Below are positions 1 through 64,000 of a stretch of DNA of 64,000 bases, piece after piece. The DNA comes from Jiella mangrovi (GTDB lineage Bacteria > Pseudomonadota > Alphaproteobacteria > Rhizobiales > Rhizobiaceae): contig NZ_JAGJCF010000003.1 in assembly GCF_017815135.1 (NCBI RefSeq), forward strand, positions 1 through 64,000. The letters run 5' to 3'. The stretch's first letter is position 1, and each line of letters opens with the position of its first letter. The position numbers and the translations under genes were made by a program. Below the pieces are notes generated by a model. The model made no database searches. It saw only the letters and a program-made list of their open reading frames with translations, and was not told the origin of the DNA.

Positions 1-42
1 AACCCTCGATCGCAAATCCTCGCTCAACGCTCTGGCCATCAT

Positions 43-60
43 CCACCTCCATCGAGGTGG
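43..60. repeat. Short perfect inverted repeat near the left edge
   Basis: Two 7-nt arms, CCACCTC at 43-49 and GAGGTGG at 54-60, flank a 4-nt loop. The next gene ends at 125 on the minus strand, so this could be a stem-loop beyond its 3' end. No T-run follows on either strand, so a terminator is not proven. Nothing else is recognisable in bases 1-124. Confidence 0.3.
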
Positions 61-124
61 ACTTTGAATCAGACCAAGACGAAATCGTCACATCACATCC
101 GATTCAGCGATCGTGAGACGTGCT

Positions 125-1228
125 CTAGTCCATCGGCAGCTCGATGCCGACGAGTTCGGGGCTGTCTGCCAGCTCGAACTCGCGTCTCTGGTTGGCCGCG
201 ATGCGGCGCTGGCGCGAGCGGGGTTGGAGTTTCTGGACCTCGCCGGTCTCGATCGCCCGTTCGATCGCGGCAAGCACGATCATGTCGAGAACGCCTTCTT
301 CGCCGTCTGGCTCCGGCTCTCGGTCCTGAAGGATGCAGTCGGAGAAATACGCCGTCTCGCCAGCGAACTGGTCGACCACCGGGGCTTCGTGATGGCTGGT
401 CTCGCCGTCCTTGGTCAGATCATAGGTGATGGCCGTGCCGTCACCGAATCCGAAGGCGGGCGTTGCCTCGATCGAGCCCTCGGTGCCGACGAGATAGAAC
501 TGGTCGACGCCGTCCGACGAATAGGAGAGCGTGAAACTCGCCTGCCTTGCCTCGGTGAATTTCAGAATGACGCTGACGGTGTCGTCGCAGCCGAGATCGC
601 GTTCGGTCTTCGAGGCGAAGGCCATGACTTCGATGGGCTCGGCCTCGAAAAGATTGCGCACGGCGTTGATCGGATAGGTGCCCATGTCCGGCACCGGCCC
701 GGCCCAATAGCCGGACGTCGCCCGATGGTTGGTCGCCTTGACGCGCTGGCAGAAGGTCGAGGTGAAGAGGCGTGGCTTGCCGATCTCGCCTTTGCGGACG
801 GCTTCGACCATGGCGATGGTGCCGGGTTCGCAGTGCAGCCGATAGGCGATCATCAGCTTGGCACCGGACACCTTGGCCGCCGCCTCGATCGCCTCGGCGT
901 CTTCGAGGCTGGCTTCCATCGGTTTTTCCAGGAGGACGTGAATGCCGGCTTCAAGCGCCGGCTCGGCGAATTCCCGGTGGCGGAAATTCGGTGTGGCGAC
1001 ATAGACCGCGTCGACCTTGCCGCTCTTCAGCATCGCGCCGTATGCGTCGTAGCCATAGACTTCGAGCCCGTATTGTCTTCCAAGTTCGGCGCCCTTGGCC
1101 TTGTCGCCGGTGACGATGGCGGTCATCAGCGAGTTCGAGGTCTGGCCGACCCCCGGCATGAAGGCGGCCTGGGAGATCCAGCCGCCGCCGACGACGGCGT
1201 AGCGAATTTTTCCTTCGAGGCTCGGCAT
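125..1228 (-). CDS. Gfo/Idh/MocA family NAD(P)-dependent oxidoreductase
   Basis: A 367-residue protein, probably a cytoplasmic dehydrogenase acting on a sugar or polyol. The N-terminal Rossmann fold shows the dinucleotide loop VVGGGW at residues 12-17. The family motif EKP lies at 101-103, where the Lys normally helps catalysis, and a C-terminal alpha/beta substrate domain follows. The reading frame stays open upstream, but the ATG at 1228 is chosen because AGGAG sits just ahead of it and the Rossmann fold begins right after. It is divergent from metY. The substrate cannot be read from the sequence, and neighbours give no pathway hint. Confidence 0.85.
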   Translation of the reverse strand: MPSLEGKIRYAVVGGGWISQAAFMPGVGQTSNSLMTAIVTGDKAKGAELGRQYGLEVYGYDAYGAMLKSGKVDAVYVATPNFRHREFAEPALEAGIHVLLEKPMEASLEDAEAIEAAAKVSGAKLMIAYRLHCEPGTIAMVEAVRKGEIGKPRLFTSTFCQRVKATNHRATSGYWAGPVPDMGTYPINAVRNLFEAEPIEVMAFASKTERDLGCDDTVSVILKFTEARQASFTLSYSSDGVDQFYLVGTEGSIEATPAFGFGDGTAITYDLTKDGETSHHEAPVVDQFAGETAYFSDCILQDREPEPDGEEGVLDMIVLAAIERAIETGEVQKLQPRSRQRRIAANQRREFELADSPELVGIELPMD

Positions 1229-1305
1229 GGCTTGGCTCCTGTCTGGGTGAGGCGTGTCAGTTGGTCGGATTTGCTCTTTTGCGGCCGAAAACGGATCAAA
1301 GCCCA

Positions 1306-1363
1306 CTCGCCGGCTCGTCGGCTCCCATGATAAGGCGGAGCCGAAATGCGAAAAGCCGGCGAG
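1306..1363 (+). promoter_or_regulatory. Possible structured leader of metY (nested hairpin)
   Basis: A 10-bp perfect outer stem (CTCGCCGGCT at 1306-1315 with AGCCGGCGAG at 1354-1363) encloses a 7-bp inner stem (CGGCTCC at 1319-1325 with GGAGCCG at 1337-1343). It ends about 40 nt before the metY ATG, has no following T-run, and does not match the SAM-II riboswitch pattern I would expect ahead of methionine genes in this group. It lies in the 176-bp space between divergent genes, so it could belong to either leader or be a protein-binding site. Confidence 0.35.
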
Positions 1364-1404
1364 CGAGAAAGAAATCGGCAGCCGGCGGCCAAGGGAGGCA
1401 TGAC

Positions 1405-2682
1405 ATGACCGATCCGAAATTCGAAACCCTGGCGATCCATGCCGGCGCTCAGCCCGATCCCTCGACGGGCGCGCGGGCGACGCCGATCTACCAGACCACG
1501 TCCTTCGTCTTCGACGGCGTCGATCACGCCGCTTCGCTGTTCGGCCTCCAGCAGTTCGGCAACATCTATACACGGATCATGAACCCGACTCAGGCCGTGC
1601 TCGAAGAACGCGTCGCGGCGCTCGAAGGCGGCACGGCGGCGCTCGCCTGCGCCTCCGGCCACGCGGCCCAGCTTCTGGTGTTCCAGGCCTTGATGCGGCC
1701 GGGCGACGAGTTCGTCGCCTCGACGAAGCTTTATGGCGGCTCGATCAACCAGTTCGGCCATGCCTTCAAGTCCTTCGACTGGCGGGTGAAATGGGCCGAT
1801 CCCTTCGACCCGGGCAGTTTCGAGGCGGCGATCACCGAGAAGACCAAGGCGATCTTCATCGAATCCATCGCCAACCCGGGCGGTGTCGTCATGGACATCG
1901 CGGCCATTGCCGAGGTCGCCCAGCGCCACAAGCTGCCGTTGATCGTCGACAACACCATGGCGACGCCGTATCTGTGCCGTCCTCTCGAACATGGCGCCGA
2001 CATCGTCGTCCACTCGCTGACGAAGTTCATGGGCGGCCACGGCAATTCCATGGGCGGTGTGATCGTCGACGGCGGCAGTTTCGACTGGTCGGCCGACGAT
2101 CGCTATCCGATGCTGTCGGAGCCGCGGCCGGAATATAACGGCATCGTCCTGCACGAGACCTTCGGCAATTTCGCCTTTGCGATCGCCTGCCGGGTTCTCG
2201 GCCTGCGCGATCTCGGGCCGGCCATCTCGCCCTTCAACGCCTTCATGATCCTCACCGGCATCGAGACGCTGCCCCTCAGGATGCAGCGCCATTGCGACAA
2301 TGCGCTTGCCGTGGCCAAGCACCTTCAGGGCCACGACAAGGTCTCCTGGGTTTCCTATGCCGGGCTTGCCGACGATCCTGGTCACCAGCGCATGCAGACC
2401 TACACGCCGAAGGGGGCGGGGGCCGTCTTCACATTCGGCCTCAAGGGCGGTTATGACGCAGGCGTCAAATTCGTCGAGGCGCTGGAGCTGTTTTCCCATC
2501 TCGCCAATATCGGCGACACCCGGTCGCTGGTGATCCATCCGGCCTCGACGACCCACAAGCAGCTCGCCGACGAGCAGAAGATCTCGGCTGGCGCCGGCCC
2601 GGACGTCGTGCGGCTCTCGATCGGGATCGAGGATGTCTCGGACATCATCGCCGATCTCGACCAGGCGCTGGCGAAGGCCTGA
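1405..2682 (+). CDS. metY: O-acetylhomoserine sulfhydrylase (O-acetylhomoserine aminocarboxypropyltransferase)
   Basis: A PLP enzyme of the Cys/Met metabolism family, 425 residues, the usual MetY length. It makes homocysteine from O-acetylhomoserine and sulfide in methionine synthesis. Residues 9-34 carry the family N-terminus (AIHAGAQPD, then PIYQTTSF), and the PLP lysine is K207 in SLTKFMGGHG. The C-terminus has RLSIGIED, typical of the family. The ATG at 1405 is preceded by GGGAGG and begins the conserved N-terminus; an upstream in-frame extension is shadow. MetZ-type enzymes are related, but the length and the N-terminus favour MetY. Confidence 0.92.
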   Translation: MTDPKFETLAIHAGAQPDPSTGARATPIYQTTSFVFDGVDHAASLFGLQQFGNIYTRIMNPTQAVLEERVAALEGGTAALACASGHAAQLLVFQALMRPGDEFVASTKLYGGSINQFGHAFKSFDWRVKWADPFDPGSFEAAITEKTKAIFIESIANPGGVVMDIAAIAEVAQRHKLPLIVDNTMATPYLCRPLEHGADIVVHSLTKFMGGHGNSMGGVIVDGGSFDWSADDRYPMLSEPRPEYNGIVLHETFGNFAFAIACRVLGLRDLGPAISPFNAFMILTGIETLPLRMQRHCDNALAVAKHLQGHDKVSWVSYAGLADDPGHQRMQTYTPKGAGAVFTFGLKGGYDAGVKFVEALELFSHLANIGDTRSLVIHPASTTHKQLADEQKISAGAGPDVVRLSIGIEDVSDIIADLDQALAKA

Positions 2683-2850
2683 GCGAGCAATCCGAATAGA
2701 GCGAAAAGGCCCGAGCGCGGCAGCTCTGCCATGCTCGCAAGGCGGCCTTGCGGGAACTGGTGCGGCGATTGCGCATTCCCGCCGTCTGTCACGCGCCGGG
2801 ACATCCGTCCCGGCGCTCCTTATCGGCCGACAGACGCAAGGGGAATGAAC

Positions 2851-3198
2851 ATGACCGAACGCCTCATCCGTTTCGACAAGGAGGCCGTCGAGGCCGAAAC
2901 CGCCGCGCCGGACAAGGAGAAGGTCAGAAGCGGCCGTCCCTCCAACAAGACCTGGAATTTCGAGGACGACGGCAACGGTCTTTATGCCGGCATCTGGGAA
3001 TCGACAGCGGGCGAATGGGACGTCGACTACACCGAGTGGGAGTTCTTCCACATTCTGGAAGGTGTCTCGGTCTTGACCGAGGAAGGTGGCGAACCGGTGA
3101 AGCTGACGGCCGGTGACAGCTTCGTCATCCGGCCCGGCTTCAAGGGACGCTGGCGCGTCGTGGAGCCGACGAAGAAGCATTACGTCGTCAAGATGTGA
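2851..3198 (+). CDS. Cupin domain protein (DUF861/Cupin_3 type)
   Basis: A small protein of 115 residues. The central part reads as a single-domain beta-barrel cupin: EWDVDYTEWEFFHILEG is cupin motif 1-like, and LTAGDSFVIRPGFKGRW is motif 2-like. This resembles the Cupin_3 family related to ureidoglycine aminohydrolase. The usual His ligands are mostly replaced by acidic or aromatic residues, so metal binding is uncertain. The ATG at 2851 is chosen over the ATG at 2845 because AAGGGGA lies at a proper distance only from the second. The gene follows metY by about 170 bp. The function is unknown. Confidence 0.75.
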   Translation: MTERLIRFDKEAVEAETAAPDKEKVRSGRPSNKTWNFEDDGNGLYAGIWESTAGEWDVDYTEWEFFHILEGVSVLTEEGGEPVKLTAGDSFVIRPGFKGRWRVVEPTKKHYVVKM

Positions 3199-3246
3199 GG
3201 CTTCGATCCCGAAAAGCTGCGGAACCGCGGCGCCCGCCCTCCTGCA

Positions 3247-4531
3247 TCAGAAACCGTCCGATACGGCAAGCTCCAGCCGCTCGACGCCGTGGAAATGCCA
3301 GGCGTTCCTGTATTCGGCGCGGGCATTCAGGCGCAGTCCCGGATATCGCGCGAACAACCGCGACAGCGCGATCGTCATTTCGAGCGGCGCGAGCGGCGCG
3401 CCGATGCAGAAATGGATGCCGCCGCCAAAGGAGGTGACGGCTTTTGCCGTGCGTTGCAGGAAGCGGGTCGGCACGAAGCGATCCGGCTCGTCATAGGCCG
3501 CAGGATCACGGTTGGCGGCGCCAAGAAGGAGCGCGACCTTGTCGCCGCGGCCGAGCACGCTTCCGTCCAAAAGTTCGACCGGTTCGAGGGCGTAGCGCTC
3601 GAAAAGATGCAGCGGCGGATCGAATCGCAGCGCCTCCTCGACCGTCGCGATGGCCGTTACCTCGTCGGCAAAAAGCCGCGTCGGATCCTCGCCTGATTCC
3701 AAGATCGCCTTTGCCGCATTGCCGATCTGATGGACCGTGGCCTCGTGCCCGGCGTTTAAGAGGAGCACGACGAGCGAGATCAGCTCGTCGCGGTCGAGCC
3801 TGCCATCCTCGACCTCGGCGGTGATCAGGCCCGAGATGAGATCGTCAGCCGGGGCAGCGCGCTTATCGGCGATCACCTCGCGCAAAAACGCGGCGAAGCC
3901 TTGCGAGGCGGTGTTGGCGGCGTCCTCGATCGCCCGCGTGCGGCCGGGCGTGTACATCGCCACCATGCGATGCGACCAGTCGAGCAACTGCTGCGAGGCG
4001 GAGACCGGAACACCGATCAACTCGGCAATCACCCGAACTGCCAGGGGCGAAGCGAAGGCCTCGATCAGGTCGATCGCGCTCCGGCCGTCGAAGCGGTCGA
4101 TGAGCGTGTCGGCAATCTGCCCGATCGACGGGGCGAGCCGTTCGATCCGGCGGGACACGAAGGCCTTGGTCAACAGCGCGCGCAGCCGCGTGTGGGTCGG
4201 TGGCTCGAGTTCCAGAAGGGAACCGGCTTCAAGCCCGTAGAAAGGCGGCGAGGTGTTCGGGCTTGCCCGAAAAATCGGGGCGTCCTTCACGATTGCCGGG
4301 AACGATGCGGCCGAAGCGGCGATCCTTGAGGACGGACGAGACGAGGTCGTGCCTCGAGATGGCAAGAGCGCCAATCTCGTCCCATCGGGCCATGCCGCCT
4401 GCTTCGATCAGGGCCGCATAGGCGGGATAAGGGTCGCGGAAGAATGTCGGGTCACGCGGGTCGAGCCTAAGTCGCCCGTCGCGGAGGCGAAAACTTGCGG
4501 GCAGGGCGGCGGGGACGGTCGAACGGGTCAT
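3247..4531 (-). pseudogene. Cytochrome P450 gene interrupted by a single frameshift
   Basis: Two overlapping frames together give a full bacterial P450 of about 427 residues. The first, from 4531 down to about 4243, has the normal N-terminus (DPRDPTFFRDPYPAYAAL) up to PEHLAAF. The second carries the rest from YGLEAGSLLELEPPTHTR, through the I-helix AGHEAT, the ExxR motif EALR and the haem loop FGGGIHFCIGAPLA with its axial Cys. The switch sits at the AAA run at 4241-4243 (TTT on the coding strand), where one extra base breaks the frame. All catalytic motifs are intact, so this is either a very recent mutation or a homopolymer sequencing error. The substrate is unknown. Confidence 0.85.
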
Positions 4532-4699
4532 GCCGCTTCATCCCGCGCCCGCAAGACGGTTGCAACGGGTCATCTTTGGCCGGTCGACGAAAAAAGCGCG
4601 CCTGTGGCCGTCGCCCGGGACGTTATGCGCAGAAATAAACGCCGGCAGATCCCAGCCCGGCACAGGCGCGCGTGTGACGGCGCCCTGAAGGCGGGGTGT

Positions 4700-5425
4700 T
4701 CAGCAGGAGCCGCGCAGATGCACCTGGCGCCAGCCGTCATGCGCCTCGCGAACCTTCACGGTCACGGTGCGGGTGCCGTATTTGGCTGGGATGACGCGCG
4801 CCACGCGGCGCTCGGGCACGATCATCACCCATTCGCGCACCGTCTCGTAGCGCGGCGGGATCACATAGCGCTCGACCGATTCCGGGCGGATGAGGACGCG
4901 CTCGTGTGTCACGCCGTATCTGGCCGGGACGACACTCGTCCACTCGCGGCCCGGATCGACCACGACGGTGCGCGGTCGTTTGGCATAGCGCGGCGGAACG
5001 ACGACCCGGCAATAGACTCGCTTGCCGTCGATCCACCGCCATTCCCAGCGTTCGCCACCCGGATGGACCACGACGTTTTCGTGGACCGTCCGGTAGGTCG
5101 GCGGCGTTGCATGTCGAACCACTCTTTGAGGCTCCAGAACGACCTGCTTTTCCACCAGGCTGTATTGAGCCGGCACGATCTTTTCGGCGATCCGGCTCGG
5201 CTCCACCAGCACCTCATGCGTCGACCAGCCATAGCGAGGGGGGATCGTATCGTAGACGGTTTCAGCGGGGCGAAGAACGACCGTTTCCTCGCGGGTGGCG
5301 TATTCGGCGGGCTGGGCGACGGGCTCATAGCAGGCGGTGCTGCGTCCTCCAGCGCTTGCGGGGGTGACCGCAACGGCAACAGAACTGGCGGCTGTCAGGA
5401 GGGATATGATGAGTCTGCCGGTCAC
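4700..5425 (-). CDS. Secreted repeat protein with eight P-x-x-Y units
   Basis: A predicted exported protein of 241 residues. A signal peptide ends near TPASA (residues 21-25). The rest is built from about eight units of roughly 20-25 residues, each ending in hydrophobic-P-P/A-x-Y (TIPPRY, IVPAQY, VVPPRY, VVPARY, VIPPRY, VIPAKY) followed by a V-x-V-x-P strand. Similar repeats occur in envelope and peptidoglycan-binding proteins of other bacteria, as I recall; no enzyme motif is visible. The GTG at 5425 is preferred because AAGGA lies 7 nt before it; an upstream GTG at 5455 would add 10 residues. It lies upstream of the P450 on the same strand, 168 bp apart. Confidence 0.7.
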   Translation of the reverse strand: MTGRLIISLLTAASSVAVAVTPASAGGRSTACYEPVAQPAEYATREETVVLRPAETVYDTIPPRYGWSTHEVLVEPSRIAEKIVPAQYSLVEKQVVLEPQRVVRHATPPTYRTVHENVVVHPGGERWEWRWIDGKRVYCRVVVPPRYAKRPRTVVVDPGREWTSVVPARYGVTHERVLIRPESVERYVIPPRYETVREWVMIVPERRVARVIPAKYGTRTVTVKVREAHDGWRQVHLRGSC

Positions 5426-5642
5426 GCACTCGTCCTTCCGCTTCGGTATGGTCACTTCAAATGGTCATGCAGTGAGCTGGATTTGGATATGATTATAGCG
5501 CCGTTCTAAAATGAATTCCGCAATTGTACTTTCTAAAATTCGCCCGATAGTTAAATAAGAAACTTAGAAACAAATTGTATATGTCGATTGTTCTGAAGAG
5601 CGTTCCAGACGATATTTGTTGCCGTACCCATGCTGACTCATG

Positions 5643-5878
5643 TTCTCGTCGAACGGCGCATGTCGAGTGCACGATACTTGGATGTCAGGCGTTTGCCTTC
5701 ACAGCTCGTCATGCTCGGGCACCGTCCCGGAGCATCCAGTGGGCCGATCAAGCGTCTGTTTCTTCGCAAATTTCGGAATTCTCCGCACGGATCCCGAGAA
5801 TGATGACGCGTCGAATGGTGCGCCTCATCGATTACCGCGTGGCCGGCGCTCGATCATAATGTCGTGCACGCGGCGGCC
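5643..5878. repeat. Dispersed intergenic palindromic element, copy 1 (decayed)
   Basis: About 235 bp resembling the element at 16070-16303 along its whole length. It starts with the shared TCTCGTCGAACGGCGCAT, then a left arm at 5707-5738 (CGTCATGCTCGGG...AGCATCCA) and a degenerate right arm at 5774-5808 ending GAGAATGATGACG, then a shared tail around GTGGCCGGC. Arm pairing is imperfect here, so this copy looks older. The rest of the 5426-6019 gap is an AT-rich stretch (about 5500-5580) and no gene that I can support. Confidence 0.6.
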
Positions 5879-6019
5879 CGGCAGACCTCAAGCGTCGGGC
5901 GCAACATCTCGCACTGACAGGGACATGTCCGGGCAGAGCCCGAACGTCCTCGTCTGATGATCGCGGGCCCCGCGCGGCCGCGGCTCGAAGCTGTTCTGCG
6001 GCCGCGGGCGGCGGCCCCG

Positions 6020-6988
6020 TCAGCGCGGATGGCGGCTCGTCTTGTCGATGCCGAACAGCCAGTCGCGCCAGTCCAGTCGATCGCCATAGCGCTCGAACAG
6101 CTTGGAATCCTTGTGTTCGGCAAACAGCGCGTAATTGAGCACCGCAACGAAGGTCACGCCGCCGATCGTGTTGCCGAGCAGAACCGGCAGGACGAACTGC
6201 GGAAGCAGCGGCAGGAGATCGACGTCGGCTTCGCGGAAGGCGAGGAAGAAGACTTCCACCGACGAGGTGATGACGTGAAAGAAGCCGCCGACACCCACCA
6301 GATACATCAGGAACCAGACGATCGCGATTCGCGACATCGTGTCCTTGCAGGCGTGGATCAGCCAGACCATGGCGGCAACGATCCAGCCGGCGATGATCGC
6401 CTTGGAGAAAATGTCGAACCAGGCGGTTTCGTAGGCGTGCCGTCCGATGTCGATGGCCAGTTTGAGTCGGGGCGGATTGAACACGTCGAAATAGGCGAGC
6501 AGCGCCGCCACCGCGACTGCGCCGACCATGTTGGCGACCAGCACGACCAGCCAGAGCCGTGCGAGATTGGCGACACTGGCAAGCTTCGTCAGAACGAGCA
6601 CCACGGGGGTGAGGGTGTTCTCGGTGAAGAGCTGGTAGCGGCCGAGAACGATGATCAGAAAGCCGACCGGATAAAGCAGGTTGCCGAGAAGGCCCGGGGT
6701 TTCTTCATGGGCGCTGTCGGCAAAGACGACACGCGCCAGAAACGTCAGGCCGATCGCGCCGCCGGCACCCAGGCCGCTCCAGAACAGATAGCGATTGGAC
6801 GCCTCGAGTTCGTGATCGGCCACCGAGAGGACGCGCGCGAAAATCTCCTCGAAGGAGAAGAAATCGCGAATCGTCGAGCCTTCGGACGGTGCGTTATCGA
6901 GAGATTCCTCCGGAGCCTTGCGCTCCTTTTCCGCCTCGTCCTCATCCTTGCCAGGATCGTCATATGCAAGATTCGCGTCACGCGCCAT
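6020..6988 (-). CDS. Formate/nitrite transporter family membrane protein
   Basis: An inner-membrane channel of the FNT family, 322 residues. An acidic, Lys/Glu-rich cytoplasmic stretch of about 50 residues comes first, then DFFSFEEIFARVLSVADHELEAS and about six membrane helices. Conserved pore positions include GRYQLFTENTLTPV and LLGNTIGGVTFVAVLNY near the end. The family moves small monovalent anions such as formate or nitrite; this N-extended subgroup (YfdC-like) has no settled substrate. The ATG at 6988 is chosen for GGAAGG five bases upstream; longer in-frame starts lack support. It is separated from the repeat region downstream by about 140 bp. Confidence 0.85.
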   Translation of the reverse strand: MARDANLAYDDPGKDEDEAEKERKAPEESLDNAPSEGSTIRDFFSFEEIFARVLSVADHELEASNRYLFWSGLGAGGAIGLTFLARVVFADSAHEETPGLLGNLLYPVGFLIIVLGRYQLFTENTLTPVVLVLTKLASVANLARLWLVVLVANMVGAVAVAALLAYFDVFNPPRLKLAIDIGRHAYETAWFDIFSKAIIAGWIVAAMVWLIHACKDTMSRIAIVWFLMYLVGVGGFFHVITSSVEVFFLAFREADVDLLPLLPQFVLPVLLGNTIGGVTFVAVLNYALFAEHKDSKLFERYGDRLDWRDWLFGIDKTSRHPR

Positions 6989-7178
6989 GGATGCCTTCCG
7001 AGCCTGGCGCCACGAACCCTTTCCGTGAACAATCGCCGGCATTTCAAAGGATAGGGTAGCAAAGCGCTGAAAGAATACGTGGAATTTGCAGTCACGCGTA
7101 ATTTCATCGATCGACCCGCAATGCGCGTTCACCGGGTCTTAACCACAGGCATGGTTCTCTCCCGCTTCGGAGGCCCCG

Positions 7179-7487
7179 ATGCACACGATCCAAAAAAGAA
7201 CGTCGTTTCTGGCAAAGCTCATCGTTCCCGCGATGACGTCGGCTGTCCTCGCCTATTTCGTGCTGCACGCCGAGACCGGACAGTATGGCAGCGAGGCCAA
7301 GGTCGCCTTCGCGCGGCAACTCGCGGAGCACAATGCCGAGTATTCCGAGCTTGTCGCCACCCGCGAAGCGCTGGAGCGCCGGGTTCGGGCGATGAAGGAC
7401 GGCACGCTCGAAAAGGACATGATCGACGAGAATGCCCGGCGCGCCCTCAACGTCGCCCGCGACGACGAAATCGTCATTCTGCGCTGA
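7179..7487 (+). CDS. Septum formation initiator family protein (FtsB/DivIC-like)
   Basis: A small bitopic membrane protein of 102 residues. One membrane helix (about residues 12-30, LIVPAMTSAVLAYFVLHA) is followed by a coiled-coil region rich in Ala, Glu and Arg (LAEHNAEYSELVATREALERRVRAM) and a short tail. This is the layout of FtsB/DivIC, which joins FtsL and FtsQ in the divisome. The ATG at 7179 has GGAGG five bases before it. A gene of this type directly before pdhA is usual in Hyphomicrobiales, which supports the call. The in-frame track on the opposite strand is shadow. Confidence 0.85.
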   Translation: MHTIQKRTSFLAKLIVPAMTSAVLAYFVLHAETGQYGSEAKVAFARQLAEHNAEYSELVATREALERRVRAMKDGTLEKDMIDENARRALNVARDDEIVILR

Positions 7488-7776
7488 TCCCGCGACTTAT
7501 ATTCCCGCGCTGAAAACGGCCTTGTCTTCGGACCGCCGATCTCTCAGCTGCCACGGCGATCGCGGCCCTCGGCCTGCCGCCTGCAACGCTTGACCTGATG
7601 TTTCACACCTTGCGATTTCGCCGGGCTTTCCGGCGCAATTTTGCATGCGATCGGTGCGGTGGACGAGAGCCGAGACTCGACCGCGCGGGCTGATGGGCTC
7701 TCACGGCGTATCCCAAGCCGTTCCGAGCCGCTGCCGCCGCAGGTGCGTGGAGATAAAGCGAGCGAAACCCACCAGA

Positions 7777-7836
7777 TTTAACCCCCGCTTTGTTAAAGCG
7801 GGGTATCCGAGCAAATTTAACCAGATTAATGTTAAA
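7777..7836 (+). promoter_or_regulatory. Two tandem TTTAAC-N9-GTTAAA dyads upstream of pdhA
   Basis: Dyad 1 is TTTAAC at 7777-7782 with GTTAAA at 7792-7797; dyad 2 is TTTAAC at 7816-7821 with GTTAAA at 7831-7836. Both have exactly 9 nt between arms, and their centres are 39 bp apart. A 9-bp stem (CCCCGCTTT 7783-7791, AAAGCGGGG 7795-7803) overlaps dyad 1. The dyads lie about 60 and 100 bp upstream of the predicted start of the pdh transcript, a position that suits an activator. The protein that binds is unknown. Confidence 0.55.
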
Positions 7837-7850
7837 GAGCGTGGCTGAAC

Positions 7851-7878
7851 TTGAAGAGAGGGTGCGCTCCAATATACT
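7851..7878 (+). promoter_or_regulatory. Predicted sigma-70 type promoter of the pdh operon
   Basis: TTGAAG at 7851-7856 and TATACT at 7873-7878 are separated by 16 nt. This would start transcription near 7885 and leave a leader of about 47 nt before the pdhA ATG at 7932. The rest of the 7488-7931 gap holds no supported gene. Confidence 0.55.
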
Positions 7879-7931
7879 GGCTTCCAAACAAACGTGGAAC
7901 TCGGATACCACGGGTCAAGAAGGGAGTCGTC

Positions 7932-9041
7932 ATGGCGGCAAGGCCTCGCAAGTCAGCCTCGAACGCATCCGCCGGCAAGGCGGCGAAATCGGTGAGCGAG
8001 AGTTCGGCCGAGCAGATCGTCAAGACGCTCGAGCATTTCGATGCGCCGGCGCCGGCCAAGTTCTCCAAGGACGACGAGATCCGCTCCTATCGTGACATGC
8101 TGCTGATCCGCCGGTTCGAGGAAAAGGCCGGCCAGCTCTACGGCATGGGCTTCATCGGCGGCTTCTGCCATCTCTATATCGGCCAGGAGGCCGTCGTCGT
8201 CGGTATGCAGATGGCGATGAAGGATGGCGATCAGGTCGTCACCGGCTATCGCGACCACGGCCACATGCTCGCAACAGGCATGGAAGCGCGCGGCGTCATG
8301 GCCGAGCTCACCGGCCGCCGCTCCGGCTATTCGCGGGGCAAGGGCGGCTCGATGCACATGTTCTCCAAGGAGAAGAAGTTCTACGGCGGCCATGGCATCG
8401 TCGGCGCGCAGGTGCCGATCGGAACGGGCCTTGCCTTCTCGAACAAGTACGAGGGCACCGACGCTATCGCGATCACCTATTTCGGCGACGGCGCGGCCAA
8501 TCAGGGCCAGGTCTACGAGAGCTTCAACATGGCCTCGCTGTGGAAGCTGCCGGTGGTCTATGTCGTCGAGAACAATCGCTACGCCATGGGTACCTCGGTC
8601 AACCGGGCGTCGGCCGAGACGGATTTTTCCCATCGCGGCCTGTCCTTCAAGATTCCCGGCTTCCAGGTCGATGGCATGGATGTGCGAGCGGTGAAGGCGG
8701 CGGGTGATCTGGCGGCCGAGCACTGTCGCTCGGGCGAGGGGCCGATCATCCTCGAAATGATGACCTACCGCTATCGCGGCCATTCGATGTCCGATCCCGC
8801 CAAGTACCGGACCCGCGACGAGGTGCAGAAGATGCGCTCCGAGTCCGATCCGATCGAGCAGGTCAAGAAGCGGCTGGTCTCCGACCACGGCATGTCCGAG
8901 GACGACGTCAAGGCGATCGACAAGGAAGTCCGCGACGTCGTCGCCGATGCGGCGGACTTCGCCCAGAGCGACCCGGAGCCGGATCCGTCCGAGCTTTGGA
9001 CCGACATCTACGCCGACGACATTCCGCAGGCGGCCGAATAA
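7932..9041 (+). CDS. pdhA: Pyruvate dehydrogenase E1 component, alpha subunit
   Basis: The 369-residue alpha chain of the heterotetrameric E1. It decarboxylates pyruvate with thiamine diphosphate and passes the acetyl group to lipoyl-E2. The thiamine diphosphate motif starts at GDGAAN (185-190) and ends near VVENNRYA. The phosphorylation-loop region YRGHSMSDPAKYR is conserved. A 45-residue Ala/Ser/Lys-rich N-terminus precedes the catalytic core. The ATG at 7932 has AAGGGAG ahead of it. It is the first gene of the pdh operon, whose next coding start is 114 bp downstream. Confidence 0.96.
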   Translation: MAARPRKSASNASAGKAAKSVSESSAEQIVKTLEHFDAPAPAKFSKDDEIRSYRDMLLIRRFEEKAGQLYGMGFIGGFCHLYIGQEAVVVGMQMAMKDGDQVVTGYRDHGHMLATGMEARGVMAELTGRRSGYSRGKGGSMHMFSKEKKFYGGHGIVGAQVPIGTGLAFSNKYEGTDAIAITYFGDGAANQGQVYESFNMASLWKLPVVYVVENNRYAMGTSVNRASAETDFSHRGLSFKIPGFQVDGMDVRAVKAAGDLAAEHCRSGEGPIILEMMTYRYRGHSMSDPAKYRTRDEVQKMRSESDPIEQVKKRLVSDHGMSEDDVKAIDKEVRDVVADAADFAQSDPEPDPSELWTDIYADDIPQAAE

Positions 9042-9154
9042 CCACTGCGGCGCGCCGATGCCGGGCGACGCGATGATCAAATATCAGCGGGCCACCGTGC
9101 GGTTTGGCGAGAAGCCCCGCCCGCAAGACCCGACTGTCAGGAGGAAACACCTTC

Positions 9155-10612
9155 ATGCCGACTGAAATCCTGATGCCGGCGTTGTCCCCCACCATGGAAG
9201 AGGGGACACTCGCCAAATGGGTCAAGAAGGTCGGCGACAGCGTCGCCCCCGGCGACGTCATCGCCGAGATCGAGACCGACAAGGCCACGATGGAAGTCGA
9301 GGCCGTCGATGAGGGCACGCTCGGCAAGATCCTGATCGACGAGGGTGCCGAGGGCGTCAAGGTCAACACGCCGATCGCCCTCCTGCTCGAAGAGGGCGAG
9401 GACGAGAGCGCGCTGGAAAACGGTGCCTCCGGCTTCGGCAAGTCCATGGCGAACGGTTCCGCCGAAAGCGCCGGCGGTTCCAGCGACGCCGAAGCGGAGG
9501 CCGAAAAGCCCGCCGCTTCTCCCGTCGAAAGCATGGAAGCGCGCCGCGTTCCCGCCGAGGGCAAGACGCATCCCGATCTCGACGATCCGGAAGGTGAGCT
9601 CGCCCAGGAGATCCCCGAGGGCACGGAGATGGTCTCGGTGACGGTCCGCGAGGCGTTGCGTGATGCCATGGCCGAAGAGATGCGCCGCGACGAGAAGGTC
9701 TTCGTCATGGGCGAGGAGGTCGCCGAGTATCAGGGCGCCTACAAGATCACCCAGGGGCTGCTCGACGAGTTCGGCGCGCGCCGCGTCGTCGATACGCCGA
9801 TCACCGAGCACGGTTTTGCCGGTCTTGGCGTGGGCGCTGCCTTTGGCGGGCTGAAGCCGATCGTTGAATTCATGACCTTCAACTTCGCCATGCAGGCGAT
9901 CGACCAGATCATAAACTCGGCCGCCAAGACGCTCTACATGGCGGGCGGCCAGATGGGCTGTCCGATCGTGTTCCGCGGGCCGAACGGCGCTGCCGCCCGC
10001 GTCGCCGCACAGCACAGCCAGGATTATGCGGCCTGGTACAGCCACGTTCCGGGTCTGAAGGTCGTCCAGCCCTATTCGGCGGCCGACGCCAAGGGGCTCC
10101 TGAAATCCGCGATCCGCGATCCGAATCCGGTGGTCTTTCTCGAAAACGAGATCCTCTACGGACACAGCTTCGAGATTCCGAAGATCGACGACTGGACCGT
10201 GCCGATCGGTAAGGCCCGTATTCATCGCAAGGGTACGGACGTCACCATCGTCTCCTTCGGCATCGGCATGACCTATGCGGTGAAAGCCGCGGAAGAGCTC
10301 GCCAAGGAAGGGATCGAAGCGGAGATCGTCGATCTTCGCACCATCCGGCCGATGGACATGGATACCGTCATCCGCTCGGTGAAGAAGACCAATCGCTGCG
10401 TCACCGTCGAGGAAGGCTATCCGCAGAGTTCGGTCGGCGCCCATATCGCTTCGGAGATCATGGTCCGCGCCTTCGACTATCTCGATGCTCCGGTTCTCAA
10501 GGTCGCCGGCAAGGACGTGCCGATGCCCTACGCCGCCAATCTCGAAAAGCTGGCGCTGCCCTCGGTCAAGGAAGTGATCGATGCGGTAAAGGCCGTGACC
10601 TATCGCGATTGA
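9155..10612 (+). CDS. pdhB: Pyruvate dehydrogenase E1 component, beta subunit with N-terminal lipoyl domain
   Basis: A 485-residue E1-beta carrying an extra lipoyl domain, a trait of alphaproteobacteria. Residues 1-80 form the lipoyl domain with the modified lysine K43 in [11 protein letters not shown]. An acidic Ala/Ser/Glu linker covers about 85-145. The transketolase-like core follows ([15 protein letters not shown] onward, [18 protein letters not shown], then the C-terminal domain). GAGGAAA lies nine bases before the ATG at 9155. The linker is less conserved than both domains. With pdhA it forms E1. Confidence 0.96.
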
Positions 10613-10652
10613 GGCCAACACCGAACCAGACCGGGAAAGGACCCTTGCCACG

Positions 10653-11150
10653 ATGACGCCGGACGGCTCGCCAGAGATGACGCAGGCATCGACGCTCGTC
10701 CTGACGCGCGATGTGCGGCGGCCGCGCGAGCTCGTCTGGCGCTGTCTGACGCAGCCGGAGTGCTTCAAGGTCTGGTGGCGCGACAACCTCGAATTCGAGG
10801 CGAGGCCCGGCGGCCGGTTCGTCGAGCCATGGGTGGATCCGTCCGGGCGCGAGCGTGTGACGCGGGCCGAGGTGACGGCATTTCAGCCGCCCGAGGGCTT
10901 CGTCATGGTCTGGGCCGACGAGGACTGGGAGTTCGATACGGTGGTGTCGGTCTCCTTGACCGCGATCGATAACGGCACCCGGGTCATGATCGAGCACCAG
11001 GGGTGGGAGAAGGTCGGCGAACCCGATCGCGCGACCTATCTTCTCGACCATCACGCCGGTTGGCAAAAACACCTTGGCAACCTGACGGCCTTCGCCGAAG
11101 ATCTCGCGGCCGACGATGCAGTTTCGTCCGGCCGCGGGGGCCTGCATTGA
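10653..11150 (+). CDS. SRPBCC/AHSA1-like domain protein inside the pdh operon
   Basis: A 165-residue protein with the START-like (SRPBCC) fold pattern. LTRDVRRPRELVWRCLTQPECFKVWW is the typical N-terminus, followed by GGRFVEPW, TRAEVTAFQPPEGFVMVW and a last helix GWQKHLGNLTAFAEDL. Members bind hydrophobic ligands or act as Aha1-like partners; no enzyme motif is seen. It follows pdhB by 40 bp and is likely co-transcribed, but its role in the complex is not known. The ATG at 10653 is used; an ATG at 10677 would shorten it by 8 residues. Confidence 0.8.
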   Translation: MTPDGSPEMTQASTLVLTRDVRRPRELVWRCLTQPECFKVWWRDNLEFEARPGGRFVEPWVDPSGRERVTRAEVTAFQPPEGFVMVWADEDWEFDTVVSVSLTAIDNGTRVMIEHQGWEKVGEPDRATYLLDHHAGWQKHLGNLTAFAEDLAADDAVSSGRGGLH

Positions 11151-11162
11151 GCGGAGGTGCAC

Positions 11163-11774
11163 ATGTCGACGGCTGAGCAGCTCTCTTCGACGCGGGCAGA
11201 ACCAGCGACCTATGCGGATCTGGAAGCAGTGCATCCGCATCTCGTCGCGGAGATCATCGACGGCGAGTTGGTGACACATCCACGGCCGGTGCCGAGGCAT
11301 TCAGCGGCGGCCTCTGCGCTGGGAATGGAAATCGGCGATGCATTCCAGCGCGGTCGTTCGGGGCCGGGGGGATGGATTTTTCTGGATGAGCCCGAGCTTC
11401 ATTTGGGTTCCGACGTCGTCGTTCCCGATCTCGCCGGTTGGCGTAAGGAGCGCTTGCCGTCCTTCGACAAGGCTTTCATCGAAACTGCCCCCGATTGGGT
11501 CTGCGAGATCCTTTCGCCCTCGACCGAGCGCTACGACAGGGGCGCCAAGCGTCGCATCTATGCCGAGGCCGGCGTCAAGTATATGTGGCTCCTCGATCCC
11601 CGCGCGGAATTCATCGAAACCTTCATTCTTGCCGATGGCCAATGGCGCGTCGGCCCAACCTTCGACAACGACACGGCAGTTTCGGCAGAGCCCTTCGAGG
11701 CGATCTCGTTTCCGCTGACCATTTTGTGGCCGCTCAATCCGGCCGCTGACACCGACACTCAAAACGCGCAGTAA
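11163..11774 (+). CDS. Uma2 family (DUF820) putative nuclease
   Basis: A 203-residue protein of the Uma2 family, which has a PD-(D/E)XK-type nuclease fold. Visible hallmarks are TYADLEAVHPHLVAEIIDGELV, FLDEPELHLGSDVVVPDLAGWR (the acidic DEPE and VVPDLAGW), and WVCEILSPSTERYDRGAKR, which supplies the E-x-L-S-P-S and the lysine. The ATG at 11163 follows GCGGAGG by five bases. Uma2 genes usually spread as mobile accessory genes and their role is unproven. The position between pdhB and pdhC is unexpected for a core operon. Confidence 0.85.
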   Translation: MSTAEQLSSTRAEPATYADLEAVHPHLVAEIIDGELVTHPRPVPRHSAAASALGMEIGDAFQRGRSGPGGWIFLDEPELHLGSDVVVPDLAGWRKERLPSFDKAFIETAPDWVCEILSPSTERYDRGAKRRIYAEAGVKYMWLLDPRAEFIETFILADGQWRVGPTFDNDTAVSAEPFEAISFPLTILWPLNPAADTDTQNAQ

Positions 11775-11795
11775 GACGCTTTCGGAGACGCCCAA

Positions 11796-13247
11796 ATGCC
11801 GATCAACGTCACCATGCCCGCCCTGTCCCCGACGATGGAGGAAGGCAATCTCGCCAAATGGCTGATCAAGGAGGGCGACGAGGTCTCCGCCGGCGATATC
11901 ATCGCCGAGATCGAGACCGATAAGGCGACGATGGAGGTCGAGGCGGTCGACGAGGGCAAGCTTGCCAAGATCGTCGTTCCGGCGGGAACCGAAGGCGTCA
12001 AGGTCAACGAGGTGATCGCCATTCTCGCCGCCGACGGGGAAGACGTCTCCGAGGCCGCAAGCTCGGGTGGCGGCGATGGCGGCGGCTCGAAGGCCGGCGA
12101 CGACAAGGCCGGCGACGACAAGGGGGGTGCGATGGCGCCCGACCCGAAAGCCGACGCTGCGACGACCGGATCACAGGAAGCGGCCAAGGACCCGGAGATG
12201 CGCGGCGACAGCCGGGCAGCTTCCACCGGTTCGTCGAAGGCCGGCCCGGCGCCGACCGACGACAAAGGCGTGCGCGTCTTCGCGTCGCCGCTCGCGCGCC
12301 GTCTTGCTAAGGAAGCCGGCATCGAGCTTGCCGCGGTCGATGGCTCCGGGCCCCATGGCCGCGTGGTCAAGGCTGACGTCGAGGCGGCCAAGAAGGATGG
12401 CGGGGCGAAGACGTCCGCGACGGCCAAGGGTGCCGGGGACAAGGCGCCGGAAGCTGCTCCCGCGGGCGGCGCGACGCCGGCACCGGTCGCCAAGGGCCAG
12501 AGCGACGAACAGATCATGAAGCTCTTCCCGGAGGGCTCCTACGAGAAGATTCCGCATGACGGAATGCGCAAGACCATCGCCAAGCGCCTCGTCGAAGCCA
12601 AGCAGACGGTGCCGCATTTCTATCTGACGCTCGACTGCGAGATCGACGCGCTGTTGGCCCTGCGCAAGCAGCTCAACGACGCTGCACCGGTGACGAAGAG
12701 CGATCAGGGCGATCGGCCTGCCTACAAGCTGTCCGTCAACGACATGATCATCAAGGCCCATGCCCTGGCGCTGAAAGCCGTTCCGATGGCCAACGCCTCC
12801 TGGACCGAAGGTGCGATGCTGATCCACAAGCACGCCGATGTCGGCGTTGCGGTGTCGATCGACGGCGGGCTGATCACGCCGATCATTCGCCGCGCCGAGG
12901 AAAAGACCCTGTCGGCTATCTCCAACGAGATGAAGGACCTTGCCAAGCGCGCCCGCACGCGCAAGCTGAAGCCCGAGGAATATCAGGGCGGAACCTCGGC
13001 GGTCTCCAATCTGGGAATGTTCGGCATCAAGGACTTTTCCGCCGTCATCAACCCGCCCCATGCGACCATCCTCGCGGTCGGCGCGGGCGAACAGCGCGCC
13101 GTGGTGAAGGATGGCGCGGTTACGGTCGCGACGGTGATGACCGTGACGCTCTCCACCGACCACCGGGCGGTGGACGGAGCGCTCGGTGCCGAGCTCGTCA
13201 GCGCATTCAAGTCCCTGATCGAAAACCCGATGTCGATGCTGGTTTGA
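11796..13247 (+). CDS. pdhC: Pyruvate dehydrogenase E2 component, dihydrolipoyllysine acetyltransferase
   Basis: A 483-residue E2 core protein that transfers acetyl to CoA. One lipoyl domain covers residues 1-80, with K43 in [11 protein letters not shown], nearly identical to that of pdhB. A flexible Gly/Asp/Lys/Ala linker spans about 90-165, then a peripheral-subunit-binding domain ([29 protein letters not shown]). The catalytic domain follows a second linker and ends with STDHRAVDG, where H456 and D460 act. GGAG lies seven bases before the ATG. It is followed by an SGNH gene 13 bp later. Confidence 0.96.
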
Positions 13248-13260
13248 GGGCGGACAGGCG

Positions 13261-13899
13261 ATGAAGACCGTCCTTGCCTATGGCGACTCGCTCACTTGGG
13301 GCTACAATCCCGAGACCGGCCTGCGTCACGAGTTCTTCGATCGCTGGCCGAACGTCGTCGCCAAGGCGCTGGGCCACAATGTCCGTGTGATTTCCGAGGG
13401 GCTGAACGGGCGCACGACGGTGTTCAACGACGAGATGGTGCCGGCAGAACGCAACGGCGCCAAGATCCTTCCGACGCTCCTTGCGAGCCACCAGCCGCTG
13501 GACGTCGTCGTCATCATGCTCGGCACCAACGATCTGAAGCGTCACACCGGCGGGGGGCGGGTGTTCGAGAGCCGGCAGGGGCTGGAGCGGCTGGTCGAGA
13601 TCGTCCAGACCTTCCCCTATCAGCGCGGCTACGAGCCGCCGAAGCTGCTGCTTGTCGCACCACCGCATTTTTGTCAGACGATGGAGCCCGACTTCTCGCT
13701 GCTGTTCGGTCATGCCGTGGAGGAATCCCAGCATTTTCGCTCGGCCGTGACCAAGGTCGCGGACGAATACAAATGCGCCATGTTCGATGCCGCCGAAGTT
13801 TGCGAAGCGTCGTCGGCCGATGGTGTCCATTTGACGGCCGAGCATACGCGCGCTCTTGGCGAGGCGCTGGTGGAGCCGATCAAGGCCCTGCTCGGCTAA
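13261..13899 (+). CDS. SGNH/GDSL-family hydrolase (arylesterase-like)
   Basis: A 212-residue cytoplasmic-looking hydrolase with the four SGNH blocks: GDSLTWGYNP (block I, Ser nucleophile, residues 8-17), SEGLNGRTT (block II, Gly), MLGTNDLK (block III, Asn), and DGVHLTAEH (block V, Asp-x-x-His). There is no signal peptide. The family cleaves esters, thioesters or acyl groups. It sits 13 bp after pdhC and before lpd, an arrangement I know from other Hyphomicrobiales. A link to acyl-thioester handling is inference. Confidence 0.88.
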   Translation: MKTVLAYGDSLTWGYNPETGLRHEFFDRWPNVVAKALGHNVRVISEGLNGRTTVFNDEMVPAERNGAKILPTLLASHQPLDVVVIMLGTNDLKRHTGGGRVFESRQGLERLVEIVQTFPYQRGYEPPKLLLVAPPHFCQTMEPDFSLLFGHAVEESQHFRSAVTKVADEYKCAMFDAAEVCEASSADGVHLTAEHTRALGEALVEPIKALLG

Positions 13900-13971
13900 C
13901 GAAGACCATTCCTATCCGAACCGATGGCGACGCAAGATCGCTCAATCTGATGATCCGCGGAGAAACGACCC

Positions 13972-15426
13972 ATGGCTGACACCTACGACATTCTGGTCAT
14001 CGGCGGCGGGCCGGGCGGCTATGTGGCGGCGATCCGAGCCGCGCAGCTCGGCTTCAAGACGGCCGTCGTCGAGCGCGAGCATCTCGGCGGCATCTGCCTC
14101 AACTGGGGCTGCATCCCGACCAAGGCGCTCCTGCGCTCGGCCGAGATTTTCCACTATGCCGAGCACGCCCAGAACTATGGTCTGAAAATCGAGAAGCCGA
14201 GCTTCGAGATGGAGGCGGTGGTCAAGCGCTCGCGTCAGGTCTCGGGACAGCTCGCCGGCGGCGTCGGCTATCTGATGAAGAAGAACAAGATCGACGTCAT
14301 CTGGGGCGAGGCGAAGATCACCAAGGCCGGCAAGGGCGGGCCGGTCGAGGTCGCCGTCGGCAAGATGAAGAAGCCGATCGTCGAGCCGCAGAACCCGGTG
14401 CCGAAGGGTACGCTGGGCGAGGGGACCTACAAGGCCAAGAACGTCATCGTCGCCACCGGCGCGCGGCCTCGCGTGCTCCCCGGCATCGAGCCGGACGGCG
14501 ACCGGATCTGGACCTATTTCGAGGCGATGAAGCCGAAGGCGATGCCAAAAAGCCTCGTTGTCATGGGCTCGGGCGCCATCGGCATCGAATTCGCCTCCTT
14601 CTTCCAGACCATGGGCGCCGACGTCACCGTCGTCGAACTTCTGCCGCAGATCATGCCGGTGGAAGACGCCGAGATCGCCAAGCTCGCCCGCAAGCAGCTG
14701 GAGAAGCGCGGGCTGAAGATCCTCACCGACGCCAAGATCGGCAAGGTCGAAAAGGGCAAGGACGGCGTCACCGTCACGGTCGAGACCAAGGGCGGCAAGA
14801 CCGAGACGCTGAAGGCCGAGCGGCTGATCTCGGCCGTCGGCGTCCAGGGCAACATCGAGGGTCTCGGCCTCGAGGAGCTCGGTGTCGAGACCGAGCGCGG
14901 CTGCATCAAGATCGACGGCTACGGCAAGACCAATGTCGAGGGCATCTATGCCATCGGCGACGTCGCAGGCCCGCCGATGCTCGCCCACAAGGCCGAGCAC
15001 GAGGGCACGATCTGCGTCGAAAAGATCAAGGGGATGGACGTCCATCCGATGACGAAGACCGAGATCCCCGGCTGCACCTATTGCCAGCCGCAGGTCGCCT
15101 CGGTCGGCCTCACCGAAGCCAAGGCCAAGGAAGCCGGCCGCGAGATCAAGGTCGGCCGCTTCACCTTCAACGGCAACGGCAAGGCGATCGCGCTGGGTGA
15201 GCCGGACGGCATGGTCAAGACGATCTTCGACGCCAAGACCGGCGAACTTCTCGGCGCCCACATGGTCGGCGCCGAGGTGACCGAGCTGATCCAGGGCTTC
15301 GTCATCGCCATGGGCCTCGAGACCACCGAGGAAGAGCTGATGCATTCGGTCTTCCCGCATCCGACCCTGTCGGAAATGATGCATGAAAGCGTTCTCGACG
15401 CTTATGGCCGCGTCATCCACATGTGA
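13972..15426 (+). CDS. lpdA: Dihydrolipoyl dehydrogenase (E3)
   Basis: A 484-residue FAD flavoenzyme that reoxidises dihydrolipoamide and makes NADH. The FAD-binding GGGPGGYVAA is at residues 11-20, the redox disulfide is C42 and C47 in GGICLNWGCIPTKAL, the NAD domain has VMGSGAIGIEF, and the C-terminal catalytic His-Glu pair is in HPTLSE. There is a lysine-rich insert around residues 115-145 seen in PDH-type E3s of this group. It closes the pdh operon, 72 bp after the SGNH gene. Confidence 0.96.
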   Translation: MADTYDILVIGGGPGGYVAAIRAAQLGFKTAVVEREHLGGICLNWGCIPTKALLRSAEIFHYAEHAQNYGLKIEKPSFEMEAVVKRSRQVSGQLAGGVGYLMKKNKIDVIWGEAKITKAGKGGPVEVAVGKMKKPIVEPQNPVPKGTLGEGTYKAKNVIVATGARPRVLPGIEPDGDRIWTYFEAMKPKAMPKSLVVMGSGAIGIEFASFFQTMGADVTVVELLPQIMPVEDAEIAKLARKQLEKRGLKILTDAKIGKVEKGKDGVTVTVETKGGKTETLKAERLISAVGVQGNIEGLGLEELGVETERGCIKIDGYGKTNVEGIYAIGDVAGPPMLAHKAEHEGTICVEKIKGMDVHPMTKTEIPGCTYCQPQVASVGLTEAKAKEAGREIKVGRFTFNGNGKAIALGEPDGMVKTIFDAKTGELLGAHMVGAEVTELIQGFVIAMGLETTEEELMHSVFPHPTLSEMMHESVLDAYGRVIHM

Positions 15427-15562
15427 GCCGGGGAAAACCGACGTCGCTCGCCGGCTCAATGGCAGTAATGTGGCAGAAAGTCTCGGTCTGCCTCTTGCCT
15501 GAAGGTCGCCGCCTCTAACTATCGACACACAATCACCCAATCGAACTTCGGGATAAATTGAA

Positions 15563-15817
15563 ATGATCGGTAGTTTTCTTGCGGCAATCATCGTCGGCGG
15601 TATTGCCGGCTGGCTCGCCGAGAAGGTCATGAAGAGCGACATGGGAGTGATGATGAACATCATTCTCGGCGTCGTCGGCGCCATCATCCTGTCCTTCATC
15701 CTGCGCCTGACGGGCATCGGCGCCGGTGCTTCGGCCTCGTTCTCCTTCGCTTATCTCATCACAGGTTTCGTCGGCGCCTGCTTGTTGATCCTCATCGCGC
15801 GGGCCGTCCGTCGCTGA
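15563..15817 (+). CDS. GlsB/YeaQ/YmgE family membrane protein
   Basis: An 84-residue transglycosylase-associated-type membrane protein. It has three hydrophobic segments: IGSFLAAIIVGGIAGWLAE, then MNIILGVVGAIILSFIL and a C-terminal YLITGFVGACLLILIARAV. The family is small and stress-linked in several bacteria; its biochemical role is unknown. A gene of this type after lpd is common in the order. The track on the other strand has no support. Confidence 0.85.
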   Translation: MIGSFLAAIIVGGIAGWLAEKVMKSDMGVMMNIILGVVGAIILSFILRLTGIGAGASASFSFAYLITGFVGACLLILIARAVRR

Positions 15818-15913
15818 CCAAAACGCCGCGGAGCGCAACGCCGACCTTGGCGGCGTCTGTCGAACGACGGCGACGGGTTTGGCGTCGCGACACTCTCTCC
15901 AAAATTCTCCCAG

Positions 15914-15953
15914 CAAACGGCCTCGCTCACCCGGCGGGGCCGTTTGTCGTTTT
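15914..15953 (+). terminator. Likely rho-independent terminator after the glsB-like gene
   Basis: CAAACGGCC at 15914-15922 pairs with GGCCGTTTG at 15938-15946, a perfect 9-bp stem, followed by TCGTTTTG. The T-run is interrupted, so strength is moderate. It falls about 100 bp after the glsB-like gene and is the natural end of the pdh transcript. Confidence 0.55.
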
Positions 15954-16069
15954 GCCTGATGAAAGTCTCCGGCAGCGGCCCGAAAATCGGAATCGATTTT
16001 CGCAAAGCACGATGTGTAGAATCAAAGAGGTAGGGCGTCCTTTGCGCGTCCTACCAGTGTGCACGACCG

Positions 16070-16303
16070 TCTCGTCGAACGGCGCATATCGAGGGCCTGA
16101 CAGTCTGAGATCAGACTAGGCGTCCGCTTTTATCGCGCTCGTCATGCTCGGGCCCCGTCCCGAGCATCCAGTGCGACGATGAAGCTTCTGTTTCATCGAA
16201 CGTTTATGGATTCTCGGGACGGGGCCCGAGAATGACGAAGCGTCGAACGGCGCGCCTTGTCGATCAAGTCGTGGCCGGCCCCCGAGCATCGTGTCGCGCA
16301 CTC
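16070..16303. repeat. Dispersed intergenic palindromic element, copy 2 (best preserved)
   Basis: About 234 bp. Left arm 16140-16170 (CGTCATGCTCGGG...AGCATCCA) and right arm 16207-16237 (TGGATTCTCGGG...GAATGACG) each form an internal palindrome and face each other. Flanks match copy 1 at 5643-5878, including TCTCGTCGAACGGCGCAT and GTCGTGGCCGGC. The right arm is identical over 31 nt to the one at 48317-48347. It lies between the glsB-like gene and the antiporter and contains no coding sequence. Confidence 0.8.
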
Positions 16304-16329
16304 AGGCGTCCTACCGGACGCATGGCGCG

Positions 16330-18855
16330 CTAGGTGACGGCCTCTTCGGCGCGCGAACTGAGGATCGTACCCGCCTGGTTCTGCTCCATGCGTGATTTCG
16401 CGACCCGTTCGATCTCGGTCCGCACATTCGGGTGTCGCTGCAGGAAGCGGGCGAAATCCTGGGCCGACAGCCGCAGGAGAGACGAATAGGCGATCGCTCG
16501 CACGTTTGCCTGACGCCGGATGTCGAAGATGACGGCCATTTCGCCAAAGACCTCGCCACTGCCGAGCCGGACCCGGACATCGTCCGGCCGTTCCACTTCC
16601 ACGGCTCCGGAGGCGATGAAATAGGCCGCGTCGCCGATATCGCCGGTGCGGATCACCAGCATTCCCGGCACCACGAAATACGGGCGCAGATGGCGTGCGA
16701 GCTCGGCCTTGTCGGCTGCCGAGAGATCGGCAAAGAGGTCGCATCGCTCGATCAGCCGGAGCGTATCGAGGCCAAGGTCGAGAGCTGGGCGCTCGGCATG
16801 GTCCGCTCTGCGGCGACCGAGCCCGCCCAGAACGTTTCGCTCGACCTCCGCATTGATGACGCCCGACTGGCGAAGCCGTTCGATCTCCACCGCCTTGAAG
16901 GCGTTGACCGAGCGGGCGACGATCAGGTTCTCGAGCTTTGCCACATAGGCCGGATATTGCAGCCGGATCGCCGCGATCTCCCGCTCGACGATGCTCTGGC
17001 GCTCCTTCAGCGCGGCCACCGCCTCCTGCGTCGGCTGCAAGCCGAGCACCGGGCGCAGTTCGGCCTCGGCAAAGGGGATCAGCCGGTCGATCACCAGCGA
17101 GACCTCCGCCAGGCGCTCGAAACGATCGGCGAGGCGTCTCGACAGAAGACTGCTGTAGCTCAGCCGCCGCTGCAGCAGAAAGGCCAGGCGATCCAGCCTG
17201 TCGAAGCCGGCTTCCGCTTCGTTGGCGGCGCCATAGCCCGCAAGTCCCGACGCGCGGATGAGGTCGAGCCGGCGCCGCGCCTCGGCGGCGAGTTCGCGCG
17301 CGATCGCCGGAGCGATCTTGCCCTCGTTGAAATGGCGCAGGACGATCTCCCGCTGGCGGTCCGACAGGGTGATCAGGGCGAGGCGCAGCCGCTCTTCCTG
17401 AGAAAGCCCGGCGGTCGAGACCACCGGATCGCCGAAACCGGCGAGGCCGTCGCTTTCGGTGCTGTCGGCAAAATCTCCGGGCGCATCGGACGAAGCGAAC
17501 CGGCGGGCCATGGAGCGCGAAAGGGCCGCGACCTTTTCGCCGGTCGCGGCAAGGGCCAGATCGCGGATCGCCTGGTCGACCCGTGACAGAACGTCGAGCC
17601 GCAGGCGCTGGATCAGAAGGCGCAGCGTCGTGCCCTGGAAGAATAGCGTCATCAGCGTGTAGCCCGTCGCGACGGTCGCGACGAAGGCGGCGACGGGCCG
17701 GGGGATCGCCGGGTTCTCGGTGACGGCGAGGGCGAGCGCCAGCGTCATCGAGCCGCGCAGGCCGCCCCAGATCATCACGATGGCATAGGAGCGCGACACG
17801 CCGTCATAGAATCCGAAGCGCGCGAGCAGCGGAAAGCAGCCGAAGATCACCATGGCCCGCGCACCGATCGTCGCCAGAAAAACGACGGCGAGCAGGAAGA
17901 GATCGTAGGTCGTCGCCCCGCTGACGAGGCGCGGAACGAGCAGCGATGTCATCACGAAGATGAGGATCGCCGACCACGACGCGAGCTGTTCCCAGCTGTC
18001 GCACAGATGCTGCCAGGTATCGCCGGCGATGCGGCCGGGCGCATAGGTGGCGAGGGTGACGCCGGCCGAGACGACGGCGATGACGCCGGACACCTCGAAC
18101 ACCTCCTCGCCGATCCAGTAAGACAGGTAGGGCACGGCAAGGCTGAGCGAGACGAAGGCGATCTTGTCGTCGGCGAGCGAGCGCGACAGGACGAGGAAGG
18201 CCTGCGCCACCGCCCAGCCGAGAACGGCGCCACCGAGGGGCAGAAGAACGAGGCTGGAGGCGACGCCGAGAGCCGAAAGCGAACCGGGCGCTGTGAGCGC
18301 TGTCGAAAAGATCAGGAAGAGCGAGATCGCCGCGGCGTCGTTGAACAGGCTTTCGCCCTCGACGAGCCGCGTCAGACGTTCCGGGGCGCCGACCTCACGA
18401 AAGATCGCGATGACGGCGACGGGGTCGGTGGTCGCGATCAGGGCGGCGACGAGGAGGCAGGCGAGGAGCGGCATGCCGGCAAGCGGCCACAGCGCCAGCC
18501 CGGCACCGAAGGTCGTCACCACCACGGCGACGAGGGCGAGGATGACGATCGGCAGGAAATCCTCGCGCAGGCGATGCATGTCGACGCCGAGCGCGCCCTG
18601 GAAGATCAGCGTCGGCAGGAAGACATAGAGAAACAGCTGCGATCCGACCGGAAGATCGAGCACCTGCGCCGAGAACTCCGCCGGCAGCAACGAGCCGGGA
18701 TTGGCGAGGGAATAGATGCACAGGCCGCCGAGCGCCGTGCCGCCGGCGGCGAGGACGATCGACACAGGCAGCCGCAGCCAGCGGGCCACCGGTCGGGCCA
18801 GCGATCCGAGGGCGACGACGACGGCGACGAGGGCGACGACGGTGGTGATCGACAT
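16330..18855 (-). CDS. NhaP/SOS1-like Na+(K+)/H+ antiporter with C-terminal cyclic-nucleotide-binding domain
   Basis: An 841-residue cation/proton antiporter. Residues 1-410 have about 12 membrane helices with family motifs ATTDPVAVIAIFREVG, LVEGESLFNDAAA and WGGLRGSMTLALAL. A long cytosolic region follows with coiled-coil-like stretches (SLVIDRLIPFAEAELRPV to EIAAIRLQYPAYVAKLENL). Near the C-terminus is a CNB/CAP_ED domain: LFADLSAADKAELARHLRPY, then VIRTGDIGDAAYFIASGAVEVE and FGEMAVIFDIRRQANVRA, a phosphate-binding-cassette-like FGE...R..A pattern. The layout resembles plant SOS1. The ion is not determinable. Confidence 0.88.
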   Translation of the reverse strand: MSITTVVALVAVVVALGSLARPVARWLRLPVSIVLAAGGTALGGLCIYSLANPGSLLPAEFSAQVLDLPVGSQLFLYVFLPTLIFQGALGVDMHRLREDFLPIVILALVAVVVTTFGAGLALWPLAGMPLLACLLVAALIATTDPVAVIAIFREVGAPERLTRLVEGESLFNDAAAISLFLIFSTALTAPGSLSALGVASSLVLLPLGGAVLGWAVAQAFLVLSRSLADDKIAFVSLSLAVPYLSYWIGEEVFEVSGVIAVVSAGVTLATYAPGRIAGDTWQHLCDSWEQLASWSAILIFVMTSLLVPRLVSGATTYDLFLLAVVFLATIGARAMVIFGCFPLLARFGFYDGVSRSYAIVMIWGGLRGSMTLALALAVTENPAIPRPVAAFVATVATGYTLMTLFFQGTTLRLLIQRLRLDVLSRVDQAIRDLALAATGEKVAALSRSMARRFASSDAPGDFADSTESDGLAGFGDPVVSTAGLSQEERLRLALITLSDRQREIVLRHFNEGKIAPAIARELAAEARRRLDLIRASGLAGYGAANEAEAGFDRLDRLAFLLQRRLSYSSLLSRRLADRFERLAEVSLVIDRLIPFAEAELRPVLGLQPTQEAVAALKERQSIVEREIAAIRLQYPAYVAKLENLIVARSVNAFKAVEIERLRQSGVINAEVERNVLGGLGRRRADHAERPALDLGLDTLRLIERCDLFADLSAADKAELARHLRPYFVVPGMLVIRTGDIGDAAYFIASGAVEVERPDDVRVRLGSGEVFGEMAVIFDIRRQANVRAIAYSSLLRLSAQDFARFLQRHPNVRTEIERVAKSRMEQNQAGTILSSRAEEAVT

Positions 18856-19101
18856 GACGGACTACACGCGAGAAAAGGGTCAGCTGATTTGCAGGCACCC
18901 TTGCCAAAACACAAGGCTGCTACCCTATGGTCGGGTCGCCCGGCCGTATAGGTCTCCCGCGCTCGTTGCGCAGCGGCTTAGAGGCGGGCGCGATCGGACT
19001 GCGGGTTCTCGTGCTCGCGACTTCGGCATCACAGTGGCGCCTCCAACCGCCGGCTGTTTGCTCGAAGCAGGTGGTCTAATGCCGTGCGCCCGGCCGGAGC
19101 C

Positions 19102-20115
19102 TCAGCCCTGCCGCCAGGCCGGCAGGAGATCGCCCGGCGCGGGCTCGGCGGCATGAACCCCTCTGGCGATGGCGCGGGCCATGACCACCGTGGCCGCCGC
19201 CCCGAGCTCCACCGATCCGGCGCCCCGAATGTCGAGGGATAGGCCCGAGCGTCCGGTCGCCACGGCAAAGACGAGATCGCCGTCGAAATCGGTGTGGGAG
19301 GGAAAGATCGCTCTGGCAAAGCCGTCATGGGCGGCAATGGCCAGGCGCTTGGCCGCCGGCTTGTCGAGGATGGCGTCGGTGGCGATCATGCCGATCGTCG
19401 TATTCGTGCCGGGTTTGGGGGCGAATTTGGTGCGCGGCCGGCTGGCATCGGTCGGCAGCGGCGAGGGCAGGCCGAGGCCGCCGAATTCCTCGCCGATCTC
19501 AAAGGGCGCTGCCCAGAAGTGCCGCGTGGCGCCGATCGTCGTCGAGCCGAGCGCGTTGACCGCCACCAGCGCGCCGATCGTCACGCCGCTGTCGAGTCTG
19601 ATGGAGGCCGAGCCGATCCCGCCCTTGAACGTCGCTGTCGTGCAGCCGATGCCGGCCCCGACGCTGCCGATCGCGAAATCGAGAGACGCGGCACTCGCCG
19701 CCTCGGCCCCGAATTCGCGATAGGGGGGATGCAGCCCCCAATCCTTGTCGCCGCCATTGGCGAGGTCGAAGAGGATCGCCGCCGGCACGATCGGCACGTT
19801 GAACCCGGCCACCGCAAAGCCTCGGCCCTGCTGGCGCAGAAACGACTGAACGCCGCTCGCGGCATCGAGGCCGAAGGCCGAGCCTCCCGACAGAACCAGC
19901 GCGTCTATCCCGCCAACGGTGTTTTCTGGCGAAAGCAGATCGGTCTCGCGCGTTCCCGGCGCGCCGCCGAGGATGGCGACGGAGGCGGTGGAGGCGGCAT
20001 CGAAGAGCGCGACGGTCGAGCCGCTCTTCAAACCGGCGTCGCCGGCATGGCCGACTCTGACGCCGCCGACGTCGGTAATGAGATTGCGCGGACCGGGCCG
20101 CCAGAAAGCCGCCAT
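19102..20115 (-). CDS. P1 family (DmpA/NylC-type) aminopeptidase or amidohydrolase
   Basis: A 337-residue member of the P1 peptidase family, which self-cleaves to expose an N-terminal Ser/Thr. The start ITDVGGVRVGHAGD, then GGAPGTRETDLLSPENTV, LSGGSAFGLDAASGV and FKGGIGSASI are family hallmarks, the last containing the likely self-processing site region. DmpA and NylC cleave D-amino-acid amides or cyclic/linear nylon oligomers; here the substrate is open. ATG at 20115 overlaps almost directly the stop of the binding-protein gene (TGA at 20117-20119, one base between), so the two are translated together. No signal peptide is seen. Confidence 0.85.
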   Translation of the reverse strand: MAAFWRPGPRNLITDVGGVRVGHAGDAGLKSGSTVALFDAASTASVAILGGAPGTRETDLLSPENTVGGIDALVLSGGSAFGLDAASGVQSFLRQQGRGFAVAGFNVPIVPAAILFDLANGGDKDWGLHPPYREFGAEAASAASLDFAIGSVGAGIGCTTATFKGGIGSASIRLDSGVTIGALVAVNALGSTTIGATRHFWAAPFEIGEEFGGLGLPSPLPTDASRPRTKFAPKPGTNTTIGMIATDAILDKPAAKRLAIAAHDGFARAIFPSHTDFDGDLVFAVATGRSGLSLDIRGAGSVELGAAATVVMARAIARGVHAAEPAPGDLLPAWRQG

Positions 20116-20116
20116 C

Positions 20117-21202
20117 TCAGCCGCCGGTCTCTTCGACGAATTCGTCGCCTCGCCATTCGTAGACGCGGAAGAGATCGAGATTGCCGTCGCCCTTGGCGTC
20201 GAAACGGACGGGGCCGAGGCCGGTGTCGAATGTCTTCGTCGACAGGATCTTCGCCAGCGGGTCACCCGAGCTGCGGCTTTCCGCGGCCGCTTGCGTGGCG
20301 ATCTCGGCCGCGGCATAGGCGGTGCCGAAATAGCCCTGCGGCGGCAGGTAGCCGGGGTCGCTCGCGGCATCTTCGGGCTGCGGGGCGAGTTCGGGAAAGC
20401 TCGTCTTCGGGCCGATCGCGATGATCCCGGCCGGCAGCGGCGTATCGACGCTGGCTTCGTCGAACAGGCCTTCGGCGCCGAGAATGTCGAGATCGAGGCC
20501 GGTCTCCTTGGCGTCGCGGGCGATAATCGCGATGTCCGGCCGGTCTCCGGCGATGAAGAACCGCGTGACGCCCGTGCGTTGGAGGCGTCTCGCCAGCCCG
20601 AACTGCTTTTCTTCCGCCGGTCGATAATTGTCGACGGTCTGCGGCTGCAGCCCCTCGTCGGCGAGCAGGCGGCGAACGGCATCGACGAGGCCGCGCGCTG
20701 CGATCGAGCCGTCGTCGATCAGCCCGAACGGCTTGTCGCCCCAGCGCGCGGTGATGTAGCGCGTCAGGGCCGCCGCTTCGTCGTCGGAGCGCGGCGCCAG
20801 TCGTTTGATCAGATAGCCGTTGCGCTCGTTGTCGTCGGTCAGCCGGTTGGCCCGGACGCCGACGTCGATGGTCGCAATCCCGGCCTTCTTCAAGATCGGC
20901 AGGGCCGCCTCGATCGCCTCGACGCAGAGAAAGCCGACGACGATCGCGGCCTTTTTTTCCACGAATGTTTTCGCCGCGTCTTCGCCGCCCTTCGCCGAAC
21001 AGGAAGTATCGGCGATGACGGTCTCGGTCTTGCCTTTGTCGGCGGCAAGTGCGGCGGCCACGCCGTCCGTCACCTGACGCCCGAGAATATCCTGGGCATC
21101 CGACAAGGGCGCCGCGACGCCGATCACGATAGGGCCGCTCTCCTGCGCGAGCGCAGGCGAGGCGACGAGAAAAAATGCGGTCAGGGTTGCGAGAGCGCGC
21201 AT
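20117..21202 (-). CDS. Periplasmic ABC-type substrate-binding protein (branched-chain amino acid type)
   Basis: A 361-residue periplasmic-binding-fold I protein. A signal peptide (MRALATLTAFFLVASPALA) is followed by QESGPIVIGVAAPLSDAQD, the common LivJ-type start. Body blocks include KTFVEKKAAIVVGFLC and GYFGTAYAAAEIATQAAAE. No permease or ATPase gene is next to it, so it may be an orphan binding protein or serve a sensor or a distant transporter. The ATG at 21202 begins the signal peptide. It is cotranscribed with the P1 peptidase, which suggests uptake and hydrolysis of an amino-acid derivative. Confidence 0.8.
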   Translation of the reverse strand: MRALATLTAFFLVASPALAQESGPIVIGVAAPLSDAQDILGRQVTDGVAAALAADKGKTETVIADTSCSAKGGEDAAKTFVEKKAAIVVGFLCVEAIEAALPILKKAGIATIDVGVRANRLTDDNERNGYLIKRLAPRSDDEAAALTRYITARWGDKPFGLIDDGSIAARGLVDAVRRLLADEGLQPQTVDNYRPAEEKQFGLARRLQRTGVTRFFIAGDRPDIAIIARDAKETGLDLDILGAEGLFDEASVDTPLPAGIIAIGPKTSFPELAPQPEDAASDPGYLPPQGYFGTAYAAAEIATQAAAESRSSGDPLAKILSTKTFDTGLGPVRFDAKGDGNLDLFRVYEWRGDEFVEETGG

Positions 21203-21332
21203 GAAAGCGTCATAGCGCTTTCGTCGCCGCTTGGAAATCGCCCGGCGGCCGTGCGAGTTTCCGGTGGATGCGATCCGCATGTCGGCCGGTCGAAAGGGTG
21301 CGCTCCATCGATCGTCACCCTATGTCACGAAG

Positions 21333-21881
21333 ATGGATTCCATATCTGCCGATCTGATGAACGAGGAAGAACGGTTGCTGAAGTCGATGCGAGCCGATCC
21401 GTTGGAATTTCGCGAAGCGATGACGCGGTTCGCCGCGGCGGTCAGCGTGGTGACGACCGATGGCGCGTCCGGACGCCGGGGCGTGACGGTTTCCTCGGCC
21501 TGTTCGGTCTCCGACGATCCAGCGACGCTGCTCGTCTGCCTCAATCTTTCGAGCGCCGACAACGCCTGGTTCGAGGAAAACGGCGTCTTTGCCGTCAACG
21601 TCATGTCGGCCCGCGACGAGGCGATCGCGCGGGGCTTTGCCGGCGAGGGCAAGCTGCCCCAGCCGGAGCGGTTTTCACGGGGCAGCTGGTCGACCGGCGC
21701 GACCGGCGCGCCGATGCTCGACACGGCCCTGGCGAGTTTCGACTGCCGGCTGATCGACGCCAAGGTGATCGCCACCCACACGGTGCTGATCGGCGAGGTC
21801 GTGGGGCTTCGCACCGGCGCGGCGGCCCCTTCGCTGGTCTATCTCGAGCGAGGCTTCCATACCCTCGACATTGGCCGCTGA
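21333..21881 (+). CDS. Flavin reductase family (FMN-binding split-barrel) protein
   Basis: A 182-residue flavin reductase of the HpaC/RutF-like family. Diagnostic stretches are FREAMTRFAAAVSVVTTDG, GVTVSSACSVSDDPATLLVCLN and FAVNVMSARD, ending LVYLERGFHTLD. Such proteins supply reduced FMN or FAD to a monooxygenase. The ATG at 21333 is used; the ATG at 21357 is possible, and neither has a strong SD. It is divergent from the binding-protein gene. No partner monooxygenase is near. Confidence 0.85.
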   Translation: MDSISADLMNEEERLLKSMRADPLEFREAMTRFAAAVSVVTTDGASGRRGVTVSSACSVSDDPATLLVCLNLSSADNAWFEENGVFAVNVMSARDEAIARGFAGEGKLPQPERFSRGSWSTGATGAPMLDTALASFDCRLIDAKVIATHTVLIGEVVGLRTGAAAPSLVYLERGFHTLDIGR

Positions 21882-21921
21882 GGCAGAACGAAGCACCCCT
21901 GGCAGCATCGAAAGGACGACC

Positions 21922-22836
21922 GTGACGAACCTTCCTGCCTCGATCGACGAGACGGCCGCGCTGCTCGACAAGGCCGACTATCTGGCCGACCGTCCCCTGG
22001 CGACGGTGCTGTTCCTGGCGCTGAAGATGGGCCGGCCGCTGTTTCTCGAAGGCGAGGCCGGCGTCGGCAAGACCGAGATCGCCAAGGTTCTGGCGTCGGC
22101 GCTCGACCGGCCGCTGATCCGTCTGCAGTGTTACGAGGGGCTCGACGTCTCCTCGGCGCTCTACGAGTGGAACTATGCCGCCCAGATGATCGAGATCCGC
22201 CTTGCCGAGGCGAGCGGCGATACGGCGCGGGATGCAATGCGCTCGGAGATCTTTTCCGAACGCTTCCTGATCCGCCGACCGATCCTCCAGGCCCTCGAAG
22301 CCGCGCCCGGCCGTGCGCCGGTGCTCCTCATCGACGAACTCGACCGGACCGACGAAGCCTTCGAGGCCTTCCTGCTTGAAATCCTCTCGGACAATCAGGT
22401 GACGATCCCCGAACTCGGCACGATCAGGGCAGAGGAACCGCCGATCGTCATCATCACCACCAATCGCACCCGCGAGATCCACGACGCCCTGAAACGGCGC
22501 TGCCTCTATCACTGGGTCGACTATCCGAAGGCCGAGCGCGAACTCCAGATCGTTCGCCGCAAGGCGCCCGGCGCCAACGCCGCTCTTGCCGGCGAACTCG
22601 TGGCTTTCGTGCAGAAGCTCCGCTCCATCGATCTCTTCAAGGCACCGGGCGTCGCCGAGACCATCGACTGGGCGAATGCCCTGACCGAGCTCAACGCCGT
22701 CGCGCTCGACCCCGCCCACATCTCAGACACCCTCGGCGTCCTCCTGAAATATCAGGACGACATCCAGCGGCTGGAGACCGGCGAGAGCAAAAAGATCCTC
22801 GACGAGGTCAAGCGCGACCTTCAGGCGGCGTCCTGA
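21922..22836 (+). CDS. MoxR-type AAA+ ATPase (CoxD-like)
   Basis: A 304-residue AAA+ ATPase. Walker A is GEAGVGKTE and Walker B is LLIDELDRTDEAFEAFLLE, with the arginine-containing ITTNRTREIHDALKRRC sensor region. The GTG at 21922 is chosen because AAAGGA lies 6-7 nt upstream; a longer ATG start at 21871 overlaps the flavin reductase. MoxR ATPases work with VWA proteins, here the next gene. In Oligotropha, CoxD and CoxE mature the molybdenum carbon monoxide dehydrogenase. Next gene begins 4 bp after the stop. Confidence 0.88.
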   Translation: MTNLPASIDETAALLDKADYLADRPLATVLFLALKMGRPLFLEGEAGVGKTEIAKVLASALDRPLIRLQCYEGLDVSSALYEWNYAAQMIEIRLAEASGDTARDAMRSEIFSERFLIRRPILQALEAAPGRAPVLLIDELDRTDEAFEAFLLEILSDNQVTIPELGTIRAEEPPIVIITTNRTREIHDALKRRCLYHWVDYPKAERELQIVRRKAPGANAALAGELVAFVQKLRSIDLFKAPGVAETIDWANALTELNAVALDPAHISDTLGVLLKYQDDIQRLETGESKKILDEVKRDLQAAS

Positions 22837-22840
22837 CTTG

Positions 22841-24100
22841 ATGGCCGGCGACGACGAGATCGTGGCAGAGGCCGATCCGAACGGCCGGCTGGCCGACAAC
22901 ATCGCCTATTTTGCGAGGGCCCTCCGCCGGGCCGGACTGAAGCTCGGGCCGGCCGCGACGCTTGACGCGATCGAAGCCGTCAGGACGGCGGGGCTCTCCT
23001 CGCGCGACGACTTCTACTGGACGCTCCACGCCACCCTCGTCTCGCGGCGCGAGGACGAGGCGGTGTTCGCCGAGGCGTTCCGGCTGTTCTGGCGCTCTCG
23101 CGAGCTGATCGAGAAGATGATCGCCATGTTCTCGCCGACCGCGCCGCCGCGCGAGACGGCGCCCGAGAAGAAGCGCGCCGGCGAGGACAGGGCGGCCGAA
23201 GGCCTGTTCGAAGGCGCCGAAAAACGCGTGACCAAGCAGGACCGGCCGATCGTCGAGATCGATGCGAGCCTCACCGTTTCCGGCAGCGAGGTCTTGCGCA
23301 AGAAGGACTTCGCCCAGATGACCGTCGCAGAACTCGCCGAGGCCAAGCGCGCCATCGCAGCCCTCCGATTGCCCGACGACGAGATGAAGACGCGGCGTTT
23401 CCGGCCGGACGCCAAGGGGCGCAGGATCGACGCAAGGGCGACCATGCGCGCCTCGATGAAGACGGGCGGCGATCTCCTGTTGCCGAAATTTTCCTCCGAG
23501 CGCACCCGGCATCCGCCCGTCGTGGTGATCGCCGACATTTCCGGCTCCATGAGCCAGTATACGCGCGTCTTCCTGCACTTTCTCCATGCTCTCACCGACG
23601 AGCGGCGGCGGGTGCATACCTTTCTGTTCGGCACAAGGCTGACCAACGTCACCCGCCAGATGCGCCGCAAGGATCCGGACGAGGCGCTGGAGGAATGCGC
23701 CGGCGCAGTCAAGGACTGGTCCGGCGGCACCCGGATCGGCGAGGCGCTGGGCGCCTTCAACCGCGACTGGTCGCGCCGGGTGCTGGGGCAGGGGGCGATC
23801 TGCATCCTGATCACTGACGGGCTCGAGCGGGACAGCGTCGAGGACCTTGAAAAGCAGATGGAGCGGCTGCACAAATCCTGCCGGCGCCTCGTCTGGCTCA
23901 ATCCGCTTCTGCGCTACGATGGTTTTTCGGCCAAGGCGCGAGGCGTCCGCGCGATGCTGCCGCATGTCGACGAGTTCCGCTCCGTGCACTCACTCGATGC
24001 CATGCGGGCGCTCTGCGAGGCGCTGTCGAGCGCGCGCCCGGCGGCCGAGACCGATCCGCGACTGTGGCTACGCGACGAACGCATCGTCGACGCCGCCTGA
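22841..24100 (+). CDS. VWA domain protein of the CoxE family
   Basis: A 419-residue cytoplasmic protein. The N-terminal half is helical (NIAYFARALRRAGLKLGP, SSRDDFYWTLHATLVSR); the C-terminal half is a von Willebrand A domain with an intact MIDAS DxSxS (ADISGSMSQYTR) and later acidic TDGLERDS. CoxE-type proteins pair with CoxD ATPases in maturing Mo hydroxylases. The ATG at 22841 follows the moxR stop by 4 bp, so coupling is likely. Downstream, a repeat element separates it from xdhC genes by 277 bp. Confidence 0.88.
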   Translation: MAGDDEIVAEADPNGRLADNIAYFARALRRAGLKLGPAATLDAIEAVRTAGLSSRDDFYWTLHATLVSRREDEAVFAEAFRLFWRSRELIEKMIAMFSPTAPPRETAPEKKRAGEDRAAEGLFEGAEKRVTKQDRPIVEIDASLTVSGSEVLRKKDFAQMTVAELAEAKRAIAALRLPDDEMKTRRFRPDAKGRRIDARATMRASMKTGGDLLLPKFSSERTRHPPVVVIADISGSMSQYTRVFLHFLHALTDERRRVHTFLFGTRLTNVTRQMRRKDPDEALEECAGAVKDWSGGTRIGEALGAFNRDWSRRVLGQGAICILITDGLERDSVEDLEKQMERLHKSCRRLVWLNPLLRYDGFSAKARGVRAMLPHVDEFRSVHSLDAMRALCEALSSARPAAETDPRLWLRDERIVDAA

Positions 24101-24158
24101 CCCTTGCCGAGTCGGGCTTGAGGGTCGACATACAATGGAAATGGCGGTGACGCTGCCA

Positions 24159-24320
24159 CCCCCCTCTGCCTGCCGGCATCTCCCCCACAAGGGGGGAGAT
24201 CGATCGTCGCGGCGGTTTGCGCCAGCTTTGTCGGCCGGTATTCAGACGAACGGGCGAACAGGTCGAACGAGTGCCAATCTCCCCCCTGGTGGGGGAGATG
24301 TCCGGCAGGACAGAGGGGGG
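24159..24320. repeat. Short terminal-inverted-repeat element, copy A (MITE-like)
   Basis: A 162-bp unit. The left arm has CCCCCCTCTGCCTGCCGGCATCT and the right arm the reverse-complement-type sequence ending GGCAGGACAGAGGGGGG. Inside each arm is a small palindrome (CTCCCCCACAAGGGGGGAG and CTCCCCCCTGGTGGGGGAG). The core differs from copy B at 27105-27276. No transposase is present. This kind of sequence is widespread in Hyphomicrobiales, as I recall. It lies between coxE-type and xdhC genes. Confidence 0.85.
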
Positions 24321-24377
24321 CAAACTCGGCACTGTCCCCGCCGAAAACGACGCCACCACGCGATTGCGAGGATCACC

Positions 24378-24707
24378 ATGTCCGAAACACCAACCGAACT
24401 CGACGTCCTGAAGACCACCGAGCGCTGGGCCGGCGAGGGCCGCAAGCTGGCGCTGGCCACCGTCGTCGAGACCTGGGGCTCGGCGCCGCGCCCGACGGGC
24501 AGCCATCTCGTCATCGACGAGGAGGGTAATTTCGAGGGCTCGGTCTCCGGCGGCTGCGTCGAGGGCGCGGTCGTCTCGGAAGCGCTCGACGTCATCGGGG
24601 CGGGCGAGCCGCGCATCTTGGAATTCGGCGTTGCCGACGAGACCGCGTGGCGGGTGGGGCTTTCCTGCGGCGGGCGCATCCGGGTCTATGTCGAGAAGGT
24701 GGCCTGA
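24378..24707 (+). CDS. Short XdhC/CoxI family protein
   Basis: A 109-residue protein corresponding to the N-terminal XdhC_CoxI domain alone (KLALATVVETWGSAPRPTGSH, GSVSGGCVEGAVV, LSCGGRIRVYVE). Both conserved cysteines, in GGCVEG and SCGGR, are present. In Mo-hydroxylase maturation, XdhC-type proteins bind and pass on the sulfurated molybdenum cofactor. It ends exactly where the next gene begins (TGATG, 1-nt overlap). A larger XdhC in two polypeptides, split into N- and C-domain proteins, is a known arrangement. Confidence 0.85.
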   Translation: MSETPTELDVLKTTERWAGEGRKLALATVVETWGSAPRPTGSHLVIDEEGNFEGSVSGGCVEGAVVSEALDVIGAGEPRILEFGVADETAWRVGLSCGGRIRVYVEKVA

Positions 24708-25423
24708 TGGACCGCGCCCTTCTTTCCGCCCTCAACGAAGAGCGCGCAGCGCGCCGTGCCGCGGTGGTGGTGACCGAGCTTGCGAGCGGTCGTCAGCGGC
24801 TGGTGCGCGAGGCGGAGGTCACTTCCGATCCGCTGTCCGCCGAGATCGAGAAGACGATCCGGTCGGGCAAGTCGGGCATCGCCGAGACGCCCGACGGCGA
24901 GGTGTTTCTCAACGCCCATCTGCCGCCGGCCCGCATCGTCGCCATCGGCGCGGTCCATATCAGCCAGGCGCTGGCGCCGATGGCCAAGATCGCCGGCTTC
25001 GACATTGAGATCGTCGATCCACGCACGGCATTTGCCAGCGCCGATCGCTTTCCCGGCGTGACGCTCCACGCCGAATGGCCGGAGGACGTTTTGAAACAGC
25101 GGCCCTTCGATGCCTATACGGCGGTCTGCGTCATCACCCACGATCCGAAGATCGACGATTTTCCGCTGATCTCTGCCTTAAAGACGGGCTGCTTCTACAT
25201 CGGCGCGCTCGGCAGCCGGAAGACCCATGCCAAGCGCGTGGAGCGGCTGATCGCGGCCGGCATCCCGCAATCCTCCATCGATCGCATCGAGGCGCCGATC
25301 GGCGCCGATATCGGCGCGGCCAACCCCGGCGAGATCGCGGTCGCGATCCTCGCCTCGGTGATCGAGGCTTTCCGCAAACGCAAGATGTTCGCCGACAGGC
25401 GCGGCGAGACCGAGGCGGCATGA
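24707..25423 (+). CDS. XdhC family protein with C-terminal Rossmann domain (CoxI/CoxF-like)
   Basis: A 238-residue partner of the preceding short XdhC. A short N-terminal part is followed by a Rossmann-like XdhC_C domain: PPARIVAIGAVHISQALAPM, VDPRTAFASADRFPG, ITHDPKIDDFPLI, then the family-typical GALGSRKTHAKRVERL and GADIGAANPGEIAVAI. It likely binds a nucleotide or Mo cofactor and helps insert it. Its stop overlaps the next ATG (ATGA), a sign of translational coupling in one maturation operon. Confidence 0.88.
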   Translation: MDRALLSALNEERAARRAAVVVTELASGRQRLVREAEVTSDPLSAEIEKTIRSGKSGIAETPDGEVFLNAHLPPARIVAIGAVHISQALAPMAKIAGFDIEIVDPRTAFASADRFPGVTLHAEWPEDVLKQRPFDAYTAVCVITHDPKIDDFPLISALKTGCFYIGALGSRKTHAKRVERLIAAGIPQSSIDRIEAPIGADIGAANPGEIAVAILASVIEAFRKRKMFADRRGETEAA

Positions 25424-27051
25424 GGTTCGGGCCGGTTCCCGTCGCACAGGCCGAGGGCGCGCTGCTTGCCCATTCGCGCAGCGTCGAGGCGGGCAGGATC
25501 GCCAAGGGCACCCGGCTGACGGCGGACGATGTCGCGACGCTTTTGGGCGCCGGGATCGAGAGCGTCGTCGTCGCCCGCCTCGACGCCGGCGATCTCACCG
25601 AGGACGAGGCCGCGGCCCGTATCGGGGCTGGGCTGGGCGGCTCGCATCTGGCGGTGGCGGACGCTGCGACCGGCCGGGTCAACGTCCATGCCGCGGCCTC
25701 GGGGCTGTTCGTCCCCGATCGGGAGAGCGTCGACAGGGTCAACGCCGTCGATCCTTCGATCACGCTCGCAACGCTCGATGAGTTCGAGCCGGTCGCCGAC
25801 GGCCGGATGGTCGCCACGGTGAAGATCATTCCCCTTGCGGTCTCGGGCGCGTCGGTCGAGCGGGTGCTGGCGATCCTTGCCGAAAAGCCGGCCTTTCGCC
25901 TCTCGCCCTACGAGCCGAAGAGGATCGCGCTGATCCAGACCGAACTTGCCGGCACGAGGCCGAAGATGCTCGACAAGACGCGGCGGGTGACGGAGGCGCG
26001 GCTGGCGCCCTCCGGCTCGAGCGTCATCGCCGAATGGCGCTGTCCTCACCAGGCCGAGCCCCTGGCCGAAAGCCTGCGGCGGGCCGGCGACGCCGATCTC
26101 GTCCTCGTCTTCGGCGCCTCGGCCGTGATCGACGCCGACGACGTCATTCCGGCCGCGATCCGCTCGGCCGGCGGGACGGTCGAGTACCTCGGCATGCCGG
26201 TCGATCCGGGCAACCTCCTGCTGCTCGGCGAACTCGGCGGCCGGCCCGTACTCGGCGCGCCGGGTTGTGCGCGGAGCCCGAAGGAGAATGGTTTCGACTG
26301 GGTGATCAATCGCTTGCTGGCCGATCTTCCGGTGACGGGTGAAGACATCCGCAAGATGGGTGTCGGCGGATTGTTGATGGAGATCGCCTCCCGGCCCAGG
26401 CCGCGCGAGGGCGAGCGGGACGATGCCGACACCGCACAGGAGGACAGCGATCCCGCCGTCGACATCGTGGTGCTCGCCGCCGGCCGCTCGAGCCGCATGG
26501 GCGGGCCGAACAAGCTCCTCGCGGACTTCGGCGGCAAGAGCTTGATCCGCCGCAGCGTCGAGACGGCGCTGGGCGCGAGGAACGCCGAAACCGTGCGCGT
26601 CGTGACGGGCCACATGCAGAGCGAGATCGTCGCGGCGCTTGACGGGCTCGATGTCGAGATCGTCGAAAATCCAGACTTTGCCGACGGGCTTTCCACCTCG
26701 CTCAAGGCCGGTTTCGCAGCGTCGCGGGAGGCGGACGGCGTTCTCGTCATGCTGGCCGACCAGCCGCTGTTGACGGCGACCGATCTCGACCGGCTGATCG
26801 CCGCCTTCACCGGGCGGGGGCGGGGCGCCATCGTTGCGGCCAGCGATCGCGGCACGCGGCGCAACCCGGTGATATTGGCTCGCGGCTTTGCGGAAGAGAT
26901 CGAGGCGCTCGCCGGCGACGTCGGCGCGGCCCGGTTGATCGCGCGCCATTCCGAAGCGCTGGTCGAGGTCGAGATCGGCGAGGCCGCGAGTGTAGACGTC
27001 GATACGCCCAAGGCGCTGGCGGCTGCAGGGGGACGGTTCGTGGCGGGGTGA
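25420..27051 (+). CDS. Molybdopterin-binding/NTP-transferase fusion (MoeA-like plus MobA/MocA-like)
   Basis: A 543-residue two-domain enzyme. The first about 335 residues match a molybdopterin-binding (MoeA-like) protein: KGTRLTADDVATLLGAGIESVVV, then VFGASAVIDADDVIPAAI, GGTVEYLGMPVDPGNLLLLG. From about residue 345 a MobA/MocA-type nucleotidyltransferase begins (VVLAAGRSSRMGGPNKLL with the GTP/CTP-loop, LMLADQPLL acidic site). It probably makes the dinucleotide form of the Mo cofactor (MCD, needed by xanthine-oxidase-family enzymes), which is inference. It overlaps the preceding gene by 4 nt. Confidence 0.88.
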   Translation: MRFGPVPVAQAEGALLAHSRSVEAGRIAKGTRLTADDVATLLGAGIESVVVARLDAGDLTEDEAAARIGAGLGGSHLAVADAATGRVNVHAAASGLFVPDRESVDRVNAVDPSITLATLDEFEPVADGRMVATVKIIPLAVSGASVERVLAILAEKPAFRLSPYEPKRIALIQTELAGTRPKMLDKTRRVTEARLAPSGSSVIAEWRCPHQAEPLAESLRRAGDADLVLVFGASAVIDADDVIPAAIRSAGGTVEYLGMPVDPGNLLLLGELGGRPVLGAPGCARSPKENGFDWVINRLLADLPVTGEDIRKMGVGGLLMEIASRPRPREGERDDADTAQEDSDPAVDIVVLAAGRSSRMGGPNKLLADFGGKSLIRRSVETALGARNAETVRVVTGHMQSEIVAALDGLDVEIVENPDFADGLSTSLKAGFAASREADGVLVMLADQPLLTATDLDRLIAAFTGRGRGAIVAASDRGTRRNPVILARGFAEEIEALAGDVGAARLIARHSEALVEVEIGEAASVDVDTPKALAAAGGRFVAG

Positions 27052-27104
27052 GGCGCCCGCGCATGGCGGCGTGAGGGCCCTTCGGGGAACGTCGCGGCGA
27101 GGCA

Positions 27105-27276
27105 CCCCCCTCTGTCCTGCCGGACATCTCCCCCACAAGGGGGGAGATCGGCGGTATTGGGGTTCGGCGCCTTTTCGTCAATGTTTGAGCGGCCTTACCT
27201 ATCGAAGAGTGGCGTGGCGCAGGTGACGATTCGATCTCCCCCCTTGTGGGGGAGATGCCGGCAGGCAGAGGGGGGG
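27105..27276. repeat. Short terminal-inverted-repeat element, copy B (MITE-like)
   Basis: A 172-bp unit with the same architecture as copy A: CCCCCCTCTGTCCTGCCGGA on the left and the matching reverse form ending GGCAGGCAGAGGGGG on the right, plus inner CTCCCCCACAAGGGGGGAG-type palindromes. The core is unlike copy A. Together copies A and B bracket the three xdhC/moeA-mobA genes. The rest of the 27052-27418 gap holds nothing I can support. Confidence 0.85.
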
Positions 27277-27418
27277 ATCGCCGCCGCAACGTCTGCAAAT
27301 CTCACATCCGGCGACGGGGGGCCGATGGCCTCGGCCGAGGGAACGTTTCGCCGATGCGCGGCCTTCCGTTTTCTTGACGCAACGACCCATCGCGACTGAC
27401 AGACAGGAAAGCGACCGC

Positions 27419-28057
27419 ATGGACGAATTTGTCCGCTCCATCATGGAGACCCTCGGGGTCTTCGGCATCGGCCTTTTGATGTTCCTCGAAAACGTCTTTC
27501 CGCCGATCCCGTCCGAGCTGATCATGCCGCTTGCAGGCTACCAGTCGGCCAAGGGGGAGATGTCGCTCCTTGCGGTCATCGCCTCGGGCACGATCGGATC
27601 GCTGCTCGGGGTCATCCCCTGGTACTATGCCGGCCATTATATGGGCGAGCGGCGGATGAAGCGGCTTGCGGCGCGCCATGGCCGCTGGCTGACGCTGTCG
27701 CCCCAGGATGTCGACAACGCCAATCAATGGTTCCGCGAAAAAGGCGCCCGCGCCGTGCTCTTCGGGCGGCTCGTGCCGACCGTGCGGACGCTGATATCGG
27801 TGCCGGCAGGCATCGCCCACATGCCCATGCCGACCTTCGTCGTCTATTCGGCCATCGGCGGAGCCGTGTGGACGGCGTTTCTGGCGCTGCTCGGCTTTCT
27901 GCTCGGCCAGCAATATGCGCTTGTCGAAGGTTATGTCGGCCCGGTTTCGAACGTCATCATCGTCGCGATCGTCGTCTTCTACATTTACAGGGTGATCACC
28001 TTCGATCCGGGGCCGCAGCGCGACACCGGGCCGGCGAATGAAGAGCGCGGTGGCTGA
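27419..28057 (+). CDS. DedA family membrane protein
   Basis: A 212-residue inner-membrane protein. The DedA/SNARE-associated pattern is clear: FLENVFPPIPSELIMPLAGY near the N-terminus, WYYAGHYMGERRMKRL, and the conserved FGRLVPTVRTLISVPAGIAHMPM. DedA proteins affect membrane potential and lipid handling, and some are undecaprenyl phosphate translocases. The ATG at 27419 has AGGAAAG upstream; an in-frame start at 27374 adds only shadow residues. It is not clearly tied to the Mo genes. Confidence 0.9.
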   Translation: MDEFVRSIMETLGVFGIGLLMFLENVFPPIPSELIMPLAGYQSAKGEMSLLAVIASGTIGSLLGVIPWYYAGHYMGERRMKRLAARHGRWLTLSPQDVDNANQWFREKGARAVLFGRLVPTVRTLISVPAGIAHMPMPTFVVYSAIGGAVWTAFLALLGFLLGQQYALVEGYVGPVSNVIIVAIVVFYIYRVITFDPGPQRDTGPANEERGG

Positions 28058-28134
28058 CGCACTCTTAAAGTCTCGACTTGTTCCAATCACCGCGATGGGC
28101 GACAAGACATGCCGCCGCATCAAAGGTGAGACCC

Positions 28135-28746
28135 ATGAGCCAGACTGCGTTACCCGTCTTCCAGCTTCCTGACGTCACTCGGGCGAGGCGTCTTTCCGGC
28201 CGCGTCGCTGGCCTCTTTCGCACGAAGAGCGAGGGGTTCGTGACGAGCCCGGTAGAGCGGCTGGAGCTTGGCTATGAGGGGATCGCCGGTGACCGCCACG
28301 GCGGCATCACGCGCAAGAGCGGCGGACGCGAGCCGTGGTACGAGCGCGGCACCGAGATGCGAAACGAACGGCAGATCTCGATCCTGTCGCCCGACGAGCT
28401 TGCCCTGATTGCCGAGACGATGGGGATCGCGGAGCTGCGGCCCGAATGGATCGGCGGCAATCTCCTCGTCGAAGGAATTCAGCAGCTGACATGGCTGCCG
28501 CCGCGCACGCTTCTGTTCTTCGAGGGCGGCGTCACGCTGAAGGTCGACGGGGACAACGGTCCCTGCCGTTTCGCCGGTCGCGCCGTCGCCGAGAAGGTCG
28601 GCGGGGGAACGGATGTCGAGCTCGGCTTCGTTCCTGCCGCCAAAAAACGGCGCGGGCTCGTCGCCTGGGTCGAGAAACCGGGAACGATCGCGGCCGGCGA
28701 GCGCTTCGAGGCGCATGTTCCGGAGCAGTGGATCTATCCGGCTTGA
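28135..28746 (+). CDS. MOSC domain protein
   Basis: A 203-residue protein with a MOSC (molybdenum cofactor sulfurase C-terminal) domain: LELGYEGIAGDRHGGITRK, ISILSPDELALIAETMGI, IGGNLLVEGIQQLTWLPP and NGPCRFAGRAVAEKVGG. The conserved Cys in GPCRF is present; MOSC proteins bind Mo cofactor and move sulfur. It probably belongs functionally to the upstream Mo-cofactor genes. An ATG at 28135 with GGTGAG upstream is used. It follows DedA by 77 bp. Confidence 0.88.
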   Translation: MSQTALPVFQLPDVTRARRLSGRVAGLFRTKSEGFVTSPVERLELGYEGIAGDRHGGITRKSGGREPWYERGTEMRNERQISILSPDELALIAETMGIAELRPEWIGGNLLVEGIQQLTWLPPRTLLFFEGGVTLKVDGDNGPCRFAGRAVAEKVGGGTDVELGFVPAAKKRRGLVAWVEKPGTIAAGERFEAHVPEQWIYPA

Positions 28747-28800
28747 ACGGATTGCCGATCTTGAGACGAGCTCGCGGCCTTGCCGCGTCTTTCGGCGCGA

Positions 28801-29817
28801 ATGGGAGGGCGTGACCTGTCATTCGCGGCCAAAGCCGAGCGGTATGTCAAAGACCTCGTGCGCGTCTCCGGCGATCCGATGCCGTGGAAGGCCGTCGGTG
28901 CGACGCTGCTCGCCGCCGCATTGCCCCCGGTCATCTGCGGCGTCTTCTTCGGCAAGCTCGCCATCGCCGCGCTGATCGCCTCGATGTCGGCGCATCTCGC
29001 CGCCAAGGACGTGCGCACGGGCAGCGCCGGGCTGATCGTGTTCTCGACCGGGCTGGCCGGCTTCGTCTGTCTCGGCCGGCCGGAGATGACGCTGCTCGTC
29101 GCGCCGATGGTCGGCATCGCGGCGGCGACGGCCGGCCATTACGGCTTTGCCAAGCCGGTGATCCGCGGGCTGATCTTCTGGACGATCTTCACCAGCCAGC
29201 TCATTCCCACCGATCAGCCCGAGGCGATGTTCCTCGTCTACTGCCTGTCGATGCTGTGGAGCCTGCGGGTGACGCATCTCGCCGGACTTGCCGCGACCAT
29301 TGCACCCGAGGAGCCGGCGTCGAGCCAGTATTCGGCGATATTCGCCGCCGTTCTGGCGGTCGGGCTGGCGATCTCGGTCTATGTCGGCCAGCGGCATCTG
29401 GGCGCCCACGGTTTCTGGTTCCCGCTGACCTTCGTGGCGCTCTGCCTGCCGCCCCATGGCCAGCTCTTCTCGCGGACCTGGCAGCGTGCGATCGGCACGA
29501 TCGTCGGAACGCTGGTCGTGTTTCTCGCCGGTCTCGTCACCACCGATCCCTGGTGGATCGCGCCGCTCGGCGTCGTCGCCCTGCCGCTCGGCTTCCGCAT
29601 CCTGCCGCAGAGCTACACCGGCTTCATCACCTGCCTGACGATCACGGTCCTCGCCTTCCTCAACATCGCGACGCCCATCGACACGCTGGCCTTCGAACGC
29701 CTCGCGACCATGGGCCTTGCGGCGCTGATGACCGGGGTGCTGGCGGCGATCGGGGCGCTGGTACTGTGGTTCGTCAAGCCCGAGGCGTTGCGGTCGCTGA
29801 CGAAGGACGGGGGGTGA
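28801..29817 (+). CDS. DUF2955/FUSC-like integral membrane protein
   Basis: A 338-residue polytopic protein with about ten hydrophobic helices. Recognisable blocks are WKAVGATLLAAALPPVICGV, SMSAHLAAKDVRTG, and the second-half repeat GQLFSRTWQRAIGTIVGTL, which resembles the FUSC/aromatic-acid-exporter pattern. I favour DUF2955-type efflux, but the substrate is unknown. The ATG at 28801 lacks a clear SD, and a TTG at 28780 or an internal Met are possible starts. It follows the MOSC gene by about 55 bp. Confidence 0.65.
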   Translation: MGGRDLSFAAKAERYVKDLVRVSGDPMPWKAVGATLLAAALPPVICGVFFGKLAIAALIASMSAHLAAKDVRTGSAGLIVFSTGLAGFVCLGRPEMTLLVAPMVGIAAATAGHYGFAKPVIRGLIFWTIFTSQLIPTDQPEAMFLVYCLSMLWSLRVTHLAGLAATIAPEEPASSQYSAIFAAVLAVGLAISVYVGQRHLGAHGFWFPLTFVALCLPPHGQLFSRTWQRAIGTIVGTLVVFLAGLVTTDPWWIAPLGVVALPLGFRILPQSYTGFITCLTITVLAFLNIATPIDTLAFERLATMGLAALMTGVLAAIGALVLWFVKPEALRSLTKDGG

Positions 29818-29876
29818 TGGGGGGCTGGCGAGGGGCGTGACCGTCGACGGGAGTTGGGCCTAGGCTCCCGACGCTC

Positions 29877-30008
29877 CGTCATCCCGGGCTTGACCCGGGA
29901 TCCATTCCTCCGCGCCGAAGCGGCATCGACGATGCAGAATGCCAATGCTCGACCGGAGCGGCAGCGTCAACGGCTTGGAGTGGATCCCGGGTCAAGCCCG
30001 GGATGACG
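29877..30008. repeat. REP-type paired palindrome (CGTCATCCCGGG family)
   Basis: Two perfect 28-nt arms in inverted orientation, at 29877-29904 and 29981-30008, each built as CGTCATCCCGGGCTTGACCC plus GGGATCCA, flank a 76-nt core. The arms are fully complementary. It lies in the 29818-30193 gap between the DUF2955-like gene and matB, which converge, so a bidirectional transcription or RNA-stability role is plausible. The remainder of the gap shows no gene. Confidence 0.85.
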
Positions 30009-30193
30009 AGGTTGAGGGGATGGCACCCGTCCTGCGAACGCTGTGGCAGGCGCGTCTCTCAAGTCTTCGGCGACTTCCGGCGACCAGAGCTTCGCCGTGG
30101 AATTCGTCACTTGGCATCCCAATGGCGCAAAATCGCGACCGTCAGGTGGACAGGCCGGGAGAGGGGCTCCAATGCAGCGCGCCGCCCTGCCCC

Positions 30194-31723
30194 TCACGCC
30201 CCGCCGAGTAGGTCCTTGTATTCCTCGCGCAGGACGTTCTTCTGCACCTTGCCCATGGTGTTGCGGGGAAGCTCGTCGACGAAGACGATGCGCTTGGGCT
30301 GCTTGAAGCGGGCGAGCTTGTCCTTGAGGGCGGCGATCACCGCCTCTTCCTCCAGCGGCTCCTTCGCCACGACGCAGCCGACGACGCCCTCGCCGAAATC
30401 CTTGTGGGGTACGCCGATCACCGCGCTTTCGACGACGCCGGGAAGCTCGTCGATGACGAGTTCGACTTCCTTCGGATAGACGTTGTAGCCGCCGGTGATG
30501 ACCAGGTCCTTGCCGCGCCCGACGATGGTGACGTAGCCGTCCGCGTCGACGAAGCCGAGATCGCCGGTGATGAAGAAGCCGTCGTCACGAAACTCCGAGG
30601 CGGTCTTTTCCGGCATCTGCCAGTAGCCGGCGAAGACGTTCGGTCCCTTCACCTCGATGACGCCGATTTCGCCTCGGGGCAGGATCTTGCCGCTCTCGGG
30701 GTCGGCGATGCGCAGCTCCGTGCCCTCGAGCGGGAAGCCGACGGTGCCGGCGCGGCGCTCGCCCTCATAGGGGTTCGAGGTATTCATGTTGGTTTCGGTC
30801 ATGCCGTAGCGCTCGAGAATGCGCTGGCCGGTCGCGGTCTCGAAGGCCCGGTGGGTTTCGGCCAGAAGCGGCGCCGAGCCCGAGGTGAACAGCCGCATAT
30901 GGGCGGTCAATTCCCGGTTCAGGCGCTCGTCGGCGAGGAGCCGGGTATAGAAGGTCGGAACGCCCATCATCGAGGTCGCCTGCGGGAGATATTCGAACAC
31001 CGCGTCAGGGTCGAATTTCGGCAGGAAGATCAGGCCGCCACCGGCGATCGTCACCGTGTTCGAGGCGACGAAGAGGCCGTGGGTGTGGAAGATCGGCAGG
31101 GCGTGGAGAAGCTCGTCCTTCTCCGTGAAGCCCCATGTCTCCTGCAGCACCTTCGCGTTGGACAGAAGATTCGCATGGCTCAGCATCGCGCCCTTGGAGC
31201 GGCCGGTCGTGCCGGAGGTGTAAAGGATCGCGGCGAGGTCTTCCGGGTCGCGGGCAACGGTGGCGAAGGTCTCGTCGGCCGACAGAACCTTTTCGCTCAG
31301 GGAGCTGGCGCTCCCGTCCGTCGAACTCCGGAAGCCGAGCGTCTCGATCGCTGCCCCGGCCTTTTCGGCGATCGGCGCCAGCTGCTCGCGCTTCTTCGGA
31401 TCGCAGACGAAGATTCTGGGCCCGGCATCGGTGAGGAAGTATTCGATCTCGGCCGGCGTGTAGGCGGTGTTGAGCGGCAGGAAGACGCCGCCGGCCCGGA
31501 CCGTTGCGAGATAGAGCATCAAGGCTTCGATCGACTTTTCGACCTGCACGGCCACCCGGTCGCCTGGACGAAGCCCCAGATCCGTCAGGACGTTGGCGAA
31601 GCGCGCCGAAACCGTCTCGACATCGCCGTAGGAAAACTTTCGGCCGTCCGGCAGGAGCGCGAAACGGCGGCCGGGATTTTCGCGGCCCTTCTTCAGGAGC
31701 GCGTCGAAAAGCGTGTTGGTCAT
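30194..31723 (-). CDS. matB: Malonyl-CoA synthetase
   Basis: A 509-residue ANL-superfamily ligase. It makes malonyl-CoA from malonate, ATP and CoA. Core motifs are ILYTSGTTGRSKGAMLSH (P-loop-like A3), YGMTETNMNT (A5), TGDLGFVDADGYVTIVGRGKD (A7/A8) and PRNTMGKVQKN with the catalytic lysine near the end. Its ATG overlaps the matA stop by 4 nt. Malonate specificity rests on the match to Rhizobium MatB and on the neighbouring decarboxylase. Confidence 0.92.
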   Translation of the reverse strand: MTNTLFDALLKKGRENPGRRFALLPDGRKFSYGDVETVSARFANVLTDLGLRPGDRVAVQVEKSIEALMLYLATVRAGGVFLPLNTAYTPAEIEYFLTDAGPRIFVCDPKKREQLAPIAEKAGAAIETLGFRSSTDGSASSLSEKVLSADETFATVARDPEDLAAILYTSGTTGRSKGAMLSHANLLSNAKVLQETWGFTEKDELLHALPIFHTHGLFVASNTVTIAGGGLIFLPKFDPDAVFEYLPQATSMMGVPTFYTRLLADERLNRELTAHMRLFTSGSAPLLAETHRAFETATGQRILERYGMTETNMNTSNPYEGERRAGTVGFPLEGTELRIADPESGKILPRGEIGVIEVKGPNVFAGYWQMPEKTASEFRDDGFFITGDLGFVDADGYVTIVGRGKDLVITGGYNVYPKEVELVIDELPGVVESAVIGVPHKDFGEGVVGCVVAKEPLEEEAVIAALKDKLARFKQPKRIVFVDELPRNTMGKVQKNVLREEYKDLLGGA

Positions 31724-33075
31724 GCGACGTCCTTCAATGTGTGTCCGCTGCGGCCGGGCAGGAGGCTCGTCACCGCGCGGCTGGCGGCGACTTCACCGTC
31801 CGCGGCATAGGCCTCGTGCCGCTGCTCGACCCTCGGCAGATCGTAGAGATAGTTGACCATCAGGCCATGGGCCTGCTTCAGGCCGCGCGCTGACGGATCG
31901 CCGAGATGCATGATACGGTTCAGCATCGCGCCGTTGCCGAGATGAAACCGCGCCACCGGGTCCTGCGGCTGGCCATCGCCGCGCTTGGCCCTCAGGAAAT
32001 AGCGCGCGGCGAGCGACAGAATCCCGGCCCGGATTTCATCGACGGCCGACGGGTCAGCCTGCCAGTCCCTGACCCCGACGATCTCGATCGCCCGCTTTTC
32101 GGCCGGCGCCAGCCGCTCACGGAAGTCTTTCGGCAGCGCCTCGACCCACGCCGCGAAGCCCGGCACGGGCGACAGCGTGACGAAGGTCTTCAGGTTCGGA
32201 AAGTGTTCCTTCAGATCCTCGGCCACCTGCTTGATCAGGAACGAGCCGAAGGAGACGCTGGCAAGGCCCTTGTGGCAGTTGGAGATCGAATAGAACACGG
32301 CCGTCTGTGCCGCTTCGGCGGTGATGGTCGGCCGCTCCGGGTCGAGCACCGAGGCGATCGACGTCGGAATCTCGTCGGTCAGCGCGACCTCGACGAAGAT
32401 CAGCGGGTCGTCGGGGATCGAGGGGTGGAAGAAGGCGAAGCAGCGCCGGTCCGTAGGGGCGAGACGCTGGCGCAATTCGTCCCAGTTGCCGATGGCGTGG
32501 ACCGCTTCGTACTGGATGATCTTTTCCAGGATCGAGGCCGGCGTGTTCCAGTCGATCGGCCTCAGCATCAGGAAGCCGCGATTGAACCAGGACTGGAAGA
32601 GGTGTTTCAGATCGCTGTCGACGGGGCCGAGCCTTTCGGGATCGGCGCGCACGACCGGCAGGAAACGCTCGCGCAGTTTGACGAGTTCGGCGGTGCCGCC
32701 GGGGGCAAGGTTCAACCGCCGAAACAGCTCCTGGCGGGGCGGCTCGGCAATCTCCTGCAGACGGCTCAGATTTATCAGGCTCGGATCTGCGGCATAGGCG
32801 CTTGCGGCTTCGGCGAGGTCGGCCGGGTCCGGCGAGAACTCTTCTGCCAGCATGTGGCAGAAACGCTTGATGCCCTTGTCGCTGAGCGCCCGCACGCCGT
32901 TGATGATGTCGGCGGCCATGCGAACGCCCGTCGCCTCGCCGCGCGAGGAGACGAGGCGATGACAGAGCGCGGCGATCTCCGGCACCTCGACGCTCGGCGG
33001 CGCCTCGTCCCCGGAGAACCAGGACCTCGCGCCGATCGAACTCAAAAGGTCGGACAGAAGGGAAACGCGGCTCAT
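31720..33075 (-). CDS. matA: Malonyl-CoA decarboxylase
   Basis: A 451-residue decarboxylase that turns malonyl-CoA into acetyl-CoA. Family blocks seen: DLKHLFQSWFNRGFL, EAVHAIGNWDELRQRL, CFAFFHPSIPDDPLIFVEVAL, AVFYSISNCHKGLASVSFGSF and FHLGNGAMLNRIMHLGD near the end. The His and Ser of the catalytic pair fall within FHPSIPD and SISNCHKGL region as in the human enzyme, as I recall. The ATG at 33075 overlaps the dctM stop by 4 nt. With matB it forms the malonate-to-acetyl-CoA route. Confidence 0.93.
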   Translation of the reverse strand: MSRVSLLSDLLSSIGARSWFSGDEAPPSVEVPEIAALCHRLVSSRGEATGVRMAADIINGVRALSDKGIKRFCHMLAEEFSPDPADLAEAASAYAADPSLINLSRLQEIAEPPRQELFRRLNLAPGGTAELVKLRERFLPVVRADPERLGPVDSDLKHLFQSWFNRGFLMLRPIDWNTPASILEKIIQYEAVHAIGNWDELRQRLAPTDRRCFAFFHPSIPDDPLIFVEVALTDEIPTSIASVLDPERPTITAEAAQTAVFYSISNCHKGLASVSFGSFLIKQVAEDLKEHFPNLKTFVTLSPVPGFAAWVEALPKDFRERLAPAEKRAIEIVGVRDWQADPSAVDEIRAGILSLAARYFLRAKRGDGQPQDPVARFHLGNGAMLNRIMHLGDPSARGLKQAHGLMVNYLYDLPRVEQRHEAYAADGEVAASRAVTSLLPGRSGHTLKDVA

Positions 33076-34400
33076 CTGGCAGCTCCCATCACGTAGTCTG
33101 GCAAGAACAGCGCGATCTGCGGAAAGACGCAGAGCGTGACGATTCCCAGCACCATGCACAGGACATAGGGCAGGGATCCGCGCAGAATTTGGCCGAGCGA
33201 GATGTCCGGCGCAATCCCGTTGATGACGTAAAGGTTGAGGCCGACCGGCGGGGTGATCAGGCCGATCTCCATGTTGATCGTCAGGATGACGGCGAACCAG
33301 TAGGGGTCGAAGCCGGCATTGGTGATGATCGGCAGAAGGATCGGCGCGGTCATCAGGATGACGCCCACCGGCGGCAGGAAGAAGCCGGCGACGAGGAGGA
33401 AGACGTTGATCACCGCCATCAGCACCCAGCGGTTCACCTCCATGTCGGCGATGGCCTGGGCGATCGACTGGGTGATGAACATCGAGGAGAGGGCGAAGGC
33501 GAAGAGATCGGCCGCACCGATGATCAGCATGATCATCACGCTCTCCTTGAGCGTGTCGCGGAAGATCACGTTCATCGAGGAGAACTTCCAGGCCTTCGAG
33601 AAGATACCGTAGACCACCGCGACGAGGATCAGACAGAACAGCGCGCCGACGCCGGCCGCTTCCGACGGCGTGGCGACGCCGCCATAGAGCACCCAGAGAA
33701 CGCCAACGATGATCGCGAGGAACGGCAGAACCCGCGGCAGCGCGGAAAAGCGCTCGCGCATGGAGAAGTTCTGGGTCAGCTCCGACAGGCCGAGGCCCCG
33801 GCGTTTGCAGGCGATGATCGTCCAGGCCATGAAGAAGATCGTCAGCATCAGGCCAGGCAGCAGGCCGGCGAGGAACAGCCGGCCGATCGAGGTCTCCGTC
33901 GCGATGCCGTAGACGATCATCGTCACCGAGGGCGGGATCAGGATGCCGAGCGTGCCGCCGGCGGCGATGGAGCCTGCGGCGATCTCGGCCGGATAGCCGC
34001 GCTGGCGCATCTCCGGAATGCCCATCTTGCCGATCGCCGCACAGGTGGCGGGCGAGGAGCCGGACAGGGCCGCGAAGATCGAACAGGCGCCGAGATTGGA
34101 CAGGACGAGGCCGCCTGGAACGCGGTTCAGCCAGCGGTCGAGCGCCTCATAGAGATCCCTGCCGGCCGGCGAGGAGGCGACGGCCGCGCCCATCAGGATG
34201 AACATCGGCACGGCGACGAGGCTGAAGGGCGAGAGATAGCCGAAGAACTGCTCGCCGATGGTCTCCAGGAAGAAGCCGCCATAGACGGTGTAGAGCGCGC
34301 CCATGGCGACGAGGCCGAGGGAGAAGGCGATGGGTGTGCCGATGGCGAGAAGGCCGAGCAGGGCGCCCAGCATCACCAGGCCGGAGACAAGCGGCGTCAC
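33072..34400 (-). CDS. dctM: TRAP transporter large permease (DctM-type)
   Basis: A 442-residue inner-membrane protein with about 12 helices. Family traits: LAIGTPIAFSLGLVAMG at the N-terminus, GACSIFAALSGSSPATCAAIG, GTLGILIPPSVTMIVYGI, and the C-terminal ITPPVGLNLYVINGIA. The start is GTG at 34400, overlapping the stop of dctQ (GTGA). Its stop overlaps matA by 4 nt. It imports with the binding protein and DctQ; malonate is the inferred substrate because of matA and matB. Confidence 0.92.
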   Translation of the reverse strand: MTPLVSGLVMLGALLGLLAIGTPIAFSLGLVAMGALYTVYGGFFLETIGEQFFGYLSPFSLVAVPMFILMGAAVASSPAGRDLYEALDRWLNRVPGGLVLSNLGACSIFAALSGSSPATCAAIGKMGIPEMRQRGYPAEIAAGSIAAGGTLGILIPPSVTMIVYGIATETSIGRLFLAGLLPGLMLTIFFMAWTIIACKRRGLGLSELTQNFSMRERFSALPRVLPFLAIIVGVLWVLYGGVATPSEAAGVGALFCLILVAVVYGIFSKAWKFSSMNVIFRDTLKESVMIMLIIGAADLFAFALSSMFITQSIAQAIADMEVNRWVLMAVINVFLLVAGFFLPPVGVILMTAPILLPIITNAGFDPYWFAVILTINMEIGLITPPVGLNLYVINGIAPDISLGQILRGSLPYVLCMVLGIVTLCVFPQIALFLPDYVMGAAR

Positions 34401-34939
34401 GAGCGGGCCTCTTTGGTGGTCTCGTCGAAGAGCTCGGTCTGATGGGTGACCTGGTAGGGACCATCGAGGACGAGCCGCATGATCTCCGCGACATATTGCA
34501 GAGCCAGCATCAGCGTGCCGACCGGCATCGGCAGGAGCGGCATCCACAAGGGCACGGCCCAGACGGTGTCGCTGGTCCAGCCGCCGCTCCACGCCTCCTC
34601 GAAGTGGATCCAGCCGGCATAGGCCAACATCGCGACGAAGAGGAGGGAGAACACAGCCGCGAGCAGCTGCATCACGAGCCGCACACGCAAGGGCGCCGCG
34701 ATCTGCAGGATGTCCACATTGACGTGGCCGCGCACGATCAGCACCCAGGGCGCCCCGATGAAGGTCGCCGCGACGATGGCATAGGCGGTGTATTCGGTCT
34801 GCCAGACCGTCGACCATCCGAGCGCATAGCGCACGAAGACCATGTGGCTGACGGACAGGACGGCGGACAGAAGCAGGACTGCGGCGAGAACGCCGAGACC
34901 GCGCGAGATCGCCGAAACCGCCGAAATGTAGAGGCGCAT
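34397..34939 (-). CDS. dctQ: TRAP transporter small permease (DctQ-type)
   Basis: A 180-residue membrane protein with four helices. The pattern RYALGWSTVWQTEYTAYAIVAATFIGAPWVLIVRGHVNVDILQ is typical of DctQ. The charged tail HQTELFDETTKEARS follows. It lies about 120 bp after the binding-protein gene and overlaps dctM, so it belongs to the same operon. Confidence 0.9.
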   Translation of the reverse strand: MRLYISAVSAISRGLGVLAAVLLLSAVLSVSHMVFVRYALGWSTVWQTEYTAYAIVAATFIGAPWVLIVRGHVNVDILQIAAPLRVRLVMQLLAAVFSLLFVAMLAYAGWIHFEEAWSGGWTSDTVWAVPLWMPLLPMPVGTLMLALQYVAEIMRLVLDGPYQVTHQTELFDETTKEARS

Positions 34940-35061
34940 TGAAGGTCCCTGAATAAAGGCGGGTGATCGAGGCGGCGAGGCCTGAAACCCGCCGTCACAT
35001 CACCCCGAGAGCGGAGCGCGGCGTCGGTGCGCCGCGGCTCCTGGTGCTTCGCAGATGGCGC

Positions 35062-36051
35062 CTATTCGACGGCAAGCGCCTCGTCGATCAGCTTCTGGCC
35101 GTTCGGCACCTTCTTGGCGAACTCCTTGTAGGAGGTCTCCTTGGCGATCTTCAGCCAGGCGTCATAGTTTTCCTTGGACATCGTCGTGACCTCGACGCCG
35201 TTCTCCTTGTAGACGTCGACGAGTTTCTGATCGAGGTCCTTGGCCTCGCCGGCGAAATAGTCCTGCGCGACCTTGCCCGCGGCCATCACGGCCTCTTTCT
35301 GCTTGTCGTCCAGGCGCTCGAAGGAGCGCTTCGACATCAGGATCGGCTCATACATGAACCACAGGGCGTTTTCGCCCGGGGCGGTCAGGCACTTGGCCAC
35401 TTCATAGATGCGGTAGGAGACCAGCGATCCCGAAGAGGTGTTGGCGCCGGTCAGAACGTTCTGCTGCATGCCGGTGTAGATTTCCGACGAAGGCATCGAG
35501 GAGATCGACGCGCCGGCGCCGACCAGCATTTCCTCGAATGCCGGGCCGGCGGCCCGCAGCACCTGGCCCTTGGCGGTCTCGGGCGAGGTGATGCACTCCT
35601 TCGAAGAAACGAAGCCGCCGGCGAGCCAGGCGTCCGACAGGACGATGGCGCCGGCCTTCTCGATCTCGGCCTTGATGTCCTTCATGAAGGGCGAATCGTT
35701 CAGCCGCGCGGCGCGCTCGTGGCTGCCGACGAGGCCGGGCATCAGGGTCGCCGAAAAGGACGGATGGCGGCCGGACGCATAGTCGAGCGGAAAGGCGGTG
35801 ATGTCGATCTGGCCCTTGGTGACGGCGCCCCACTGGTCTTTCGCCTTGAAAAGCGATTCCCCGGGGAACACCTGCAGCGTCAGCCCGACATCGGCCTTCT
35901 GCAGCTCCTTGCCGATCAGTTGCACCATCTCGTCGCGCACATCGCCCTTGCCGCCGGGCCACTGATGGGAAGCCCGCAGGGTCATGTCGGCAGCGACGGC
36001 CGAGCCGCAAAGGGCGAGGCCGCAGACGGCGGATAAAAGCAATTTCTTCAT
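35062..36051 (-). CDS. dctP: TRAP transporter solute-binding protein (DctP-type), probable malonate binder
   Basis: A 329-residue periplasmic protein. The signal peptide MKKLLLSAVCGLALCGSAVAA precedes DMTLRASHQWPGGKGDV; the SSMPSSEIYTGMQQNVLTGA segment is the usual substrate-Arg region for the family. The ATG at 36051 is preferred to one at 36057 because GGGAGGA lies at a good distance. It is the first gene of the dctPQM-matAB operon. Malonate is the inferred ligand from context. Confidence 0.9.
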   Translation of the reverse strand: MKKLLLSAVCGLALCGSAVAADMTLRASHQWPGGKGDVRDEMVQLIGKELQKADVGLTLQVFPGESLFKAKDQWGAVTKGQIDITAFPLDYASGRHPSFSATLMPGLVGSHERAARLNDSPFMKDIKAEIEKAGAIVLSDAWLAGGFVSSKECITSPETAKGQVLRAAGPAFEEMLVGAGASISSMPSSEIYTGMQQNVLTGANTSSGSLVSYRIYEVAKCLTAPGENALWFMYEPILMSKRSFERLDDKQKEAVMAAGKVAQDYFAGEAKDLDQKLVDVYKENGVEVTTMSKENYDAWLKIAKETSYKEFAKKVPNGQKLIDEALAVE

Positions 36052-36125
36052 GGTCATTCCTCCCGAGTGAAAACAAAGGGTCGCGCAAAGTCTGCGTCCG
36101 CGAGGCTCCTCCAAGCCTTGTGTGA

Positions 36126-36170
36126 AACCAACATCGGGTTGCACACGGTGTCAAGGTAATTGTATACGAT
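36126..36170. promoter_or_regulatory. mat operon operator candidate and divergent promoters
   Basis: A near-palindrome ATTGTATACGAT lies at 36159-36170, like the TTGTA/TAC site of GntR regulator MatR in Rhizobium as I recall. On the plus strand TTGCAC (36139-36144) and TATACG (36163-36168), 18 nt apart, would drive the regulator gene and overlap the operator, suggesting autorepression. On the minus strand TTGACA (36154-36149) could drive dctP. The palindrome centre would then lie roughly 45 bp upstream of the dctP start. Confidence 0.6.
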
Positions 36171-36197
36171 TGAGCCGAAAACGTCCTCGGCACGGTC

Positions 36198-36950
36198 ATG
36201 AACGATACCGCCAGATACGCCATCCCCGCCGATATGCTGGTTGAAAAGCTCGACGCCCGTCGTGCCGGCCGCCGGCAATCAAAGGCCGGTCGCGTCAAAT
36301 CCGGCGAGATACGCGAGATCCTCGAGCAGGAGATCGTCACCGGGGAGCGATCGGCAGGGGAGCGGCTCGACGAGCAGGCCGTCGCCGGCCGTTTCGGCGT
36401 GTCGCGAACGCCCGTGCGGGAGGCGATCAACCAGCTCGCTTCCGCCGGTCTGGTCGAGCTGATTCCCAATCGCGGCGCCTTCGTGCGCGAAACCGGCCTT
36501 GCCGACCTCGTCGAGATGTTCGAGGTGATGGCCGAAATGGAAGCCATGGCCGGCCGGCTCGCCGCGCGTCGCATCGACGCGGCCGGGCGGGCAAAGCTTC
36601 AGGTGGCGCTCCTCGCCTGTGAAAGCGCCGCGGCGCGTGACGCGGACGACGCGTCGGACGCCTATTATTACGAGAACGAGCGGTTTCACGAGGCGATCTA
36701 CGACGCTTGCGGCAACAGGTTTCTTGCCGGCGAGGCGAGGCGCCTGCATCAGCGGCTGAAGGCGTTCCGGCGCCTCCAATTGCGCGTCCCTCAGCGTATG
36801 CGGCAATCGCTGGCGGAGCACCGCCGGATCGTCGCGGCCATCGAAGCGAGCGACGGGGAGCGGGCGGAGGCCGAGCTGAAGGCTCACATCACCGTTCAGG
36901 GAGAGCGCTTCGCCGATCTTGTCGCCAGTCTGAAGCCGAAGGGCGACTGA
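36198..36950 (+). CDS. GntR/FadR-type transcriptional regulator (MatR-like)
   Basis: A 250-residue regulator. The wHTH region is at about residues 34-95 (SGEIREILEQEIVTGERSAGERL, RFGVSRTPVREAINQLASAGL), and an all-helical FCD effector domain follows (MFEVMAEMEAMAGRLAARR, YYENERFHEAIYDACGNRF with conserved N and H). It is divergent from dctP, the classic MatR position, so it likely senses malonate and controls dctPQM-matAB. The effector itself is not determined by the sequence. Confidence 0.88.
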   Translation: MNDTARYAIPADMLVEKLDARRAGRRQSKAGRVKSGEIREILEQEIVTGERSAGERLDEQAVAGRFGVSRTPVREAINQLASAGLVELIPNRGAFVRETGLADLVEMFEVMAEMEAMAGRLAARRIDAAGRAKLQVALLACESAAARDADDASDAYYYENERFHEAIYDACGNRFLAGEARRLHQRLKAFRRLQLRVPQRMRQSLAEHRRIVAAIEASDGERAEAELKAHITVQGERFADLVASLKPKGD

Positions 36951-37069
36951 GAGCGGTCACGGCTTTGTGACAGATGCCTGCCGGTTGGTGCGGCCGAACC
37001 CGAAGCTACTTCCTCACTGAGCCGATCAGTCTGAATCACTGTTCACCGATCTCGTAAGGAAGACCGTCC

Positions 37070-37600
37070 ATGCAGAAATTTTTGGCCGCCGCCGTGATCC
37101 CCATGCTGCTCGCGGCAGGTCCCGCTCTGGCGCAGACGACGCCCGACATGGGCGACGCCAAGAAAGTCGAGCTCAAGGGCACTGACGGGACATCCATGGG
37201 CACGGCCTCGGTCGTGCCGACGGCCCACGGCGTCATCATCGAGACCGATCTTCAGAATCTGCCCGATGGCGTCCACGGCTTCCATATTCACGAGACCGGC
37301 GCCTGCGACGGCGACTTCACCTCGGCCGGCGGCCATTACAATCCGTCCGGCGCCGATCACGGCTATCTCATGGAGGCGGGGCCGCATGCCGGCGACATGC
37401 CCAACGTGACCGCCATCGACGGGGCCGTGAAGGTCACCGTCTTCAATGGGGGCGTCAGCTTGACCGGGGGCGAGGCGCCGCTCGACGATGAGGACGGCTC
37501 TGCCCTGTTGATCCACTCCGGCGCCGACGACTATGCCTCGCAGCCTTCCGGGGATGCGGGAAGCCGCATCGCCTGTGGGGTGATATTCCCGGCCAGGTGA
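37070..37600 (+). CDS. sodC: Periplasmic copper/zinc superoxide dismutase
   Basis: A 176-residue secreted superoxide dismutase. The signal peptide ends near GPALAQ. Metal ligands appear in HGFHIHETGACD and FTSAGGHYNPSGADHGY, and the disulfide pair is in GACD and RIACGV near the C-terminus. A bacterial SodC loop GSALLIHSGADDY is also present. It stands alone between the GntR gene and mscS; an SD GTAAGGA lies upstream. It protects the envelope against superoxide. Confidence 0.94.
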   Translation: MQKFLAAAVIPMLLAAGPALAQTTPDMGDAKKVELKGTDGTSMGTASVVPTAHGVIIETDLQNLPDGVHGFHIHETGACDGDFTSAGGHYNPSGADHGYLMEAGPHAGDMPNVTAIDGAVKVTVFNGGVSLTGGEAPLDDEDGSALLIHSGADDYASQPSGDAGSRIACGVIFPAR

Positions 37601-37694
37601 TCGTCCCTACTTTGCCATCGAGGGAGCGGCAACCGGTCCGGGCCGCCGTCCTCGCATGACGGAACGGGCACAGGACGGGCGGTAAGATCACACG

Positions 37695-38732
37695 ATGGGA
37701 ATAGCATTCGCACAGACGGCCGCGCCGTCGGGGCAGGGCGGAAATCCGCCCGAGAGCGTCGATGCGGCAATGAAGCTCGATCCCGCCTTCGCGCTCGGCA
37801 AGGTCGAGAGCTGGGTCATCGGTTTCCAGAAGCTCCTGCCCAACATCGTCGTCGCGCTCGTCGTCTTTGCGATCTTCTGTTTCTTCGGCTGGCTGGTCGG
37901 GCGCCTATTCGTGCGCTGGGCCAAACGGCGCAGCCGCGACAATCTCGGCGAGGTGCTCGGCTCCTTCCTGAAATGGGCGATCATCGTCTTCGGCGTCCTG
38001 ATCGCGCTGACGATCGTCATCCCCTCGCTCAATCCGGCCGATCTTCTCGCCGGCCTCGGCGTCGGTTCCGTTGCGATCGGTTTTGCCTTCAAGGACATTC
38101 TGCAGAATTGGCTGGCCGGATTGCTTCTGCTCCTGCGCCAGCCCTTCCATGTCGGCGATCAGATCATCGTCAATGGCTATGAGGGGACGGTCGAATGGAT
38201 CGAGACCCGGGCGACGATCATCACCACCTATGACAAGCGCCGGGTGATCATTCCCAATTCCGACGTCTATTCGAGTGCCGTGACGGTCAACACGGCCCAC
38301 GAGCTGCGCCGCTCGCAATATGACGTCGGCATCGGCTATGGCGACCGGATCGATGTCGCGCGCGATGCGATCCTCGCCGCGCTGGCCGAGACGCCGGGCG
38401 TGGAGAAGGAGCCGAACTACGAGGTTCTCGTCTGGGATCTCGCCGCATCCTGGGTGACGCTCAGGGTCCGCTGGTGGACCAATTCCGTGCGCACAGACGT
38501 CGTCCATACCCAGGCGGAGGCGCTCGAACGGATCAAGGCCGCGCTCGAAGCAGCCGGTGTCGACATGCCGTTCGAGACGCAGGTCCTGCTTTTCCATGAC
38601 CAGAGCGAGGAGACCGACGGACGGCGCGGAAAGCAGCGCGAGGGCTGGCCGAAGCCGGCATCCGGCGAACCGCCGCGACCTGCGCGGCTTGTCCGCAGCG
38701 ATACTGGAGACGGTGAGCGAGCGAAAAATTGA
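37695..38732 (+). CDS. Small-conductance mechanosensitive channel (MscS family)
   Basis: A 345-residue channel. About three N-terminal helices (LPNIVVALVVFAIFCFFGWL and others) lead to the pore helix and MscS core LLAGLGVGSVAIGFAFKDILQNWLAGLLLLLRQPFHVGDQI. The beta domain (GTVEWIETRATIITTYDKRRVIIPN) follows, and a Lys/Arg/Pro-rich tail extends the usual length by about 50 residues. It releases solutes on osmotic downshift. Its own start MGIAFAQ looks like a short signal-like lead. Confidence 0.92.
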   Translation: MGIAFAQTAAPSGQGGNPPESVDAAMKLDPAFALGKVESWVIGFQKLLPNIVVALVVFAIFCFFGWLVGRLFVRWAKRRSRDNLGEVLGSFLKWAIIVFGVLIALTIVIPSLNPADLLAGLGVGSVAIGFAFKDILQNWLAGLLLLLRQPFHVGDQIIVNGYEGTVEWIETRATIITTYDKRRVIIPNSDVYSSAVTVNTAHELRRSQYDVGIGYGDRIDVARDAILAALAETPGVEKEPNYEVLVWDLAASWVTLRVRWWTNSVRTDVVHTQAEALERIKAALEAAGVDMPFETQVLLFHDQSEETDGRRGKQREGWPKPASGEPPRPARLVRSDTGDGERAKN

Positions 38733-38799
38733 CCGCCCCAGCGCGCCCAAAGGCTTCTTTCAACGCGACCGGACGCTGCCTTCGGACGGGCACCTGATG

Positions 38800-39411
38800 T
38801 CAGGGCAGCCAGGTAATCGGCTGGTAGCCAGGCAGTGCCTCGATGCGGCGCAGCCATGCGGAGATGGCGGGAAAGGCGTTGAGATCGAAGCCGCCTTCGT
38901 CCGCGACATGGGTATAGGCATAGAGCGTGATGTCGGCGAGGCTGGCTGATCGCCCGGCGAGCCAGTCATGCTCTGCGAGCCGCCGCTCCATGACGCCGAG
39001 CGCCTTGATCCCGCCTGCGAGGGTTTCCGCAAGGCGGTCGTCTGTCGCGAAGGCACTCAAGCGTGGATAGATGATCAGGGATCGACGGACGGCCACGAAC
39101 GGCTCGTGGCTGTATTGTTCGAAGAACATCCAAGACAGCATCTCGGCCCGCTCGAACGGGTCAGTCGGAACAAACGCCGTTCCTTCGCCGAGGTAGTATA
39201 GAATGGCGTTCGATTCCGGCAGGTAGCGCCCATCGTCGGTCTCGAGCAGCGGAACCTTGCCGACGGGGTTTTTCGTCAGATACTCCGGCCGTGCCGTGCC
39301 GCCGTCTTCAGTCGAAACCCCGATGTGTCTGAATGAGCGGCCAATCAGCGCGGCAAGCAGGCGCGGCTTGTAGCAGTTGCCGGAACTAGGCATCCCGTAG
39401 ATGGTGATCAT
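38800..39411 (-). CDS. Glutathione S-transferase family protein
   Basis: A 203-residue GST. The thioredoxin-like N-domain shows MITIYGMPSSGNCYKPRLLA, the cis-Pro region KNPVGKVPLLE and the ESNAILYYLGEGT; the helical C-domain has HDWLAGRSASLADITLYAYTH. A CxxS-like motif is absent; the S in PSSGNC may serve glutathione. The ATG at 39411 is used since GAGGA lies eight bases ahead. Substrate unknown. Confidence 0.88.
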   Translation of the reverse strand: MITIYGMPSSGNCYKPRLLAALIGRSFRHIGVSTEDGGTARPEYLTKNPVGKVPLLETDDGRYLPESNAILYYLGEGTAFVPTDPFERAEMLSWMFFEQYSHEPFVAVRRSLIIYPRLSAFATDDRLAETLAGGIKALGVMERRLAEHDWLAGRSASLADITLYAYTHVADEGGFDLNAFPAISAWLRRIEALPGYQPITWLP

Positions 39412-39493
39412 GAGCTGGTCCTCAGCGACAGTCTGCCGGGACGGTGCCATGATCAGGCGCGCCGGCGCCAATTCATTTTGATGAAGTGAGCGA

Positions 39494-40099
39494 TCAGACC
39501 AGGAGTTTTTCCAGCGACTGCTCGGTCTGGACCGAGGAAAACTCGATGGCGAAGCCGTCTTCGAGATGACGCACGACGCGGCCCTGCATCATGCCGAGGG
39601 TGATCCTCGAACTCAGGGCCGGGCGCACCTGGCAGCTCACCGCCGCGCCGGACAGCGACAGATCGATGATCTTGACCTCGTAGCGCCGGCCATCGTCGAG
39701 AACGATCTCGACCCGACGTTCGGTCGGCGTCAGGCGCTGATGACGACGGTCTTCGGGCAGGTCGAGTTCGCCGCGATTGGCGAACCATGTCAGCCGCGAT
39801 GCCAGTTTTTCGCGTTTGCGCTCGGTATTGACGAGGTCGACGGCAAATCCGCCGGGATAAAGGCGGGCAACCTTTCCTTCGAGCCGTCCGATGTGGTCGA
39901 TGTAGAAAATAATGCGCTCGCCCGCGCGTGGCTCGACAGGCGTTGCGACGGAGATGCCGCCCGGCGACATGTTTTCCACCCGGCAGGGGAACTCGTCGAA
40001 GCTTTCCAGCATGAACCGGCCAAGCAGATCGAGTTTCACGCGGCTGAAGCGGCGACGGTCGGTCGGTTCGGGGCGAGAAGGTTGAGCCATCATGTTCAT
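39494..40099 (-). CDS. Tandem PilZ domain protein
   Basis: A 201-residue protein with two PilZ domains. The first (about residues 13-100) has RRRFSR and ENMSPGGISV, the RxxxR and D/NxSxxG c-di-GMP motifs. The second (about 105-195) has RRHQR...RR and DLSLSGAAV. Both keep the motifs in at least degenerate form, so c-di-GMP binding is plausible, perhaps in motility or envelope control. It points away from the rhomboid gene, leaving a large intergenic region. Confidence 0.8.
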   Translation of the reverse strand: MNMMAQPSRPEPTDRRRFSRVKLDLLGRFMLESFDEFPCRVENMSPGGISVATPVEPRAGERIIFYIDHIGRLEGKVARLYPGGFAVDLVNTERKREKLASRLTWFANRGELDLPEDRRHQRLTPTERRVEIVLDDGRRYEVKIIDLSLSGAAVSCQVRPALSSRITLGMMQGRVVRHLEDGFAIEFSSVQTEQSLEKLLV

Positions 40100-40245
40100 C
40101 GCGATCCGCTCGCCCCTATCAACTGCGACCAACTGCCACCGGTGTGAGTCGCAAAAACATTACTCAGCGAGGGTTAAGAAATCGTGGAAACACGCCAGGG
40201 TTGGGGGGCGGACCACGGCCACGGGTGCGGCAAAATAGCGAGACT

Positions 40246-40274
40246 TTGAAACGTTAACGAAATTTCAGAGAATT
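40246..40274 (+). promoter_or_regulatory. Predicted promoter of candidate small RNA
   Basis: TTGAAA at 40246-40251 and AGAATT at 40269-40274 are spaced 17 nt. Transcription would start near 40281, giving a transcript of about 130 nt that ends at the terminator at 40378-40408. Confidence 0.35.
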
Positions 40275-40280
40275 GATTGC

Positions 40281-40410
40281 GGGGCCAACACGGCGACGTT
40301 ACCACCGTTTCGAGGACATTTCCGGTCTTCGTAGCGCAGCTTTTTTCTCGCTCCTGGCGGGAGCGGGCAAACTTTTCAACCGCCTGTCCCCCGGACAGGC
40401 GGTTTTTTCT
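40281..40410 (+). ncRNA. Candidate small regulatory RNA between PilZ and rhomboid genes
   Basis: Both flanking genes point away from this 571-bp gap (40100-40670), so the strong terminator inside it must end a transcript that starts here. The predicted RNA has an internal hairpin GCTCC-TGGCG-GGAGC at 40350-40364, ahead of the terminator stem. GGGAG- and CTCC-type stretches could pair with ribosome-binding sites. No reading frame longer than a shadow is supported. It resembles none of the small-RNA families I can recall with certainty. Confidence 0.45.
40378..40408 (+). terminator. Strong rho-independent terminator
   Basis: The stem CCGCCTGTCC (40380-40389) pairs perfectly with GGACAGGCGG (40393-40402) around a 3-nt loop, extended by AA/TT at the base, and is followed by six T. 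It stands between two divergent genes. Confidence 0.9.
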
Positions 40411-40670
40411 TGACGCAATATCAGCCGTTGCGGCTAGGCCGATTGCCGGGATCGGCCCCTCCTTGCGAATATTTTAACGTAAATGGTCGGGCTGAAAATC
40501 GCCGGATCGGGCTATCCCTGCACCGATCAATCTCGCCCATGATCGACGGCGCCGTTCCATCGCGCCGGCGGATATGCCAATTGAAGGCCGCCTCCCTGCC
40601 GAGGCACCGGATGCTGGCGGCGTCTTTCCGTGTCGGGCGACCGGGCATCCCAAACGGTGATGGAGATTTC

Positions 40671-41417
40671 GTGTCCGAGCAGCACGTTCCGAACGAACCG
40701 CGACCCGAAGCGTCGGTTCGTCCCCCGCCCGCTTTCAACGTTCCCGGTGTCATCCTGGTCCTCGTCGCGATCATGGGCGCGGTCCACGCCTATCGCACGC
40801 TGATCCTCGGGGATGTCGCTTCGGCACGTTTCGTGTTCGACTTCGCCTTCATTCCGAGCTGCTACGGCTCCGCCGACGACCTTTGTCTCGTCCGGCCCCT
40901 GGGCGCCGATCTCTGGTCACCGCTGACCTACGGTTTCCTGCATGGCAGCTGGACCCATTTCGGCGTCAACACGGTCTGGCTTCTGGCGTTCGGAACGCCG
41001 GTGGCGCGACGTCTCGGCACATCGCGGTTTCTGGCGTTCTGTGCCGTTGGAACGGTCGCCGGCGCGGCCGCCTTCTATCTCGTCAATGCCGGTCTCGACG
41101 CCCCGGTCATCGGTGCCTCGGGGACGGTCTCCGCGCTGATGGGCGGCGCCTGCCGCTTCGCCTTCGTCAGGACCTCCTCCTTCCGGGGCTTTTCCGCAAA
41201 TCGCTGGCACCCGGTGATGTCCGTCCGCGAGGCGCTGGCAGACCGGACGGTCCTCGTCTTCGTCATCGCCTTCTTCGTCACCAACTTCTTCGTCGGCTCC
41301 GGTGTCGGTGGCGCCCTGGGCGGAGGCGGCGAGGTCGCATGGGAAGCTCATCTCGGCGGCTTCGTCTTCGGATTCTTCTGCCTGCCGCTGTTCGACGGCT
41401 TGCGAACTCGCCGTTGA
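40671..41417 (+). CDS. Rhomboid family intramembrane serine protease
   Basis: A 248-residue membrane protein. The catalytic Ser is in IGASGTVSALMGG and the catalytic His in EAHLGGFVFGFF; the loop HGSWTHFGVNTVWL supplies the HxxxN region. About six helices are seen. A GTG start at 40671 with GGAG five bases upstream is used. Rhomboids cleave within membrane helices of other proteins. The substrate is unknown. Confidence 0.9.
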   Translation: MSEQHVPNEPRPEASVRPPPAFNVPGVILVLVAIMGAVHAYRTLILGDVASARFVFDFAFIPSCYGSADDLCLVRPLGADLWSPLTYGFLHGSWTHFGVNTVWLLAFGTPVARRLGTSRFLAFCAVGTVAGAAAFYLVNAGLDAPVIGASGTVSALMGGACRFAFVRTSSFRGFSANRWHPVMSVREALADRTVLVFVIAFFVTNFFVGSGVGGALGGGGEVAWEAHLGGFVFGFFCLPLFDGLRTRR

Positions 41418-41520
41418 CACGCTGCAAGACGCGGCAGAATTGCGCGTGAGCCAGACGGGGACTTGCCGTCTTGCTCGCATTGTCTCACCTTTCCTTATTT
41501 GGGAGAAACGGGAGGCAAGC

Positions 41521-41952
41521 ATGAATGTCGGACATATTCTGAAGGCCAAGGGTTCGGACGTCTTTACCCTGCGACCGGACGTGTCGCTGGCGGAGGTGGT
41601 CAGGCTGCTCGCCGAGCGGCGCATCGGCGCGATCGTCCTCCTCGACGAGGACGGGCGTGTCGCCGGCATCGTCTCCGAGCGCGACGTCGTTCGGGTGCTG
41701 GCGAAATCCGGTGCGGAGATTCTGGACAAGCCGATCGGCGAGGCGATGACGGCCAAGGTGCAGACCTGCACGAGCTCCACCCCGATCGAGGATGTGCTTG
41801 GGGTGATGACCCGCGGACGCTTCCGCCATTTGCCCGTCTACGAGGATGATCGGCTCGCGGGTATCATCTCGATCGGCGACGTCGTGAAGGCCAAGATCGA
41901 GGAAGCCGAACGCGAAGCCGAACAGATGCGTGAATATATTGCCGCCGGCTGA
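41521..41952 (+). CDS. CBS domain pair protein
   Basis: A 143-residue protein made of two CBS motifs: LRPDVSLAEVVRLLAERRIGAIVLLDEDGRVAGIVSERD and TCTSSTPIEDVLGVMTRGRFRHLPVYEDDRLAGIISIGD, with an amphipathic acidic helix at the end. CBS pairs bind adenosyl nucleotides and regulate partners; stand-alone forms are common in Hyphomicrobiales. Start ATG at 41521 with GGAGGC upstream. Confidence 0.9.
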   Translation: MNVGHILKAKGSDVFTLRPDVSLAEVVRLLAERRIGAIVLLDEDGRVAGIVSERDVVRVLAKSGAEILDKPIGEAMTAKVQTCTSSTPIEDVLGVMTRGRFRHLPVYEDDRLAGIISIGDVVKAKIEEAEREAEQMREYIAAG

Positions 41953-42037
41953 GATGTCTTGCAGGCGAGACGAGATCTGTCGCCGAACTTCAGGGCGGCC
42001 GTGACAGCCGCCCGCAGCCCGGCACGATAGCCCGCGT

Positions 42038-43033
42038 TTATGCTCGCAGCGTCTCGGCCTGGTGGTTCTCCGCCATGCGCTGGATTTCCGACATGCGGCT
42101 CTTGGTGGCGCTGTAGCCGATCTCGATCGCCTCGGCTGCGCGGAAGAACTCCCATAGGCCGATGTCGCGCACGCGCGGCTGCAGCGAAAGATCCGGCGGA
42201 TCTCCGGCAAGGCGTGCCCGCGAGATGCGATCCTGGATGATGTTGAACGCGTCGACCATCGTGCGGGTCAGGCCGAGCTTCTTGCGCCGCTGGGCCGCGA
42301 AATCGCGCTCGTCGTCGGGCGGCGAGACTCCCTGAAAGGCCTGGGCGCCATCCGCCTGGTCGTCGCTCGCCCGCATTCTGAGGACGGCGGCGCGGCCGAA
42401 GAGGTCGTAGTGCAGGTTGACGGCCATGACGTTCTGCTGTTCGAAGACGCGGCAGACATTGGCCGGTACGGGATTGACCAGCGCGCCGTCCATCAGGCGG
42501 CGGCCGCCGCATATCACCGGCTCGAAGACGCCGGGCAGCGCATAGGATGCCCGCATGGCAAGGACGAGCGAGCCGGAATCGAGCCAGACTTCGTGGCCGG
42601 TCTGGGCATCCGTCGCAACGCAGATGAGCGGCCGACTGAGATCTTCGATCTTCGTATCCGACAGGGCCTCCGTCAGTCGCCGGGAGAGCCTCAACCCGCC
42701 GATCAGGCCGGAGCCGCCGATCCTGAAGTCGAGATAGCGGATCAGGCCGCGCCGGGTCAGCGAGCGCGCAAAATCCTCGAGCTCGGAAAGCTTGCCGGCC
42801 AGATAGCAGCCCCCGACCAGCGCGCCGATGGACGTGCCGGCAATCATCGAAATCGGGACCTGGCCTTCATCCAGCGCCCTGAGGACGCCGATATGGGCCC
42901 AGCCCCGCGCTGCACCGCCGCCGAGGGCCAAGGCGATGCCGGCCGAAGGTTTCGGCTGCGTCAGAGCGGGGCTCTGCGACAGCTGCGGTTGGCCGCTCGG
43001 TTCTTCGCGCCAACCGAAGACACGCTCGAGCAT
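42038..43033 (-). CDS. Patatin-like phospholipase family protein
   Basis: A 331-residue patatin-family lipase with the Gly-rich anion loop LALGGGAARGWAHIGV, the nucleophile motif GTSIGALVG (Ser in GxSxG) and the catalytic Asp in MDGALVNPVP. The fold is complete (Ser-Asp dyad). There is no clear signal peptide. The location downstream of hisI and folE on the same strand is common in this order. Confidence 0.92.
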   Translation of the reverse strand: MLERVFGWREEPSGQPQLSQSPALTQPKPSAGIALALGGGAARGWAHIGVLRALDEGQVPISMIAGTSIGALVGGCYLAGKLSELEDFARSLTRRGLIRYLDFRIGGSGLIGGLRLSRRLTEALSDTKIEDLSRPLICVATDAQTGHEVWLDSGSLVLAMRASYALPGVFEPVICGGRRLMDGALVNPVPANVCRVFEQQNVMAVNLHYDLFGRAAVLRMRASDDQADGAQAFQGVSPPDDERDFAAQRRKKLGLTRTMVDAFNIIQDRISRARLAGDPPDLSLQPRVRDIGLWEFFRAAEAIEIGYSATKSRMSEIQRMAENHQAETLRA

Positions 43034-43138
43034 GGCTGCCCTCCGGTTCCGGTCGTTCAGTTCAATGAGCCTAGCCCGAACTCTTGACCATCCTGTTAAA
43101 GATCGAAGGCCTTACGATTGCAACCGGCTTTGGTCGTC

Positions 43139-43564
43139 TCAAGACGCTTGATGCCGTGGAACGACCGTTTCCAGCGATCGGTCGTCAGAGCGAACCGTTC
43201 GATAAAAGCAGGTCGTGCGGCCCGTATGGCAGGTGTCCTCGCGCTTCTGGCATTCCACCTTCAACCACACGGCGTCCTGATCGCAATCGACCCGGATTTC
43301 CTTGACGAGCTGCAACGCGCCCGAAGATTCGCCCTTCTTCCACAGCGCTTTGCGCGACCGCGACCAGTAGTGGGCGTAGCCACTCGCCAGCGTGCGATCG
43401 AGCGCCTCGGCGTTCATGTGGGCGACCATCAGCAAATCGCCGCTCGCATGATCGGTCGCAACGGCCGTGACAAGGCCGTTCGCATCGAAACGAGGACGCA
43501 ATGTCTGCCCTTCTTCCTGCTCCGGCGCGCTGGAGGAGGGCGGATCGAACGGGTCGTCGGTCAT
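43139..43564 (-). CDS. hisI: Phosphoribosyl-AMP cyclohydrolase
   Basis: A 141-residue histidine-synthesis enzyme. It opens the purine ring of phosphoribosyl-AMP. Zn-site cysteines are in [15 protein letters not shown] and [12 protein letters not shown], and the [26 protein letters not shown] is diagnostic. It lacks the fused HisE domain, so it is the single-function form. It lies 15 bp downstream of folE. Confidence 0.95.
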
Positions 43565-43579
43565 TGGTTTTGCTGCGCC

Positions 43580-44197
43580 TCAGAGCCCGAGAAGCCGCAG
43601 GATGCGATCCTGCTGCGCGGCATCGTCGGCAAAGACACCACGATAGGTTCCGGTGAAGGTCGACGAGCCCTGGCTGCGGATCCCGCGCATCGACATGCAC
43701 AGATGCTCCGCCTCGAGGATCACCGCGATCCCCCGGGGTTTCACCGTCTTCATCAGCGCATCGGCGATCTGTGCGGTCATCGCTTCCTGGGTCTGCAGGC
43801 GCCTGCCGAAGATATCGACCAGCCGGGCGATCTTCGACAGGCCGAGCACACGCCCGTCGGGAAGATAGGCGACATGCGCCTTGCCGATCACCGGCACCAT
43901 GTGATGTTCGCAATGGCTGTGGAATTTGATGTCCTTGACGAGCACCACGTCGTTATAGCCGGCGACCTCCTCGAACACCCGGCCGAGCACTTCGGCCGGT
44001 TCGCTGCGATAGCCGCCGAACAGCTCCTCGTAGGCCTTGACAACGCGCTTGGGTGTCTCCTTCAGACCCTCGCGATCAGGATCTTCGCCGATCCAGCGCA
44101 GAAGCGTCTCGACGGCCGCCTCGGCCTCCGCGCGGCTCGGGCGGACAACGTCTGAGCCTTCCGGCTTCTCGGGAAATTTCTTGACCACTGCTTCCAT
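43580..44197 (-). CDS. folE: GTP cyclohydrolase I, type IA
   Basis: A 205-residue enzyme that makes dihydroneopterin triphosphate from GTP for folate. Family blocks are [38 protein letters not shown] (Zn Cys and His), [18 protein letters not shown] and [16 protein letters not shown]. The ATG at 44197 has GGAG upstream; a longer in-frame start is unsupported. HisI follows on the same strand. Confidence 0.95.
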
Positions 44198-44457
44198 AGT
44201 CTCACGCTCCGAAAATGTCGGAATTCGAGCCGCCACCCAGAGGGAATGGAGATCCGGGGCATGGCCCGACCGTCCCTCTCCTGCGGCTGTCTCTGGCTTC
44301 TTCACGTCGTCTCGTTCCTTGCGGAATGAAGGCGGGCCGAAGCGATCGGGAGTGTCGGCTCGGCAAACGGGTTACAGGCAGCCTATCGAAGCGGCGACCG
44401 GGCACCTATATAATTGGCAAGGCGGCCCATTGACAGGCCGAGAGATGAAAAGTCGGT

Positions 44458-44919
44458 ATGAGGAACGATACCGTGATAGACGACGTCTATAATGAAAAGA
44501 TCCTGGGATTTGCCGGCAACATCCCGCGAATCGGGCGACTGGCCGAACCGGACGCCTCGGCGACCGCGCATTCCCGGCTTTGCGGTTCGACCGTGACCGT
44601 CGACCTGAAGGTGGAGGACGGAAAGGTCGCCGACTTTGCCCACGAGGTGAAGGCCTGTGCGCTCGGCCAGGCCTCGTCCTCGGTGATGGCCAGCCACATC
44701 GTGGGCTCGACGACGGAGGAGCTGCGCGCCATACGCGAGACGATGCGGGCGATGCTGAAGGAAAACGGTGAGCCACCTGCGGGCCGCTTCGAGGACCTGA
44801 AATATCTGGAACCTGTGCGCGATCACAAGGCGCGGCACGCCTCGACGATGCTGACTTTCGACGCGGTGGTCGAGGCACTCGACAAGATCGAGGCTGAGAG
44901 GCGCGGCGAGGCGGCCTGA
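44458..44919 (+). CDS. NifU/IscU-like iron-sulfur scaffold protein
   Basis: A 153-residue scaffold of the IscU/NifU N-domain family. Conserved cysteines are in RLCGSTVTV and EVKACALGQASSSVM. The third family cysteine, normally in the C-terminal HCS-type motif, is replaced by Ala/Ser in ARHASTMLTF. I recall the same in homologues of this order beside folE and hisI, so it is likely a family trait. It is divergent from folE. Confidence 0.85.
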   Translation: MRNDTVIDDVYNEKILGFAGNIPRIGRLAEPDASATAHSRLCGSTVTVDLKVEDGKVADFAHEVKACALGQASSSVMASHIVGSTTEELRAIRETMRAMLKENGEPPAGRFEDLKYLEPVRDHKARHASTMLTFDAVVEALDKIEAERRGEAA

Positions 44920-45007
44920 ACAAGCGACGTCGGGCATCGCGGCCTCGCCATGCGATGGAAGAGGCAGGCGATAAACCGGGGTCGGCCGGAAAAGGGGATC
45001 TCAAGCC

Positions 45008-45316
45008 ATGAAGCCGAGCGAAGCCCTCGAGAAACACCGCGAGACGATCCGGGAGATCCTGTCGCGCTATCCGGTGAGCAACCCGCGCATCTTCGGCTCT
45101 GTCGCCCGCGGCGAGGATACCGAGGAGAGCGATCTCGATATTTTGGTCGATGTCGAGCGTGGGGCGCTTGGTGCCGTCAGCCTGACCCTGATGGATCTGT
45201 CTCGCCTCGAGATAGCCCTCCGGGAGGCCGCCGGTGTTCCCGTCCATGTCAGCCTCCAGGATGGTCTTTCGTCGTCGTTCCTGAAACGTGTTGGAAATCG
45301 CGCAGTCGCGCTATGA
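45008..45316 (+). CDS. MNT-type nucleotidyltransferase antitoxin (MntA-like)
   Basis: A 102-residue minimal nucleotidyltransferase. The motif IFGSVARGEDTEESDLDILVDV gives GSxxRG...SDxDxxV, the catalytic Asp pair. In MNT/HEPN systems such a protein adenylylates the HEPN toxin at its C-terminal Tyr. It overlaps the start of the HEPN gene by 4 nt (ATGA) at 45313-45316. Confidence 0.85.
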   Translation: MKPSEALEKHRETIREILSRYPVSNPRIFGSVARGEDTEESDLDILVDVERGALGAVSLTLMDLSRLEIALREAAGVPVHVSLQDGLSSSFLKRVGNRAVAL

Positions 45317-45677
45317 TGACGGAGCGCCTGATCGATGATCTGTTGTCCCTTCGCCGCTGGTGTCGCGAGGCGGAGGTTCTCGTCGAGGGCAATCCGGATG
45401 CGCTATTCTTGGCGAATCGCGTCTACGAACTCGCTCTTTCCAAGGCAATGGAACAGGTTGGCGAGGTGAGCCGGAGGATCATGATCAGGCTCCTGGCTTC
45501 GCGCGCGCACTCGCAGAGCTCGAGCTCGAGGCCGCCAACGGGATGAGAAATCGAGTGGCTCACGGCTATGAAGATGCCATCGTAGAAATCGTCTTGAATG
45601 CCGCCAGGCATGACGTGCCGAAACTTCGCGCCGCCGTTGAGAAGATCCTTTCAGATGCCGGCGAAGATCTCGCGTAA
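45313..45677 (+). pseudogene. HEPN (DUF86-type) toxin gene with a frameshift
   Basis: Two frames carry one HEPN protein of about 122 residues. The first reads MMTERLIDDLLSL to AMEQVGEVSRRI at 45478-45480. The second reads PGFARALAELELEAANGMRNRVAHGY, with the RX4HXY motif (RNRVAHGY). Length is 365 nt, so one base is missing or two are extra near 45478-45488. This can be real loss or an assembly error; the RX4HXY site and Tyr are intact. The MNT partner is next to it. Confidence 0.8.
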
Positions 45678-45918
45678 CTACACCGGCCCCTGGCCGAAGA
45701 CACCCGGGAGACTGATCGGCGTCGGCGTCGTGCGGCTCTATCAGCTGACATTCTCACCGCTCGTCGGCAGCCATTGCCGGCATCTGCCGACATGTTCCGA
45801 ATATGCCTATGAGGCGATCGCCCGGCATGGGCTCCTGCGCGGCGGCTGGCTGTCGGCGAAGCGCGTCGCCAAATGCGGGCCGTTCGGAACGTCGGGCATC
45901 GACAACGTGCCGGATTGA
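45655..45918 (+). CDS. yidD: Membrane protein insertion efficiency factor YidD
   Basis: An 87-residue protein with the YidD pattern: GRLIGVGVVRLYQLTFSPLVGSHCRHLPTCSEYAYEAI and RVAKCGPFGTSGIDNVP. The three conserved Cys are present. It helps YidC-linked insertion of inner-membrane proteins. It overlaps the end of the HEPN gene by 23 nt; a longer upstream start at 45598 is unsupported. thrS follows 109 bp on. Confidence 0.9.
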   Translation: MPAKISRNYTGPWPKTPGRLIGVGVVRLYQLTFSPLVGSHCRHLPTCSEYAYEAIARHGLLRGGWLSAKRVAKCGPFGTSGIDNVPD

Positions 45919-46027
45919 CGGCCGGTCGGCGCTTGTCGGCCCGCGCATTCCCGAATATATGCCGGCTCCTGTCACCCGATGTCACACCCACCCGCGCTCG
46001 TAGGCGGGACTGGAACAGGAGATTCCC

Positions 46028-48034
46028 ATGGCCAATGCCGTTTCCCTGATTTTTCCCGACGGATCTGAACGCTCTTTCGATGCTGCGGTGAGCGGCGCGG
46101 AGATCGCTGCCGGCATTTCGAAGTCGCTCGCCAAGAAGGCGATCGCCTACGCCGTCGACGGCGAAGTGCGCGATCTCGCCGACCCCGTTGCCAACTCCGG
46201 CAAGCTGGAGATCCTCACCCGCGACGATCCGCGCGCGCTCGAACTCATCCGTCACGACGCGGCCCATGTCATGGCGGAAGCGGTGCAGGAGCTTTGGCCC
46301 GGCACCCAGGTGACCATCGGCCCGGTGATCGAGAACGGCTTCTATTACGACTTTGCCAAGAACGAGCCCTTCACGCCCGAGGACCTGCCGGTCATCGAGA
46401 AGAAGATGGCCGAGATCATCCGCCGCAATGCGCCTTTCAAAAAGGACGTCTGGTCGCGCGAAAAGGCCAGGCAGGTCTTTGCCGACAAGGGCGAGAGCTA
46501 CAAGGTCGAGCTGGTCGACGCGATCCCCGAGGGGCAGGATCTGAAGATCTACTCCCAGGGTGAGTGGTTCGATCTGTGCCGCGGGCCGCACATGGCCTCG
46601 ACCGGCCAGATCGGCGAGAACTTCAAGCTGATGAAGGTTGCCGGCGCCTATTGGCGGGGGGACAGCAACAACGCGATGCTGAGCCGCATCTACGGCACCG
46701 CCTGGGCGACCAAGGAACAGCTGGCCAACTACCTCCACATGCTGGAGGAGGCCGAAAAGCGTGACCATCGCCGCCTCGGCCGCGAGATGGATCTCTTCCA
46801 TTTTCAGGAGGAGGGGCCGGGCGTCGTCTTCTGGCACGGCAAGGGCTGGAAGATGTTCCAGACCCTCGTCGCCTACATGCGCCGCCGGCTCGACGGCGTC
46901 TATGACGAGGTCAACGCGCCGCAGATCCTCGACAAGTCGCTCTGGGAGACCTCCGGCCACTGGGGCTGGTATCAGGAGAACATGTTCGCGGTGAAGTCGG
47001 CCCACGCCTTCACCCATCCCGACGACGAGGAGGCCGATCACCGGGTCTTCGCGATCAAGCCGATGAACTGCCCGGGCCACGTGCAGATCTTCAAGCATGG
47101 CCTGAAGTCCTACCGCGAACTGCCGATCCGGCTTGCCGAATTCGGCAACGTCCATCGCTACGAGCCGTCGGGCGCGCTGCATGGGCTGCTGCGCGTGCGC
47201 GGCTTCACCCAGGACGACGCCCACGTCTTCTGCACCGAGGAGCAGATGGCGGCCGAGTGTCTCCGGATCAACGATCTGATCCTCTCGGTCTATGAGGATT
47301 TCGGCTTCGACGAGGTGGTGGTGAAGCTCTCCACCCGGCCCGAAAAGCGCGTCGGCTCGGACGAAAGCTGGGACCGCGCCGAGGCGATCATGACCAGGGT
47401 TCTGGAAGAGATCGCGGAAAAATCCGGCGGCAAGATCAAGACGGGCATCCTGCCGGGCGAGGGCGCCTTCTACGGGCCGAAGTTCGAATACACCTTGCGC
47501 GATGCCATCGGCCGCGAATGGCAGTGCGGCACGACGCAGGTCGACTTCAACCTGCCGGAGCGCTTCGGCGCCTTCTATATCGATCAGAACTCCGAGAAGA
47601 AGCAGCCGGTGATGATCCACCGGGCGATCTGCGGCTCGATGGAGCGTTTCCTCGGTATCCTGATCGAGAACTTCGCCGGCCACATGCCGCTGTGGTTCGC
47701 GCCCGAACAGGTGGTCGTCGCGACCATCACCTCGGAGGCGGACGACTACGCCATGGAGGTCGTCGCGGCGCTGAAGGCGGCGGGACTGAGGGCGAGCGTC
47801 GATCTCAGGAACGAAAAGATCAACTACAAGGTCCGCGAGCATTCGCTGGCCAAGGTGCCGGTCATGCTCGTCTGTGGGAAACGCGAGGCGGAAGAGAAGA
47901 CGGTCAACATCCGCCGGCTGGGCTCGCGCGACCAGACGTCGGGAGCGCTCGACGCGACGGTTGCGGCGCTCGCCAGCGAAGCGGTGCCGCCGGATCTGAA
48001 GCGCAAGCGCGAAGTCACGGATGCCGCGGCCTGA
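46028..48034 (+). CDS. thrS: Threonyl-tRNA synthetase
   Basis: A 668-residue class II synthetase with the full ThrRS layout: TGS domain (about 1-65), SAD editing domain ([17 protein letters not shown], then [10 protein letters not shown]), catalytic core with Zn ligands in [21 protein letters not shown] and DAHVFC, motif 3 region [19 protein letters not shown], and a C-terminal anticodon domain. An SD ACAGGAG lies upstream. It charges tRNA-Thr. Confidence 0.97.
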
Positions 48035-48218
48035 GGCTGGCCAGGCGGTTTCCGTGCAAGAGACCAGGCAATGCGGGCGTCGTGGCGTCCGCATTGCGGC
48101 GGGCAGAGCGCCCGGAAATTGCTCTGTCCGTGACTGAAAGCCTCGCATTGTGCTGCGCAGGTTTTCAAGACGCTGGGGATCCGAGACTTCGCTCGAGACG
48201 CCATTGATTCGCGACGTT

Positions 48219-48347
48219 CGTCATTCTCGGCCGCGTCCCGAGAATCCAGAGATCGTGGGGTACATTCAGTTTCTATTTGGAAGACCCCTGACGGCCGGCG
48301 TCAGATCAGCCGCCCGTGGATTCTCGGGACGGGGCCCGAGAATGACG
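48219..48347. repeat. Dispersed intergenic palindromic element, copy 3 (paired arms)
   Basis: Left arm 48219-48248 (CGTCATTCTCGG...GAGAATCCA) and right arm 48317-48347 (TGGATTCTCGGG...AATGACG) face each other over a 68-nt core. The right arm is identical to that at 16207-16237. It lies in the 48035-48473 gap after thrS. The rest of the gap is non-coding in my reading. Confidence 0.8.
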
Positions 48348-48473
48348 ACGTGTCGACGATCCGCGCCTCAGCCGTTCGGCTCCTGCGCTCGCATCGATCA
48401 TGGAGCAAAGCCGTCGACGGTCTTGCGCGGTGCTCGCTCCAAAACGCCGTACACCTCTTACGCCCCCTAAACG

Positions 48474-48851
48474 TCAGACCTCCAGCACATCCTCGAAGGC
48501 CTGCGGATAGCTCTTGCGGGCCACCTCCTCGTCGATCATCAGCATCGCCTCGTAGGAGGCCGGGTCGAACGGCTTTTCGGCCGGCACGATCTCCCGGTTG
48601 AACAGCCAGGAGAGGCGCCCCGCGTCGAGATTCCCGCGCTCGAAGGGCTCGGCGCCGAAACGATGCCACAGCGCGTGGAGAAAGGCCGCGTCGGCGAGCT
48701 TTTCCGTCGGGGTGCGATCGGAGAAGCGCTTGCGCTCGATGATCTTCGTCGCGCCCTTGGGATTGGCGCGCCGCACGGTGAACTGGAATCCGGTTCCCGG
48801 AAGGCCGGACGGTATCCCGCGATGCTTGGTTATGTCGGGCAGGTTTGCCAT
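48474..48851 (-). CDS. Hypothetical protein, third gene of a DUF4160/DUF2442 unit
   Basis: A 125-residue soluble protein that I do not recognise. Visible text includes PSGLPGTGFQFTVRRANPKG, FSDRTPTEKLADAAFLHALWHRFG and a C-terminal acidic helix ARKSYPQAFEDVLEV. Its ATG overlaps the stop of the DUF2442 gene by 1 nt (TGATG), so it should be co-translated. It could be a toxin-antitoxin accessory or an unrelated passenger. Confidence 0.6.
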   Translation of the reverse strand: MANLPDITKHRGIPSGLPGTGFQFTVRRANPKGATKIIERKRFSDRTPTEKLADAAFLHALWHRFGAEPFERGNLDAGRLSWLFNREIVPAEKPFDPASYEAMLMIDEEVARKSYPQAFEDVLEV

Positions 48852-49135
48852 CAGGCCGCGGCCTCCTTGGGGGGCGTCGCTCCGGGAACTGCGCCTCCGG
48901 CGATCAGAGCTTTAGCGCTGATATATTCGTCAATGGCCTCCCAGCCAACTGCATCACCGAATGGCAGGATCTTCCAATCCTGCCGCTGCTCGATGCTCGC
49001 TGCATCGAGCCGCGGGTACCACCACAGCGGGGCTTCTATCTTCCGACCATCGACCATCGTAAAGACGATGCTATCAGCGGTGACAGCGACGTCTGCGACC
49101 GCCAGGTGGCGATCGTCAATTTCCAAAATGGTCAT
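48851..49135 (-). CDS. DUF2442 family protein (antitoxin-like)
   Basis: A 94-residue protein with DUF2442 features: LEIDDRHLAVADVAVTADSIVFTMVDGRKIEAPLWWYPRL. The ATG at 49135 has GGAGG 6 nt upstream, and begins inside the DUF4160 gene (20-nt overlap), indicating coupled translation. DUF2442 is often paired with DUF4160 as a predicted toxin-antitoxin couple; activity is unproven here. Confidence 0.8.
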   Translation of the reverse strand: MTILEIDDRHLAVADVAVTADSIVFTMVDGRKIEAPLWWYPRLDAASIEQRQDWKILPFGDAVGWEAIDEYISAKALIAGGAVPGATPPKEAAA

Positions 49136-49352
49136 TCCAGGCCTCCAGGAAGCTGTCATTATTTTTCGCGACGATCTTCATGATCGCATTGACTTCGCGA
49201 GCAGAGAAACCCGCGTTTCGAGCAAGACGCATATCCTTCAACCACACCTTCAGCTGCTTTCCATCCTTAAGGATATGGATATGCGGCGGTTCTCCGATTT
49301 CCTTCGAATAGAACAGAAAGCGGTGGCCTTTCCAATGGAGCACCGTGGGCAC
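49116..49352 (-). CDS. DUF4160 family protein (toxin-like partner)
   Basis: A 78-residue protein of the DUF4160 family: GHRFLFYSKEIGEPPHIHILKDGKQLKVWLKDM, followed by FSAREVNAIMKIVAKNNDSFLEAW. The HIHI motif and the C-terminal helix are typical. It is first in a three-gene unit with DUF2442 and an unknown gene. A toxin role is inferred only from family reports. Confidence 0.85.
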   Translation of the reverse strand: MPTVLHWKGHRFLFYSKEIGEPPHIHILKDGKQLKVWLKDMRLARNAGFSAREVNAIMKIVAKNNDSFLEAWNDHFGN

Positions 49353-49564
49353 TTCATCGACCTCATGTCGTCCCGTTCGCCGAACAGCCGATCTGCAGGG
49401 AATTCGACGTATTTGTCTTGATGATCCTATGATCGCATCGTTGATCCAATCTGCAAACCTTTGGCAACGGGCGGACGTCGTGCGGTTCTGCGTCCCCGGG
49501 ATGACTCCCGAGGACGCCGAACCGCCGAGGCTTCGAACCGGCTGGCAGCCGAGGCTGGTACGGC

Positions 49565-50482
49565 TCAGCTGCCGCCCTCGATCTTGTCTTCGGTCTTCGT
49601 CTCGAAGTCGCTCGCATCGTGGCGCTCGCGCAGCTGCGTCGAGGGATCGCCGCTCACCGAGTTGACCATCGAGCCGCGCTTTGCGCCCGGGCGCTCGCCG
49701 ATCATCTTGCGCCAGCGCTGGACGTTCTCGTATTCCTCGACGGCGAGGAACGTGCCGGCGTCGCCATAGGCCTCGCCCGCCGCGATGCGGCCGTACCAGG
49801 GCCAGATCGCCATGTCGGCGAGGGTGTATTCACTGCCCGCGATATATTCGTTGTCCTTCAGCTGCTTGTCGAGCACGTCGAGCTGGCGCTTCACTTCCAT
49901 GGCGTAGCGGTCGATCGCGTACTGGATCTTGATCGGCGCATAGGCATAGAAATGCCCGAAGCCGCCGCCGAGGAAGGGCGCCGAGCCCATCTGCCAGAAC
50001 AGCCAGTTCATCGCCTCGGCCCGCGCACGAGCATCTGTCGGCAGAAACGCCCCGAACTTGTCGGCGAGATAGACCATGATCGAGCCGGATTCGAACAGCC
50101 GGATCGGCGCGCCGCCGTCCTTCGGCTTGTGATCCATCATCGCCGGGATCTTCGAGTTCGGATTAACCGAAACGAAGCCCGAGCCGAACTGGGCGCCCTC
50201 GTTGATGCGAATCAGCCAGGCGTCGTATTCGGCCTCCGAATGCCCCGCCGCGAGCAGCTCCTCCAGCATGATCGTCACCTTGACGCCGTTGGGCGTGCCC
50301 AGCGAATAGAGCTGCAGCGGATGCTTGCCGACCGGCAGCTCCTTGTCCTCGCGCGCACCTGCGGTCGGCCGGTTTATCGCGGCGAAAGCGCCGCCATTGC
50401 CGGGCTCCCAGGTCCAGACCTTGGGCGGCACATAGCCGGCGGGCAGATTGTTCTCGGGAGGGAACTTGGTCTCGTCACTCAT
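49565..50482 (-). CDS. yghU: Glutathione-dependent disulfide-bond oxidoreductase (YghU-like GST)
   Basis: A 305-residue GST-superfamily enzyme. The PTAGAREDKELPVGKHPLQLYSLGTPNGVKVTIMLEEL N-terminus and FVSVNPNSKIPAMMDH, FESGSIMVYLADKFGAF, FGHFYAYAPIKIQYAIDR are signatures of the YghU/YfcG group. It reduces disulfides with glutathione. ATG at 50482 is used; a start at 50521 adds 13 residues without an SD. Confidence 0.9.
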   Translation of the reverse strand: MSDETKFPPENNLPAGYVPPKVWTWEPGNGGAFAAINRPTAGAREDKELPVGKHPLQLYSLGTPNGVKVTIMLEELLAAGHSEAEYDAWLIRINEGAQFGSGFVSVNPNSKIPAMMDHKPKDGGAPIRLFESGSIMVYLADKFGAFLPTDARARAEAMNWLFWQMGSAPFLGGGFGHFYAYAPIKIQYAIDRYAMEVKRQLDVLDKQLKDNEYIAGSEYTLADMAIWPWYGRIAAGEAYGDAGTFLAVEEYENVQRWRKMIGERPGAKRGSMVNSVSGDPSTQLRERHDASDFETKTEDKIEGGS

Positions 50483-50769
50483 GGAAAACGGCCTTTTGGT
50501 TCGAAAAACTGAGATTGGCAACGCGGGTTCGCGCCCGCGTCCTGGCCATGAACATATCGACCCGACCCGCGATTGCGAGACGCAACGGACCGTTCTTCAT
50601 CCAAACGATCGTCGACACCGTCCCGATGCGCAGCGCCATGTCCGGCAAGGCGCCCTAAGAGGACAGGCTGCTTTCACCTCGCATTGGCCAGAGCGGGCAT
50701 CGAAGGCGCGCGCGTGATCCCGGAGCCGGAACGGCTGCGGCTTAGCCAATGTTCGGTGTGAGGCAAGAA

Positions 50770-50845
50770 TGGTGGGCGGTGAGAGGCTCGAACTCCCGAC
50801 ATCCTCGGTGTAAACGAGGCGCTCTACCAGCTGAGCTAACCGCCC
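50770..50845 (-). tRNA. tRNA-Val (anticodon TAC)
   Basis: Reverse-complement reading gives acceptor GGGCGGT...ACCGCCC, discriminator A and encoded CCA. The D-arm (TAGCTCAGCTGGTAGAGC), anticodon loop TTTACAC and TPsiC loop GTTCGAGCC are standard; anticodon TAC is valine. It lies upstream of the ABC operon's last gene by about 110 bp and ends before the yghU side by 287 bp. Confidence 0.97.
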
Positions 50846-50959
50846 CTGCCTGTGCCATAGGGGGTTCCGGCTATCGGCGTCAAGCCCGGCTCGCCTTGAT
50901 CTTCCGCTCGGTCTCGCGTCGGGCGAACCCCGTCGCGGTCGGCGCAGGGCAGGGTGTCA

Positions 50960-51745
50960 TCAGAAGGTCAGTCCCGCGGCGGCTGCTTCGGCGAGATAGG
51001 GATTCTGGTTCCGGCTCGCGGCGTAGTTCGCCGGATCGAGCGTTGCGCAGATGAGGGTGGGGTCGCTTTCGCCGGCCCGCGCAAGGGCGCTTCCATCCGG
51101 AGCTGCGATCACCGACTGTCCCTGATAGGCAAATCTTGCGTCGGCGCCGCAGTGATCGGCATAGACGATGAAGAGCTGATTTTCGAAGGCGCGGACCGGC
51201 ACCAGCTGTTCGGCGATGAAGCGGGCCCCCTGGCTTTTCGGCAGGGCCGTCGGCACGAGGATCGCCTGGCCCCCCCGACGGGCGAGGTCGCGGCAGAGTT
51301 CGGGAAACTCGACGTCGAAACAGATCAGCAGACCGCAGCGCAGCCCGCCGATCTCGACGATGGGCGAGGGCACTGATCCGGGGACGAATAGCTGCTTCTC
51401 GTAGTCGCCGTAGAGCATGCGCTTTTCATAGACGACCGGCGCAAGGCCCGGCGCGAGGAACGCTGCGGCATTGCCGAGGCCGGTGGGTGTCCGCACTGCC
51501 AGACCAAGGCAGACGGCGATGCCGACGTCGTTCGCGGTCTTCTGCCATTTTTCGAGCGCCGGCTGTGCTTCGGCGGCAGTGTCGCGGATCGCCGCTTCGG
51601 CGCCGTAGCCGGTGACGGCGAGCTCCGGCAGGACGACGAGCTCTGCGCCCGCGCCCGCCGCGGCCTCGATCTCGCCGAGAATGGTTGCGCGGCGCTGCGC
51701 AAGGTCGCCGATTGCGGCGTCCAGCTGAATGGCGGCGACTTTCAC
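50960..51745 (-). CDS. Carbon-nitrogen hydrolase (nitrilase superfamily)
   Basis: A 261-residue amidase-type enzyme. The catalytic triad is Glu in LVVLPELAVTGYG, Lys in VYEKRMLYGDYE and Cys in GLLICFDVEFPELCRDLA. It could hydrolyse an amide such as an omega-amide, a carbamoyl-amine, or 4-guanidinobutyramide. The GTG at 51745 overlaps the permease stop by 4 nt (GTGA), so it is the last gene of the operon. Confidence 0.9.
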   Translation of the reverse strand: MKVAAIQLDAAIGDLAQRRATILGEIEAAAGAGAELVVLPELAVTGYGAEAAIRDTAAEAQPALEKWQKTANDVGIAVCLGLAVRTPTGLGNAAAFLAPGLAPVVYEKRMLYGDYEKQLFVPGSVPSPIVEIGGLRCGLLICFDVEFPELCRDLARRGGQAILVPTALPKSQGARFIAEQLVPVRAFENQLFIVYADHCGADARFAYQGQSVIAAPDGSALARAGESDPTLICATLDPANYAASRNQNPYLAEAAAAGLTF

Positions 51746-52548
51746 TTCTGGCCTCCATCCGACCAGGCGCCGAGCAGCCGGGGCAGGTCGCCGAACCGTG
51801 CGACGAGGCCGAAGACGACGACGGCGACCGCAACGAAGAGAACCGAGATCGACGCCATGGTCGGCGTGTAGCCGTATCGCAGCGCATTGAAGATCTTGAT
51901 CGGGACGGTCACCTGGGTGAAGCCGACGGTCATGTAGGCGACGATGTATTCGTTCAGCGACAGGACGAAGGCAAAGGCGAAGCCCGAGATGATGTAGGGG
52001 GCGATCATCGGCAGAACGATGGTCGTCAGGATCTGCCGGTTGTCGGCGCCCATGGTGCTCGCAGCTTCCGTCACCTCGCGGTCGATGGTGGAAAAGCCCA
52101 GCGAGATCGTCACCAAGGGAAGGCTGGTGAAGAAGACCGCATGGGAGATCACCACCGTATACCACGCGCCGTAAGAGCCGATCGTCGCCCAGAAGCTCAG
52201 TGCTCCGAGCGCGGTGATCACCGGCGGCAGCACGAAAGGCGAGACACCGAGAAGCTGGACGATCCGGCCGAAGACGGTCGTCTTTCGCCACAGCGCATAG
52301 CCGATCGGCAGGGCGATGAGGACGGCAAGGCTCGCCGCACCGAGCGCGATCAGCACCGAGGTGAACAGCGCGCTCCGCCAGCCCTCGTCGGTAAAGATCT
52401 GGGCATACCAGCCGAGCGAAAATCCTTCGGGAGGAAAGGTCAGGCTCTGCTTCTCGTTGATCGAGACGCCGGCGATGACGACGAGAGGGGTCGCGAGAAA
52501 CAGGGCGACGAGGCCGAAGAACAGCCGGGTGAACAGCTTTTCCATCAT
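51742..52548 (-). CDS. ABC transporter permease (PotC/PotI-type)
   Basis: A 268-residue inner-membrane permease with about six helices. The EAA motif region is EVTEAASTMGADNRQILTTIVLPMIAPYI. It is the second permease of importer 2 and overlaps the first by 4 nt (ATGA at 52548). GGGAGG precedes the ATG. Binding-protein family suggests polyamines or related cations. Confidence 0.92.
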   Translation of the reverse strand: MMEKLFTRLFFGLVALFLATPLVVIAGVSINEKQSLTFPPEGFSLGWYAQIFTDEGWRSALFTSVLIALGAASLAVLIALPIGYALWRKTTVFGRIVQLLGVSPFVLPPVITALGALSFWATIGSYGAWYTVVISHAVFFTSLPLVTISLGFSTIDREVTEAASTMGADNRQILTTIVLPMIAPYIISGFAFAFVLSLNEYIVAYMTVGFTQVTVPIKIFNALRYGYTPTMASISVLFVAVAVVVFGLVARFGDLPRLLGAWSDGGQK

Positions 52549-53399
52549 TTCGCCTCCCTGCGTCCACCGAACATCGTGGAGAGGAGGACGAGGATCAGGC
52601 TGGAGGCGACCAAAAACACCGCCATCGCGGCAGCAAACGGCATGTTGGACTGGTAGACCGCCTGATCGGTGATCAGCACCGACAGCGTCCAGTGCTGTGG
52701 CCGGCCGAGAAGCTGCGGCAAGAGATAGGCGCCGAGGGCGAAAACGAAGACGATGATGAAGGTCGCGACCAGTGCGTTTCTGAGGCTCGGCACGATGACG
52801 TTGAAGAACGCGCGGACCGGCGAGGCGCCGAGCGTGCGGGCGGCCTCCGAAAGCGAGGGGTCGAGCCGGGAAAAAGCCGGATAAAGGACGAGGATCGAAT
52901 AGGGAAAGGCCTGGTAGACCATGCCGCAAAGGACGGCGGTGAAGCTCGGGCTCCAGGCCTCGGGCCCGTCCATGAGGCCGATCGCGACGAAGAGGTTGGA
53001 AAGGCCGGCGGTGCGCGACAGGAGCGTCGACCAGGCAAAGCCGATGATGACTTCGGAAAGCGACAGCACCGCCATCATCGCCACCAGCCAGGGCACCTGA
53101 GAGCGCCGGGGCAGCCGCGACAGGAGATAGGTGAAGGGCGCGCCGATCGTCAGGCATACGGCCGAGACAAGCGCCGAAAGCCCGACGGAAAACAGAAGGA
53201 TGTCGGCGAAGAACCAGGACAGGAAGCGCTGGTAGTTCGCCGTGGTCAGGACCGGCGTGTAGAACCCGCCCTGTTCGCGCGAAAAGAACGAGACCGCGAT
53301 CATCAGGCCGAAGGGAACGACGAAGAACGCCGCGAGCATCACCGCCGGAAAGGCGAGTGCCGCCTGACCGCTGGCGTTGGTTCTCGCCGGAGCGCTCAT
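52545..53399 (-). CDS. ABC transporter permease (PotB/PotH-type)
   Basis: A 284-residue permease. Six helices and an EAA loop (LSEAARTLGASPVRAFFNVIVPSL) mark the polyamine-type family. It follows the ATPase with a 4-nt overlap (ATGA), and is followed by the second permease. Confidence 0.92.
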   Translation of the reverse strand: MSAPARTNASGQAALAFPAVMLAAFFVVPFGLMIAVSFFSREQGGFYTPVLTTANYQRFLSWFFADILLFSVGLSALVSAVCLTIGAPFTYLLSRLPRRSQVPWLVAMMAVLSLSEVIIGFAWSTLLSRTAGLSNLFVAIGLMDGPEAWSPSFTAVLCGMVYQAFPYSILVLYPAFSRLDPSLSEAARTLGASPVRAFFNVIVPSLRNALVATFIIVFVFALGAYLLPQLLGRPQHWTLSVLITDQAVYQSNMPFAAAMAVFLVASSLILVLLSTMFGGRREAK

Positions 53400-54439
53400 C
53401 GCGCCACACCTTCGGAAAAGACGACGACGGCGTCCGGAGCGATCGAGAGCGAAACCTCGTCACCGACGGCAAGGGCGTCGTGGCCGCTCGCGCGCTGGGC
53501 AATCATCCGGCCGGCCTCTGTCGAAAGGTATATCTCGACGGCGGAGCCCATGTCCCGCACGAACTCGACGGTCGCCGGGATCGGGGCATCGCCGGCCGGG
53601 CGAATGACGACGTCTTCCGGCCGCACGGAGATTTCGGCTTCCCGCCGGCCGGCGCCCAGTTGAAGTCCGGGGATGGTGCCGCCGGCGATCTCGGCGCCGC
53701 CTTTTCCCGGCTTTGCGACGAGACAGTTCGTCTGCCCGAGGAAATCGGCGACGAAGGGCGAAGCCGGCTTGCGATAGACATCGATCGGCCGGTCCATCTG
53801 GAGGATCCGGCCGCCCTCCATGACGACGATCGCATCGGCCATGGTCATCGCCTCGCGCTGATCATGGGTGACGACGATCGTGGTGATGCCGAGCCGCTCC
53901 TGGAGTTGCCTGAGCTCGACCTGCATCGCCTCGCGCAGTTTGGCGTCGAGGGCCGAGAGCGGCTCGTCGAGCAGGAAGAGCTTCGGCGAGACGGACAGGG
54001 CTCTTGCAATCGCCACGCGCTGGCGCTGGCCACCCGAAAGCTGGGTGATCGGCCGATCCGCGACGCCCGGCAGGCGCACGAGATCGAGAAGCTCGGCGAC
54101 CCGTTTCTCGCGCTCGGCCTTTCCCCTGCCGCGGATTTTCAAGGGATAGGCGATGTTCTCGCGGACGCTCAGATGCGGAAACAGGGCGAGCGACTGGAAA
54201 ACCATCCCGAAATCCCGGCGATGGACGGGCGTCGCGTCGATCCGCTCGCCTTCGAACTTCACCTCGCCCGAGCTCGCCGATTCAAGCCCGGCGATGATCC
54301 GCAACAAAGTGGTCTTGCCGCAGCCGGAGGGTCCGAGCAGGCAGACGAAGCTGCCTGGCGGCACGGACAGGGTGGCGTCGTCGACGGCGACGATGTCGCC
54401 ATAGCGCTTGGTCACGGCGACGAGGTCGAGCGTGCTCAT
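53396..54439 (-). CDS. ABC transporter ATP-binding protein (PotA-type)
   Basis: A 347-residue ATPase: Walker A GPSGCGKTT, signature LSGGQRQRVAIARAL, Walker B LFLLDEPLSALDA, H-loop VVTHDQREA, then a TOBE domain in the last 100 residues. ATG at 54439 is used; a TTG at 54445 with GAGGA ahead is possible. It starts 183 bp after the binding-protein gene, with a hairpin between. Confidence 0.92.
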   Translation of the reverse strand: MSTLDLVAVTKRYGDIVAVDDATLSVPPGSFVCLLGPSGCGKTTLLRIIAGLESASSGEVKFEGERIDATPVHRRDFGMVFQSLALFPHLSVRENIAYPLKIRGRGKAEREKRVAELLDLVRLPGVADRPITQLSGGQRQRVAIARALSVSPKLFLLDEPLSALDAKLREAMQVELRQLQERLGITTIVVTHDQREAMTMADAIVVMEGGRILQMDRPIDVYRKPASPFVADFLGQTNCLVAKPGKGGAEIAGGTIPGLQLGAGRREAEISVRPEDVVIRPAGDAPIPATVEFVRDMGSAVEIYLSTEAGRMIAQRASGHDALAVGDEVSLSIAPDAVVVFSEGVAR

Positions 54440-54471
54440 GGGCAAAGTGTTCCTCGGGCAGCGGGATGGTT

Positions 54472-54496
54472 CTCATCCCGGGCAGGCCCGGGACGA
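54472..54496. repeat. Single REP-type hairpin in the ABC operon
   Basis: CCCGGGC (54477-54483) pairs with GCCCGGG (54486-54492) across two bases, in a TCAT...GACGA context like the CGTCATCCCGGG elements. It lies between the binding-protein gene and the ATPase gene of one operon. Such hairpins can protect the upstream mRNA and give more binding protein than ATPase. Confidence 0.65.
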
Positions 54497-54622
54497 AGCA
54501 AGGTGAGGGGCGCTCATGCAGCCGGGCGCCGCGGCTTCAACGATCGCGGGTCTCGGCTGCGCCGCCCCGTGAGGGCTCATCGAGCCCGGGGAGGGCGGAA
54601 TGGCGCCGCGAAGCCTTCATCG

Positions 54623-55711
54623 TCAGCCGACGATCAGCTCGGTCCATTTCTGGTTCAGCCAGTCGGACTTCTCGACATAGAGATCGTAGCGCGGGACGAT
54701 CGGCTCGATTTCCGAGGAGACCGCTGCGAACTCCTTGTCGGTCAGGTCGAGGACGTCGCGTTTGAGCACCGGCGCTGTGCCGACCTTGCGGGCGAGGAGC
54801 CCGGCGATCTCCGGCTGCGTCATGTAATCGATGAAGGTCGTCGCGAGATTGAGCTTCTGCGAAGCCTTCGTCACCGCCCAGCAGCCCGAATCGGAAATTC
54901 CACCCTCCTTGGGGAAGGTCGAGCGCACCGGGAAACCGTCGGCGGCGGCCAGTCCGGTGACGTCGTGGTAATACTGGCCCATCGGAATCTCGCCCGATTT
55001 CAGCGCCTGTTCGAATTGCGCCTCGTCGCGATACCAGAGCTGGACGTTCGGCTTCAGCTCGGCGAGCTTGTCCATCACCTTCAGGATACCGTCATCGGTG
55101 GAGAGGATGTCGGTCCCGCCGAAGAAGGTCTTCGCCGTCACTTCCAAAAGGAACGAGTTGGAGACCAGAGCAAGGAGGCCGAGCTTGTCCTTCTTGTCGG
55201 CGTCCCAGAACGTCGCCCAGCTGTCCGGCGCCTCAGGGAAGGCATCGGTGTTGGAGACGAGGGTGATGTACCAGGCGACGGCGCCGACGCCGGCGACGCG
55301 GCCATCGTCGTATTTCACCGTGAAGGGCGGCAGGATGGCGTCGAAATTTCCGATCTTTGCGGGATCGAGCGGCTGCCAGAGCTCGGTCTGCAGCCCTTTG
55401 CGCATGGCGACCTGGCTCATCATCGAGACGTCGGCCGGGGCGACACCGGCGCGGCCGGCCTGTTCGAGCTGGACGAGCCAGGCTTCGCCCGTCGGTTCGG
55501 CGACGCTCTCGACGGCTATGCCGGTCGCCTTGGTGAATTCCGGGAAGATGTTGGTGTCGAAGGAGTCCTTGAAGTAACCGCCATAGACGCCGACCTTCAG
55601 CGACTTGTCCTGGGCCCTGAGAACGGTGGGCATGGCGAGGGTGGCGGCGCCGGCGCCGGCGGCGAGAAGCGCCTGGCGGCGATTGAGGACGAGGGAAGGC
55701 TTGCGGGTCAT
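54623..55711 (-). CDS. Polyamine-type ABC substrate-binding protein (PotD/PotF-like)
   Basis: A 362-residue periplasmic protein. The N-terminus has a twin-arginine-like signal (LNRRQALLAAGAGAATLA). Mature blocks include LKVGVYGGYFKDSFDTNIFPEFTKATGI and LYVEKSDWLNQKWTELIVG. Family members bind putrescine, spermidine or guanidino compounds. GAGTG-type spacing gives no strong SD in the shown leader; ATG at 55711 fits the signal. It is the receptor for importer 2. Confidence 0.88.
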   Translation of the reverse strand: MTRKPSLVLNRRQALLAAGAGAATLAMPTVLRAQDKSLKVGVYGGYFKDSFDTNIFPEFTKATGIAVESVAEPTGEAWLVQLEQAGRAGVAPADVSMMSQVAMRKGLQTELWQPLDPAKIGNFDAILPPFTVKYDDGRVAGVGAVAWYITLVSNTDAFPEAPDSWATFWDADKKDKLGLLALVSNSFLLEVTAKTFFGGTDILSTDDGILKVMDKLAELKPNVQLWYRDEAQFEQALKSGEIPMGQYYHDVTGLAAADGFPVRSTFPKEGGISDSGCWAVTKASQKLNLATTFIDYMTQPEIAGLLARKVGTAPVLKRDVLDLTDKEFAAVSSEIEPIVPRYDLYVEKSDWLNQKWTELIVG

Positions 55712-55778
55712 GTCTTCACTCCTTTGGGGGATGGGCCGGATCCGTCTGGATCCTCCGTTTCGGGTAGTTTCGTTGATT

Positions 55779-56831
55779 TCAACGCTGGACCGCAAGGGCC
55801 GGTGACAGCCTTGCGAGGCTGAGAAGCTCGAACAGCATCTGGGCGCCGGCATGGGCGGTGTTGGTCGTCGCGTCGTATTGCGGGGCGACCTCGACGACAT
55901 CGCCGCCGATCATGTTGACGCCCGCGAGCCCGCGCAGGATGGCCAGCGCCTCACGGGTCGAGAGGCCGCCGATCTCAGGTGTGCCGGTGCCGGGCGCGAA
56001 GGCGGGGTCGAGACTGTCGATGTCGAAGGACAGATAGACCGGCCCGTCGCCGACCACGGCCCTGGCCTTTTCGACGATGGCGGCGACGCCGAGATCGCTG
56101 ATCTCCTCGGCATGGATGACGGTCATGCCGCTCTCGTAGGAAAACTCCCAGAGATATTCGGACGAGCCGCGAATACCGATCTGGATGGTGCGTTCGGGAT
56201 CGAGAACCCCGTCCAGCACGGCCTGGCGGAACGGCCCGCCATGGTGGAACTTGCAGCCGTCGAAGGGGCCGGAGGTGTCGCAATGGGCGTCGATGTGGAT
56301 CATCCCGACCGGCCGCCCGGCGCCGAGCGCGTGAAGCGTCGGCAACGAAATGGAATGATCGCCGCCGACGAAGAGCGGAAGGACACCGGCCTTCACGATT
56401 GCGGCGGCCGTCTTCTCGATGTCCTGATGCGATGTCGCAAGATCGAAGCGCGAGCGGAACGGCACGTCGCCGATGTCGGCAACGGCAATCTCGTGGGTCG
56501 GCATGGTCTTCAGGACGTGATTGTAGGGGCCGACCCGCTCGATGGTTCTCAGCGCCCTCGGCCCGAAGCGCGAACCGTTGCGGTTGGTGACGCCGAGATC
56601 CATCGGAACGCCGATCATCGCGACCTTCAGGTCGGCGAAGTCCGGCGCCGACCAGTCGATGGCGCGAAACGGAACGTCGAGAAGCGTCGGCAGGCCGGCA
56701 TAGGGCGCAACGCGGGTCCCGCTCGGGTCGAAGAGATGGTCCGCCACCGCTGCGAAGCCATCGTCATGGATCTTGCGCTCATTTTCGCCGGCAAAGCGCT
56801 TGCGGAGCGCGGCGAGTGCATCGTCGTTCAT
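55779..56831 (-). CDS. Agmatinase-family ureohydrolase
   Basis: A 350-residue binuclear-Mn ureohydrolase. Metal ligands sit in FVGGDHSISL, HIDAHCDTSG and SFDIDSLDPAFAPGTGTPE. It splits a guanidino group, giving urea and an amine. Agmatinase, guanidinobutyrase and guanidinopropionase share these motifs, so the substrate is open. It lies 34 bp after the aminotransferase and 67 bp before the binding protein. Confidence 0.9.
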   Translation of the reverse strand: MNDDALAALRKRFAGENERKIHDDGFAAVADHLFDPSGTRVAPYAGLPTLLDVPFRAIDWSAPDFADLKVAMIGVPMDLGVTNRNGSRFGPRALRTIERVGPYNHVLKTMPTHEIAVADIGDVPFRSRFDLATSHQDIEKTAAAIVKAGVLPLFVGGDHSISLPTLHALGAGRPVGMIHIDAHCDTSGPFDGCKFHHGGPFRQAVLDGVLDPERTIQIGIRGSSEYLWEFSYESGMTVIHAEEISDLGVAAIVEKARAVVGDGPVYLSFDIDSLDPAFAPGTGTPEIGGLSTREALAILRGLAGVNMIGGDVVEVAPQYDATTNTAHAGAQMLFELLSLARLSPALAVQR

Positions 56832-56865
56832 CGGTCGGAACCATCCTCGTCAGTCGTCGTCTTGA

Positions 56866-58047
56866 TCAGCTGCTTCGCGTTTCGAGCGAAAGGCGCCGCA
56901 TGATTTCCAGGATTTCGCCTTCCGGCACATTGGCGAAGGCGATCCTCAGATGCTTCTCCTGGCCGGGCCCGAAGAAGGAGCCGGGCAGCGCCAGAATGCC
57001 GAGATCGCGGGCAAGATCGGCCGCCACATCCGCCGCTGGCCGGTCCGGAAAGGGATGCCGTACATAGGCGAAATAGGCTCCGATCTGGTCGAGATGCCAT
57101 CCGGGCAGCGTTACGATCTCCCGCGCGAACAGCCGAGCCCTCGCGGCGATGGTGGCGGCGTTCTCCGACCGCCATTCGGCCATCGCGTCGAAGGCGAAGG
57201 GCAGGGCGACCTGGGCCGGCCGTGGCGCGCAGATCTGCAGGCTGTCGATCACCTTCTCGATCTCGCCGATCATCGCGCCGCCGGCGATCATCGCGCCGAT
57301 CCGGTGGCCCGGAATCGCATAGGCTTTGGAGAAGGAATAAAGGCCGATGAGATTGGTCTCGGCGCGCGGATCGGCAAACAGCGCGTGGGGGCAGCCGGCC
57401 TCCGGCGGCAGAAAATCGCGATAGGTCTCGTCGAGAACGAGATGCAGCCCGCGGCGCACGCAGATGCGGAACAGATCGCGCAGAAGCTCCGGCGGATAGA
57501 TGGCGCTGGTCGGATTGTTCGGGCTGACGAGGACGAGCGCGCGCGTGCGGTCGTCGATGAGGGCTTCCAGACGGTCCGGATCCGGCAGGAAGCCGGTCTC
57601 GGCCCGTGTCGGCAAAGCGCGTTTCTCGATGCCGAGCATGTCGAGCGTCATCTGGTGGTTGAAGTACCACGGCGTCGGCAGAATCACGGCGTCGCCGGCT
57701 CCTGCGACCGCGATCATCGCGGCGAAGAAGGCCTGATTGCAGCCGGCGGTGATGGCGATCCGGGCAGGATCGATGGCGGTCTGGTAGGTCTTCGACACAT
57801 GCCCGGCATAGGCGTCTCGCAAGGCCCGGTCGCCGAGGATGTCGCCATAGCGCGCCGCCGCCGGGCTTGCGGCGGCCTCGCCCAGACGCGCGGCGAACTC
57901 GGCCGGCGGCGCGTGGTTCGGAACCGCCTGGCTGCAGTTGATCAAGGGGCCATGACGCCCGTCATAGGCGCCGGCCCAGCGGTCTGCCTGGGCGATCGGC
58001 GGGGCCAGAACGGCCGCAAGCCGCGGATTTGGGCGGGGAGGGGTCAT
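56866..58047 (-). CDS. PLP-dependent class I/II aminotransferase
   Basis: A 393-residue aminotransferase of fold type I. The PLP lysine is in GLYSFSKAYAIPGHRIGA, PNNPTSAIYPPELL and LVLDETYRDF are the classic Asn/Asp/Tyr motifs. It may transaminate arginine or another basic amino acid, supplying the ureohydrolase pathway, which is inference. Its start overlaps the MBL gene by 4 nt. Confidence 0.9.
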   Translation of the reverse strand: MTPPRPNPRLAAVLAPPIAQADRWAGAYDGRHGPLINCSQAVPNHAPPAEFAARLGEAAASPAAARYGDILGDRALRDAYAGHVSKTYQTAIDPARIAITAGCNQAFFAAMIAVAGAGDAVILPTPWYFNHQMTLDMLGIEKRALPTRAETGFLPDPDRLEALIDDRTRALVLVSPNNPTSAIYPPELLRDLFRICVRRGLHLVLDETYRDFLPPEAGCPHALFADPRAETNLIGLYSFSKAYAIPGHRIGAMIAGGAMIGEIEKVIDSLQICAPRPAQVALPFAFDAMAEWRSENAATIAARARLFAREIVTLPGWHLDQIGAYFAYVRHPFPDRPAADVAADLARDLGILALPGSFFGPGQEKHLRIAFANVPEGEILEIMRRLSLETRSS

Positions 58048-58781
58048 GTCCGCTCTTTCTCGTCGAGCCAGTCGCGGACGATCTTCCTGTGCCGCTCGGC
58101 GCCGTAACTGTCGAAGTGGCCGCCATGAACGATGCGCACGGGCAGCGTCAAGAGCCGCTCCATCGAGGCGACATAGTCGGCGGCGTCGGCATGATAGGTG
58201 TCCTCGATCAGCGGGCCGTCATAGACGATGTCGCCGGAAAACAGGATACCGCTCGCCCTTTCGAACAGGGCGATGCCGCCCGGCGAGTGGCCCGGCGTGT
58301 GGATGACCTCGAAGTGCCGGTCGCCGAGATCGACGATGTCGCCGTCCTCGAGAAGCCGGGTCGCCGGGGCCGCCTTTACCCGATAGGTCGACGACAGATA
58401 GGGCTCCGGCGGCAGGCGGGTGAAGATCGCGTCGGTGACATAGGGGTCGGCGAGCGTCGCCCGGTCGTCCGGATCGGCGAGGATTTCGGCCTCGGCCCGG
58501 TGCACCGAGCGGTGCTCGAACTCGTGATGGCAGCCGATGTGATCGAAATGGGTGTGGCTCGCCACCGCCTCGATGGGGCGCCCGGTGACGAGCGGCACGT
58601 GGCGCCTCAGGCTGACGACGCCCATGCCGCTATCGACGAGCATGTCCTGATCGCGGCCACGCACATGCCAGATGTTGCAGCGGTAGAAGGTCTCGATGAA
58701 GGGCTCGAAGATCCAGGTGACGTCGTCGCCGACGCGTTTCGTCTCGTACCATTCGGAGGCGCTGGCGCGCTCGATGCTCAT
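58044..58781 (-). CDS. MBL-fold metallohydrolase
   Basis: A 245-residue metallo-beta-lactamase-fold hydrolase. The metal motif SHTHFDHIG and HTPGHSPGGIALFE, SGDIVYDGPL and VHGGHFDSYG are complete. It may be a lactonase or thiolesterase. It overlaps its neighbours by 4 nt on both sides, so it is a firm part of the operon. Confidence 0.9.
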   Translation of the reverse strand: MSIERASASEWYETKRVGDDVTWIFEPFIETFYRCNIWHVRGRDQDMLVDSGMGVVSLRRHVPLVTGRPIEAVASHTHFDHIGCHHEFEHRSVHRAEAEILADPDDRATLADPYVTDAIFTRLPPEPYLSSTYRVKAAPATRLLEDGDIVDLGDRHFEVIHTPGHSPGGIALFERASGILFSGDIVYDGPLIEDTYHADAADYVASMERLLTLPVRIVHGGHFDSYGAERHRKIVRDWLDEKERT

Positions 58782-59875
58782 GACCCCTCCGGCAGGACGA
58801 TCGCGCGGGCGGGATCATAGGCGAGGGACAGCAATTCGCCCTCGGCGGGGCTGATCTCCTGCGGCAATTGCAGGGTCAGGCGCTGGCCGTCGCCGGCAAG
58901 AAGGCTGGCCATGCGGTGGGCCCCCATGAAGGTGACGCTGTCGAGGCGGGCATCGCCGAGCGGCTGTGGCCTGCCGGTCGCCCCGGACCTGTCCCCAACG
59001 CCCGATCCGGCAAGGCTGAGATGCTCGGGCCGCAGCATCACCGCCGCCCGGTCCCCGGGTTTGAGCCTGCGCGACTGGTCTTCGCCCCGCAGCCGGCCGA
59101 AGACCGTCTCGATCGCGATACGGCCCGCCTGCGCCTCGGCGACGCGGCCCTGAAGAATGTTGGCAAGGCCGACGAAGCCCGCGGCAAACAGGCTGCGCGG
59201 CCTGAGATACACGTCCTCGGGCGTGCCGAGATCGGCGATCCGCCCCTTGTCCATGACGACCACGGTGTCGGCGATCGCCATCGCCTCCTCCTGATCGTGG
59301 GTGACGTGGATGAAGGTGCTGCCGACGCGCCGGTGAATGGCCGTCAGCTCGGCCTGCATCTGGCGGCGGAGCTTCAGGTCGAGGGCGCCGAGCGGTTCGT
59401 CGAGGAGCAGCACCCTGGGCTCGACGGCGAGCGCCCTTGCGAGCGCGATGCGCTGTTTCTGGCCGCCCGAAAGCGCATGCGGCTTGCGCCGGCCGACATC
59501 CGGCAGGCCGACCAGCCGCAGCATCTCCTCGGTGCGCTCGCGGCGCTCGGCGCCGGCGACGCCGGCCGTGCGCAGGCCGAAGCCGACATTGCCGGCGATC
59601 GTCATGTGCGGAAACAGCGCATAGTCCTGAAACACCGTGGCCGTCGGACGCCTAGCCGGCGGCACGCCGCGCATCTCCTTCCCGCCGATACGGATCGATC
59701 CCGTCTGCGCCGGAAGGAAACCGCCGATCAGCGACAGGAGCGTCGTCTTGCCCGATCCCGAGGGGCCGAGAAGCACGGTGAAGCTGCCGGCCGGGACGGT
59801 CAGGCTGACATCGTCGAGCGCGACGGCTTCGCCATAGCGCTGGGTCACGGTCTCGATCTCGACGGCGCTCGTCAT
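58778..59875 (-). CDS. ABC transporter ATP-binding protein (PotA-type), importer 1
   Basis: A 365-residue ATPase with Walker A GPSGSGKTT, signature LSGGQKQRIALARAL, Walker B LLLDEPLGALDLK, H-loop VTHDQEEA, and a TOBE domain. It overlaps the permease stop by 4 nt. It energises importer 1 with two permeases and a binding protein just upstream. Confidence 0.93.
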   Translation of the reverse strand: MTSAVEIETVTQRYGEAVALDDVSLTVPAGSFTVLLGPSGSGKTTLLSLIGGFLPAQTGSIRIGGKEMRGVPPARRPTATVFQDYALFPHMTIAGNVGFGLRTAGVAGAERRERTEEMLRLVGLPDVGRRKPHALSGGQKQRIALARALAVEPRVLLLDEPLGALDLKLRRQMQAELTAIHRRVGSTFIHVTHDQEEAMAIADTVVVMDKGRIADLGTPEDVYLRPRSLFAAGFVGLANILQGRVAEAQAGRIAIETVFGRLRGEDQSRRLKPGDRAAVMLRPEHLSLAGSGVGDRSGATGRPQPLGDARLDSVTFMGAHRMASLLAGDGQRLTLQLPQEISPAEGELLSLAYDPARAIVLPEGS

Positions 59876-60669
59876 GTAGAGGCCCTTCTGCGGCCAAAGA
59901 CCACGGCCTCGATGACGAAGACGAGCAGGATCGAGACGCCGAAGACCAGTGTGCCGATGGCGTTGGTCTTGGGGTTGAGACCCGAGCGCAGAAGGCTCCA
60001 GATCTCGACCGGCAGCGTCACGTCGAAGCGGGTGAGAAGGAAGGCGATGACGAACTCGTCCCAGGAGAAGGTGAAGGCGAGGAAGAAGCTCGCAAACAAG
60101 GCGGGCCAGATCATCGGCGCGGTGACGAGGAGAAGCACCTTGGCCTCGCTCGCGCCGAGGTCGCGGGCCGAGCGTTCAATATTCGCCTGATCGTCGGTGA
60201 GCTGGCTGTAGATGATCGCAAAGCAGAGCGGCAGGTTGATCACGATGTGACCGAGGCCGGTGGCAAGGAGGGATTTCGGCATTCCGGCGGCATTGAAGGT
60301 GATCAGAAGGCCCATGCCGATGATCAGATAGCTCACCGTCAGCGGCGCCATCAGGAAGCCGGAGAGAAGCCGCGAACCGGGCGGGCGGTGGCGGGCGATC
60401 CCATAGGCGGCGAGAAAGCCGAGAAGGACCGAGGCGAGGGAGGAGAGGACGCCGACGGTCAGCGAATTGAGGAGCGCGTCCATCAGCCGGCCGTCCGACA
60501 GGATCTGGTCGTACCAGCGCAGACTCGGCCCGTTGAAGGGCGGGATCGGGAAGCGTCCGCGATGAAAGGAGAACAGGACGAGGACGGCCACCGGCAGGAA
60601 GATGAAGCCGTAGAGCAGCCCGGCATAGACGAGGCCGAGGACGGAGGAAGCACGGAGCGGCCGGGTCAT
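59872..60669 (-). CDS. ABC transporter permease (PotC/PotI-type), importer 1
   Basis: A 265-residue permease with about six helices; EAA region ERSARDLGASEAKVLLLVTAPMIWPAL. ATG at 60669 overlaps the stop of the partner permease by 4 nt. A polyamine-type importer subunit. Confidence 0.92.
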   Translation of the reverse strand: MTRPLRASSVLGLVYAGLLYGFIFLPVAVLVLFSFHRGRFPIPPFNGPSLRWYDQILSDGRLMDALLNSLTVGVLSSLASVLLGFLAAYGIARHRPPGSRLLSGFLMAPLTVSYLIIGMGLLITFNAAGMPKSLLATGLGHIVINLPLCFAIIYSQLTDDQANIERSARDLGASEAKVLLLVTAPMIWPALFASFFLAFTFSWDEFVIAFLLTRFDVTLPVEIWSLLRSGLNPKTNAIGTLVFGVSILLVFVIEAVVFGRRRAST

Positions 60670-61523
60670 CGCGAACGCTCCAGCCGCAGCCATCTGGCGC
60701 AGGCGAAATAGGCGATGGTGACGACGATCATCAACAGGATCGAAAGCGCCGAGGCCATCGGGAAATCGGCCCGCCGTCCGACCTGCAGCATGATCAGTTG
60801 CGGCATCAGGAGTTCGTTGTTGCCGCCCAGAATCTGCGGGGTGATGAAATCGCCGATACACAGGACGAAGGTGAGGAACGCTCCGGTCATGATGCCCGGC
60901 AGGGTCAAAGGCAAGGTGACGTGGACGAAGGTGCGGACCGGCCCCGCGCCGAGGTCCGCCGCGGCTTTTCGGAACGACGGCGGCAGCTGCTTGAGATTGG
61001 CGTAGATGGTCAGGGTCAGCAGCATGACGAAGAAGTGGGTGAAGCCGATCACCGTCGCGAGGCGCGAATTGGCGAGATCGAGCGGCTCCGAGAGAAGGCC
61101 GATCCCGGTCAGCGCCTTGTTGATCACCCCGTTCGACGAAAGCACCAGCAGCCAGGAATAGGAGCGGACCACATAGGAGGTCCAGAACGGCAGGACCGCG
61201 AGGGCGAGCGCCAGGCGCTGCCAGCGTTCGGGCACGACCTCGGCGAGCACCACGGCAAAGGGATAGGCGAGGAGGATCGAAACGACCGTCACGATCGCCG
61301 TCACAACCAGTGAATTGGCCATCGCGCCGAGGAAATAGCTCCGCTCGAAGAAGGCCGCGTAGTTGGCGAAGGACAGGCCAGCGCCGCCGCTACCCGTCGA
61401 TGGCGTCAGGCTCACATAGGCCATCACCGCAAAGGGCACGGCAAAGAACAGGAGCGTGTAGAGGAGGGCGGGGCCGGCGAACAGGCTGCCCCGCACCCCC
61501 TCCATCGAGGGGCGATCACTCAT
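60666..61523 (-). CDS. ABC transporter permease (PotB/PotH-type), importer 1
   Basis: A 285-residue permease with six helices; EAA region FRKAAADLGAGPVRTFVHVTLPL. It begins 8 bp after the binding-protein gene and is followed by its partner with a 4-nt overlap. Confidence 0.92.
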   Translation of the reverse strand: MSDRPSMEGVRGSLFAGPALLYTLLFFAVPFAVMAYVSLTPSTGSGGAGLSFANYAAFFERSYFLGAMANSLVVTAIVTVVSILLAYPFAVVLAEVVPERWQRLALALAVLPFWTSYVVRSYSWLLVLSSNGVINKALTGIGLLSEPLDLANSRLATVIGFTHFFVMLLTLTIYANLKQLPPSFRKAAADLGAGPVRTFVHVTLPLTLPGIMTGAFLTFVLCIGDFITPQILGGNNELLMPQLIMLQVGRRADFPMASALSILLMIVVTIAYFACARWLRLERSR

Positions 61524-61531
61524 GACGGGCT

Positions 61532-62593
61532 TCAGTGCTGGAGGAACTCGGTCCAGACGTCCTGCATCTTGGCGTCGAGCTCGGGCGAGGGCGTGGGGTA
61601 AAGCTGCGAGTTCTTCACATATTCGGGCTGCTCGTCCCAGCGCAGCGCCTTCTTCTGCGCGTCGGTGAGATCAGCACCGGCCTTCTCGTTGGCCGGCATC
61701 GCCCAATAGCAGGACGAGGTGGCGAGCTTGGCTTGGCCTTCCGGCGACAGGATGTATTTGACGAACTCCGTCGCCAGTTTCTGCTTCTTGGAGTCCTTGA
61801 AAACGCCGATCGCCTGCGCCCAGCGCACGCCGCCCTGCTTCGGGAGGATCCAGTCGAGCGCCGGGTTCTCCGCGCTGAGGCCCGCCGTCACCCATTCGCC
61901 GCCGCCGACGAGAATGTCGACTTCGCCGGTCGCCAGCGCCGTCTGGCTGGAGACGACGTCGCCGACGAGCTTGGCATTGTCCTTCAGCTTGAACAAAGTG
62001 TCCCTGATAGCCGGAAGATCGCTGTCGGACAGATCGGCGGTTTTCTTGCCGAGGCCCATCGCCACCATGCCCTCGACCGGCAGATAATAGTCGTAGACAG
62101 CGATCTTGCCCTTGTACTTGTCGCCCCAGAGCGCCGTCATGTCCTCCATGTCGGCGGGGTCGACCTTGTCCTTGTTGAAGGAGATGGTGTTGTAGCCGTA
62201 TTTCTCGGTGACGGCGTAGCGTTTGCCGTCGCGCATCGTCTGGTCGTCCATGCGGATCGTCGGGTCGATGTCGGCGACCGGCATTTCGTCCTCCGGCAGG
62301 GGGCCGAGGATCCCCGCGTCGATCGCCCGCGGCACGTCGATGGAATCGATGACGAGAACGTCCCAGTCGCCCGGCTGCGACTGGTCGATGATCGAGAGAG
62401 CCGCGCCGGTGCCCTCATAGACCTTGAGATTGACCTTGGCGTCATGGGCCTTCTCGAAGGGCTCGATCAGCGCCGGATCGGTGTGGTCGCACCACACCAG
62501 CGCGTTGAGCTCTTCGGCGGCGTTGGCTGCGGTCGTCACCGTGATTGCGGCAACGGATGCGGCGAGGGCGAGAAGGCGGCTTTTCCTGGTCAT
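61532..62593 (-). CDS. Polyamine-type ABC substrate-binding protein, importer 1
   Basis: A 353-residue periplasmic protein. The signal peptide ends near TTAANAA; mature blocks are LNALVWCDHTDPALIEPFEKAH, VAMGLGKKTADLSDSD and NSQLYPTPSPELDAKMQDVW, the PotD/PotF type. It is the first gene of the 12-gene operon and divergent from the LysR regulator. Confidence 0.92.
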   Translation of the reverse strand: MTRKSRLLALAASVAAITVTTAANAAEELNALVWCDHTDPALIEPFEKAHDAKVNLKVYEGTGAALSIIDQSQPGDWDVLVIDSIDVPRAIDAGILGPLPEDEMPVADIDPTIRMDDQTMRDGKRYAVTEKYGYNTISFNKDKVDPADMEDMTALWGDKYKGKIAVYDYYLPVEGMVAMGLGKKTADLSDSDLPAIRDTLFKLKDNAKLVGDVVSSQTALATGEVDILVGGGEWVTAGLSAENPALDWILPKQGGVRWAQAIGVFKDSKKQKLATEFVKYILSPEGQAKLATSSCYWAMPANEKAGADLTDAQKKALRWDEQPEYVKNSQLYPTPSPELDAKMQDVWTEFLQH

Positions 62594-62722
62594 GCGTCGT
62601 CTCCCAGTCGTCACGTTTGGCGGCAGTCGAGGTGCCGCCATGCCCCTGAAAGCATCAGCCACAGCGGTTGCCTCATTCCTGACCATGAAAGCGAGACTGG
62701 ACGGGTTGGGAAATATCGACCT

Positions 62723-62740
62723 ATCAATACAAACCTTGAT
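62723..62740. promoter_or_regulatory. Possible LysR-type dyad between regulator and operon
   Basis: ATCAA at 62723-62727 and TTGAT at 62736-62740 form an inverted repeat with an 8-nt gap, in the space between divergent genes. This suits a LysR operator loosely (T-N11-A type), but the exact LysR box is not demonstrated. Confidence 0.35.
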
Positions 62741-62765
62741 GATCGTCAAAGTGAGTGACGTCTCG

Positions 62766-63746
62766 ATGCGCGTTTCCGGAAGTGATCTGCGTCTCCTGCA
62801 GGTTTTCGAAGCGGTGGTTCGCCATGGCGGTTTCGCGGCTGCCGCCCGCGATCTCAATGTCAGCCAGTCCACCATCTCGAATCACATGACGGCGCTCGAG
62901 GAGCGCCTCGGATTCGTCTTGTGCCAACGCGGCCGTGGCGGCTTCAGGCTGACGGAGAAGGGGCGCGCGGCGTGGGACGCCTCGCGGCGCCTCGACAAGG
63001 CGCTGCAGGATTTCTCCTCCGATGTCGCATCCGTTCGCGGGGAGCTCTCCGGCGAATTGCGGATCGGCATCCTCGACGCCGTCGCGACCGACCCGGCCAA
63101 TCGGCTGTCAGACGCCGTGAAGGCGTTCGGCGCGATTGCGCCCAACGTCACGCTGGTGATCGCCCAGGAGCGCCCGCAGGACATTCAGCAGAAGGTGGCC
63201 GACGGTCTCTATCACTGCGCCATCGGCAGCTATCGCAACCGCATCGACGGCATCGTCTATGACAGGCTGCACGAAGAGCGCCACAGCCTTTATTGCGGGC
63301 GCGGGCACGAGGCCTTTTCACTCGCCGACGACGAATTGACCGACGAGCGTCTGCAGGAAATGCCCTTCGCGCATCGGGGCTATTGGCGGGACGAGGATAC
63401 GCTGCGCCAGCTCGACTGGCGGATCGGGGCGACGGTCTACCAGATCGAGCCCCAGCTGATTCTCATCCAGTCGGGCCGCTATATCGGCCTTCTACCCGAT
63501 CATTTCGCCGCTCAGGGCATCGCGGCGGGGCGGCTGCGCGCGATTCGCCCGGCCGATATCGGTTATACCTGCCTGTTCGAGCTGTTTTCGCCCGCCAACC
63601 GGCGCGTCAGCGACGTGGCCGCCGCTTTTATCGACACGGTGAAGCGAATCTGGCGGACGGATGCGGGCGATTCGGCATCCCCGGGAGCAGTCCCGGCGCG
63701 CGAAGACGGCTCGAAATTCCACGCTGCTTTGCAGATTTCCGCGTGA
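62766..63746 (+). CDS. LysR family transcriptional regulator
   Basis: A 326-residue LysR protein. The HTH is near the N-terminus (LLQVFEAVVRHGGFAAAARDLNVSQSTISNHMTALEERLG), and a periplasmic-binding-like effector domain follows (LSGELRIGILDAVATDPANRL). ATG at 62766 is used; an upstream ATG at 62739 would add 9 residues. It probably controls the divergent ABC/ureohydrolase operon. Confidence 0.9.
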   Translation: MRVSGSDLRLLQVFEAVVRHGGFAAAARDLNVSQSTISNHMTALEERLGFVLCQRGRGGFRLTEKGRAAWDASRRLDKALQDFSSDVASVRGELSGELRIGILDAVATDPANRLSDAVKAFGAIAPNVTLVIAQERPQDIQQKVADGLYHCAIGSYRNRIDGIVYDRLHEERHSLYCGRGHEAFSLADDELTDERLQEMPFAHRGYWRDEDTLRQLDWRIGATVYQIEPQLILIQSGRYIGLLPDHFAAQGIAAGRLRAIRPADIGYTCLFELFSPANRRVSDVAAAFIDTVKRIWRTDAGDSASPGAVPAREDGSKFHAALQISA

Positions 63747-63863
63747 AATGACGGTTTCGTGTCATCCGGCTCTTTGTCGAGGCCAAGCGACGAACCCGGC
63801 GCTTGACAGGACCCGAGCTTGTCCGTAAACGACCGCCTCACAAGCCGCCACGAGCGGTGGAGC

Positions 63864-63940
63864 GCGGGTGTAGCTCAGTCGGTTAGAGTGCCGGCCTGTC
63901 ACGCCGGAGGTCGCGGGTTCGAGCCCCGTCACTCGCGCCA
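63864..63940 (+). tRNA. tRNA-Asp (anticodon GTC)
   Basis: Acceptor GCGGGTG pairs with CACTCGC (one G-T wobble), discriminator G and encoded CCA at 63938-63940. D-arm TAGCTCAGTCGG, anticodon loop CTGTCAC with GTC, and TPsiC GTTCGAGCC are standard. It lies 117 bp after the LysR gene. Confidence 0.97.
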
Positions 63941-63955
63941 TTTTCTTCCAGGCAA

Positions 63956-63972
63956 GTCTTTTAGCAAAAGAC
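63956..63972. other. Hairpin after tRNA-Asp
   Basis: GTCTTTT at 63956-63962 pairs perfectly with AAAAGAC at 63966-63972 around AGC. No T-run follows on the plus strand, so it may be processing-related or chance. Nothing else is recognisable to the end of the window. Confidence 0.3.
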
Positions 63973-64000
63973 GTTCGGCACGCTGCGACGACGATGCCGG

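Follow-up and report, generated by a model that had tools for sequence, protein, structure and literature searches.

A twelve-gene operon with two ABC importers that probably serves the uptake and catabolism of guanidino acids

What does a bacterium take up and degrade with a single run of genes that encodes two ABC importers together with an aminotransferase, a ureohydrolase, a metallo-β-lactamase-fold hydrolase and a carbon-nitrogen hydrolase? Such a run lies near one end of the window, the 64,000-nucleotide stretch of DNA analysed here; the host bacterium is an Aurantimonas relative. Our answer, to which we assign a probability of about 0.62, is that the operon lets the cell import guanidino acids, namely 4-guanidinobutyrate and related deaminated derivatives of arginine, and break them down for nitrogen and carbon. 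No description of this operon was found in the literature searched, supplements excepted.

The open reading frame coordinates bear out the layout proposed in the first-pass annotation: twelve minus-strand genes run from 62593 to 50960, nine of the eleven joins overlapping or spanning no more than 34 bp, opposite a divergent LysR gene on the plus strand. The proposed families also held when nine proteins were compared with NCBIfam and ten with Pfam, yielding two ABC importers, an aminotransferase and members of the Arginase, Lactamase_B and CN_hydrolase families. The features are as follows.

61532-62593, minus: SBP1, importer 1 periplasmic binding protein (SBP_bac_8; PotD-like far under cut-off)
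60666-61523, minus: pH1, importer 1 permease 1 (PotB/PotH-like by NCBIfam, under curated cut-off)
59872-60669, minus: pI1, importer 1 permease 2 (PotC/PotI-like by NCBIfam, under curated cut-off)
58778-59875, minus: ATP1, importer 1 ATPase (PotA-like by NCBIfam, under curated cut-off)
58044-58781, minus: MBL, metallo-β-lactamase-fold hydrolase (Lactamase_B; often partners importer 1)
56866-58047, minus: AT, class I/II aminotransferase-like PLP enzyme (Aminotran_1_2; PRK07550 family)
55779-56831, minus: UH, ureohydrolase related to S. meliloti SpeB2 (Arginase family, Pfam)
54623-55711, minus: SBP2, importer 2 periplasmic binding protein (SBP_bac_8; relatives with conserved neighbours)
53396-54439, minus: ATP2, importer 2 ATPase (ABC_tran and TOBE_2)
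52545-53399, minus: pH2, importer 2 permease 1 (BPD_transp_1)
51742-52548, minus: pI2, importer 2 permease 2 (BPD_transp_1)
50960-51745, minus: NIT, carbon-nitrogen hydrolase of amidase/nitrilase type, GTG start (CN_hydrolase)
62769-63746, plus: divergent LysR-type regulator (HTH_1 and LysR_substrate)
62594-62768, no strand: intergenic stretch between LysR and SBP1, presumed control region by position alone

From SBP1 to NIT, the joins derived from the coordinates are 8, -4, -4, -4, -4, 34, 67, 183, -4, -4 and -4 bp. The LysR gene ends at 63746 and may start at either 62739 or 62769. Since neither promoter-like sites (1 found, 1.1 expected) nor terminator-like sites (9 found, 7.9 expected) are in excess on the two strands of 50600-64000, a single transcript over the twelve genes is plausible. 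Riboswitch control was rejected: at Rfam gathering scores, the region 48000-64000 contains no guanidine riboswitch upstream of the genes or elsewhere, two tRNAs being its sole matches.

Nearly the same set and order of genes was found again in dozens of the other genomes checked for conserved gene order, and the grouping is therefore not due to chance. The comparison divides the operon into two modules: A (importer 1 and MBL) and B (AT, UH, importer 2 and NIT). Module A is a separate conserved unit, with MBL no more than 8 kb from SBP1 in 27 of the 34 sampled genomes having both, the host genome counted. In five of the 20 fetched MBL regions (five genomes) it is accompanied by a guanidinobutyrase (GbuA) and a LysR gene, and the LysR protein of the window is 50-53% identical to the regulators of these five loci. 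The module A ureohydrolase of one locus, L158, scores 503 bits against the solved GbuA 3nio versus 302 bits against 3nip. Among 249 genomes sampled from the order, 22 have both GbuA and SBP1, but in only seven of the 22 do the two lie within 8 kb of each other.

Module B is widespread in Rhizobiales. All of its parts are found in 52 of the 70 close named loci whose flanks are long enough, S. meliloti among them, and its carriers include Sinorhizobium, Ensifer, Rhizobium, Hoeflea, Roseibium, Aurantimonas, Mesorhizobium and others. The LysR protein of the window is 71-86% identical to the regulators of six Aurantimonas module B loci. A guanidinobutyrase can also be found next to this module's importer: in genome G115, a GbuA that is 78-80% identical to two module A enzymes adjoins a 57% relative of importer 2 and a 45% relative of LysR. 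Linkage of GbuA with SBP2 was seen in this one of the four genomes having both, the other three being assemblies of at least 380 contigs. The earlier suggestion that the second importer serves a related substrate thus gains support, as a guanidinobutyrase gene is found beside each of the two importers in certain other genomes. The accompanying impression that the gene combination is undescribed stands only in part, given how widespread module B is and that eight genomes from Ensifer, Sinorhizobium, Shinella and Rhizobium have modules A and B next to each other.

Additional genes accompany the modules elsewhere. An aldehyde dehydrogenase (cluster c8) directly follows MBL in all eight fetched regions containing both modules, a 39% relative of it directly follows MBL at locus L165, and in Sinorhizobium and Ensifer the surroundings of module B include c8 as well as the Puu-like clusters c92 and c22. 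Clusters c92, c22 and c8 may be part of the same pathway.

Do the two modules act on the same class of compounds, or do they merely have a promoter in common? If they were metabolically separate, module A would handle 4-guanidinobutyrate and module B an amide-bearing amino acid, with AT and NIT as the main transaminase/omega-amidase pair and UH as an accessory. Such an arrangement would not require a common substrate for NIT and UH. It is also in keeping with the mere 25% identity between SBP1 and SBP2, and with locus L027 (genome G046), where importer 2, AT and NIT are present and UH is absent from the stretch. Because UH is missing from both L027 and another locus, L122, module B may work without it. 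The closest solved relatives of NIT are the amidases 5jqn and 3hkx. An amide route through this enzyme is possible. Nevertheless, we regard metabolic separation as unlikely: of the 80 close named loci, 79 have UH no more than 9.5 kb from SBP2, compared with 71 for AT and 66 for NIT, and the two modules have been joined in two different arrangements, one in the window and the other in eight other genomes.

The annotation of S. meliloti suggests another reading, under which the cargo of the importers would be putrescine, spermidine or agmatine and UH would act as an agmatinase. Spermidine/putrescine transport is the function under which the S. meliloti relatives are annotated and discussed in the available portions of PMC3596328, PMC2912261 and PMC2848018, and by homology both importers do have the Pot-like set of binding protein, two permeases and ATPase. 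For the importer 1 parts and SBP2 this likeness comes from NCBIfam, where Pot models are the best or near-best matches; ATP2, pH2 and pI2 were recognized as general ABC families in Pfam. However, every Pot model shown stays below its cut-off, from SBP1 (68.5 versus 582 bits) to the nearest case, ATP1 (314.7 versus 355.6). The binding pockets argue in the same direction. We placed the PotF pocket residues W37, D39, D247, E185 and D278 (as given in the accessible text of PMC8666671) on the alignment by motif. The acid at D278 is lost in both proteins (Q in SBP1, G in SBP2), and that at E185 is replaced by P in SBP1 and kept in SBP2; W37 corresponds to W in SBP1 and F in SBP2, D39 is kept in both, and the D247 region is gapped or shifted, leaving its assignment uncertain. 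The predicted structure of SBP1 has a mean pLDDT of 90.5; that of SBP2 averages 75.1 and falls below 50 at residues 244-269, inside the aligned pocket, and is therefore not used for any conclusion.

The ureohydrolase itself gives the agmatinase assignment some footing, as UH passes the NCBIfam agmatinase model TIGR01230 (186.8 bits, cut-off 174.3), although it stays below the agmatinase subfamily PRK02190 (275.1 bits, cut-off 302); judged by family, agmatine is a possible substrate. Solved relatives point elsewhere: UH scores 275.6 bits against 3-guanidinopropionase 3nip and 247.5 against guanidinobutyrase 3nio, with agmatinases at 209.8 or less, a comparison that speaks against an agmatinase assignment. 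Moreover, PMC7268258, in the portion available, names SpeB2 separately from the agmatinases ArgI2 and SpeB. Altogether, a polyamine/agmatine operon appears improbable, and the polyamine-uptake label on the S. meliloti gene set is not supported.

Guanidino acids fit the two central enzymes better. UH carries all the ureohydrolase metal-ligand motifs (GGDH, DAHxD and DxDxxDP) and is 69% identical to its counterpart in S. meliloti 4H41; in S. meliloti, UH corresponds to 'speB2'. According to the text available of PMC7268258, S. meliloti SpeB2 is active on 4-guanidinobutyrate, 2-ketoarginine and 4-guanidinobutyraldehyde; the assay used mixed substrates, the activity of SpeB2 alone is our reading of that paper, and the equation of SpeB2 with SMc01967 comes from a table in another paper, likewise available in part. 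UH does not look like a GbuA-type guanidinobutyrase: besides being nearer to 3nip, it has glycine at the site of Arg72, which caps the substrate carboxylate in GbuA (PMC9772407, available part), where the L158, L165 and L136 enzymes have R. AT matches PRK07550 with 511 bits (NCBIfam cut-off 366), aligns best with ordinary aminotransferases, and has an SFSK lysine that is invariant, with its surrounding motifs, across the 10 sequences compared. AT and UH occur together without the importers in five of nine searched congeners, both being full-length in three; four of the nine have no AT match at E 1e-60. Within the genus, their dN is 0.02-0.18 versus a dS of 0.37-0.86. The best reading of these sequence features is that AT and UH would act on arginine-like compounds. 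Of the guanidino or polyamine catabolic island proposed at first pass, the guanidino half is supported by GbuA near each importer elsewhere and by the reported activity of the 69% relative; the polyamine half is not supported, in view of the lost pocket acids.

Under the guanidino-acid reading, the LysR regulator would sense a guanidino compound and the two PotD-fold importers would take up two related guanidino acids. AT would strip the α-amino group from a guanidino amino acid, most likely converting arginine to 2-ketoarginine, and UH, as reported for SpeB2, would release urea from a guanidino acid or guanidino keto acid. The urea can pass to urease, for which the host genome has a UreC (α-subunit) match over the cut-off. 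NIT and MBL might hydrolyse amide, cyclic or ester forms before or after the urea step. UH may serve both importers here, module A elsewhere sometimes bringing its own guanidinobutyrase. At the cut-off applied, GbuA finds no match in the host genome, which does contain a further arginase-family gene (47% identity to GbuA) and 12 GABA transaminase matches, none over the strict cut-off.

A more specific version is possible, if rather doubtful. AT would make 2-ketoarginine and UH, as a 'ketoarginase', would release urea from it directly to yield 5-amino-2-oxopentanoate, skipping any decarboxylase step. The importers would supply external guanidino acids, MBL would open the lactam of 4-guanidinobutyrate and NIT would remove the amide, so that a single regulator would cover these compounds whether open, cyclic or in amide form. 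Hydrolysis of 2-ketoarginine by a ureohydrolase already belongs to the network of PMC7268258 (available part); new, if true, would be an operon dedicated to the route and the parts played in it by MBL and NIT.

Known systems resemble the operon in different respects. In P. aeruginosa, the gbuA and gpuA arrangements consist of a ureohydrolase, a single secondary transporter and a LysR regulator. The window likewise brings together LysR, a probable guanidino-acid ureohydrolase and transport, but has two ABC importers, additional AT, NIT and MBL, and a UH that differs from GbuA at the capping residue. The S. meliloti speB2/SMc01966-SMc01963 region (4H41, locus L070; gene names from the available parts of PMC2912261 and PMC3596328) follows the window's order for UH, SBP2, ATP2, pH2, pI2 and NIT, and AT and LysR adjoin them; there, however, AT and LysR are encoded on the other strand, LysR is of another kind (cluster c7), and SBP1 has no match in the 4H41 genome at E 1e-50. 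The S. meliloti arginine transamination network (AspC, IlvB1, SpeB2 and others; PMC7268258, available part) also proceeds from a transaminase to 2-ketoarginine and then a ureohydrolase step, but draws its enzymes from scattered genes. Searched with NCBIfam and Pfam, the window's twelve genes include no 2-ketoarginine decarboxylase of the AruH/AruI-type pathway. The PotFGHI/PotABCD polyamine importers share fold family and gene set, differing in the replaced D278 acid.

Many Sinorhizobium and Mesorhizobium carriers are legume symbionts. That these genera are among the carriers, and that GntC (γ-hydroxyarginine cyclodehydratase) is the second-best NCBIfam model for AT at 250 bits, under its cut-off of 415, might suggest degradation of a toxic plant arginine analogue (canavanine or γ-hydroxyarginine) by a lyase related to GntC or canavanine-γ-lyase, but this is very unlikely: AT is closest to ordinary aminotransferases, and the stand-alone B3/4 editing protein reported beside canavanine operons (PMC10018355, available part) was not found in the host genome, whose only B3/4 match is an 808-codon frame on another contig. 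A canavanine operon was accordingly rejected.

The S. meliloti cluster labelled 'spermidine/putrescine transport' has entered expression studies (PMC3596328, PMC2912261, PMC2848018, in their available portions). If guanidino acids are the true cargo, expression data recorded under the polyamine name would need rereading. Two importer families would gain a testable class of ligands, and the PRK07550 aminotransferase, NIT amidase and MBL hydrolase families would gain a pathway in which to hunt for their substrates.

Open reading frame coordinates bear out the first-pass annotation's twelve tightly spaced genes and its divergent LysR gene: in operon order, the eleven joins measure 8, -4, -4, -4, -4, 34, 67, 183, -4, -4 and -4 bp. 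The longest gap (183 bp, 54440-54622) separates the second importer's binding-protein gene, SBP2, from its ATP2 gene, and could hold a processing or attenuation element; its counterpart at L023, a locus in another genome, measures 339 bp. The window spans the first 64000 bases of contig C34, in a genome of 4.9 Mb; among the matches listed in the binding-protein search, its nearest named relatives belong to Aurantimonas. Two tRNA genes flank the operon:

50770-50845, minus strand, tRNA-Val, on one side of the operon
63864-63940, plus strand, tRNA-Asp, on the other side

We refer to importer 1 (SBP1, pH1, pI1, ATP1) and the metallo-beta-lactamase-fold hydrolase MBL as module A, and to the aminotransferase AT, the ureohydrolase UH, importer 2 (SBP2, ATP2, pH2, pI2) and the carbon-nitrogen hydrolase NIT as module B. 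The NCBIfam scan covered nine proteins; ATP2, pH2 and pI2 are known from Pfam alone, as general ABC families. Among the NCBIfam models displayed, no protein reached the cut-off of a Pot (polyamine transport) model, the closest being ATP1 against TIGR01187 (314.7 vs 355.6 bits); SBP1 scored 68.5 bits against a cut-off of 582. AT belongs to PRK07550 (511 bits, cut-off 366), a family without a stated substrate; its second NCBIfam model, GntC, stayed under the cut-off, and among solved structures it resembles ordinary aminotransferases. NIT resembles the solved amidases 5jqn and 3hkx, and MBL matches named MBL enzymes only weakly. UH is a member of the Arginase family whose solved relatives rank as 3-guanidinopropionase (275.6 bits), guanidinobutyrase (247.5) and agmatinases (at most 209.8), and it also exceeds the NCBIfam agmatinase cut-off (186.8 vs 174.3).

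The Sinorhizobium meliloti enzyme at locus L070 (strain 4H41) is 69% identical to UH. The genes of L070 run AT, LysR, UH, SBP2, ATP2, pH2, pI2, NIT; judged by this order and by annotation, the locus corresponds to speB2/SMc01966-01963 in strain 1021, the names being matched through a table in PMC2912261. According to PMC7268258, which names it separately from the agmatinases ArgI2 and SpeB, purified SpeB2 is a ureohydrolase on 4-guanidinobutyraldehyde, 5-guanidino-2-oxopentanoate (2-ketoarginine) and 4-guanidinobutanoate; the assay used substrate mixtures, and assigning all three to SpeB2 is one reading of the sentence. The same paper places 5-amino-oxopentanoate, which arises when 2-ketoarginine loses urea, in the S. 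meliloti network and reports IlvB1 to be sevenfold more active on it. The urea-release step is already published; a dedicated operon for it was not found in the literature examined.

In guanidinobutyrase (GbuA), the pocket is capped by R72 of the neighbouring subunit, which can contact the carboxylate, and the human relative has R or G at this place (PMC9772407). The residue is G in UH and in the S. meliloti enzyme, and R in the GbuA proteins of three other loci (L158, L165 and L136). Past DAHCD, each of the 86 UH relatives counted has HHGGPFR or HHAGPFR in the loop; the M of GbuA is replaced there by F or Y, at a place that we take to set specificity. This genome encodes a urease alpha subunit (over the cut-off) and yields five Arginase-family matches, one of them, on contig C12, 47% identical to GbuA; at E 1e-110, no GbuA was detected in it.

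Module B was traced by an SBP2 search with a five-protein alignment. Of the 385 relatives found in named genomes, the best 80 were kept, a set of close relatives and not a random sample; a neighbour was counted at 40% identity or more within 9.5 kb of SBP2. Among these 80 loci, UH, ATP2, pH2 and pI2 each occur in 79, AT in 71, NIT in 66 and a LysR like the window's in 14. All six module B partners of SBP2 are present in 52 of the 70 with enough flank. At 12 further, less closely related loci of the order, UH was found nine times (one being GbuA), AT five and NIT four times, the whole set standing at 3 of the 8 with enough flank. These neighbour counts indicate that UH and importer 2 are more constant than AT and NIT. 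Another kind of LysR (protein cluster c7) accompanies 61 of 92 loci. Since SBP2 occurs in only 14 of 249 sampled genomes of the order (E 1e-100), module B is patchy. Individual loci also vary. L027:2582-10407 has importer 2, AT, NIT and LysR, with no ureohydrolase between AT and SBP2. L059:7757-9909 holds a three-gene amino-acid-type ABC importer between UH and SBP2 (clusters c17-c19, with weak similarity to lysine/arginine/ornithine binding proteins), as do similar places in L083, L098, L115 and L116; of 92 loci, 13 contain these clusters. In S. meliloti, L070:662-5257 places a glutamine-synthetase-like gene, an FAD oxidoreductase and an aldehyde dehydrogenase ahead of module B; in other genomes, an aldehyde dehydrogenase of this kind follows MBL.

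Module A is a unit separate from module B. MBL relatives occur in 45 (E 1e-60) and SBP1 in 35 (E 1e-90) of 249 genomes, the two samples being taken as identical on their agreeing genome handles. Both occur in 34 genomes, lying at most 8 kb apart in 27, the window's included. Importer 1 genes adjoin MBL in 13 of 20 MBL regions fetched, and in five of these 13 (L158, L159, L161, L162, L165) a ureohydrolase is present as well, together with a divergent LysR that shares 50-53% identity with that of the window. This ureohydrolase is a GbuA relative: that of L158, the one tested, scores 503 bits to guanidinobutyrase (3nio) and 302 to 3-guanidinopropionase (3nip). GbuA occurs in 33 of 249 genomes (E 1e-110), together with SBP1 in 22 (within 8 kb in 7) and with MBL in 27 (linked in 5). 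By simple arithmetic, the number of these 22 genomes in which chance would link GbuA and SBP1 is well below one; shared ancestry is left out of account in the co-occurrence tests for GbuA, SBP1, MBL and SBP2. GbuA and SBP2 share four sampled genomes and are linked in G115 only, where GbuA (78% identical to that of L158, 80% to that of L165) adjoins a 57% importer 2 relative, with a LysR relative at 45%; the other three assemblies consist of 380 to 710 contigs.

The two modules also meet elsewhere. MBL lies inside the fetched stretch at 11 of the 80 named loci (best 80 of 385), and SBP1 was searched (E 1e-50) in these 11 genomes and in two from Sinorhizobium that lack MBL in that stretch (L070, L077). 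Nine of the 13 gave matches, eight at 66-69% identity and L062 at only 33%; at this threshold none was found in the genomes of L112, L115, L070 and L077. In all eight regions, chosen for having MBL there, module B shares a single stretch with importer 1, MBL, AT and an aldehyde dehydrogenase. Together with the window, they therefore reveal two arrangements of A and B: one operon in the window, and neighbours in Ensifer, Sinorhizobium, Shinella and Rhizobium genomes.

Within the genus, AT was found in five of nine congeners searched and not in the other four (E 1e-60); in all five it is followed by UH, and importer 2, NIT, SBP1 and LysR are absent from the 20 kb fetched. An ATPase match of 41-42% about 8 kb away in four of the five belongs to other genes. 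Both genes are full-length in L021, L024 and L025, the UH frame is short at its start in L022, and L026, from another genus (G031), is likewise a bare AT-UH pair. In four congeners the pair adjoins tRNA-Asp, as in the window; the far-side genes at this site are unlike the window's. This suggests rearrangement or insertion at tRNA-Asp. At the tRNA-Asp site of one of these four, with a genome 84% complete, L033:8255-11262 carries MBL, AT and UH in the window's order with an interrupted AT frame, which may reflect decay or, since several neighbouring genes in the assembly also look shortened, sequencing error. Purifying selection acts on both AT and UH (dN 0.024-0.172 and dS 0.37-0.724 between congeners; 0.046-0.179 and 0.549-0.858 between the window and the rest of the genus). 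Because the pair is kept without importers, we infer that its substrate is made by the cell or imported otherwise, arginine being an example.

The polyamine-binding pocket of PotF (PMC8666671) was placed by motif on an alignment with SBP1 and SBP2. SBP1 retains W37 and D39, lacks E185 and has Q in place of D278; SBP2 retains D39 and E185 and has F in place of W37 and G in place of D278. Placement of the D247 region is uncertain. The loss of a pocket acid would fit a ligand that carries a single positive end, as guanidino acids do.

The operon most likely serves to take up and break down guanidino acids. Its gene content, its conservation, its links to GbuA (importer 1 in seven genomes, importer 2 in one) and the published activity of a 69% UH relative are established; the importer ligands, the role of AT and the order of steps are inferred. 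In S. meliloti, a tolC mutant shows the related genes down about 5- to 19-fold (PMC2912261), and the transport genes that a passage of PMC7268258 lists as required for symbiosis do not include them. This is a widespread cluster of a familiar kind, and its usual label, spermidine/putrescine transport, is probably wrong.
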